NCBI GenBank assembly: GCA_003252295.1
Contig: QKEV01000020.1
Coordinates: 1-32,609 of the forward strand
Reading direction: 5' to 3'
DNA: 32,609 nucleotides
DNA from: a bacterium
GTDB lineage: Bacteria > Patescibacteriota > Minisyncoccia > Phycocordibacterales > UBA12088
Below, in pieces: positions 1 through 32,609 of the stretch. The notes under the pieces were generated by a model. The model was not told the DNA's origin. It saw nothing but the letters and a program-made list of their open reading frames with translations, and did not search any database. How positions within the stretch are numbered: position 1 is the stretch's first letter; each line of letters starts with the position of its first letter. The translations under genes were made by a program, and so were the position numbers.

Positions 1-579
1 ATTGAGTAAAAACAAAAGGAATGCTTTACCTGCAATCTCAGGAGAGCCAGCACCAAGTGCTATACCCACCACAGCAAGTGGTGGTACGAGTGATACTGAT
101 ATCGCAACACCAGGAAGCAGCTCGTTCAAGCTTGCATGTATGAGTGCGTATGATGCACCAAGACCTGAAATAAAGGCAACAATGAAAAAGATCAACGATG
201 GTCTTGCACGTGCTGCAACTTGCTCACCAAGCGTAAAGTCATCCATAAAAATCCTGAGAAGAAGTGCGAGTGCAAGCGAGAGTAGGATCGAGATACCAAA
301 CGATACAGCCATGGTGCGAAGCGATCGATACATAAGTGACAAGTCTGAAATGACGAGTGAAAGGGAGAGTGACAAGAGTGGATAGAGTACCGGCGCTATG
401 AGCATGCCACCAATAATAACTTCTGGGGTGTCAAGTATGAGACCCATTGAAGCCATCAAAATACCGAAGAAGGCAAACATGTAAAAATCGAAGTCACCGG
501 TACTTGCCTTTACCAACCGTGCAACCGCTTCGGTCTTTTCTTTTTCCGTTGCTATGCGAAAATGTTCTGCGAAACTCAT
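1..579 (-). CDS. DUF389 family membrane protein, 3' end outside window
   Basis: The reading frame starts at ATG 579 and is still open at base 1, giving the first 193 residues. After a short soluble N-terminus come several hydrophobic segments, including a stretch reading FGILMASMGLILDTPEVIIG followed by GMLIAPVLYPLLSL. This small-residue plus 'IIGGMLIAP' pattern is the DUF389 (TIGR00341/TIGR00271) signature. Function in the family is unknown; it is an integral membrane protein. The start lies one base after the aldolase stop codon, and an AAGGA-like ribosome site sits inside the aldolase 3' end, so the two genes are very likely one operon with coupled translation. Seen: frame, hydrophobicity, motif. 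Inferred: operon. Confidence 0.85.
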   Translation of the reverse strand, partial: MSFAEHFRIATEKEKTEAVARLVKASTGDFDFYMFAFFGILMASMGLILDTPEVIIGGMLIAPVLYPLLSLSLSLVISDLSLMYRSLRTMAVSFGISILLSLALALLLRIFMDDFTLGEQVAARARPSLIFFIVAFISGLGASYALIHASLNELLPGVAISVSLVPPLAVVGIALGAGSPEIAGKAFLLFLLN

Positions 580-580
580 A

Positions 581-1603
581 CTATTCCATGTCCTTACTAT
601 ACTTACCGTTACGTGCTGCAACATTGAGTGCAAGACGTTTCTGTAAGACTGCCTGTGCTTTTGCAATGTTTACATCATCACCATTCCAAGCTTCTAGTAC
701 CGGCTCCTCTATTGCACGTGAGTAAGAGAACGTAACTGGCCACGGCATATCATCAAACTGCGCTATGGCATTGAGGTTTTCCGTTGCCTCGATAGGAGTT
801 TGTCCTCCTGAGAGGAATACGATACCTGCGGTCTCCTTTGGAACTATTTTCTTGAGAACTCGCACCGTTTCCTTTGCTATTGCGATAGGGTCAAGATCTT
901 TACCAGACTCACGTCCCGGAAGCGCCATACTTGTCTTCAAAATGAGTCCAGGTAGGAAGACCTTGTAAAACTCAAGTGCCTCAAAGAGTGAACTGAGTGT
1001 ATCCTCCAGCACCTCTGCTGAACGTGCTAGTGTATGTTTTTCAAGCGTGTACTCCTCATCAAAAAGCACTTCCGGCTCAACAATAGGTACCATGTGCGCC
1101 TCCTGCACTATAGCTGCATAGTGTGCGAGCACGTCTGCGTTCTTATGGAGTGCAAGTGCGCTCGGCGTATCATCACTGATACGTAGAACACTGCGCCATT
1201 TTGTGAAGCGTGCTCCAAGCTCGTGATACTCCTTCAAACGCACTCGTAGTGTATCAAGACCATGACTCACATCCTCTTCTGGGTGGTTTGGCAGTGGCTG
1301 TAACCCAAGATCAACCTTGATACCCGGCATAATGCCTTTTGACTCAAGCAAGAGCGGAAAAGCGAGCCCACTGTCAGCAGCCCTGTGTATTGTTGCGTCA
1401 TACAAAATAACACCACTCAAGTACTCTTCTATCTGTGGTGTAGTAAAGAGGAGATTTCTGTAGCGACGTTCATTCTCCTCGTTATCAGGAAGGTTAATAG
1501 AACTAAGACGTTTAACCATTGTTCCCGTACTCTCGTCAGCTGCGAGAATACCTTTGCCTGGCATCATGAGTGCCTCAGCAAGCTTTTCAATTTTTGGTAC
1601 CAT
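581..1603 (-). CDS. Class I fructose-bisphosphate aldolase
   Basis: 340 residues, full length for the animal-type class I family. Cleaves fructose 1,6-bisphosphate to DHAP and glyceraldehyde 3-phosphate in the cytosol (glycolysis/gluconeogenesis) through a Schiff base, without metal. Diagnostic stretches: GILAADESTGT (res 18-28), KWR with the conserved Lys at 135, EPE at 176-178, and LKTSMALPG with the Schiff-base Lys at about 223; the SGGQTPIEAT stretch near 265 is also typical. Start: the ATG follows AGGGACACT. An extended -10 box (TGG-TAAAAT, minus strand 1621-1613) ends only 9 bases before it, so the transcript is leaderless or nearly so. Downstream DUF389 gene is adjacent. Confidence 0.97.
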   Translation of the reverse strand: MVPKIEKLAEALMMPGKGILAADESTGTMVKRLSSINLPDNEENERRYRNLLFTTPQIEEYLSGVILYDATIHRAADSGLAFPLLLESKGIMPGIKVDLGLQPLPNHPEEDVSHGLDTLRVRLKEYHELGARFTKWRSVLRISDDTPSALALHKNADVLAHYAAIVQEAHMVPIVEPEVLFDEEYTLEKHTLARSAEVLEDTLSSLFEALEFYKVFLPGLILKTSMALPGRESGKDLDPIAIAKETVRVLKKIVPKETAGIVFLSGGQTPIEATENLNAIAQFDDMPWPVTFSYSRAIEEPVLEAWNGDDVNIAKAQAVLQKRLALNVAARNGKYSKDME

Positions 1604-1890
1604 AGTGTCCCTATTTTACCAGTCATTACTGCTTTTGGACAATCAATTAATAAAACAACAAAGGAGTGGTATAAAAACACGCGCCAAAGGCGCGCGGTGA
1701 AGGTGATGTTTACATGCTGCTGTCTGCCAACCTGCATAACAGTTCGTGTTCCTGGAAACGGAGCGAGTATTTTTCTATATGTATTTTGTTGATGAAAGTA
1801 CTCATTAAGCATAGCACCAAGCAAAACACACACGAGACAAACGATTAGCAGTGCTACTATTCGCAGTAAGCTCAGTATCAATTTTCGCAT
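1564..1890 (-). CDS. Possible small membrane-anchored protein (uncertain 3' end)
   Basis: From ATG 1890, preceded by a GAGGGGTG ribosome site, the frame encodes one N-terminal transmembrane helix (res about 4-27, KLILSLLRIVALLIVCLVCV) and then about 45 soluble residues. The start looks real. The 3' part does not: it overlaps the aldolase start by 40 bases, contains the aldolase promoter, and contains a terminator-like hairpin at 1672-1694. Either the gene is shorter than the open frame, through an error or frameshift near 1700, or it is spurious. No family recognised. Confidence 0.35.
   Translation of the reverse strand: MRKLILSLLRIVALLIVCLVCVLLGAMLNEYFHQQNTYRKILAPFPGTRTVMQVGRQQHVNITFTARLWRVFLYHSFVVLLIDCPKAVMTGKIGTLWYQKLKSLLRHS
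1613..1621 (-). promoter_or_regulatory. Extended -10 promoter of the aldolase gene
   Basis: On the minus strand TGG-TAAAAT ends 9 bases before the aldolase ATG. A possible -35 (TTGTCC) lies 18 bases further upstream. Transcription would begin at or just before the start codon. See the leaderless-gene finding for other genes with this layout. Confidence 0.45.
1672..1694 (-). terminator. Intrinsic terminator, minus strand
   Basis: CGCGCC/GGCGCG stem with a 3-base loop (1680-1694), followed on the minus strand by a T-rich run (GTGTTTTTAT). It would end any transcript coming from upstream of the aldolase gene. Confidence 0.6.
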
Positions 1891-1893
1891 CAA

Positions 1894-2260
1894 TACACCC
1901 CTCTTTTTTTACAGTTTCAGTTTACGTATGCAGTTTCTATTTTCAAAAATAAGATAAAAAAGAAAAAGCGTCAACAGTAACGCTTGTTTAAAAAAAAATA
2001 CAGAACTATCGTTACTAGTGTCCCAGCATAAGGCCTAAATGATGGTAATGTGCCAAAATTTTCGTGCACACAAAAAGAGCGAGGGGTGTCACGGGAGTCA
2101 CCATGAAAAGCAGAAATGCGAGCGCTCGTATGTTCATATGTAGCGTAAAGTATACACCAGAGCACCTAAAAATGAGAGTCAGTCACATGTGCATATGTAT
2201 ACTCATTCCCTATTCCTTCAAAAAAAGCTGACGAGACCACTTTTAAATAATTACACAAGC
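1894..2260. other. Intergenic region without a supported gene
   Basis: About 460 bases separate the divergent transcription units. The only open frame on the minus strand (1971-2165) has no ribosome site and a composition unlike a protein. Apart from the promoter at 2261-2288 I see only A/T-rich sequence. Confidence 0.5.
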
Positions 2261-2288
2261 TTCACAATAAAAACATCTGTCTTACAAT
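2261..2288 (+). promoter_or_regulatory. Promoter of the secreted-protein gene
   Basis: TTCACA (2261-2266), 16-base spacer, TACAAT (2283-2288). The 5' leader (about 2295-2358) contains a GACGGG/CCCGTC hairpin (2308-2329) and a small GCTAAT/ATTAGC hairpin ending 2 bases before the ATG, which could affect initiation. Confidence 0.5.
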
Positions 2289-2358
2289 ACATAGACGATT
2301 ACTAACCGACGGGGGTTTTTTTGCCCGTCATCATTATCAGCTAATGTTTAATTAGCGT

Positions 2359-4176
2359 ATGAAAAAAATTTTACTAGGACTCACAAGCATGGTCTTTGTG
2401 GGTGTTTTTGCGGTAGCAATTGTAGCAAACGCCGCTACGATTTTCTCTCAAGGTTTTGAGACTGATACTGTAGATTGGCAAGATGGCAGTAATGGTTGGT
2501 ATGGCACCATTACTCGTACATCATCAGGAACAAATGGCATTACTTCTTCAGAAGGAAGTTATCATGCAATTTTTGAAGGTGATGAGGACTCTGGGCCTTT
2601 TTCACGTTTTGGCGAATATCGTGACACATGGACTGGTGACTGGTATGCAGAGATAGATGTGTACCTCGACCCAGAATGGACAAACGATGAGGGTTTTGAC
2701 TACTCAGTAGCATCAAGCAAAAGTGATGGTAGTCACCTGCGTGACTTTATATTTCACGTGGGAACAGTAGAAGACTATGCTGACATTGTAGGCAAGAAGC
2801 TACTCGTAAACGGTAGCAACAATACTGACTTTCAAACCAATCCGTACAAATTGGTTAACGACAACGGAGGTGATTACTACGTAGTAGAAGATGCTGGATG
2901 GTACACACTCCAGCACCACTTCTATGACAACGGGGGTGTGCTCGCAGTAGACTTAAACTTGATTGATTCAGAAGGTACTGTTCTTTGGACAGCCACAAGG
3001 TCAAATGCTGCTGACTTGATCCCTAGTGTAGTAGGTGGTAACCGATACGCTTGGTTCACACATATTGATGTGACCGGTGGTATCGCTGTTGATGAACACA
3101 AGCTGTATGACACTACTGCTTTTGTACGTTCTGCAGAAATAACTTCACCAGAAGAAGACGAGGTGATCTCAGGTGACGTTGAACTTGCTGCAACCTACGA
3201 TGATGAGGATGGTAACGATAATGTTGCATGGGCGGTTCGCTTCGAAACTTGTGCAGCAAATGATGCAGCAAATGTTGCTGGAAATGTTGGAGGTTTTTCA
3301 ACTCCTTATGATTGGGATGGTGCAGAATTTTACTCACAAATTGACACTACTTCCTGGGATGATGGAAAGTACTGCTTTATCTTCAACCCTCTCGATGACC
3401 CTGATGAGGAAAACCTACGTGAGACCAGATGGTTCTACGTTGATAACGATGCGGATGATGATGGAATACAAGATGGAGCAGACAAATGTCCAGCAACAGA
3501 GCCAGACGGCTTTCCTGAATGGGGTAGTAAAAAGGCAAAAAATCACTGGATGTTCGATGGTGGAGCATGGCTGGTAAATGGTGATAAAGAAAAAACTCAA
3601 GGTGACTTTGACCCAACAATTGAGGATACGTACGGCTGTAGTGGTATGCAAATCCTTGATGCAATGAGTGAGGTAACAGGGGAAGATTTCGGTGGCCAAT
3701 ACAAATTTGGACTAACCAAAGGAACCATCGAAGATTGGATGAGTGGCATGTACCACGTGGGTCCAACATTTGTAGAGACTGTTGAAGTGCCTGCAAACAG
3801 CGATACCCCAACAGAAAGTACTGTTGTTTTGGAGTCTGGAAATGACTACTCTCTGAAAGCACACGGTACTGCGTACGCATGTAACCAGTCAGGGTGTGTT
3901 ATTGAGTTTGATGCTGAATACAGCACTTCAGATGCTACAGATTGGGTAGACGGCGTTGCAGCACCATATGACACTGAGGGAGTAGACCTTCTCGACCTTA
4001 TGGTTGATGGGTCATATGTTGATTGGGGTAGCTACAACCCATCACATGAGTATGAGATTCCTATGACCGGCACGGGAAGCACACTTTCTCTACTCATTAA
4101 TGACATTCACTACCCTAGCAATAGCGGAAGTATCTTCGTGGACATTACTGAAGATAAGTGGATCTCGCTCTGGTAA
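2359..4176 (+). CDS. Large secreted protein with Ig-like and TSP3-like Ca-binding segments
   Basis: 605 residues. A Sec signal peptide (MKKILLGLTSMVFVGVFAVA, cleavage likely after ANA at about 25) is followed by an acidic, Trp/Tyr-rich beta-type region (26-250) resembling laminin-G/concanavalin-like exported domains. Next is an Ig-like stretch starting at ITSPEEDEVISGDVEL (about 259), then a thrombospondin type 3-like calcium loop DNDADDDGIQDGADKC (about 362-377). The C-terminus (about 470-605) is a further Asp-rich region ending at ISLW. No anchor or catalytic motif is visible. Role: exported surface or matrix protein, probably calcium-stabilised; function unknown. It is monocistronic, with its own promoter and a strong terminator downstream. 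The ATG has no clear ribosome site. Confidence 0.85.
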   Translation: MKKILLGLTSMVFVGVFAVAIVANAATIFSQGFETDTVDWQDGSNGWYGTITRTSSGTNGITSSEGSYHAIFEGDEDSGPFSRFGEYRDTWTGDWYAEIDVYLDPEWTNDEGFDYSVASSKSDGSHLRDFIFHVGTVEDYADIVGKKLLVNGSNNTDFQTNPYKLVNDNGGDYYVVEDAGWYTLQHHFYDNGGVLAVDLNLIDSEGTVLWTATRSNAADLIPSVVGGNRYAWFTHIDVTGGIAVDEHKLYDTTAFVRSAEITSPEEDEVISGDVELAATYDDEDGNDNVAWAVRFETCAANDAANVAGNVGGFSTPYDWDGAEFYSQIDTTSWDDGKYCFIFNPLDDPDEENLRETRWFYVDNDADDDGIQDGADKCPATEPDGFPEWGSKKAKNHWMFDGGAWLVNGDKEKTQGDFDPTIEDTYGCSGMQILDAMSEVTGEDFGGQYKFGLTKGTIEDWMSGMYHVGPTFVETVEVPANSDTPTESTVVLESGNDYSLKAHGTAYACNQSGCVIEFDAEYSTSDATDWVDGVAAPYDTEGVDLLDLMVDGSYVDWGSYNPSHEYEIPMTGTGSTLSLLINDIHYPSNSGSIFVDITEDKWISLW

Positions 4177-4196
4177 AAAGAAAGGATTTCTTTACC

Positions 4197-4230
4197 CAAA
4201 AACACCCCTCACATGGGGTGTTTTTGTTTT
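4197..4230 (+). terminator. Intrinsic terminator after the secreted-protein gene
   Basis: AAAACACCCC/GGGGTGTTTT stem with a TCACAT-like loop, followed by a T-rich run. It ends 26 bases before the smpB start, so smpB must use its own promoter. Confidence 0.85.
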
Positions 4231-4240
4231 ATCGTGATAA

Positions 4241-4249
4241 TGCTATGCT
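4241..4249 (+). promoter_or_regulatory. Extended -10 promoter of smpB
   Basis: TGC-TATGCT is followed by 7 bases and then ATG 4257, placing the transcription start on or beside the start codon (leaderless). It sits directly behind the preceding terminator. Confidence 0.5.
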
Positions 4250-4256
4250 GGAAGCT

Positions 4257-4709
4257 ATGCCAACATTGGTAAACAACAAAAAAGCGACGTTTAACTATCA
4301 AGTGCTCGACACCTTTGAAGCAGGTATTGAGCTTTTTGGGTATGAGGTGAAGTCGCTTCGTGCAGGAAAAGGAAAGCTAGAAGGTGGACATATTGTGGTA
4401 CGTGGCGGTGAGGCGTTTCTCCTTGGCTGCACCATACAACCCTACCAGGCGAGCAACACACCAAAAGACTACGAACCGGAACGTGCCCGTAGACTGCTCC
4501 TCAACCGCAAGGAACTCAACGAACTCTTAGGTATCGAGAGTACCAAGGGCTTATCACTCGTACCGCTCTCGTTCTACACGAAAGGCAGGAACATCAAGCT
4601 TGGTTTTGCTTCAGTACGAGGAAAGAAGAAGGCAGACAAACGCGAGACCATCAAGGAACGTGACACTAAGCGCGACATAGCACGCATCATGAAATCACAA
4701 AACGGGTAG
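4257..4709 (+). CDS. smpB: SsrA-binding protein SmpB
   Basis: 150 residues, the normal family length. SmpB binds the tRNA-like domain of tmRNA and brings it to stalled ribosomes; the tmRNA gene lies 1.6 kb downstream. Conserved features: Tyr at 14, EAGIELFGYEVKSLRAGKGKL (OB-fold), KGLSLVPLSFYTKGRNIKLGFASVRGKKK, and the basic tail DKRETIKERDTKRDIARIMK that acts in the decoding centre. In-frame starts exist at 4158 and 4245. I chose 4257 because the distance from this Met to the conserved Tyr equals that of typical SmpB proteins, and because the other starts lie upstream of, or inside, the terminator/promoter. Confidence 0.97.
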   Translation: MPTLVNNKKATFNYQVLDTFEAGIELFGYEVKSLRAGKGKLEGGHIVVRGGEAFLLGCTIQPYQASNTPKDYEPERARRLLLNRKELNELLGIESTKGLSLVPLSFYTKGRNIKLGFASVRGKKKADKRETIKERDTKRDIARIMKSQNG

Positions 4710-4732
4710 TTTACTAGACTACTTGTAAACTA
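4707..4732 (+). terminator. Hairpin at the smpB stop codon
   Basis: TAGTTTAC/GTAAACTA (8 bp, 10-base loop) starts at the smpB TAG and is followed by an A/T-rich run. Plausible weak terminator; the T-run is poor. Confidence 0.4.
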
Positions 4733-4815
4733 TTTACATAAATACTATTTTGTGTTACAAAAAACTGGGCTATAAAAACTGTTCGGACAAAAACCACAAA
4801 AAGAGGGGGTACAGA

Positions 4816-6060
4816 ATGGGAAATATAAACTCGACAGGATATAAACTATTTACCAAAAAGGTAAACGATGAAATGGCACAATCATGTGCAAGGATCCATG
4901 ATGAAGCAGGGCTCAGAAACTACTCAGCAGCAGCTGCACTACCTGAAGTGAAGTTTTTGATCACTACCACCATTGATCATATCGAGTATGTATGGAACCT
5001 TACCGGAGAAGAGGATATTGATTCTCTAGAGGAAAAATATCCTGAAATCACTATTGGACTTCTCCACTCTAACCCATTTGTCGAAGCAACGGTTCAAGAA
5101 AAAATTCAGAACGCCTTGAAGGTAAAACCTGAGCAAAGCAGATACGACCTCAACGCAAGAGGTATGGGGTTTCTGTTGAGAAGTGCTCTGGATAATGCTA
5201 CAGATTGCTACCTTGCAAGCGGTAACAAGAACCGTATCCTTGATTGTGCTTACCGCATGCTGGGACAGTCACGGTTTTATGATGCTTGGATACTGCTCAC
5301 GTACCTAGGTGAACCGATGTTACAAAACTATGCAAACCGCATCGCTCACCAACTTATAGGTCAAGGCAACTTGGAAGCTGCCCTCATGATCTACATGGAA
5401 ACATCGGATGCAGGTGTGCCTAGCAAACTTAGCATTAGGGCAAAACTTACCGGGCAGGTAAGTATTGCTAAGCGAGTAGAACATGTCGCCATGCTCGTCG
5501 AAGTGCTGAAATCAAATGACAAGCAGTACACCCAAAAAATGCAGCAACGCATATACGAACGCCTATTCACAAACACAGAGGTGCGCGACCTAGAGCATGA
5601 AAATCTACTCAAACTAGGTTACTGTCACGTGGCATGCGCAGAAGAAAAGTTACTTTCTGCAAACCATGACGTGAGAAAAAAAGCTTTACAAAATCTTGAA
5701 ACAGCACTGTTTTACTTTCTCAATACAGGAAACGAGCAGGCACTGAGAAAGCTTGCAGATACATGTAATACACACGGATACACGAGCATTGCTTGGCGTG
5801 CACTGGGACATATTATCTACAGGCACACGGACAAAGATGAACTCTTCGGTAGTACCGTATGGCAGGAACAACTGGAAGACTTTAACCTTACCGATCTGTA
5901 TGCAAACGAGTGTGACAGATGTCGCGATTGTATCGCGCCATGCCTTAAGGAAAAAAGTGTAATCAGTAATCTTGATCCAGTAGATGAGTATGACTTTCTT
6001 CCACAACACTGGAATGAACAAGATGTTTTTGGCATGATACAGCTATACAAACCATGGTAA
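4816..6060 (+). CDS. Hypothetical protein with C-terminal Cys cluster
   Basis: 414 residues from ATG 4816, chosen over an upstream in-frame ATG because GAGGGGGT lies 6 bases before it. The protein appears entirely alpha-helical, with repeated helix pairs (for example res 130-300) that recall TPR/HEAT-type scaffolds, although I cannot assign a repeat family. Near the C-terminus is CDRCRDCIAPC (366-376), four Cys in CxxCxxCxxxC spacing, which suggests a metal or Fe-S site. A soluble cytoplasmic location is likely because no signal or membrane segment is visible. Its place between smpB and ssrA does not by itself show a role in trans-translation. Confidence 0.75.
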   Translation: MGNINSTGYKLFTKKVNDEMAQSCARIHDEAGLRNYSAAAALPEVKFLITTTIDHIEYVWNLTGEEDIDSLEEKYPEITIGLLHSNPFVEATVQEKIQNALKVKPEQSRYDLNARGMGFLLRSALDNATDCYLASGNKNRILDCAYRMLGQSRFYDAWILLTYLGEPMLQNYANRIAHQLIGQGNLEAALMIYMETSDAGVPSKLSIRAKLTGQVSIAKRVEHVAMLVEVLKSNDKQYTQKMQQRIYERLFTNTEVRDLEHENLLKLGYCHVACAEEKLLSANHDVRKKALQNLETALFYFLNTGNEQALRKLADTCNTHGYTSIAWRALGHIIYRHTDKDELFGSTVWQEQLEDFNLTDLYANECDRCRDCIAPCLKEKSVISNLDPVDEYDFLPQHWNEQDVFGMIQLYKPW

Positions 6061-6085
6061 TTGCCGTTAGTAACAGTTCTTTTTG

Positions 6086-6109
6086 CAGGGTCACGGAAAC
6101 GTGGCCCTG
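6086..6109 (+). terminator. GNRA-capped hairpin after the 414-aa gene
   Basis: CAGGGTCACG and CGTGGCCCTG form a 10-bp stem (one U-G pair) capped by a GAAA tetraloop. The following sequence has only a weak T content, so terminator function is probable rather than certain. Confidence 0.5.
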
Positions 6110-6131
6110 TTCTAGTGCATAATGGCAAAAA

Positions 6132-6161
6132 TTGACACGCATGTAGTATTCATTGTATAAT
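6132..6161 (+). promoter_or_regulatory. Strong sigma-70-type promoter of ssrA
   Basis: TTGACA (6132-6137), 18-base spacer, TATAAT (6156-6161): consensus -35 and -10. The expected start near 6168 gives a precursor with a 5' leader of about 115 bases before mature tmRNA. Confidence 0.85.
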
Positions 6162-6282
6162 ATAAAGATACAGGTATAGGTAAGTACATGCTAGTCTGAA
6201 CGTCAGAACAGATACCCTGCTCTTTTACAATTTCATAGCACTCAAAGTTCCCCTAAAGCATATTTTACAGAGTGTGTTTTAG

Positions 6283-6690
6283 GGGGATGATCGGCTTCGA
6301 CATTGGAGTCGTTCTTTGAGATGTGCAAGTAGACCTCCATGCAAGTCTTAAAAAGGTTTGGAAACCAATACGTGCAAACAAAACTGCACGGGCTATTCTT
6401 TCACCTTTCCAGATGAAAGACCTAGCTCCTGCTTTTGCATAACCGCTTAGGTTACCAAAAGTCGTCGGTTTCAGTTGACGTCGATATACTGACTCCGGCG
6501 TAATACTATTCGACTATGGTTAGTATGGTCGCACCACCATACTCGTCGAGACACTCGGTGCTAGGAAGGGTAGATTTTGTTTATTTAGCCCTGCCCTTCT
6601 GAAAATGCTTCGGCAGTAAAATAAACTACACTTGTAGATCATCTCGAAGAATCTTCGATGAACGCGGGTTCGATTCCCGCCATCTCCACC
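6283..6690 (+). ncRNA. ssrA: Transfer-messenger RNA (tmRNA)
   Basis: One-piece tmRNA of about 408 bases. The 5' end GGGGATG (6283-6289) pairs with CATCTCC (6681-6687) as a 7-bp acceptor stem, with G-U at the third pair. The T arm GCGGGTTCGATTCCCGC precedes it directly. The tag frame starts at GCA 6374 and runs 22 codons, beginning ANKTARAI and ending LAPAFA, with TAA at 6440-6442. It rescues stalled ribosomes together with SmpB. Odd points: the gene reads ACC-T after the acceptor stem, so the final A of CCA is not encoded, and a recombinase reading frame enters the 3' half antisense. Upstream, CCCCTAAA (6250-6257) can pair with TTTAGGGG (6278-6285), covering the mature 5' end in the precursor. 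Confidence 0.96.
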
Positions 6691-8478
6691 TTCATGAGGT
6701 TTTTGCCTCGAACTAACACTGCCTGTATCGTCCGATGCGGGCAGTGTTTCGGTTATAATAACGGGCTGCTTTGCTAGTTCACGTAGCATGTCTTGCGGCA
6801 ATCGCAGCTTTATATGTATACGATAAGGCAACAACTGCCCTTCCTTCTTTCTTCCTGCCACCTTATCCTCCTCGGTCACAGGACGAGAATACACCACCAC
6901 TTCCTCTATCAGTAAGTGGAACAGGTCATACAGCATTTGAGTATCCTTTTCTATGTTTTCTAGCACATTCTGATATTTCTTCACGAAGAGATCGAGTGTA
7001 CGTATATACCCCTCGGAAAGACTTACTTGTGAACGGGTTCGCTCAATCTCATTCAAAGCTGCATGGTATTTGCGTTCACTATTCGTCAACTCATCCATTT
7101 GCTCTTTGAGCCTGCGACCATCAATTACACCAAGCTCATGCTGTTCACGTAGCCGATCTCTTCGCGCAGGCAATCCGTTCGCAAGTTTGAGTATTTCAGA
7201 TTCACGTTTCTCCAATTGCTTCATCTCAACCCTGGATGACTGTAGCTTACGTTGATGCTTCATAACTGCCTCTGGGTTCCTTAGAATCTCTTTACACTTA
7301 TTCAAGATATATTGTTCAATCTCATCAGCTGGTAGAGGTAATACCAAGCACGTACTGTCATACTTTCCGGTATTTTTATGTCCACAATGATAGTAACGAA
7401 CTCTCTTTTTCTTTCCTTTCTTGAGAGTTTTCCCGGTTCCAACCCAGTGGTTGCGCGTATCACCCACAGAACAGGCATCACACACCAGCAATCCACTTAG
7501 TGGGTACAATGATTCTTTTGAACGACCTTGCCCTTCGTGCTTGAAACGCTTCAAGTTACGCTGTGTCATCTCAAATACTAAATCACTAACAATCTGTGGC
7601 GCACGCTGATCTGCCTCTTTCCATTCCTTTTTGGGAAGTGGTTTGCTGTTTTTTGATTTGTGATAGTAAATCTTTCCTATATACACCTCATCAGTAAGCA
7701 CCTTTCTAACAACCTCGGGTCGCCAATGATGTACTGTGTTGTTTTTCCGTATATTCTTTTTTACTCCCTTCTGAATCACTGCGCTTGCTTCAGGAGAGAA
7801 TACTTCGTTCTCCCGTAAGTAAGTGGTTACGTCACCAACAGTCATTCTCCGACTAGCAACCATATCAAACATATCCCTGATCACAGCAGCTTCTTCTTCA
7901 AAAATGACCAAATGCCCTTCGTTGTCTTTTCTGTAACCGTATGGAGGTATTCTACCCATTACACGACCCTGCTTGAGTGCCTGTTCCTTCCCTGCTTGTG
8001 TACGTTGGACAATAGTCTCACGCTCAAGCTCAGCAATAACGCCAATGAAGCTAAGCATTGCACGACCGAATGGAGTAGAAGTGTCGATACTCTCATTTAC
8101 AGATAAAAACTCAAGTTCATTATCCTGGAAAAAATCAATGATACTGAGTAATACGACTAGTTTACGAGCAAGACGATCAATGCGATACACAGCAACAGCA
8201 TCGAAGGGTCGGTTGTCGGGTGGAGCCAGTTCAACAGCTTCCTTGAGGCGTGCGAAGGCTGGGCGTTCCTCCGCCTTGACTGTGCCACTTATCCCATCGT
8301 CGCAATACACATGATCCTCTCCAGCAAAAACAAAAGGTTGAGGTGTATTTGCGCGTGAGGCAATAAGTGCATCAATAGCGCTCCGTTGCAGGTCTTTCCC
8401 GTATTTTTCAACTTGTTCATCTGTTGAAACACGTATGTATATAGCGACTCTTTTTGGTGTTTGCTGCTGCTCTGACAT
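6520..8478 (-). CDS. Large serine recombinase 1
   Basis: 652 residues from ATG 8478. N-terminal resolvase-type catalytic domain (RVAIYIRVSTDEQ, nucleophile Ser about 18; RIDRLARK and the GRAMLSFIGVIAELERE helix further on), then a recombinase domain, a zinc-ribbon-like segment (CDAC ... YYHCGHK ... C), and a coiled-coil region (VMKHQRKLQSSRVEMKQLEKRE onward). Such enzymes integrate or excise phages, ICEs and other islands by site-specific strand exchange. The last 50-odd codons (GGDGGNRTRVH to the stop at 6520) are antisense to ssrA, so the C-terminal tail was probably created by integration at ssrA; the native end should be near 6690-6720. An upstream in-frame start at 8523 lacks support. 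The gene is divergent from the RNA at 8752. Confidence 0.93.
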   Translation of the reverse strand: MSEQQQTPKRVAIYIRVSTDEQVEKYGKDLQRSAIDALIASRANTPQPFVFAGEDHVYCDDGISGTVKAEERPAFARLKEAVELAPPDNRPFDAVAVYRIDRLARKLVVLLSIIDFFQDNELEFLSVNESIDTSTPFGRAMLSFIGVIAELERETIVQRTQAGKEQALKQGRVMGRIPPYGYRKDNEGHLVIFEEEAAVIRDMFDMVASRRMTVGDVTTYLRENEVFSPEASAVIQKGVKKNIRKNNTVHHWRPEVVRKVLTDEVYIGKIYYHKSKNSKPLPKKEWKEADQRAPQIVSDLVFEMTQRNLKRFKHEGQGRSKESLYPLSGLLVCDACSVGDTRNHWVGTGKTLKKGKKKRVRYYHCGHKNTGKYDSTCLVLPLPADEIEQYILNKCKEILRNPEAVMKHQRKLQSSRVEMKQLEKRESEILKLANGLPARRDRLREQHELGVIDGRRLKEQMDELTNSERKYHAALNEIERTRSQVSLSEGYIRTLDLFVKKYQNVLENIEKDTQMLYDLFHLLIEEVVVYSRPVTEEDKVAGRKKEGQLLPYRIHIKLRLPQDMLRELAKQPVIITETLPASDDTGSVSSRQKPHEGGDGGNRTRVHRRFFEMIYKCSLFYCRSIFRRAGLNKQNLPFLAPSVSTSMVVRPY

Positions 8479-8556
8479 GACAATATGAAATAGAGATGAT
8501 GGTATAGAACTATAGTAAGACACTCGTCATTTACCGTCCATATCTATGCAATATCA

Positions 8557-8698
8557 ATGCTAACATATGCTAACTTTTTGCATATAAAAACATTGGATTT
8601 TCTACCTAAGAAAACCTAAGATTCAGAAAACTCATCTGGCTCAGAAATGCTCAGATTCAAGTGCTATGTGGTTTTTGATAATGTTCACATTTGTTCAC
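8557..8698. repeat. Four direct-repeat pairs N7-AWW-N7 with 10-bp period
   Basis: Successive pairs: TGCTAAC-ATA-TGCTAAC (8558-8574), ACCTAAG-AAA-ACCTAAG (8604-8620), GCTCAGA-AAT-GCTCAGA (8639-8655), TGTTCAC-ATT-TGTTCAC (8682-8698). Each pair repeats a different heptamer exactly one helical turn apart with an A/T spacer beginning in A. They fill the gap between recombinase 1 and the RNA at 8752. A protein contacting the same face of DNA twice would fit, but no known site family is recognised. Confidence 0.8.
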
Positions 8699-8739
8699 TT
8701 TTCACTCTCTGGCAACTAGCATAGATGATGGTGTAACGT

Positions 8740-8745
8740 TATAAT
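8740..8745 (+). promoter_or_regulatory. -10 box for the structured RNA
   Basis: Perfect TATAAT, with expected start near 8752. No good -35 is visible at 16-18 bases; the N7-AWW-N7 repeats end 41 bases upstream, so an activator-dependent promoter is possible. Confidence 0.45.
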
Positions 8746-8751
8746 CAACAA

Positions 8752-8946
8752 CACAATTGAATACATACACCTAAACTCCAAGCATGGGGCATGGTGGCAA
8801 AAACCGACCAAGTTGAAGAACTCCTCGTTTAGGAGCACCTTGGTCGGTTGTCGAAGGAAACTTCGGCAGGTGGGGCGAAAGTCCCATCGCCTAGCGAGGA
8901 GCTTTTTGCGTTCCCACTAGGTTATTACCAACCTAGTTTTTTGTTT
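8752..8946 (+). ncRNA. Structured RNA R1, unassigned
   Basis: Predicted by eye. Stem A: AACCGACCAAG (8802-8812) with CTTGGTCGGTT (8839-8849), 11 perfect pairs, enclosing CTCCT/AGGAG (8821-8825/8831-8835). Stem B: CGAAG-GAAA-CTTCG (8852-8865). Stem C: GGTGGGGC/GTCCCATC (8869-8876/8881-8888), capped by GAAA. CTCCTCG (8821-8827) is also complementary to CGAGGAG (8895-8901), giving a pseudoknot or an alternative pairing. A terminator follows. The two GNRA loops and the G-U pairs favour the plus strand as the RNA. It matches no RNA class I can recall. It could be a stand-alone RNA or a leader of the gene at 8948. Confidence 0.65.
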
Positions 8947-8947
8947 T
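8916..8947 (+). terminator. Intrinsic terminator of R1
   Basis: ACTAGGTT/AACCTAGT (8916-8923/8930-8937) with a 6-base loop, then TTTTTTGTTTT. The ATG of the next gene follows directly, so this may be the expression platform of a leader RNA. Confidence 0.85.
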
Positions 8948-9178
8948 ATGTTGATGCAATTTGCAGTCGGTGGTGCAGTGGGTATGTTTGCCATTACTCT
9001 CGTTTACGGTATGCAAAAGGTGTTCTCTACCATCTCACTCAAGCGTGGCACGTCAATAAGTTGGCGCGAGGCGATCCACCAGAAACTTACGAGGTGGTAT
9101 GACTGGCCTGCCGTGATATTTTTCTTACTTTTTGTAGCAATGGTAGTATTGGGTCTAAGCGCACCCAACTTTTCCTAG
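8948..9178 (+). CDS. Small two-helix membrane protein
   Basis: 76 residues with transmembrane helices at about 4-22 and 54-72 and a basic segment between them (SLKRGTSISWREAIHQKLTRW). Family unknown. The start lies immediately after the R1 terminator U-run and has no ribosome site. The next small membrane gene begins 5 bases downstream, so they are probably one operon. A holin-like or toxin-like role would fit the size but has no motif support. Confidence 0.6.
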   Translation: MLMQFAVGGAVGMFAITLVYGMQKVFSTISLKRGTSISWREAIHQKLTRWYDWPAVIFFLLFVAMVVLGLSAPNFS

Positions 9179-9183
9179 AAACC

Positions 9184-9360
9184 ATGAATCGAGAAGACCG
9201 CAATGGTGGGCTTTGGGCTATGTCATACCTCACGTTCCTATTGATCTACATGACGGCATCTGTGTTTCCCATCACCAAAGACAACATCGTCATTGTTGGT
9301 GGCGGACTTTTTTTACTCGCCAATTTGTTTGGTTGGTCATGGACGAAGGGGTGGTTCTAA
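9184..9360 (+). CDS. Small two-helix membrane protein
   Basis: 58 residues beginning MNREDRNGGLWAMSYLTFLL. Two hydrophobic helices (about 12-29 and 36-51) are joined by a short polar turn, ending WSWTKGWF. It starts 5 bases after the stop of the previous small membrane gene. No family recognised; the paired topology suggests the two products act together in the cytoplasmic membrane. Confidence 0.6.
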   Translation: MNREDRNGGLWAMSYLTFLLIYMTASVFPITKDNIVIVGGGLFLLANLFGWSWTKGWF

Positions 9361-9366
9361 ATACAC

Positions 9367-9813
9367 ATGTACATGGAAAGAATACATAAGGAAATGGATT
9401 GTGAAGTCTCTCAGGAAACGATACTGTTGTATAAACTCAATGCATACCACCTCCTCCGCATCATCCACTCATGCGACCAATCAGAATCCAGTTTTGAACT
9501 TGAAACAACCATCCCGCTTCAAATAGCCTGTAGATGCTCTCAAATAGCTGCTACAGGTGTCCTGATGCTTGCTCGTGGTAACGGTACTTACGAACCTTGG
9601 TCATTTCATGCATTCCTACAAGCTGCCTTACTCGGGTACCTAGACGCTAAGTACTTTACCGATGATTCTCAGTGGTATACCTTACGACCTCACCTACTTG
9701 AACACCTTTCCTACACAGCAATATACGACCGTCGAGACGCGTTTCAGTTCATATTCAACTCATCCGCAGCAGACGGAGCCGAGCTTTTCCCCAACTCACA
9801 ACAATCTCATTAG
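9367..9813 (+). CDS. Hypothetical protein with a duplicated 3' end
   Basis: 148 residues, mostly helical, no recognised domain or signal. The last 55 codons up to the sequence GAELF (9624-9788) are repeated at 10992-11156 with one difference. After that point this copy ends quickly in PNSQQSH, whereas the second copy continues FWTTVDELSNDSS. So the present C-terminus is probably a secondary junction, and the original gene was longer. Its stop overlaps the protease stop on the opposite strand by 3 bases. The start could be ATG 9367 or 9373. Confidence 0.65.
   Translation: MYMERIHKEMDCEVSQETILLYKLNAYHLLRIIHSCDQSESSFELETTIPLQIACRCSQIAATGVLMLARGNGTYEPWSFHAFLQAALLGYLDAKYFTDDSQWYTLRPHLLEHLSYTAIYDRRDAFQFIFNSSAADGAELFPNSQQSH
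9624..9788 (+). repeat. 165-bp direct repeat, copy 1
   Basis: Matches 10992-11156 with a single mismatch (C at 9659, T at 11027). Identity stops sharply at both ends. The unit from copy to copy is 1368 bp and carries the SDH-type protease and its small partner. Confidence 0.97.
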
Positions 9814-10733
9814 TTGTTTGACTGTTGGACTATAGGTACTTTTTGCACCACTCTTGAACCTTTGTGGTTTTCAGTTATTTTTATTGCTTCGGTTGCACCT
9901 AAAGTGTGCATCATCGCATGATGAATCGATAATACGATTTCTTGTAATTTTTGATCATCCTCAAGTTTCTCAATTTTTAGACCAATTTCTTCACATTTTG
10001 ATACAGAAAGATGGCGTCCGTGTGAAAGGCTAACAGCATGATTACCAAGCTCCTCAAGTATTCTATCTATTCGTTCATCTCTCTCATTCTCTTCTAGATC
10101 AGCAAACATGCGCTCCTTTAGTCGTGCAGAAGCAATTTGTTCTGCCCAATCAATAGCTTTTTTGCACTCGCCTAACAGTGTTGGAGTGTATTTTGACAGC
10201 ACATGAGACCAAACAAACTGTCTTGCAGGGTCACGTTTTATATCCTCAACTGCTTGATCCACCTCCTCCAATATTCCATGCGCAGGCACCTGTCCAAAAG
10301 GAGTGCGAAGTTGCGGATCAATCGGACCAAGACTACTGTGCTTACCCATTACAATTTTATCTGCAGCACATGCAATCATTGTCCCTCCTGACATTGCTAG
10401 CTGTGGAACAATAACACGTATGTCGCTAAACATTGTACAAAGATAATCAATAATTGATTCAGTCGCTGCAACATCACCTCCCGGCGTATGAAGTAAGAGA
10501 TCAAGACCTGCATTCTTATCAAGTCCTTTCATTGTTGCCATGAAAGCATTTTTATCAAAATCATTTATGGCTACTATAGGTGACTGAACAGGTTTTTGTA
10601 ACCATCCACTGTAATATGCTATAGCCATCCGGCCTGTGTGTTTTTGCAGTTGACGCAAATATTTGCCACGTACACCATCAAAGTCGCCTCGTGTTTGTTG
10701 AAGTTCTCTTAGAATACCTGACCAGTCTGCCAT
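9810..10733 (-). CDS. SDH-type Clp-fold serine protease
   Basis: 307 residues. Crotonase/ClpP-fold protease of the SDH_sah type (Pfam PF01972-like): HTPGGDVAATESI (82-94, oxyanion region), LAMSGGTMIACAADKIVMG with nucleophile Ser about 115, and LGPIDPQL (135-142), the family hallmark. Relatives are often membrane-linked, but here no transmembrane segment is evident, so the enzyme is probably soluble. A charged helical C-terminus (about 200-290) follows the protease core. The small gene at 10709-10921 overlaps its start by 25 bases, implying one operon. The cassette is bracketed by the 165-bp repeat. Substrate unknown. Confidence 0.88.
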   Translation of the reverse strand: MADWSGILRELQQTRGDFDGVRGKYLRQLQKHTGRMAIAYYSGWLQKPVQSPIVAINDFDKNAFMATMKGLDKNAGLDLLLHTPGGDVAATESIIDYLCTMFSDIRVIVPQLAMSGGTMIACAADKIVMGKHSSLGPIDPQLRTPFGQVPAHGILEEVDQAVEDIKRDPARQFVWSHVLSKYTPTLLGECKKAIDWAEQIASARLKERMFADLEENERDERIDRILEELGNHAVSLSHGRHLSVSKCEEIGLKIEKLEDDQKLQEIVLSIHHAMMHTLGATEAIKITENHKGSRVVQKVPIVQQSNN

Positions 10734-10921
10734 TGTTTTACATTTGTTAGATGATTATCAAAATCTGACTTACTTCCTGTAATTACCCAATCGTGCATAT
10801 TGTTCTGATTCTCCCAACACCCACTTTTAGGTATCTCAAATTGATGGGCCCCAGTTTTTTGGACTTCTTTGAGAAGTTTTTCAACATCTTTTTCTTTTTT
10901 GGAGGTGGTCTGTTTCTTCAT
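10709..10921 (-). CDS. Small partner protein of the SDH-type protease
   Basis: 70 residues from ATG 10921: a Lys-rich helical N-terminus (KKQTTSKKEKDVEKLLKEVQ) followed by a compact segment with Trp residues (SGCWENQNNMHDWVITGS). Not recognised. The start at 10921 is preferred to ATG 10945 because an extended -10 (TGT-TACCAT) lies 7 bases before it. It overlaps the protease start, so the two are co-transcribed; it could be an adaptor, inhibitor or substrate. Confidence 0.6.
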   Translation of the reverse strand: MKKQTTSKKEKDVEKLLKEVQKTGAHQFEIPKSGCWENQNNMHDWVITGSKSDFDNHLTNVKQWQTGQVF

Positions 10922-10991
10922 ATCTACAATGGTAACACGAACCATATCGTAAACCTAGATTTAGTATTTGAGGACTCTCAAGTCATTACAA

Positions 10992-11156
10992 TGCCTTACT
11001 CGGGTACCTAGACGCTAAGTACTTTATCGATGATTCTCAGTGGTATACCTTACGACCTCACCTACTTGAACACCTTTCCTACACAGCAATATACGACCGT
11101 CGAGACGCGTTTCAGTTCATATTCAACTCATCCGCAGCAGACGGAGCCGAGCTTTT
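10992..11156 (+). repeat. 165-bp direct repeat, copy 2
   Basis: Second copy of 9624-9788, with one substitution at 11027. It marks the right boundary of the protease cassette. Confidence 0.97.
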
Positions 11157-11200
11157 TTGGACAACAGTTGATGAACTTTCAAATGACTCATCAAAAAACG
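10992..11200 (+). pseudogene. 3' fragment of the 148-aa gene
   Basis: The first 165 bases (10992-11156) equal 9624-9788. In the same frame the sequence continues FWTTVDELSNDSSKNAS up to the stop region of the PIN gene on the other strand. No start codon or ribosome site fits, so this is a truncated remnant. It probably preserves more of the original C-terminus than the upstream copy. Confidence 0.75.
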
Positions 11201-12373
11201 CTAGTCAAAAACCACCGACTCCTTCTCAATATCCACAACAACATCAAATCTTCTCAAAACTGGCTCAGTATTTGTATCTGTTACAGATTGCCAATCTCCA
11301 TCCCACCAATAAACAGTTGAATCATAAACATTTCTCACAAAATCTTTTTGTCTATATATTGGCGTAAGTTTTAGAATTACAACCGCTTTGACTAAATTCA
11401 CATCAAGAGGATCCTCATGAATGAATGATATATCTACTGCATTTGTGCGCTGAGAAAGAACGTAAGCAACCACTTTAGTATCATCTGACGCTTGAGAATA
11501 AAAAGGGTTTTTGTAAGGCTTGTATACTGGACCAGGATTATCAAATGTTAGGTATTTTTTAGATGAAACATAACTTACCTGATCTGGCGTGTTATATTTT
11601 TCAAGCTCCTGATTTGCCTGCATAATCGCGAAGCCAATATTTCTATTTATTATATTTCTTACCAGATCATGCTTTTTTTGTAGCTCTAAATTTAGCGCAT
11701 ATCGTTCATCTAACAAACTTGTTACATCATCAATGGTTCTAAGTATTGATAATGCCTGTTTTTTCCCAATCTCGTCAGAAAACTCAGCCTTTAGAATGTC
11801 TGGTGAAAAATCACCACCATTGTTTTTTGTGTTTTCTTTCCAATTATCTGTACAAAGAACATAATCACAGTCTACATGTTTTTTTGCATCTTCTAGCAAC
11901 GAAAGCCAAACGAGTGTATCCCTCATACCTTTGTCTTTACCAGAAAAAGGCTTCACCCCTGCACACGACCGATGTAACAAATTTGTTGGAGTTATGCTTG
12001 AAGGTATCTCAATGTATTCAACTTTGCATTTTTTTAGTTGTTCGAAAGCTGATTTTTCAAGTTGAGTATTGAAACTCTCGTTTGGGGCTTTTTTTAGCTC
12101 ATAAACAATATCAAGCTTCTCAAGCTGAGTGATACCGTTTGTAACCACATCAAACATTTTTTGCGCCTCCTTAGCCTTTTGATAGACACGTTCCTGCAAG
12201 ACAGTCTCAGAAACACACAATGTCACCTTTTCTGAAAGCTCATGTTGATCAACAAAACCATGAATGTTCTTCAGTTTTGAGTTGAACACAAACTGAAAAT
12301 CATCGGGATTATCATCCCAAAAAACGTTTGTATCAAAAAATATTCTCAATTTTTTTACTGCACTCTTGGACAT
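11201..12373 (-). CDS. PIN-domain protein (DUF4935-like)
   Basis: 390 residues from ATG 12373. PIN nuclease core at the N-terminus: LRIFFDTNVF (first acidic residue), SETVLQERVYQKAKE (Glu), KDKGMRDTLVWLSLLEDAKK (acidic pair) and DYVLCTDNW (last Asp). This order matches PIN proteins of the DUF4935/PIN_12 type; the acidic residues bind Mg/Mn for RNA cleavage. The C-terminal 200 residues are an unassigned mixed domain. The frame also opens at GTG 12418, which would overlap the upstream small gene; I prefer the ATG that places the PIN fold at the N-terminus. Operon with the 80-aa gene. Likely a toxin or defence effector. Confidence 0.8.
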   Translation of the reverse strand: MSKSAVKKLRIFFDTNVFWDDNPDDFQFVFNSKLKNIHGFVDQHELSEKVTLCVSETVLQERVYQKAKEAQKMFDVVTNGITQLEKLDIVYELKKAPNESFNTQLEKSAFEQLKKCKVEYIEIPSSITPTNLLHRSCAGVKPFSGKDKGMRDTLVWLSLLEDAKKHVDCDYVLCTDNWKENTKNNGGDFSPDILKAEFSDEIGKKQALSILRTIDDVTSLLDERYALNLELQKKHDLVRNIINRNIGFAIMQANQELEKYNTPDQVSYVSSKKYLTFDNPGPVYKPYKNPFYSQASDDTKVVAYVLSQRTNAVDISFIHEDPLDVNLVKAVVILKLTPIYRQKDFVRNVYDSTVYWWDGDWQSVTDTNTEPVLRRFDVVVDIEKESVVFD

Positions 12374-12407
12374 ACACGAAGAATTATTATCACCAACATA
12401 AAAACGT

Positions 12408-12650
12408 TCAAGAATCACTCCGGGTCTTTTCTAATAGGAGATGTAGGACTGCTTCATTTTCTGCCTCTGTGGACGAAATTTCGACCTCTAGTGACGGTAA
12501 ACCGTAGCCTCGTGCCAAAGCAGAATTTTTATTACTAAAGTAGTAATCAACATCATCACCAACTCCCATAGACATCTCAATACCGTCACCAAGGTCAAAC
12601 TCTCGTGCGTGCTCATCAATACATCTAACATCATGGTTACTCTTTGCCAT
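12408..12650 (-). CDS. Small acidic protein upstream of the PIN gene
   Basis: 80 residues from ATG 12650, strongly acidic, beginning MAKSNHDVRCIDEHAREFDL and ending LLLEKTRSDS. No family recognised. The start is supported by an extended -10 (TGT-TACAAT) ending 7 bases before the ATG. The stop lies about 34 bases before the PIN ATG. Size, charge and position fit an antitoxin or immunity partner, but that is inference only. Confidence 0.6.
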   Translation of the reverse strand: MAKSNHDVRCIDEHAREFDLGDGIEMSMGVGDDVDYYFSNKNSALARGYGLPSLEVEISSTEAENEAVLHLLLEKTRSDS

Positions 12651-12657
12651 AAAGTAT

Positions 12658-12666
12658 ATTGTAACA
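12658..12666 (-). promoter_or_regulatory. Extended -10 promoter of the PIN operon
   Basis: On the minus strand TGT-TACAAT, then 7 bases, then ATG. Implies a leaderless first gene. Confidence 0.45.
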
Positions 12667-12761
12667 TGCATAAACAACACTTTGTTCTCAAAAATTTTAC
12701 CGTCCCCAAATTGGCACTTGCTATTTCTACAACATGTTCTCTACTATGATATACTGCTTAC

Positions 12762-13262
12762 ATGGACAACAATACTATTTTAGAAAAATATACAAAACTA
12801 GTACCAGTACCAATCGTTGCATTAGCTCAAGAGCTCGGTTTGAAGATATATGAGACAAATGAACTCAAAAAAAATGAGTCAGGTGCTATCAAAAAAGAGG
12901 GTGACGATTATGTTATATACCTAAATGCATCAGACCCCACCACTCGTAAAAGGTTTACAATTGCGCATGAAATTGCACATTTTTTGTTACATAAAGAATT
13001 GTTGGATAACAACAGAGAGTTTGTAGACACAGCGCAACAACCTACCACACTTTACAGATCAGCTGGTGACACACCTTCCGAAGACCGCCGATACGAAATT
13101 GAGGCCAACATGAAGGCTGGTGAGTTGTTGATGCCAGAACAAACCTTCATTGAGGCATATACTCAGGCAGATAGTATTATTGACCTTGCTCGACAATACA
13201 AAGTGTCTCCTAGTGCAGCAACCGTTCGCTCACAAATACTCTCCAATTCTTTCATAAGCTAG
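12762..13262 (+). CDS. ImmA/IrrE family metallopeptidase
   Basis: 166 residues, the single-domain form. HEIAH (69-73) supplies two zinc ligands and the catalytic Glu; EIEAN (112-116) supplies the third ligand. In phages and ICEs such peptidases cleave an XRE-type repressor and so derepress the element. No repressor gene is adjacent here; the next gene is a membrane protein 7 bases away. The start is set by TGA-TATACT ending 6 bases before the ATG (extended -10, leaderless). It is divergent from the PIN operon and may control the island. Confidence 0.9.
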   Translation: MDNNTILEKYTKLVPVPIVALAQELGLKIYETNELKKNESGAIKKEGDDYVIYLNASDPTTRKRFTIAHEIAHFLLHKELLDNNREFVDTAQQPTTLYRSAGDTPSEDRRYEIEANMKAGELLMPEQTFIEAYTQADSIIDLARQYKVSPSAATVRSQILSNSFIS

Positions 13263-13269
13263 ATACCGC

Positions 13270-13569
13270 ATGCCACTAAACAAAACGTTAGAAATCAAGG
13301 ATGATGCAACGCTTGAGGGAGAAAAGAAGAACAACAACCACAAGCGAACAGAAAGAATGCAAGAAGTGCTCAGCTGGCTTGTCATCATGGTACTTGTTGT
13401 TATTGCACTGGCGTTAGTGACAGTAACCGCCATGTACGTATATCACCTTCTCAAGATTGAAGATTGGAACACAATAAAAACACTTATATTTTCGATAGGT
13501 TCAGGTATCACTGGATATATGCTTGCATACCTCAAGCAAGTACATGGAATCGACCTTGGAAAAAACTAA
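13270..13569 (+). CDS. Small membrane protein paired with ImmA/IrrE
   Basis: 99 residues: a charged, Lys-rich cytoplasmic N-terminus (1-30), helix 1 (about 35-57, LSWLVIMVLVVIALALVTVTAM) and helix 2 (about 68-86), ending in VHGIDLGKN. Unknown family. It begins 7 bases after the peptidase stop, so it is likely co-transcribed; it might be a peptidase target or a membrane anchor. Confidence 0.65.
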   Translation: MPLNKTLEIKDDATLEGEKKNNNHKRTERMQEVLSWLVIMVLVVIALALVTVTAMYVYHLLKIEDWNTIKTLIFSIGSGITGYMLAYLKQVHGIDLGKN

Positions 13570-13665
13570 GCACTAATAAATAAAAAGGTGATTGTCCAGT
13601 TTTTCTATAGAGGCATTATCTCCCTATTCGTACTATTTCCCTGTCTATATCAGGACAGAGCAATA

Positions 13666-15237
13666 CTAGAGGGTATGGTGACCACATCTTGAGGTTCCCG
13701 GTAAAAATTTCATCTTTACATCGTATGAGTTCGTTGACCCAAATTGCTCAAAAAGCTCGTAAGCTATTGACGGTTTAGCGGTTCCAAAGCCGTTTTCTGG
13801 GTCAACAGATAAATGTTCGGCAAAAGCTAGTCTCAGTACTAGCTTTTTGTCATCTAACGCACCAGAAGTCCATATATTGTATGGGCTTTCAACATATCCA
13901 AATACTTCTTCAAGTGCGGTTCCAAAGTCAAAGTTTTCTGGCACAAAAAGAGCTACGCTGTTTTGTAGCTCTTCAATCTCTTTTGATAACTTTTCAATTT
14001 TTTTCTCATATACTTTTTGTATGGTTGGACTTCGAGCAGTTGGTATTAGATCAGCATACGAATCAATCTCGTCTTCAATCTCTTTGATTTTTTTGTTTTT
14101 TACCTCCCTTTCAGAACGCATGGCATTCATGCTTGTTTGCCAAATATTGGTAGCAATTTCTTTTGTTAGTTGAACCACACTCTTTTTGGGTTTGAAACTT
14201 TTCAAGAGTTTATCAAAATCTCGTTCCACTAACGACATACTGATACTCTTACCATAGATTCTACACTCCTTATTCTTACAACGGTAATACCCATACCGTT
14301 TTGTTCTACCTTTAGAATAACTTGCTGTCAGCAAAGTATGACACTCACTACACTTCAAAAATCCTCTGAGTGGAAAAGCTGGATTGTCATCGAGTCTGGG
14401 TTTTGCTATGAACCCCTTACGTAACCTTTCTTGGATTCTTTCAAAAGTTTCAAGGTCAATTATTGCTTCATGATGACCCCTCCTCCTCGCAACTTCCCAT
14501 TTGGGATACTCAATGAATCCCGCGTACAAAACTCTAGTTAGCAACCTGTGTACTTGCTCTAGGTATACGTTTTCGGACTGTTTTTTATGAAAGAACCCTT
14601 TAGATTCAAGAAATTCTTTCACATCTGTCTGTGTATAAAACCTGCCCGAGGCAAAACCCCTCAATGCTTCTTCAATGATACTTGCTTTTGGTTCATCCCT
14701 AACCAACAACCACCTATGTACCGGATCATTATTTCTTTTGTATCCAGGTACTTGTGAATTGAAAGTCCAATATCCAGCTTCAAGTCTAGCTTTTTGTTTC
14801 TGAACTACTTGTCGTTTATTCTGTTCCCTTTCAAGCTGACCTTGTGCAGCCAAAATTGTTTCAATGAATTCTCCCTCAGGAGTATCTTCAAATGAAAAGT
14901 TTGGACATTCCACTTTTACCCCTCTTTTGTCTAGTGACCGACGTAACTTGATGTGATTGACGGTATCTCTAGCAAAACGTTTCAAGTCATCAAAGATGAC
15001 CACGTAGTTCTTATGAGGATGTGTATCTACATGTTCAATTAGTTCACGCATGGCAGGACGCTGCATAAAATCACCGCCACCCGTAAAGCTATCTTTGAAG
15101 ACCTTCTCTACACCATAGTTTTTTGCAACTGCATAAACACGACAACGCTGTTCTTGACTATCAAGACCATTTCCCTCTTTCTTTTGTCTCTCAGAGGAAA
15201 CCCGTGCATATATGAGTGCGACTGTTTCTTTCGACAT
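13666..15237 (-). CDS. Large serine recombinase 2
   Basis: 523 residues. Catalytic domain with ALIYARVSSERQ (nucleophile Ser about 14), DDLKRFARD and a LEREQNKRQV helix. A recombinase domain follows (VPGYKRNNDP to about 280), then a zinc ribbon CSEC...YYRCKNKEC (about 297-325) and a coiled coil with KNKKIKEIEDEIDSYADL. Only distantly similar to recombinase 1. Start ATG 15237; a 54-aa gene lies 15 bases upstream and is probably translated from the same mRNA. It probably moves a second, nested or adjacent element. Confidence 0.94.
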   Translation of the reverse strand: MSKETVALIYARVSSERQKKEGNGLDSQEQRCRVYAVAKNYGVEKVFKDSFTGGGDFMQRPAMRELIEHVDTHPHKNYVVIFDDLKRFARDTVNHIKLRRSLDKRGVKVECPNFSFEDTPEGEFIETILAAQGQLEREQNKRQVVQKQKARLEAGYWTFNSQVPGYKRNNDPVHRWLLVRDEPKASIIEEALRGFASGRFYTQTDVKEFLESKGFFHKKQSENVYLEQVHRLLTRVLYAGFIEYPKWEVARRRGHHEAIIDLETFERIQERLRKGFIAKPRLDDNPAFPLRGFLKCSECHTLLTASYSKGRTKRYGYYRCKNKECRIYGKSISMSLVERDFDKLLKSFKPKKSVVQLTKEIATNIWQTSMNAMRSEREVKNKKIKEIEDEIDSYADLIPTARSPTIQKVYEKKIEKLSKEIEELQNSVALFVPENFDFGTALEEVFGYVESPYNIWTSGALDDKKLVLRLAFAEHLSVDPENGFGTAKPSIAYELFEQFGSTNSYDVKMKFLPGTSRCGHHTL

Positions 15238-15252
15238 AAATATTATATTAGG

Positions 15253-15417
15253 CTATTTCTGCTCCTTTGTGAGCAGTTCTTTTTTGTTACTTATAAAGTT
15301 AGTAATGATTGGCTCTATGAGTTGATACACTTGGTCACGCAAAACAAGCACCTCCTCATCGGTGAGTTTTTCGTTTTGTAGAATTTCTCTACATTTTTCA
15401 AGTGAGATACGACTCAT
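15253..15417 (-). CDS. Small helical protein upstream of recombinase 2
   Basis: 54 residues beginning MSRISLEKCREILQNEKLTD, then EEVLVLRDQVYQLIEPIITN. Two predicted helices. Short proteins with a '.LEKC..IL......D.E....R..LY.L' pattern are, from memory, common near recombinases in Parcubacteria; function unknown. The 15-base gap to the recombinase implies co-expression, perhaps as a directionality or DNA-binding factor (speculative). Confidence 0.65.
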   Translation of the reverse strand: MSRISLEKCREILQNEKLTDEEVLVLRDQVYQLIEPIITNFISNKKELLTKEQK

Positions 15418-15427
15418 AAATCCACTA

Positions 15428-15466
15428 TTTGCTGAGTAGGTACAGTCGCATTACCCGCCCAGCAAA
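15428..15466 (-). promoter_or_regulatory. Leader hairpin before the recombinase 2 operon
   Basis: TTTGCTG/CAGCAAA outer stem (15428-15434/15460-15466) with an inner GGTA/TACC stem, ending 10 bases before the ATG of the 54-aa gene. It could regulate translation, or be a site in DNA. Confidence 0.4.
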
Positions 15467-15492
15467 CAACGGACCGCGACTTGTCCAGACAC

Positions 15493-15550
15493 AAAAAAGA
15501 CCCCCAAACAGGTGTTGACGTATTTACATCAACATTTGTTTGGAGGTCTT
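15493..15550 (-). terminator. Long-stem intrinsic terminator of R2
   Basis: 26-base arms (15497-15522 and 15525-15550) pair except for a two-base AA/CC mismatch, with two G-U pairs on the minus-strand RNA, followed by TTTTTT. It separates R2 from the 54-aa/recombinase 2 operon. Confidence 0.8.
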
Positions 15551-15735
15551 ACTCTCAATCTCAATTGTTTATTTGAGATACCTCGAATCGAAGAACCATA
15601 GGATCGCTTTTAGGTTCTTTCTGGACTGTGGTTCATCACTGAACCAGACAACTTCTGATAAAGAAGTTCTTGGAGCTTTTGACTTACATCATCATTCTCC
15701 ACGATCTTTGACGTCCGAGGACTTTATATGTACCT
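15493..15735 (-). ncRNA. Structured RNA R2, unassigned
   Basis: A minus-strand unit with its own promoter, TTGACT (15770-15765), 17 bases, TATCAT (15747-15742), and its own terminator at 15497-15550. Hairpins between, in RNA order: AACTTC/GAAGTT (15668-15650), TGGTTCA-GTGA-TGAACCA with a GNRA loop (15646-15629), AAGAACC/GGTTCTT (15619-15591) and TCTCAA/TTGAGA (15578-15559). The repeated GGTTC/GAACC segments can also pair with each other's partners. About 240 bases, no convincing reading frame. RNA class unknown. It precedes the recombinase 2 operon. Confidence 0.65.
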
Positions 15736-15741
15736 GACACA

Positions 15742-15770
15742 ATGATACACACATCGACATCGCAAGTCAA
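15742..15770 (-). promoter_or_regulatory. Promoter of R2
   Basis: TTGACT, 17-base spacer, TATCAT on the minus strand; start expected near 15735. Confidence 0.6.
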
Positions 15771-15772
15771 AA

Positions 15773-16243
15773 TTATTCTTGTGAATTATCTTTACGCAAA
15801 CCAAGTTTTACCAATTCATCAAAGAACGAATCATCAACGACGTACTCTTCTTTATTTATATTCAAATACCTGACATTCCAATGATTCTTATTCGCCCAAT
15901 CATTTCCTACTAGATTCATCGCAACTACCCACTTACTTTGAAGCATTGCTCCGAATGCATTTTGACTATCTACATAAGAGGTAACGATCCATGTACCATC
16001 TTCAACCTGCCACGCTTTGTAATCACTAGATGGATATTCCGCTGTACTTGGCGACAGTAATCTTTCTGTAACAAAATCTTGTGCAGCAATGTATACCTTC
16101 GATGAAGTTACAACATCCTCTTGCGTGCTTTCGCCTGAAAATATATTCCAAAAGAATATAAAAATTCCAAAGAAAAGTATTCCGGTAGCTATGTTTATAA
16201 AAACCTTTTCTTTAGTTGAATAGTCTTCGTATTTTTTATGCAT
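15773..16243 (-). CDS. Membrane-anchored exported protein
   Basis: 156 residues from ATG 16243. A short basic cytoplasmic start (MHKKYEDYSTKEK), one transmembrane helix (about 15-36, INIATGILFFGIFIFFWNIF), then an extracytoplasmic domain with AAQDFVTERLLSPSTAEYPSS and IVTSYVDSQNAFGAML. That pair of motifs recurs, from memory, in small exported proteins of many bacteria and phages whose function is unknown. An upstream in-frame start would fall inside the structured leader. Expression is probably controlled by leader R3, whose terminator-like hairpin touches the start codon. Confidence 0.75.
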   Translation of the reverse strand: MHKKYEDYSTKEKVFINIATGILFFGIFIFFWNIFSGESTQEDVVTSSKVYIAAQDFVTERLLSPSTAEYPSSDYKAWQVEDGTWIVTSYVDSQNAFGAMLQSKWVVAMNLVGNDWANKNHWNVRYLNINKEEYVVDDSFFDELVKLGLRKDNSQE

Positions 16244-16426
16244 AAAAAACCACCTAACTAGTAACGTGGTGGCTGGGTACAAAAAGCCCGCCACCAGGAG
16301 GACCGAAGTCCCTATATGGGTTTCCCCATATAACGTAGAAGACGCCCTGAATGACGGGTTGTTTGTCTTCTACGATTTGCGACCATGCCACCCAAAGATG
16401 GTTTAGGTCTTTTTATTCAATTGTGT
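16244..16426 (-). promoter_or_regulatory. Structured leader R3 with attenuator-like mutually exclusive stems
   Basis: On the minus-strand RNA, in order: CGTAGAAGAC/GTCTTCTACG 10-bp stem (16374-16334), TATATGGG-GAAA-CCCATATA (16332-16313), GGAC-UUCG-GUCC (16311-16300), then GGTGGC(GGG)/(CCC)GCCACC (16295-16268). The last CCACC (16272-16268) can instead pair with GGTGG (16254-16250), which is followed by TTTTTT and the ATG. The upstream stem would act as antiterminator, the downstream one as terminator. GAAA and UUCG loops appear only on this strand. No known riboswitch consensus recognised. Confidence 0.65.
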
Positions 16427-16432
16427 ACCAAG

Positions 16433-16461
16433 ATTGTAGCGCGTATACGCACAAAAACCAA
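16433..16461 (-). promoter_or_regulatory. Promoter of leader R3
   Basis: TTGGTT, 17-base spacer, TACAAT on the minus strand; start near 16426. A GCGTATACGC palindrome (16441-16450) lies within the spacer and may be an operator. Confidence 0.55.
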
Positions 16462-16519
16462 CCTGAGGTCTCACAGAACCATCCAGATTGCATTATTTTG
16501 TTCCAAAAGTACCCAAATG

Positions 16520-16537
16520 TGTCAGATTTGTCAGATT
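16520..16537. repeat. Two tandem copies of a 9-mer
   Basis: TGTCAGATT twice in a row, just after the HTH gene stop codon. Purpose not evident. Confidence 0.6.
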
Positions 16538-16541
16538 TGAA

Positions 16542-16847
16542 CTAACGGTTCATGTAGTCTGGGTGTCTTCTGCTGAGGAAAAACCTTATTGAAGGTCCGT
16601 CTAATTGGTGAATTTTTATCTTTAGCGCATCTTCGGTAATGTCTAACATTTTCTGATCTTCGTATTCAATGCCTTCACGAAACTTTTTGTCAGTACGCAA
16701 CCACCTGTAGTAAGTATCTCTACTTACCCTCGCGATTTTACATATCGCACTGACATTCCTTCCTGCATTACGTTTATAAGCAGCTAAAAATATTTCTTTT
16801 TTTGATTCAATTACACCACAATTATCTTTTCCATCAGAATCATGCAT
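16542..16847 (-). CDS. Helix-turn-helix protein, phBC6A51/terminase-small-subunit-like
   Basis: 101 residues. KKEIFLAAYKRNAGRNVSAICKIARVSRDTYYRWLRTDKKF (about 16-57) is the HTH of the phBC6A51-type family, which resembles phage terminase small subunits and transposase-associated HTH proteins. The C-terminal helices (ITEDALKIKIHQLDGPSIRFFLSRRHPDY) are also typical. DNA-binding, probably phage- or element-derived. Its ATG overlaps the HigA-ImmA stop by 8 bases, so translation is coupled: third gene of the higBA operon. Confidence 0.8.
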   Translation of the reverse strand: MHDSDGKDNCGVIESKKEIFLAAYKRNAGRNVSAICKIARVSRDTYYRWLRTDKKFREGIEYEDQKMLDITEDALKIKIHQLDGPSIRFFLSRRHPDYMNR

Positions 16848-17952
16848 ACATTATTTCTTTTGGTAGATCAGACTTCACTTTTACTAAAGCCCGACGAAAT
16901 TGATTATATCCAAGAATACCCTTATGTTGTAAAAAACCAACCAAAATACCTGGATGAACACCTATTTCTCCACTGATATGCAACAAGGAAGAGGGTCTCA
17001 AAACAACGTTTGTCATACTCAAAACCTCACCTACACCAAGGACTCTGACAGCAAATTCATTTGCCTCTTGTTCTTCCTTTTGAGCACCAAGGTTATTTAT
17101 TTCGTCATGAAAATCTTTATTTGGATGAAGTAATATGTGTCCAATCTCGTGTAATAAGGTAAAGTAAAAATTATCAATCCTATCGTAACGTAGTGACATA
17201 ATAATCACTGGTTCTCTTTCACTAATCCATGTCGCTGCGCCATCAACTCGAGTTTTAGAAAAATGTGGAAGTATAACAACTCGAACACCAAGACTATTCA
17301 GTTTAGCAAGAACTTTCTGAACACCGTCAGTATCTATTGAATATCTTTTTATTTCTTGAGCAAACCGTTGCAAATCTTCGGAACTATATGATGGTGTTTT
17401 TTTTATTTTTTCCGCTAATCTTTTTCCCAACTGAACCCATGTTGCCAAATAACTTTCAACAACAGTCCCACACGAAGATGCACGCAAACACACTTGCATA
17501 CCACTGAGGTTATCCTCCACCCCTTCTCCAAGCAAATCTTCAATTGCTTTTTTTATATCTAAAACAGTTTTTTTGTTAGGTAGATATTTTCGTTTTATCA
17601 ATTCAGCAATAGGATAACGTGCATACAACTCTGAGCGTTCCTTTACTTCATCAACTTTTTTTTGCTCCTTTTTAGAAAGTAAATATGCATCATAATCAGC
17701 TTGCAACCTCAGCCAAAAATCCGGAGTATTACCAATTGCTGCTCCAATAGACTGAGCCAACTCAGGTGTAATGGAACGCTTTTCTTTACAAAGCTCATTC
17801 ACAGTCCTCAAAGGCTCGTCAATTATCTGAGCAAATTCTGTCTGTGTTATTCCACGCTCCTCAAGTTCATCACGGAGATGTTCTCCAGGATGAAATGCAA
17901 GATGTGGCATACTCACTTCTTGTCGGCTTTTCATGTTTTTCATATTACTCAT
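16840..17952 (-). CDS. HigA-type antitoxin fused to an ImmA/IrrE peptidase domain
   Basis: 370 residues. An XRE/HigA helix-turn-helix at about 19-90 (FHPGEHLRDELEERGITQTEFAQ, TPDFWLRLQADYDAY) is followed by a helical linker. The zinc-peptidase domain has HEIGH (267-271) and EANEF (295-299). HigA normally neutralises HigB and represses the operon; the fused peptidase may allow self-cleavage or signal-dependent derepression, as in XRE-COG2856 proteins. The start overlaps the HigB stop by 8 bases; the alternative Met15 directly precedes the HTH. Toxin-first order is usual for higBA. Confidence 0.9.
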   Translation of the reverse strand: MSNMKNMKSRQEVSMPHLAFHPGEHLRDELEERGITQTEFAQIIDEPLRTVNELCKEKRSITPELAQSIGAAIGNTPDFWLRLQADYDAYLLSKKEQKKVDEVKERSELYARYPIAELIKRKYLPNKKTVLDIKKAIEDLLGEGVEDNLSGMQVCLRASSCGTVVESYLATWVQLGKRLAEKIKKTPSYSSEDLQRFAQEIKRYSIDTDGVQKVLAKLNSLGVRVVILPHFSKTRVDGAATWISEREPVIIMSLRYDRIDNFYFTLLHEIGHILLHPNKDFHDEINNLGAQKEEQEANEFAVRVLGVGEVLSMTNVVLRPSSLLHISGEIGVHPGILVGFLQHKGILGYNQFRRALVKVKSDLPKEIMYA

Positions 17953-18232
17953 AATGGTTAGTAATTTCTTGAATCTCTAACTCATCTTCATCTGTTTTTG
18001 AAAACACTAATCTATATCCTTGGTTTAGTCGTATTGAATACTTGTTTACTTCGCCTTTGAGTTTTTCAAAATGGTTACCTTTCACAGCACGTAAATCATT
18101 TTCATTTGTGGCTGCTTTTATCTTTTGCATTTTTTTGAAAAAAGCTCTTGCAACCCCATCAGGATACCTATTTGCTCCAATTCCTTTGGTGTACATTTTT
18201 GCTAGACCCGAGTCCCTGAAATAAAAATTCAT
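17945..18232 (-). CDS. HigB-type mRNA interferase toxin
   Basis: 95 residues from ATG 18232 (GTG 18256 is a possible earlier start). RelE/HigB fold: MNFYFRDSGLAKMYTKG, a helical middle with FFKKMQKIKAATNENDLRAVKG, and the hallmark C-terminal strands KYSIRLNQGYRLVFSKTDEDELEIQEITNHY. It cleaves mRNA on the ribosome in the family. Strong promoter upstream; the antitoxin follows with overlap. Confidence 0.9.
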   Translation of the reverse strand: MNFYFRDSGLAKMYTKGIGANRYPDGVARAFFKKMQKIKAATNENDLRAVKGNHFEKLKGEVNKYSIRLNQGYRLVFSKTDEDELEIQEITNHYE

Positions 18233-18271
18233 ACTGTACTTTGTAACAGCTAACACCTTTCATGTAAACCT

Positions 18272-18300
18272 ATTTTATGCTTTTTTTGTATACTTGTCAA
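18272..18300 (-). promoter_or_regulatory. Promoter of the higBA operon
   Basis: TTGACA (18300-18295), 17-base spacer, TAAAAT (18277-18272) on the minus strand. A GTATAC palindrome next to the -35 element may be part of a HigA operator. Confidence 0.7.
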
Positions 18301-18353
18301 CAGGTTATACACATATTTTGTAATATATCACATTTACATTTTTACGTTTTTTA

Positions 18354-18381
18354 CAATTTTTATTTGTCAAAATAAAAATTG
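18354..18381. repeat. AT-rich inverted repeat between higB and HNH gene
   Basis: CAATTTTTATTT / AAATAAAAATTG (12-bp perfect arms, loop GTCA). A terminator or operator in the divergent intergenic region; no GC core, so a strong terminator is unlikely. The rest of the gap to 18442 shows only a possible promoter for the HNH gene (TTGACC-17-TATTTT). Confidence 0.5.
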
Positions 18382-18442
18382 AAGAGTATAATCATGTTGG
18401 TCATCTTTGTTGACCACATTACTAGATAAACATATTTTCGAT

Positions 18443-18724
18443 ATGTTTTCAGATGAACAACTTGTGCAGGCTGTTTGGAACAAGGCGACAATTGTCCCAA
18501 GCATGAACTCTGCCCTGATGCGCATGGATAACTGTGGCGCATTCATCAAACGTTCTGAGTATGGTAACCGCAACAGTGCATATGGATGGGAGATGCACCA
18601 CATCATCCCTGAATCACGAAACGGTTCAACAACACTCGGGAACCTTATTCCACTGCAGTGGCAAAACAATCTTCGAACTGCAGATAACACACACCTGCTC
18701 TGTGTTATTGGAAACAACAGGTAG
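18443..18724 (+). CDS. HNH endonuclease-fold protein
   Basis: 93 residues. NCGAFIKRSEYGNRNSAYGWEMHHIIPESRNGSTTLGNLIPLQWQNNLRTAD contains the HNH core: HHI (catalytic His region), Asn of GNLIPL, and NNLR. The zinc-binding Cys pairs of many HNH enzymes are absent, as in this 'YGNRNS.YGWE.HHI.P' subfamily. Probably a DNA nuclease of unknown target. The start is the second in-frame choice (18443); a -10-like TATTTT lies only 4 bases upstream. It is convergent with the AAA-TOPRIM gene. Confidence 0.8.
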   Translation: MFSDEQLVQAVWNKATIVPSMNSALMRMDNCGAFIKRSEYGNRNSAYGWEMHHIIPESRNGSTTLGNLIPLQWQNNLRTADNTHLLCVIGNNR

Positions 18725-18725
18725 C

Positions 18726-18755
18726 AAAAAGAACTGACGTTTGCCAGCTCTTTTT
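18726..18755 (+). terminator. Intrinsic terminator after the HNH gene
   Basis: AAAAAGAACTG/CAGCTCTTTTT (one mismatch) with an 8-base loop and a T-rich 3' arm; it starts right after the stop codon. Confidence 0.75.
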
Positions 18756-18769
18756 GATCTTTTCTTTGT

Positions 18770-18793
18770 GAGACACTCCATATGGAGTGTCTC
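18770..18793. repeat. 24-bp perfect palindrome
   Basis: GAGACACTCCAT / ATGGAGTGTCTC, no spacer, between the convergent HNH and AAA-TOPRIM genes. It could be a bidirectional terminator component or a protein site. Confidence 0.85.
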
Positions 18794-18870
18794 TTGTATT
18801 CTAGAAGACCTAGATACATGAAAGCAAGAATAATATATCATTACCTGTTGATTCTTCACCTCTATTGTCA

Positions 18871-20445
18871 TCAAGACTGAAAGATGTCAGCTTCTAAAAA
18901 ACTATACACAGCTGTTTCTGACCTTACATGCTTAGCAAGTTCTATCATAAAACTATCTGGTGACCCTCTAAAATCGCACATTTGAGTTAGCTGGTTGGAC
19001 TTTTCGCCTTTCAAATCTTCTTTCTTGATGTCTATAACAATCTCATCAAAGCGATTCTCATCAAAAGCAACACCAACACTTTGGCAGTAGAGTTTCAAAA
19101 TTTCTTTATCAAAAAGATAATTTTCAATTTCTCTTCTATAGAGCATTCTGTTTGAACCATTTTTACCAATAAAAGCTTTTCTTTCTTCTTGCGTGAGACC
19201 ATCTCTATCTTTCAGTCTAAATACCTCTACACCAACAAAAGCCTTTGATAATATACTCAAAGCTAAAGAAGAGTTTGCTACCATATCAGCACCTCCTGCT
19301 GATATAAATAAACTATCGCTGTGTTCTATTTCAAATATTTGGTTATAAACCTGAGCATCAATACCCTGCTCCTCCCCATTTGCGGACGGATCAGGTCTTC
19401 CTTCACAATAAAATATTTTTTCAGGGGCCATTAGTCCAGTAATGTCTTCCAGAGCGGTTTCAAAAATTCTCACCCAATTTCGTCGAGAAAGCTCTATAGG
19501 TACAGCAGTTTTCGTGCCATTGAAATAATCTTGTTGGGAGAAGTCTATTACTTGAACTTTATCCTTCAACTCACTTTGAAGTGCCCTCAAAAAACCAATA
19601 CTATGTGTAGCCACCCAAAGTTGGCAGTTTTCAGGTATGAGTCTTTCTATCTCCAACAACAAACGTCTCTGCACTGCTGTATTTAGATGCAACTCAGGTT
19701 CATCAATACAATAAACCGTATCATCAAAATGTTTTATACGTATAATTAGATCAATGATTATGTCGACCACCTCCTTCTCACCAGAACTCAAATTATCGTA
19801 AGGAAAGTCAATCGATGAATCCTTTTCAAAGTAAAGTTGACCTCTGTCGTCCACAATATTACCGAGTGAAGAAATTTTTACATCCAACACTTTTGAGAGA
19901 ACGCTGTTTATTTCACCAATTATACGTTCACGTACCTCTTTGCCAGTTTCTCCAGATTTATCATCCGTGAATGCTGTGAGAGCATCACCCCAGAGACGCT
20001 CATAATTTTCCTCAAGTCTCTTATCTAAATCAATTGAACTAGTAGGGCCATTTGTATTTTCAATAATATCTTTGTGCGATTGCAAACTTTTTGCTTTCAA
20101 CTTCGGAGTAAAGCGATACGAATTCCTTATATGAAAACTTTTTCTACCGATACTATCTTCTGTGTTCGCGGGCTGAATTTTCACGGAATCATACTTATTA
20201 TATTCCTCTGTTTTTTTCTTTGGGTCTCGACTAAAAAAGAGTTTGGAAAAGAAACTCGGTTCCTCTGAAGCGCGATGATAAGTCCTGTGGTTTTTCATTT
20301 CTTCTTCAAAAGCATCAAAAACAGAACTTTTACCGCTCCCGTTTGGCCCCACCAAGGCAATCACTTTCTTAGGACTATCGCTAAGATCGATGGTCAAATC
20401 GTCAAACCTTTTGAAGTTTATTAGTTGTACTTTTTTTATCCGCAC
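18871..20445 (-). CDS. AAA ATPase-TOPRIM/DUF4435-like protein (OLD/PARIS-like)
   Basis: 524 residues. SMC/ABC-type ATPase: GPNGSGKSS (33-41, Walker A), LSSGEKEV (219-226, signature), VYCIDEPELHL (Walker B, about 244-254), ATHS (279-282, switch His). The C-terminal third carries TOPRIM-like acidic motifs: IFYCEGRPD (Glu about 348), FRLKDRDG (Asp pair 413/415) and YRREIENYLF, the last typical of DUF4435. This order occurs in OLD nucleases and in fused PARIS AriA-AriB proteins, both anti-phage factors. No separate AriB or reverse transcriptase is adjacent. GTG start with a G-rich upstream sequence. Confidence 0.85.
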   Translation of the reverse strand: MRIKKVQLINFKRFDDLTIDLSDSPKKVIALVGPNGSGKSSVFDAFEEEMKNHRTYHRASEEPSFFSKLFFSRDPKKKTEEYNKYDSVKIQPANTEDSIGRKSFHIRNSYRFTPKLKAKSLQSHKDIIENTNGPTSSIDLDKRLEENYERLWGDALTAFTDDKSGETGKEVRERIIGEINSVLSKVLDVKISSLGNIVDDRGQLYFEKDSSIDFPYDNLSSGEKEVVDIIIDLIIRIKHFDDTVYCIDEPELHLNTAVQRRLLLEIERLIPENCQLWVATHSIGFLRALQSELKDKVQVIDFSQQDYFNGTKTAVPIELSRRNWVRIFETALEDITGLMAPEKIFYCEGRPDPSANGEEQGIDAQVYNQIFEIEHSDSLFISAGGADMVANSSLALSILSKAFVGVEVFRLKDRDGLTQEERKAFIGKNGSNRMLYRREIENYLFDKEILKLYCQSVGVAFDENRFDEIVIDIKKEDLKGEKSNQLTQMCDFRGSPDSFMIELAKHVRSETAVYSFLEADIFQS

Positions 20446-20629
20446 CCCCAGATACTACCTTCTTATCTGTTCTATTACCAGTATGTGGTAGATACAGAAA
20501 TACTTTTTATATAGTTTGCAACGTATTTCCTATCTCTTTTCGCTTCTGCAACAAGTTGTAAGCCTCAAAAACCCAGCTTTGTAACTGGTTCCATCTTTTT
20601 TGAATCACGTCCACCAATTACAAAAACGA
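20446..20629. other. Non-coding gap upstream of the AAA-TOPRIM gene
   Basis: A/T-rich, no convincing reading frame. The open minus-strand frame that crosses 20565-20897 runs through the terminator and ssrA-like sequence and is not treated as a gene. Confidence 0.5.
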
Positions 20630-20654
20630 GCACGCGACGAGCGTGCCGTTTTTT
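20630..20654. terminator. Bidirectional intrinsic terminator
   Basis: GCACGC/GCGTGC (20630-20635/20641-20646) with TTTTTT on the plus side (20649-20654) and TTTTT on the minus side. On the minus strand it follows the ssrA-like 3' end directly, as expected for a tmRNA or tRNA gene terminator. Confidence 0.75.
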
Positions 20655-20657
20655 GTT

Positions 20658-20705
20658 TGGTGGAGATGGAGCAAGCAAACTGCTTTGCTTGCGTCGGGAA
20701 TCGAA
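20658..20705 (-). other. Interrupted copy of the ssrA 3' end, inverted (possible att relic)
   Basis: Minus strand: TTCGATTCCCG (20705-20695) then CCATCTCCACCA (20669-20658). In ssrA the same 11-mers TTCGATTCCCG (6669-6679) and CCATCTCCACC (6680-6690) are contiguous. Here 25 bases intervene, mostly an inverted repeat GCAAGCAAA/TTTGCTTGC (20671-20692). The T-stem 5' half is not complementary any more, so this cannot fold as a tmRNA end. The encoded ACCA, missing in ssrA, is present here. Confidence 0.6.
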
Positions 20706-20937
20706 GCGCGGAGCTATGTTCTGAGTCCAATTCCTAGGACAAAGAACAAGCGAGCGTAGACGAAACGCACTTACTATCTTTCTAAGCATGCGCAAGAAAG
20801 TAGTTAGTGACGTATCGTCATTCCCCTCAAAATACAGAATGCGGAGCATACAATTAAAACGCAAAACACTGAGGTGAGCTGACACCAATTCCCGCAAAAT
20901 ACAGCATGCAAAGCATACCTTTATACGAAGTTAAAAG

Positions 20938-20973
20938 AAATACTGATTAAAATACGTATTTTAATCAGTATTT
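20938..20973. repeat. 36-bp perfect palindrome
   Basis: Two 18-base arms with no spacer, centred at TAC|GTA (20955/20956). AT-rich apart from CTGA/TCAG. It lies 118 bases after the gltX stop and could act as its terminator, since T-rich sequence follows on both strands, or as a binding site. Confidence 0.85.
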
Positions 20974-21090
20974 TTTATATAACACTTTTTAGAGATTAAT
21001 TGTACCTGTCCCTATTTCCACATCATCAAACCAAATGCTCCGGCAAGCGTTTAATCATTGAAGATTGGAAGAAATAATCCTGTAAGTATA

Positions 21091-22755
21091 TTAAAATTTT
21101 AATCTTTTTAATACTCTTTCCTTCCCTAATACGTTCATTATTTCATACAGATCAGGTGTCTGGGTCTTACCTGTCACCATAACCCTAAGAACCATGGCAA
21201 CATCTCCAACATGACCTTTATAGCTATCTGGACTAGTTTTAAAATCCTTAATATTTGATGCGTAACCGAGAGACTCTGAAAGAGTTTTTATTTTTTCAAA
21301 CCAATCGTCTCTGTTGTTCTCTTCTTGATACACATTGCTATATGAGTCCACTATTTCTTGTATGTCAGTGTCAGTTAAATGCTCAGGAAACAAATTACTA
21401 TTTACTTTTACTTGCTCGAATTTCGAATCAAAAAAGTAAGAAATAGACTCTTCAATTTCTGACCAAGAGGCAAAATCTTTTCTTGGTTTTTTATCATTTC
21501 TTTCAATAGAAAAAATCTGCAAACAAAAATCTCTATTTTCAGTTAATATGTTGGCAAAATTTTTATTATGAGATGTTGCCCAAGTTAGAGTTTTCTCAAA
21601 CACTTCTTCTGCGGTCATTTTTGATATTACCTCTTTACTTATATTATCCAATTTATTTAGATCAAAAAGAGCACCGCTTTTGCTAATCTTTTCCAACTTA
21701 ACCGGGAATTCCATGTTGGAAAAATATGGGTTACCTCTTCTCCAATCTTCGAAACCAGAATTAGCGATATTAAGCAGATACTCAATTATTGAATCAACTG
21801 GATATCCCTTTTCAAAATAGAAATCTACTGATGATTCAGGGTCTTTTCTTTTACTTAGTTTTCTCTTGCTACCATTTTCTAATTTTAATATTGGTGAAAT
21901 ATGAGCATAAAATGGCGCCTTGATCCCTAAAAATTTGAAAATCTGTAAATGTATTGGCAAAGACGATAGCCACTCATCACCACGAATTACATGCGTTACA
22001 CCCATAAGAAAATCATCAACAACATGGGCAAAATGATACGTTGGGTAACTATCTGCCTTAATTAAAACAATGTCATTATTGTTTTCTGTAACATTAATCT
22101 TACCTTTAGCCAGATCTGAGAAGACAAAACTATTTTCCTCAACACCGTCAGATTTTAACCTTATGACAAAAGGAATATTGTTTTTTAAATTATCTTCAAT
22201 CTCTTTCAGACCAGCATCTCTATGTCTTGCCCATTTACCATAGTACCCTGGTCTAATTTTATTAGACTCTTGCTCTTTTCTTAAAGTTTCCAACTCATCC
22301 TTGGTACAAAAACAAGGATAAGCAAGACCTTTTTCCAACAAATGTTTGGCAAAAGTTAGATATATATCAACTCTTTCACTTTGTTTGTACGGTCCATACT
22401 TACCACTATTCAAGCAAATTGATTCTGATTGTGGACCCTCATCAGTACTCAACCCAAATTCTTTTAATGCATTAATTATTTGTGCTGTGCCATTACTCAC
22501 CTCCCTGGTTTTATCAGTATCTTCTATACGAAGAAAAAAGACGCCATCACTCTGATGTGCAATCCTTTCCGATATTAAAGCGGTGTAAATCCCACCTATA
22601 TGAAGAAAACCTGTTGGACTTGGCCCAAATCTTGTTACTTTTGCGTCTTCAGGTAAATTCCTAGGAGGATATTTACTTATATAATCCCCAGTCTTTTTTA
22701 TTATATTTGGCAGCAGAAGATCTGCTATTTTTTTGTTTTCAAGTTCACTTGTCAT
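21091..22755 (-). CDS. gltX: Glutamyl-tRNA synthetase, Clostridia-type
   Basis: 554 residues from ATG 22755. Class I synthetase: FGPSPTGFLHIGG (43-55, HIGH-type motif), LRIEDTDKTR, GPYKQSERVDIY, RGDEWL and RKLSKRKD (298-305, KMSKS-type motif). The N-terminal extension before the Rossmann fold (ADLLLPNIIKKTGDYISKYP then PRNL) is, from memory, the form seen in Clostridia and relatives rather than the short standard GltX. The gene is more AT-rich than the neighbouring core genes. It may be a second, acquired copy; whether it is the only GltX cannot be seen here. The short Nudix gene lies upstream in the same direction. Confidence 0.93.
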   Translation of the reverse strand: MTSELENKKIADLLLPNIIKKTGDYISKYPPRNLPEDAKVTRFGPSPTGFLHIGGIYTALISERIAHQSDGVFFLRIEDTDKTREVSNGTAQIINALKEFGLSTDEGPQSESICLNSGKYGPYKQSERVDIYLTFAKHLLEKGLAYPCFCTKDELETLRKEQESNKIRPGYYGKWARHRDAGLKEIEDNLKNNIPFVIRLKSDGVEENSFVFSDLAKGKINVTENNNDIVLIKADSYPTYHFAHVVDDFLMGVTHVIRGDEWLSSLPIHLQIFKFLGIKAPFYAHISPILKLENGSKRKLSKRKDPESSVDFYFEKGYPVDSIIEYLLNIANSGFEDWRRGNPYFSNMEFPVKLEKISKSGALFDLNKLDNISKEVISKMTAEEVFEKTLTWATSHNKNFANILTENRDFCLQIFSIERNDKKPRKDFASWSEIEESISYFFDSKFEQVKVNSNLFPEHLTDTDIQEIVDSYSNVYQEENNRDDWFEKIKTLSESLGYASNIKDFKTSPDSYKGHVGDVAMVLRVMVTGKTQTPDLYEIMNVLGKERVLKRLKF

Positions 22756-22823
22756 ACTATATTTTTGTAACATTCTTAACAAAGCACCCGTGGTCGATAT
22801 CCCAAATGAATTATACTTAAATT

Positions 22824-23114
22824 TTATATTCTAATTCTTTTTTTTGAAAATTTGCACAAAATACTCAAATCAAGTTCTTTCGTATTATTTATATATGCAA
22901 CATAATAATATCTACGCTGATTTATTGTACCTTGTTTTACGTACGTAAAAAGCTTTTTTACTTTAACATCTCTAACGCCTACCTCTTCCAAAATTTCTCT
23001 TTTTACTGTGCTTTTTGGCATTTCATTTTCTTCAATCAAACCAGATAGAAATTTAAGAACTTTTTTATTGTTTTTCTCCCATCTAAATTCGTTTATTAAA
23101 TATATATTATTCAT
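22824..23114 (-). CDS. Short Nudix hydrolase
   Basis: 96 residues. An intact Nudix box, SGLIEENEMPKSTVKREILEEVGV, fits GX5EX7REUXEEXGU. About 40 residues follow, so the protein is shorter than the usual 130-150, with a lineage-poor end (CKFSKKRIRI) reached through a run of eight A. A truncation or homopolymer frameshift is possible, though the next frame also stops within a few codons. AT-rich like gltX; the gap to the gltX ATG is about 70 bases, so probably one operon. Hydrolyses a nucleoside diphosphate derivative, substrate unknown. Confidence 0.75.
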   Translation of the reverse strand: MNNIYLINEFRWEKNNKKVLKFLSGLIEENEMPKSTVKREILEEVGVRDVKVKKLFTYVKQGTINQRRYYYVAYINNTKELDLSILCKFSKKRIRI

Positions 23115-23202
23115 AATTATTGACAACACTTCACTACTGGTGCATTGTTGCGTTTAGATAATATGTCACGTCACCTAAAAACTCATCTCAAAGGGGGAGC
23201 GC

Positions 23203-23568
23203 ATGAGAAGAATGACACCACAGGAAAAAGAGACGATGGTTCAAGGTGTTTTAGATTCCAGAAATAAAGAGGAAGTGCAATCTTTAAAAAATTTTGTAAC
23301 CCACCATCCTGAAGAAGTTGAAGCATACTTTAAAGACGCAGCTATTGGTTGGGTTATTAAAGAATATGCAAACTCTCTTAAAGAAACTACCGTTCCAGAT
23401 ACTGAAGGGGTTGCGCAGGAACTTCACGGTATGTTGAGAGAAAAGCTTGGATTGCCACCGATTGAGGAGCAGCAATGTGAGGTGTCTAATCTTTCAAGAG
23501 TAATGATGATTAGCGTGCTTACTGTTTTCGGTTTTATTTTCTTACTTTTTTCTCTTCCAAAACTTTAG
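23203..23568 (+). CDS. Hypothetical tail-anchored protein
   Basis: 121 residues with a good ribosome site (AAGGGGGAG) before ATG 23203. Soluble, charged helical region 1-95 and one C-terminal transmembrane helix (about 100-118, MMISVLTVFGFIFLLFSL), so it is membrane-attached with the bulk in the cytoplasm. No family recognised. Monocistronic, with a strong terminator. Confidence 0.7.
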   Translation: MRRMTPQEKETMVQGVLDSRNKEEVQSLKNFVTHHPEEVEAYFKDAAIGWVIKEYANSLKETTVPDTEGVAQELHGMLREKLGLPPIEEQQCEVSNLSRVMMISVLTVFGFIFLLFSLPKL

Positions 23569-23587
23569 AAACAGAGACGCAAACAGA

Positions 23588-23620
23588 CCGCACTGAACCT
23601 AGGTTCAGTGCGGCTTTTCT
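23588..23620 (+). terminator. Intrinsic terminator
   Basis: CCGCACTGAAC/GTTCAGTGCGG, 11 perfect pairs, loop CTAG, then CTTTTCTTGTTTT. Confidence 0.9.
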
Positions 23621-23638
23621 TGTTTTACGTATCTTCTG

Positions 23639-24451
23639 CTAGATAGCTGCACCGTCAAGATCAAAACTTTCGATGTACCGATCAATAACCTCTGGATGTC
23701 CCCCTGCTACACACTCAGCAACAAACTTGTCTGCCTGCTCTCCTGTTTCAAACTGCATGTATGATAGGGCGCTCTCACAGGCAACCTGCACATCTATCTT
23801 TGCACCTAGTTGCACATCTTCACCGACAAGTGGAACAAAGCGAACAGAGTTAATGATACCCTCAAAATCCTGATGGATAACTGAGTCTACTTCTAAGTAC
23901 GAACCACTAAAGTGATACGTGAGATTCCCGCTAGCAACGACAATGTTGTCGGTGAGATACAAACCATCAGTTGTGTAGCGAACAGCATTAGCGCCACCAA
24001 CCACTGCATCACGGTCCACCTCTCCAAATGCCATACCTATATTAGAAAACTTAGGAGTAGCATCTACCCACATACTGGCAGTTTGCCTTTGGTCATTTTT
24101 GAACACCATGAGCTGCATAGCAGGTGACCCTTCTCTTCCACCCTCACTATTCTCAAGTTCGAACTTTTCCTTAGCATTCATGATGCGATACGCTTGTACC
24201 ACTTCGCTTCCCGGGAATTCCTCACGTACCAATTCGGTCACATCATCTATAACGTAACCATCTGACCCTTCTGGATAATCAAAAGCAAGCCCTATGGACT
24301 GGTCTTCAAACTGACCGAGATGCACGTCACGCTCTACCGCTTCCGGTATTACTGTATCAGTTCCTCCTTCTTGAGAGCTGTTCTTATTAATAATAAAGAA
24401 ACCGCAAACCACAGCAATTACAACAACGAGAGCAATAACTACCTTGTTCAT
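23639..24451 (-). CDS. Hypothetical exported, N-terminally anchored protein
   Basis: 270 residues. An N-terminal signal-anchor (3-21, KVVIALVVVIAVVCGFFII) precedes a low-complexity linker and a beta-rich domain (about 45-205) of a type seen in PsbP-like or lipoprotein-like exported proteins (FDYPEGSDGYVI..., AVRYTTDGLYLTDNIVVASG). A separate small helical C-terminal domain (CESALSYMQFETGEQADKFVAECVAGGHPEVIDRYIES) has two Cys. I do not know a function. Convergent with the upstream gene, sharing its terminator region. Confidence 0.75.
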   Translation of the reverse strand: MNKVVIALVVVIAVVCGFFIINKNSSQEGGTDTVIPEAVERDVHLGQFEDQSIGLAFDYPEGSDGYVIDDVTELVREEFPGSEVVQAYRIMNAKEKFELENSEGGREGSPAMQLMVFKNDQRQTASMWVDATPKFSNIGMAFGEVDRDAVVGGANAVRYTTDGLYLTDNIVVASGNLTYHFSGSYLEVDSVIHQDFEGIINSVRFVPLVGEDVQLGAKIDVQVACESALSYMQFETGEQADKFVAECVAGGHPEVIDRYIESFDLDGAAI

Positions 24452-24581
24452 ACAATGTAAAATGTTCTTCTATTAGTCGGAATAGTATACCCTTTCGCCC
24501 ACATCACCAGCAATACATCAGTAAACGCAAGAAAATGGTCTAATTTAAATTTCACATATGCACTTCAACATACACACCTGA

Positions 24582-24590
24582 TGCTACAAT
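24582..24590 (+). promoter_or_regulatory. Extended -10 promoter of the Nudix gene
   Basis: TGC-TACAAT, 7 bases, then ATG 24598. Leaderless arrangement. Confidence 0.55.
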
Positions 24591-24597
24591 ACTGTTT

Positions 24598-25059
24598 ATG
24601 AAAATAGTACACATATTCATAAATATTGCTTACACAGTACTTAGGTTATACTGGAAAATCTTTAAGCCAAAGACGTACGGTGTTCGCATGCTTATTTATA
24701 ACAAAGATCACGTACTACTCATCAAACAAACCTATGGCGATAAAAATCTCCTGCTTATTCCAGGAGGCGGGTACAGCCCTAAAAAAGAAGAACCACTGGA
24801 AGCAATACTGAGAGAGGTCAAAGAAGAACTTAGTGCAAACGTAGAACAGGTAGAAAAAATTGGTATCTACACAACAACTGCCGAAGGAAAATATGATACT
24901 GTCACACTGTTTTCTGGCACTGTAACGGGAACACCTGAGTTACACCTTCAAAGACTTGAAGTGTCTAAAGCTTTCTGGAGAGATTACAAAACCGCACTTG
25001 CAGACCCAAATCTCTCAAATGTTGCACGACAAGCAATCACCACACACTTTAAAAAATAA
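24598..25059 (+). CDS. Nudix hydrolase
   Basis: 153 residues. Nudix box GYSPKKEEPLEAILREVKEELS matches GX5EX7REUXEE, with Ser in place of the last Gly. YGVRMLIYNKDHVLLIKQTYGDKNLLLIPGG is the usual strand pattern before it. The first 20 residues are hydrophobic (IVHIFINIAYTVLRLYW) and may form a membrane-associated helix. Substrate unknown; NDP-sugars or oxidised nucleotides are typical. Monocistronic, with a leaderless start. Confidence 0.88.
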   Translation: MKIVHIFINIAYTVLRLYWKIFKPKTYGVRMLIYNKDHVLLIKQTYGDKNLLLIPGGGYSPKKEEPLEAILREVKEELSANVEQVEKIGIYTTTAEGKYDTVTLFSGTVTGTPELHLQRLEVSKAFWRDYKTALADPNLSNVARQAITTHFKK

Positions 25060-25060
25060 T

Positions 25061-25088
25061 GCCGACAATCTAAAAACAGATCGTCGGC
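25061..25088. terminator. Shared terminator of convergent genes
   Basis: GCCGACaATCT/AGATcGTCGGC hairpin. On the minus strand it is followed by ATTATTTTTT, so it mainly serves the lipoprotein gene; on the plus strand the tail is weak. Confidence 0.7.
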
Positions 25089-25094
25089 ACTGCA

Positions 25095-25382
25095 TCAATG
25101 ACGCCAATACCTTGGCGTACGATAGTGTCGAGGATAGGGTCGGTAGTACCTTGGTGCACGATAATACCTGACACCTCGATGATGATTACTGATGGCAGTA
25201 CCCAGTAAAGCACCTCCAGCTACACCCAGTACTGCTCCGGTCACCAGACCTTGGTTATAGTTCTGAACTGCCTGCTGTTGTTCATAGGGGGCACCGGGAG
25301 GTGCCATCATGCACCCTGAACAAAAAAATAATACCACTGACACAACAGTAACGAGTACAAAATGTACTTTACTATTTTTCAT
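25095..25382 (-). CDS. Glycine-zipper lipoprotein
   Basis: 95 residues. Hydrophobic signal (6-21) ending FFCSGC, a lipobox-like site with Cys at about 24. Next comes a glycine-zipper helix (GLVTGAVLGVAGGALLGTAI), then a tail of Arg/Tyr/Pro repeats (YYRAPRYYRPYPRHYR). Similar small lipoproteins are envelope components; function unknown. Excellent ribosome site AAAAGGAGGT and a consensus promoter upstream. Confidence 0.85.
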   Translation of the reverse strand: MKNSKVHFVLVTVVSVVLFFCSGCMMAPPGAPYEQQQAVQNYNQGLVTGAVLGVAGGALLGTAISNHHRGVRYYRAPRYYRPYPRHYRTPRYWRH

Positions 25383-25440
25383 TGCAACCTCCTTTTCGTC
25401 AAAGTTTACTTGTGCACTGCGACTCGATAGTTCTAATTAG

Positions 25441-25469
25441 ATTAAACAATTTACCTAAGTCATTGTCAA
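25441..25469 (-). promoter_or_regulatory. Promoter of the lipoprotein gene
   Basis: TTGACA (25469-25464), 17-base spacer, TTTAAT (25446-25441) on the minus strand. Confidence 0.75.
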
Positions 25470-25492
25470 CATATTAGGTAATGGAGGTATTT

Positions 25493-26182
25493 TTAGAGTG
25501 TCGTTACTTCAAGAAGAAGTGCAGGAATCATAGACACCCCAACATAAAGAGGCAGTATACCGAGGTAGTAGAAAGAAAAGAAAAATGCCCTCTTCCCCAA
25601 CGCTTTCCTGAGTCCACTACTCCTCCTAGATACCCACCAGTACAGTCCACCTAAAAATAACGTAAGGATAAGTAAGCAAAACAAGCTGGCAGATACTACT
25701 GAGAACATTTGAAACATATCTCCCTTTTCAGACATTACCTTTCCCCAGTCCCCATACATAAAAACAATAAGAAGGGTGTAAATATACACAAAGAAAACAA
25801 CCATTGGCGCACTTGCCAACATTTTATACTTCAGGTACCTACTCTCTTCAAACGTAAGTTCTTTTGATTGCATGCCAAAATGCATTCTCAGCATGCTTTT
25901 CAAAAACCTCACAACAGGAAACAAAATATAGTTGAGAATAACAACAAAACCAAGAAAGAGGCATGCCTGAATGAGTATTGTTTCTACCAAACCCACTGAC
26001 ATAACCATTGCAGTAGGTATCCCTTTTAGGTATACGAGTGTATTGAAAAATGACTGCACATCTTCACTAACGGATACTGATGAAGATGATAACACCTGTA
26101 TAAAACCAGTCACCGTAGGAAACACAACAATAAAGATAAGCAACAACGAAACCGCCCAAAAATAAAACTTCTCTTTATTCAT
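25493..26182 (-). CDS. Multi-pass membrane protein, unknown
   Basis: 229 residues with about five transmembrane helices (near 7-29, 60-90, 117-140, 160-186, 203-226) and short loops; one basic loop (RRSSGLRKALGKRA) probably faces the cytoplasm. No family motif recognised. Terminates about 110 bases upstream of the lipoprotein gene, in the same direction. Confidence 0.75.
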   Translation of the reverse strand: MNKEKFYFWAVSLLLIFIVVFPTVTGFIQVLSSSSVSVSEDVQSFFNTLVYLKGIPTAMVMSVGLVETILIQACLFLGFVVILNYILFPVVRFLKSMLRMHFGMQSKELTFEESRYLKYKMLASAPMVVFFVYIYTLLIVFMYGDWGKVMSEKGDMFQMFSVVSASLFCLLILTLFLGGLYWWVSRRSSGLRKALGKRAFFFSFYYLGILPLYVGVSMIPALLLEVTTL

Positions 26183-26254
26183 TGTTATTATTATGACACA
26201 TACTGGCGTATTTGTTCACATTACTCACAAGTACAAAAACATGCACAATCTCTG

Positions 26255-26295
26255 ATTCTTGACATACCGCAGACTTACAGGCACTCTGAGAAAAG
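26255..26295 (+). repeat. 41-bp upstream element, copy 1
   Basis: Identical to 26860-26900. Contains TTGACA (26259-26264) with CACTCT at 17-base spacing, a poor -10, plus ACTTACAGGCACTCTGAG. It ends 34 bases before the ATG of the first paralogue. Confidence 0.95.
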
Positions 26296-26329
26296 AGTAT
26301 ATTTACATACCACTTTGAAGGAGGAGGAT

Positions 26330-26764
26330 ATGAATACACATGACATTACACTTAATGAGTTTAAAAAAAGACAGGAACAATTAGGTGAATACGCCAACGG
26401 AATTATGATAAGAAATATTGGTGTATTGCAGGACATGGCATGGAGATCAATCAACATAACTGAATTTGAGAGTCATGACATTGTTATTTTTTGTGTAGAA
26501 ACCGCTTCAGCTAGGTTAACTGAATTTGCTACATCTTTTATCAAAGAAGGTGGATTTCAGTTTGACCCAGAAATAAAACCAAACGGTATTACCAGTATCG
26601 TTACAACACATAACGCTTGTCTTGGGTTAGCTAAACTCTTCCCGTACTCTGCAAAGATACTACAAACACCCACGAATGACGGTAAGGTAAAAGTTGTCAT
26701 ACTTACAGAGTACGGACTGACTGTATACAAGATCTTCCCGAAAGCAGCACCTGATATACACTAG
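26330..26764 (+). CDS. Hypothetical protein, tandem paralogue 1
   Basis: 144 residues from ATG 26330, with a strong ribosome site (GAAGGAGGAGG). Soluble. The pattern LQDMAWRS...HDIVIFCVETAS and the C-terminus YGLTVYKIFPKAAPDIH match the next gene (LQNLAWKA...TDIVLICVDTHS, KGVYVFTLKPEALPNVH), so the two are paralogues. No known family. Each copy has its own upstream element and terminator hairpin, which argues for independent but co-regulated expression. Confidence 0.8.
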   Translation: MNTHDITLNEFKKRQEQLGEYANGIMIRNIGVLQDMAWRSINITEFESHDIVIFCVETASARLTEFATSFIKEGGFQFDPEIKPNGITSIVTTHNACLGLAKLFPYSAKILQTPTNDGKVKVVILTEYGLTVYKIFPKAAPDIH

Positions 26765-26776
26765 GTCGCCAAAAAG

Positions 26777-26806
26777 AACACCGTGCCTAACTACAGGCAC
26801 GGTGTT
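26777..26806 (+). terminator. Hairpin after paralogue 1
   Basis: ACACCGTGCCT/AGGCACGGTGT, 11 perfect pairs, loop of 6; short T-run only. Confidence 0.7.
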
Positions 26807-26859
26807 TACTGTTGATTGTATGCAGAACATCACCATAGCCATGCCACTTTCCTTCGAAA

Positions 26860-26900
26860 ATTCTTGACATACCGCAGACTTACAGGCACTCTGAGAAAAG
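26860..26900 (+). repeat. 41-bp upstream element, copy 2
   Basis: Identical to 26255-26295, 605 bases downstream. It ends 31 bases before ATG 26932. Confidence 0.95.
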
Positions 26901-26931
26901 GTAAAAAATACTTTCAGAGGAGGGATACATA

Positions 26932-27354
26932 ATGGCAAATGAAAAACCTATTGAGCAGTATAGAGAAGCAGTAAGAGAGCATATTAGCGATTTAATCGCT
27001 AGCAGGATCCCGACCTTGCAGAATCTGGCATGGAAAGCTCAATACACGAATGGACACAAAAACACTGATATCGTCCTCATATGTGTTGATACACACTCGG
27101 AAAAATGGGTAGAGTTCATAAGAATAATGTTCTCAGGTGAACCAGTAGAAGAAGAACTTGATAAGGCAAACGGCGCTCTGGTAAGTTTCATAACAAAAAG
27201 TCTTGCATGTGACATGTTTGTAGACATCTTTCCCAAACATCGTACTGCTTTTGAAGCAGAACCCCTTGATGACTTCGTAAAAACCATTATCCTATGTGAT
27301 AAAGGAGTGTACGTCTTCACACTCAAACCTGAGGCTTTACCCAATGTTCACTGA
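26932..27354 (+). CDS. Hypothetical protein, tandem paralogue 2
   Basis: 140 residues with ribosome site AGAGGAGGG. Paralogue of the gene at 26330: equal length, shared helix (SRIPTLQNLAWKA), central strand (DIVLICVDTHSEKWVEFI) and C-terminal strand ending LPNVH. The proteins have diverged much more than their 41-bp upstream elements. Soluble; function unknown. Confidence 0.8.
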   Translation: MANEKPIEQYREAVREHISDLIASRIPTLQNLAWKAQYTNGHKNTDIVLICVDTHSEKWVEFIRIMFSGEPVEEELDKANGALVSFITKSLACDMFVDIFPKHRTAFEAEPLDDFVKTIILCDKGVYVFTLKPEALPNVH

Positions 27355-27368
27355 TCGTTTTCCCAACA

Positions 27369-27393
27369 AGCGTCGCACCAAAAGTGCGACGCT
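27369..27393 (+). terminator. Hairpin after paralogue 2
   Basis: AGCGTCGCAC/GTGCGACGCT, loop CAAAA; no T-run, so it may act in mRNA stability instead. Confidence 0.5.
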
Positions 27394-27445
27394 CTGTGCG
27401 TACTAGAATTGAAAGAAACAACAAGAATACAGCGTAGTAAAGACC

Positions 27446-27991
27446 ATGGACAAATCAAGACTGACGTACAAGAAGATGCTTGGAGCACTCATCATGTTCG
27501 CTGTCGTTCTTGCTATCACACTCTGGTTTGTTCTTGCACATTCGTACCCATCTCATGTCACGATAAATGAAGTGTCAGCGAGTGGAGAACAAGGTGACTG
27601 GATAGAGCTCTATAACCCATCACTCACTTCCCTATCACTCAAAGGATACTATTTAACCGACAGTAACAAAAACTTAACCAAGTTCACCTTTACTGACGAC
27701 TTTATCGTTCCGAGCCATGGTTACCTTGTAGTGTATGCACAGAACTACACTAGTACAGCATCGGAAAATGTCATACAACTTCCCTTCAATATTAAAAACG
27801 GCGAAACGATCTACCTTGTAGATAAAGATGGTGCAACCATTCTTGACCGCTTCACCATTATCGAAAGTAACACGAAAGGAGGTTCAGTTGGACGATTTCC
27901 TGATGGAACACAGGAGTTCTTCACGTTCACTACAGGTACGCCTGGCACACAAAATGACAAAGATGAATCGCGTGTACCAATGCGACGATAA
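27446..27991 (+). CDS. Membrane-anchored lamin-tail domain (LTD) protein
   Basis: 181 residues. An N-terminal transmembrane anchor (about 12-32, GALIMFAVVLAITLWFVLA) is followed by an extracellular LTD fold (about 38-165): VTINEVSASGEQGDWIELYNPSLTSLSLKGYYLTDS, SHGYLVVYAQN, SVGRFPDGT and FTTGTPGTQN. In other bacteria LTD domains are often joined to CotH kinases. The VTC gene starts 2 bases after the stop, so this is the first gene of a four-gene surface operon. Confidence 0.9.
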   Translation: MDKSRLTYKKMLGALIMFAVVLAITLWFVLAHSYPSHVTINEVSASGEQGDWIELYNPSLTSLSLKGYYLTDSNKNLTKFTFTDDFIVPSHGYLVVYAQNYTSTASENVIQLPFNIKNGETIYLVDKDGATILDRFTIIESNTKGGSVGRFPDGTQEFFTFTTGTPGTQNDKDESRVPMRR

Positions 27992-27993
27992 GT

Positions 27994-28719
27994 ATGAACA
28001 CAAAAGAAGCACAACTTACTGTCACGCGACATGAACTCAAGTACTACCTGAGCTACAGTGATTACATTGTTGCCAGAAACATACTTAGAGAACTCATGGA
28101 TCGTGATGCATACAGTCCTGAAGAGGGGTACCCGATCCGCAGTCTCTACTTTGATGATATTCAAGATGCATCTGTTATAGAAAAACTTGATGGTATTGAA
28201 CTTCGCGATAAGTACCGACTTCGAACGTACGACCCAAAGCTCGACTGGGTAAAACTGGAACGTAAGAGTAAGAACAATAACTACGTTCAGAAGACCAGTG
28301 TACGGTTGGCCAAAGAAGAAGCTAAGGAGCTCATAGGTGGAAACAGTGACGTACTCCTCAGTATAGATACTCCAGGCGCACGTTCCATGTACTTCGACTT
28401 CAAACGTAAATACCTTCGCCCTGTTGTAGTGATTGACTATGTTCGAGAAGCGTACACGCTACCCTTCAACAACATACGCATCACCTTTGACAAAACATTG
28501 CGATACGCAACACACAACTTGAACCTCTTTGATGAACACCTTGAAACAATCCCGTTGCAAGGAGAAGACATCATCATCTTGGAGATAAAGTTCGATAACT
28601 TCCTACCACCTATGATCCGCGACATGCTGCCACTTCAAAGTGCGACCAGCTCAGCGATCAGTAAGTACACACAGTCCCGTATCACACAGATGGACTCGTG
28701 GTGGGGATTACAAGCGTAA
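27994..28719 (+). CDS. VTC-domain polyphosphate polymerase-like protein
   Basis: 241 residues, a triphosphate-tunnel fold of the VTC type (PF09359-like). Basic and acidic tunnel motifs: RHELKYYL (start), IRSLYFDD, KYRLRTY, WVKLERKSK, VVIDYVREAY, ITFDKTLRY and ILEIKFD near the end. VTC4 makes polyphosphate from ATP; in bacteria the domain is often encoded beside DUF4956 and CotH genes, with an unproven substrate. Cytoplasmic, no membrane segment of its own. Second gene of the operon. Confidence 0.92.
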   Translation: MNTKEAQLTVTRHELKYYLSYSDYIVARNILRELMDRDAYSPEEGYPIRSLYFDDIQDASVIEKLDGIELRDKYRLRTYDPKLDWVKLERKSKNNNYVQKTSVRLAKEEAKELIGGNSDVLLSIDTPGARSMYFDFKRKYLRPVVVIDYVREAYTLPFNNIRITFDKTLRYATHNLNLFDEHLETIPLQGEDIIILEIKFDNFLPPMIRDMLPLQSATSSAISKYTQSRITQMDSWWGLQA

Positions 28720-28742
28720 ATTACCAGTAATAGATTATCAAC

Positions 28743-29432
28743 ATGAATGGAATAAACTTAAGCGAGCTACTTGCTCTCGACAAACTACTCTTGGACTCAT
28801 CGTTCACACTCTTACAGATACTCCTGTCTTTGACGATGACGTTTGTGATGGCAATGTTCATCTACTTTGTCTACAAGAAAACCTACAATGGTGTTCTGTA
28901 CTCGAAGAACTTCAACATTACGCTCGTCATCTCTGCTCTTGCAATAAATGCGATCATCATAGGCATCAGTGGCAACCTCATACTCTCACTCGGACTCGTC
29001 GGTGCACTCTCTATCGTTCGCTTTAGAACTGCTGTGAAAGATCCAAGGGATACTGCGTTCATGTTCTGGGCGATTACGATAGGCGTGGTGAATGGTGTTG
29101 CATACTACGAACTATCAATCCTCGCGAGTTTGTTCATAGCAGGTGTAATCTTTATCCTCTCCCGCAGCGCCAGCTTCGAGCCAACATACATGCTCATTTT
29201 GCACTACGGAGATACCAAGGTGTTTAGTGAGGTGAAGAACATCCTTGCCGACACCAAACGTATCAAACGATACTTTATTCGATCAGACGTACGAAAGAAT
29301 GAACACACTGAAAAAGTGATAGAGGTGAAGTTTCTGAATGATGCACAAGAAAACGTACTCAACGACCTACGTGCACTTGCAGGACTGGAAACTTGCACCC
29401 TTCTCTCGAGTAACGGTGAGTTCGCTGAGTAA
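28743..29432 (+). CDS. DUF4956 membrane protein
   Basis: 229 residues. Four membrane segments in the first 140 residues, with the family hallmark GALSIVRFRTAVKDPRDTAF, then a cytoplasmic alpha/beta domain (about 150-225). DUF4956 proteins accompany VTC polymerases and probably form the membrane part of that system, comparable to the membrane subunits of the yeast VTC complex (inference). It follows the VTC stop by 23 bases. Confidence 0.92.
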   Translation: MNGINLSELLALDKLLLDSSFTLLQILLSLTMTFVMAMFIYFVYKKTYNGVLYSKNFNITLVISALAINAIIIGISGNLILSLGLVGALSIVRFRTAVKDPRDTAFMFWAITIGVVNGVAYYELSILASLFIAGVIFILSRSASFEPTYMLILHYGDTKVFSEVKNILADTKRIKRYFIRSDVRKNEHTEKVIEVKFLNDAQENVLNDLRALAGLETCTLLSSNGEFAE

Positions 29433-29452
29433 TATTTAGAAATTATAGGCTT

Positions 29453-31201
29453 ATGAAAAAAATACTAGGAGTAGGTGCCCTCATGCTCGCTCTGGGAACA
29501 GCAGGAATCATCTACTCACAAAACAACATAATAACAACAACCACATTACCTGAAGGCACACCTGTAGTAACTGAAGTTGAAGACGTTACTGTCTCAGCAA
29601 ACGCAACCCTGAGTGCTGACATCACCTTGAGTGATACCGAGGGTTCAGTTGTGATTACAAACGGTGGCACACACACCCTCACGGGCACCTTGAGTGATGG
29701 ACAGGTAGTGGTAGATGCAGGAGACGAAGATATCACACTCATCTTGAATGGAGTAGACATCACGAACGATAATGGTAGTGCCATCTACGTAGAGAATGCA
29801 GGTGATGTTACCATCCTTCTGGCAGAAGGAAGCGGAAATAAGCTCACGCAAACAGGGTTAGATGGTGCAGGTGAACAAACCGGAGCACTCTACAGCACGA
29901 GCGACCTTGTGATTGAAGGAGAAAGCAATGCAGAACTGCAGGTGGTAAGTACTGTTGCAGATGGTATTTCAGGTAGTGATGACTTGGATATCGTAAACGC
30001 TACCATAGGAATAGAAACTGCTGATGATGGTGTACGTGGTAAAGACTCTGTCACTATAACCGGCAGCAGCGTAACAGTTGACGCTGGTGGAGATGGTATC
30101 AAGAGCACCAACGATGAAGATACTGAACGAGGATGGGTATACGTTGCAGACAGCATACTCAGCATACAAGCAGATGGCGATGGTATATACGCAGTAACCG
30201 ATGTGACCGTAGAGAGTGGCAGTATTGCTATCACAACAGGAAACGGGGCGAGCGGTTCTACCTCGAACGACACATCACAGAAAGGTATCAAAGCTGATGG
30301 TGATATCACCATACTAGGAGGTATCGTATCAGTTGATGCAACAGATGATGCCCTACACACCACCGGAAGTATTGAAGTAAAGGCAGGAACCCTCACCTTG
30401 GCAAGTGGAGATGATGGAGTACACGCTGACACTTCTATAACCATCTCTGGAGGTACCTTAACGGTAACTAAGGCATACGAAGGTATAGAGTCACAGTACA
30501 TCACCGTAAGCGGAGGAACCGTTTCCCTCACCACGAGCGATGATGCGTTCAACATTGCAAACACCTCTGGAACGACAAACACCACAACAACCAGCATGCG
30601 TGGGGGTCCAGGTGGTGGAGATCAAGCAATCAACGGACTCCTCACAATCAGTGGAGGTACTATACTAGTGAATGCTCAAGGTGACGGACTCGATTCAAAT
30701 GGCAGTACGACAATGACTGGCGGACTCGTCATCGTGAACGGTCCTACTAACAATGGTAACGGTGCACTTGATACGAATGGAACCTTTACCATCAGCGGCG
30801 GTACGCTCATTGCAGTTGGCAGCTCCGGTATGGCAGAAGCACCAGACAGCACCTCAGAGCAGCTCAGCGTCTTGGTAAACCTAGACGCAACACAGAGTGC
30901 CGGAACACGAGTATCACTCGTCAACACTGATACAGGTGAAGTCGTAATGAGTTACACACCGGAGAAGATATTCCAGTCAGTGGTCTTCTCTTCCCCAGAT
31001 CTTGAAAGCGGTGCAAGCTATGAGTTCTACCTTGATGGAAACGCAACAGGTACTGACACTTATAACCTCATCACAAGCGGAACCTTAAGTGGAGGCAGTC
31101 TCCTCACTACACTCACCCTGAGCGGCATAGTCACCACCTACGGCTCACAGAGTATGATGGGGGGACCCGGAGGAGGTCGCACACGTCCAGGCAGTATGTA
31201 A
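29453..31201 (+). CDS. Cthe_2159-like secreted beta-solenoid carbohydrate-binding protein
   Basis: 582 residues. Signal peptide (about 1-22), then repeated right-handed solenoid coils built on patterns such as 'ADGDGIYA', 'DDGVHADTSITISGGTLTV' and 'SGGTVSLTTSDDAFNI', as in Cthe_2159 (PF14262), a polysaccharide-binding protein. Two Gly-rich segments (RGGPGGGDQ about 384; MGGPGGGRTRPG at the C-terminus) interrupt or end the solenoid. A Big/Ig-like module occupies about 470-560. Extracellular adhesin or glycan-binding role. Last gene of the LTD-VTC-DUF4956 operon, closed by a strong terminator. Confidence 0.88.
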   Translation: MKKILGVGALMLALGTAGIIYSQNNIITTTTLPEGTPVVTEVEDVTVSANATLSADITLSDTEGSVVITNGGTHTLTGTLSDGQVVVDAGDEDITLILNGVDITNDNGSAIYVENAGDVTILLAEGSGNKLTQTGLDGAGEQTGALYSTSDLVIEGESNAELQVVSTVADGISGSDDLDIVNATIGIETADDGVRGKDSVTITGSSVTVDAGGDGIKSTNDEDTERGWVYVADSILSIQADGDGIYAVTDVTVESGSIAITTGNGASGSTSNDTSQKGIKADGDITILGGIVSVDATDDALHTTGSIEVKAGTLTLASGDDGVHADTSITISGGTLTVTKAYEGIESQYITVSGGTVSLTTSDDAFNIANTSGTTNTTTTSMRGGPGGGDQAINGLLTISGGTILVNAQGDGLDSNGSTTMTGGLVIVNGPTNNGNGALDTNGTFTISGGTLIAVGSSGMAEAPDSTSEQLSVLVNLDATQSAGTRVSLVNTDTGEVVMSYTPEKIFQSVVFSSPDLESGASYEFYLDGNATGTDTYNLITSGTLSGGSLLTTLTLSGIVTTYGSQSMMGGPGGGRTRPGSM

Positions 31202-31215
31202 TTTCTGTTACACAC

Positions 31216-31252
31216 AACACGGCAGCACTACACAGTACTGCCGTGTTTGTGT
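31216..31252 (+). terminator. Intrinsic terminator of the LTD-VTC operon
   Basis: AACACGGCAG/CTGCCGTGTT with an inner ACT/AGT pairing, then TTGTGTT. Confidence 0.85.
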
Positions 31253-31280
31253 TACCTGTATAGAAAAGGTTATAAAAGTA

Positions 31281-31309
31281 TTGACAAAAAACTTTAGACG
31301 ATACATCAT
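31281..31309 (+). promoter_or_regulatory. Promoter of the 99-aa gene
   Basis: TTGACA (31281-31286), 17-base spacer, CATCAT (31304-31309, 4 of 6). Confidence 0.5.
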
Positions 31310-31351
31310 GTTGCCTGGTCAGCACTTTCAATTTCATACAAAGGAGAAAAA

Positions 31352-31651
31352 ATGATCGAACACCAAGATATTGTCGACAATGTTGTTAAAAGAGTTCTTG
31401 CTATATACCAAGGACATCTCTCAAGATATGAACTGCAGTATGAGTTAGCGGGAGAAGATCTTTCACCAATAGTAAAGAACTGTATCTTTCAACTTGTCGA
31501 CGAAGAGATTATGTCGAGCACCATTACAACAACCAAGAGTGATCAGTCCAAGAATCCCGACCAACTGCTGAGCAAGATTGTCAATAAACTTTCTTCTGTT
31601 CTTACATTGGGAAAAGCTTCTTTTACAACACAGGAAACTATTCTCATTTAG
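31352..31651 (+). CDS. Hypothetical 99-aa protein
   Basis: Ribosome site AAAGGAG before ATG 31352. Helical, soluble, no Cys-metal site. The N-terminal half (IVDNVVKRVLAIYQGHLSRYELQYELAGEDLSPIVKNCIFQLVDEE) could be a winged-helix-like or small helical bundle; the remainder is polar. No family recognised. Monocistronic, with a clear terminator. Confidence 0.7.
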   Translation: MIEHQDIVDNVVKRVLAIYQGHLSRYELQYELAGEDLSPIVKNCIFQLVDEEIMSSTITTTKSDQSKNPDQLLSKIVNKLSSVLTLGKASFTTQETILI

Positions 31652-31671
31652 CTCCAACTATATGGATTAAG

Positions 31672-31708
31672 TATCGCAGCAATATTCAAGGGCTGCGATA
31701 TTTTTTTT
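31672..31708 (+). terminator. Intrinsic terminator
   Basis: TATCGCAGC/GCTGCGATA, 11-base loop, then eight T. Confidence 0.9.
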
Positions 31709-31806
31709 ACCTTATGACAGTGATTGAGATACTTATTTCATGTGTTTTATGCTACCTTTTATATAGACAGCATCACGATAGTAACCCCAACACGTAGGAG
31801 GATTGC

Positions 31807-31980
31807 ATGAAAGAAGACAAAAAACTGGAAAATGGAAGTGAGGTACAACAGACAAAAACCGAGATACTCGTCTCACCTCACCACTATGGAGGAACCGTGT
31901 ACGGGGAAAGTTGTGCACCAGGAACCAACACTATCGTACGAAACGGTGAAAGAATTACTGTTGCATCAGGAAAACTCTAG
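31807..31980 (+). CDS. Small hypothetical protein (57 aa)
   Basis: ATG 31807 with a very good ribosome site (GTAGGAGG, 5-base gap). Starts MKEDKKLENGSEVQQTKTEI and ends with a Gly-rich strand-like stretch (YGGTVYGESCAPGTNTIVRN). Unknown. A terminator-like hairpin follows 18 bases after the stop. Confidence 0.65.
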   Translation: MKEDKKLENGSEVQQTKTEILVSPHHYGGTVYGESCAPGTNTIVRNGERITVASGKL

Positions 31981-31998
31981 TCAGGTATTCTGAACCCA

Positions 31999-32029
31999 AA
32001 GCTGCATTGCCATCTGAGTAGTGCAGCTT
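31999..32029. terminator. Shared hairpin between convergent small genes
   Basis: AAGCTGCA/TGCAGCTT, 15-base loop, A/T-rich flanks; it overlaps the stop codon of the minus-strand gene. Confidence 0.6.
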
Positions 32030-32222
32030 ATATTCTATTCCCCACCCATGCGTAACTAAAGTATCCCATGAGTACGACAAACAGTGTTATGAGTACTGTG
32101 TACCACCCACGAAAAAAATCAGCAAAGTAGGTACCTACAATGATCCCAGTAACAAACAGGAACAACTTGAATAGGACTACCTGCCACCATGTAAATGAGT
32201 AGTACTCTCGAAATAACTTCAT
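32028..32222 (-). CDS. Small two-helix membrane protein
   Basis: 64 residues, MKLFREYYSFTWWQVVLFKL then two transmembrane helices (about 13-34 and 39-60) with FRGW between them, ending VGNRI. Small proteins with this aromatic N-terminus and helix pair are, from memory, common in Parcubacteria; function unknown. Confidence 0.65.
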   Translation of the reverse strand: MKLFREYYSFTWWQVVLFKLFLFVTGIIVGTYFADFFRGWYTVLITLFVVLMGYFSYAWVGNRI

Positions 32223-32359
32223 ACGAAACTAAGTTAGAGCTACTAATGCTTATAATACTTTCAGTATACTCTCGCCGTCGCATAATGTCATTGACAGTGT
32301 GTACAAATATAGTATAAAAATATACAGGCAACGATTCACCTCAACATGGGAGAACAAGT

Positions 32360-32536
32360 ATGGAAAAAACTGCTGCTGTATTAAAAGAAGAAGGTAAGAG
32401 CTGCACGACAATAGCACGTTTCCTCAAATCAAAAGGGTTTACTCCTGATAGGATCGCCCAGGTTCTCAAAAATATCGGGTACATTGTTACCTTGAAAAAA
32501 ACTCGATCAGTAGAGTACTACACGGTCTCTGAGTAA
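32360..32536 (+). CDS. Small helical protein (58 aa)
   Basis: ATG 32360 preceded by GGGAGA. MEKTAAVLKEEGKSCTTIAR, then FLKSKGFTPDRIAQVLKNIGYIVTLKKTRSVEYYTV. The helix-turn-helix spacing around 'CTTIARFLKSKGFTPDRIAQVLKN' suggests a small DNA-binding protein, but this is weak. Followed by a strong terminator. Confidence 0.6.
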   Translation: MEKTAAVLKEEGKSCTTIARFLKSKGFTPDRIAQVLKNIGYIVTLKKTRSVEYYTVSE

Positions 32537-32560
32537 CATCGATATTTCATGCAATATTTG

Positions 32561-32592
32561 CCCGCCATTCCTTTTGGCGGGTTTTACTTTTT
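32561..32592 (+). terminator. Intrinsic terminator
   Basis: CCCGCC/GGCGGG stem, 9-base loop, then TTTTACTTTTT. Confidence 0.9.
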
Positions 32593-32609
32593 ATTAAAAC
32601 TTTATATGT

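Follow-up and report, generated by a model that had tools for sequence, protein, structure and literature searches.

What kind of sequence is an array in which four different short words are each repeated at one and the same distance within a single intergenic gap, and what could it do there? The question arises from a stretch of 32,609 nucleotides (contig QKEV01000020.1, here the window) in which a sequence-only reading had reported four heptamers, each occurring twice at a 10-bp offset. All four pairs were confirmed. The term heptamer holds for pairs C and D, where the exact run is 7 bases, but in pairs A and B it is 8 bases:

8557 to 8574, plus strand: pair A, ATGCTAAC-AT-ATGCTAAC, 10-bp units ATGCTAACAT and ATGCTAACTT
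8604 to 8621, plus strand: pair B, ACCTAAGA-AA-ACCTAAGA, 10-bp units TACCTAAGAA and AACCTAAGAT
8639 to 8655, plus strand: pair C, GCTCAGA-AAT-GCTCAGA, 10-bp units TGGCTCAGAA and ATGCTCAGAT
8682 to 8698, plus strand: pair D, TGTTCAC-ATT-TGTTCAC, 10-bp units ATGTTCACAT and TTGTTCACTT

The repeat offset is 10 in all four pairs, which is one helical turn, on the same strand and with A/T linkers. The 7-mer starts of successive pairs are 46, 35 and 43 bases apart, as reported; in register the spacing is 46, 34 and 44 bases, not a whole number of turns. The array is non-coding and lies within a 289-base gap between the start of an integrase gene (8478) and a LOOT RNA (8768), and these are the recombinase and the RNA between which it had been placed (RF03000, 75.9 bits). 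No further pair was found on either strand of the gap when one mismatch and a pitch of 9-12 bases were allowed. Therefore, the identity within pairs is not an artefact of searching for exact repeats only.

That the array is not due to chance, as first claimed, was borne out. Markov versions of the gap held 0.030 pairs on average and never more than 2 in 20,000 simulations, and when the best of lags 7 to 30 was allowed the largest count was again 2 (3,000 runs). Other CPR-type genomes, sampled over 50.6 kb of non-coding DNA, had such repeats at a rate of 0.034 per 289 bases; the Poisson probability of at least four is then about 5e-8, not corrected for the choice of lag and place. The four pairs are the only offset-10 matches of at least 7 bases in the window. 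Only two other repeats in the gap reach 7 bases at lags 7-30 (lags 16 and 18), and two lag-10 repeats within 160 bp were not seen in 61.8 kb of sampled non-coding DNA. Chance is thus excluded for the four-pair array; statements made here for whole genomes rest on pattern searches and sampled stretches.

The earlier description of a constant geometry with a changing word was right on both counts, but the words are probably not unrelated. Aligned by eye, the four heptamers give NSYTMAS with A/T linkers, and pairs A and D, like pairs B and C, resemble each other at 76-78% over 23-25 bases. A rotation-free similarity test on the four 10-base units gave a weak, borderline result (P = 0.066). The degenerate double site SYTMASAWNNSYTMASWT has 4 matches in the window against 0.01 expected, and 5 in the 1.1-Mb genome, 4 of them in this gap (control 0); since the pattern was built from the four sites themselves, these counts show confinement to the gap and not relatedness. 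It is likely, though not proven, that a single degenerate double site underlies the four words. More striking is how much closer half-sites are within pairs than between pairs. They agree at 27 of 28 positions within pairs and at 57% between pairs; if half-sites were drawn independently from one motif, such an excess would have P = 9e-5 (1 of 105 re-pairings). Where the two units of a pair differ, they do so within the same four linker columns, and this holds for each of the four pairs (P = 0.04); it is what one would expect if a 6-base core is the part that is read.

The gap is part of a mobile element, and the features that bear on its role are:

6283 to 6690, plus strand: tmRNA gene, the integration target
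6520 to 8478, minus strand: large serine integrase with Resolvase, Recombinase and zinc-ribbon domains, divergent from LOOT, its 3' end overlapping that of the tmRNA gene
6685 to 20615, no strand assigned: mobile element of about 13.9 kb with TCCACC at its ends (6685-6690 and 20610-20615)
8740 to 8745, plus strand: TATAAT, inferred -10 box of LOOT, with no good -35
8768 to 8888, plus strand: LOOT RNA (RF03000) copy 1, 75.9 bits against a gathering threshold of 46.4
16299 to 16409, minus strand: LOOT RNA (RF03000) copy 2
16542 to 16847, minus strand: terminase-small-subunit-like HTH protein directly before LOOT copy 2 (phrog_2538, E 1.3e-6)

In a genome of the same genus (G005, L095) the tmRNA gene is followed by sequence that resumes in the window after about 20.6 kb. 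This order, together with TCCACC at both ends, indicates that the 13.9-kb element was inserted at the 3' end of the tmRNA gene. Its cargo comprises two serine recombinases, two LOOT RNAs, an SDH-type protease, a PIN protein, ImmA-like and HigBA-like proteins, an OLD/AAA-type ATPase and the terminase-small-subunit-like HTH protein, which scored below the cut-off for Pfam PF20901. A gene for a terminase large subunit is absent from the element. The element has the size and parts of a putative phage satellite in a candidate-phylum bacterium.

The integrase reading frame extends 170 bases into the tmRNA gene (region 6283-8523). Nearly all of its close relatives (38-49% identical) are located at tRNA 3' ends, which points to a clade of serine integrases that target tRNA and tmRNA genes. 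In candidate-phylum genomes the integrase genes of this clade end at or inside tRNA or tmRNA 3' ends (Lys, Val, tmRNA; L078-L081, L401, L404, L405, L409).

On the other side of the gap, the TATAAT box is followed by the motif ACAAYTGAATA, which precedes most LOOT genes in the upstream sequences of 28 LOOT loci. The LOOT promoter and transcription start are accordingly predicted to lie at the gap, and the centre of pair D would then be about 61 bases upstream of the start. LOOT is divergent to serine recombinases in 5 of the 28 LOOT loci as well as in L401, L404 and L409. The divergent order of integrase and LOOT seen in the window recurs in L003, L008, L013, L021, L401 and L404, and L409 has this order with a terminase gene in between. 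The location of LOOT points to an RNA that may belong to mobile elements or phage satellites. To our knowledge, no function has been established for LOOT RNA. It stands beside terminase-small-subunit genes at copy 2 in the window and in L409.

The explanation that we tentatively put first, at somewhat less than an even chance, is that the array is a cis-regulatory operator region that controls the integrase and LOOT promoters in the tmRNA-integrated element. It is favoured by a geometry typical of proteins that bind head to tail, with direct repeats one turn apart, a loose core and A/T linkers. Each pair would be one double site with two identical half-sites that point the same way and share one face of the helix, to which two protomers of a small DNA-binding protein would bind head to tail. 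Four such double sites could allow cooperative binding and DNA bending, and binding would set the transcription of the integrase, of LOOT RNA, or of both. Each pair probably goes back to a single half-site that was duplicated locally as a 10-bp unit, and this would explain why pairs match more closely within than between. The location between divergent genes and the position of pair D at about -61 from the predicted LOOT start support the operator. So do the excess of lag-10 repeats, the near confinement of the degenerate double site to this gap, the closer agreement within pairs, the mismatches limited to the linker, and the recurrence of the divergent integrase-LOOT order at other loci.

Several known systems have sites of this kind. 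Apl, Cox and Xis bind head to tail on direct repeats about one turn apart and of loose sequence (PMC7498355), and RdfS binds such direct repeats in the same manner (PMC11963761). BldC binds as a head-to-tail dimer to a double direct repeat, which in whiI is 22 bp with 9-bp repeats, and response regulators are named as direct-repeat binders as well (PMC5859096). Recombination directionality factors (RDFs) and BldC have their sites next to integrase genes and in the space between early promoters (PMC7498355; PMC11963761; PMC5859096). RDF operators, namely those of phage 186 Apl, P2 Cox, lambda Xis and ICE RdfS, share with the window 10-11 bp direct repeats on one strand, a loose 6-base core, several sites in a row, an integrase neighbour and a position between early promoters (PMC7498355; PMC11963761). 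They differ in being continuous arrays that belong to tyrosine integrases, whereas the window has four isolated pairs, each with its own word, next to a serine integrase; its att site is far from the array and no RDF was found. The one-turn, same-strand direct repeats of the RDF/Xis type are thus present in the window, but the array is not at the att site. BldC sites are likewise double direct repeats, A/T-rich and of loose consensus, but have a period of 9 instead of 10 (PMC5859096). The earlier statement that the array is unlike ordinary operators was therefore too strong, since sites of the RDF/Xis/Cox/Apl and BldC kind typically consist of loose direct repeats at one-turn spacing (PMC7498355; PMC5859096). 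The array is real, non-random and locally unusual, and if functional it would be a new form of a known kind of operator. Iterons or an operator with a single word were rejected, as the window has four words with only a degenerate consensus.

Against the operator, the searches of element and genome gave no candidate regulator. In OmpR/PhoB boxes, half-sites some 7 bases long are repeated directly at a pitch of 10-11 bp, separated by an A/T linker. These boxes match the window in half-site, linker and pitch, but the OmpR-type DNA-binding domain (PF00486) had no match in the genome (G000), whereas 10 of 14 controls were detected. No Xis-like or RDF protein (Xis, Cox, Apl, HTH_17) was recognisable in the element, and the only HTH_17 match in the genome is a host gene outside it. 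A BldC-like protein was not found in the element either. Besides the recombinases, the only evident DNA-binding candidates there are the terminase-like HTH protein and a HigA-like protein. Furthermore, RDFs of serine integrases mostly need no DNA sites, which counts against the operator, and so does the spacing between pairs (46, 34, 44), which is not in whole turns.

Conservation also counts against it. The sequence-only reading had named homologous recombinase-RNA loci as the place to see whether the spacing is kept, and had taken its loss there as a refutation; the spacing is in fact not kept at 11 integrase relatives or at 31 other LOOT loci. None of the 11 relatives has the array upstream of its integrase gene (L078-L081, L109-L111, L189-L191, L409; 38-49% identity), which were drawn from whole genomes, genome contigs and viral contigs; single-protein scans of genome contigs and viral contigs gave no integrase relatives. 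Upstream of 27 other LOOT genes from a family search there are no lag-10 repeats, and the LOOT loci L401, L404, L405 and L409 lack the array, too. It is missing even upstream of relatives that share the integrase-LOOT order, which speaks against the operator. DNA searches for a homologous gap (60 relatives, phages) gave only short chance matches.

The geometry recurs once, with a different word and at a different place. A separate lag-10 array is present in an element of genome G300 (L407:7733-7860), whose integrase is 43% identical. It contains TCCATTA, TTCCACC and TCCACCA, twice each, and one imperfect pair GCCACCA/GCCATCA, and it is located 2.6 kb from the integrase. The genes on either side of it are convergent, and an operator would not be expected in such a gap. 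Apart from phage loci picked by word search, 1.8 Mb of other sequence held no further lag-10 clusters. A broader proposal is that there is a class of regulatory arrays in the mobile elements of candidate-phylum bacteria whose double sites each have two identical copies of a word of their own. This identity would be kept by repeated local 10-bp duplication, the word would be free to differ between sites and elements (SYTMAS here, TCCAYYA in G300), and the head-to-tail reader would belong to an undescribed family. We consider this quite unlikely.

If the array is an operator, it would give a handle on the control of integrases in mobile elements of candidate-phylum bacteria, which lack most known regulators, and also on LOOT RNA, which here has serine recombinases in divergent orientation and terminase-like genes as neighbours. 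The identity within pairs would then show how direct-repeat operators arise. If slippage alone made the pairs, they would be a caution against judging repeats by exact identity.

Slippage is the main rival, and we regard it as unlikely but serious. It holds that four independent 10-bp slippage duplications occurred in an A/T-rich gap without any function, so that the halves of a pair are alike as recent copies and the words are unrelated. The high identity within pairs and the borderline similarity between words (P 0.066) agree with this, as does the lack of conservation in any homologous locus. Phage arrays bear on it as well. When viral contigs were scanned for the exact words, most matches were single pairs, but three phage families turned out to have decamer arrays. 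Phages related to L062 have such arrays before the large terminase gene. In this family (L321-L389), TGYTAGN decamer arrays lie about 100-220 bases before this gene and are present in some siblings and absent in others; six, five and four units (TGTTAGCNNA / TGCTGGAATA / TGCTAGGATT) occur in L322 and L324, L332 and L323. Whole units are gained or lost between siblings and neighbouring units are alike. By analogy, this supports local duplication as the source of the within-pair identity, and makes plausible the earlier suggestion that the heptamers are copied in place. This family resembles the window in having its words, TGYTAGN, at exactly 10 bp and several words side by side, but its array is continuous and in another genome context; it serves as an analogue, and kinship is not implied. 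Slippage fits less well with the same period and strand in four of four pairs, with the lack of any other lag-10 repeat in the window, with the scarcity of other repeats in the gap (lags 16 and 18 only) and with differences confined to the same linker in each pair. Reading the pairs instead as insertion footprints would require 7-bp target duplications with 3 bp left, and we know of no bacterial element that leaves these.

The preferred operator reading must further be weighed against a packaging-type site, in which a ring of the terminase-small-subunit-like protein (16542-16847) would contact DNA once per turn and the element would be a satellite packaged by a helper phage. This is improbable. 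The element does have an integrase, a terminase-small-subunit-like gene, no large subunit and a satellite-like size, and in L409 a terminase small subunit (PF03592, 6.8e-15) lies beside integrase and LOOT. However, L409 has its terminase gene intact and no array, and no terminase gene was recognised in the stretch of the G300 element that was read. Some phage decamer arrays adjoin terminase genes (L062, L199, L057), but the phage loci were found by word search, so this link is biased. As a general mark of terminase loci lag-10 arrays were rejected, since in 1.55 Mb around large-terminase genes the clusters were confined to the query family. Phage T7 has heptamer arrays near its left end, which lend this reading some support. 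These short repeats left (SRL) also form a heptamer array in a mobile genome, and their word CCTAAAG is close to word B (ACCTAAG), but they have a period of 13 and one word throughout; because of this period, T7-type repeats were rejected as an identity for the window array.

Accessory sites for the serine integrase, or for its directionality factor in excision, had been suggested before, and we now hold them to be very doubtful. The array adjoins the integrase gene, and the G300 element with its related integrase has a lag-10 array as well. Yet the att core (6685-6690 and 20610-20615) is not at the array but 1.9 kb from it, at the opposite (3') end of the integrase gene. This and the lack of an array in the 11 relatives (38-49% identity) weaken the reading. 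Serine integrases normally need no accessory DNA, which also counts against it. That several paralogous regulators each read one heptamer, an earlier suggestion to which the four different words lend themselves, is highly improbable, since a single degenerate motif accommodates all the words in the same register and orientation, and paralogous DNA-binding proteins do not form a family in the element.

Two further repeats were noted within the element. One is a block of about 160 bases at 9636-9794, where the reading frame 9367-9813 ends; it returns almost unchanged at 10993-11155 and is an apparent recent duplication within the element. The other is a repeat with a 9-bp period (TGTCAGATTTGTCAGATTTG) at 16520-16539, where the terminase-like gene ends immediately upstream of LOOT copy 2, so that a similar micro-repeat stands beside the second LOOT, too.
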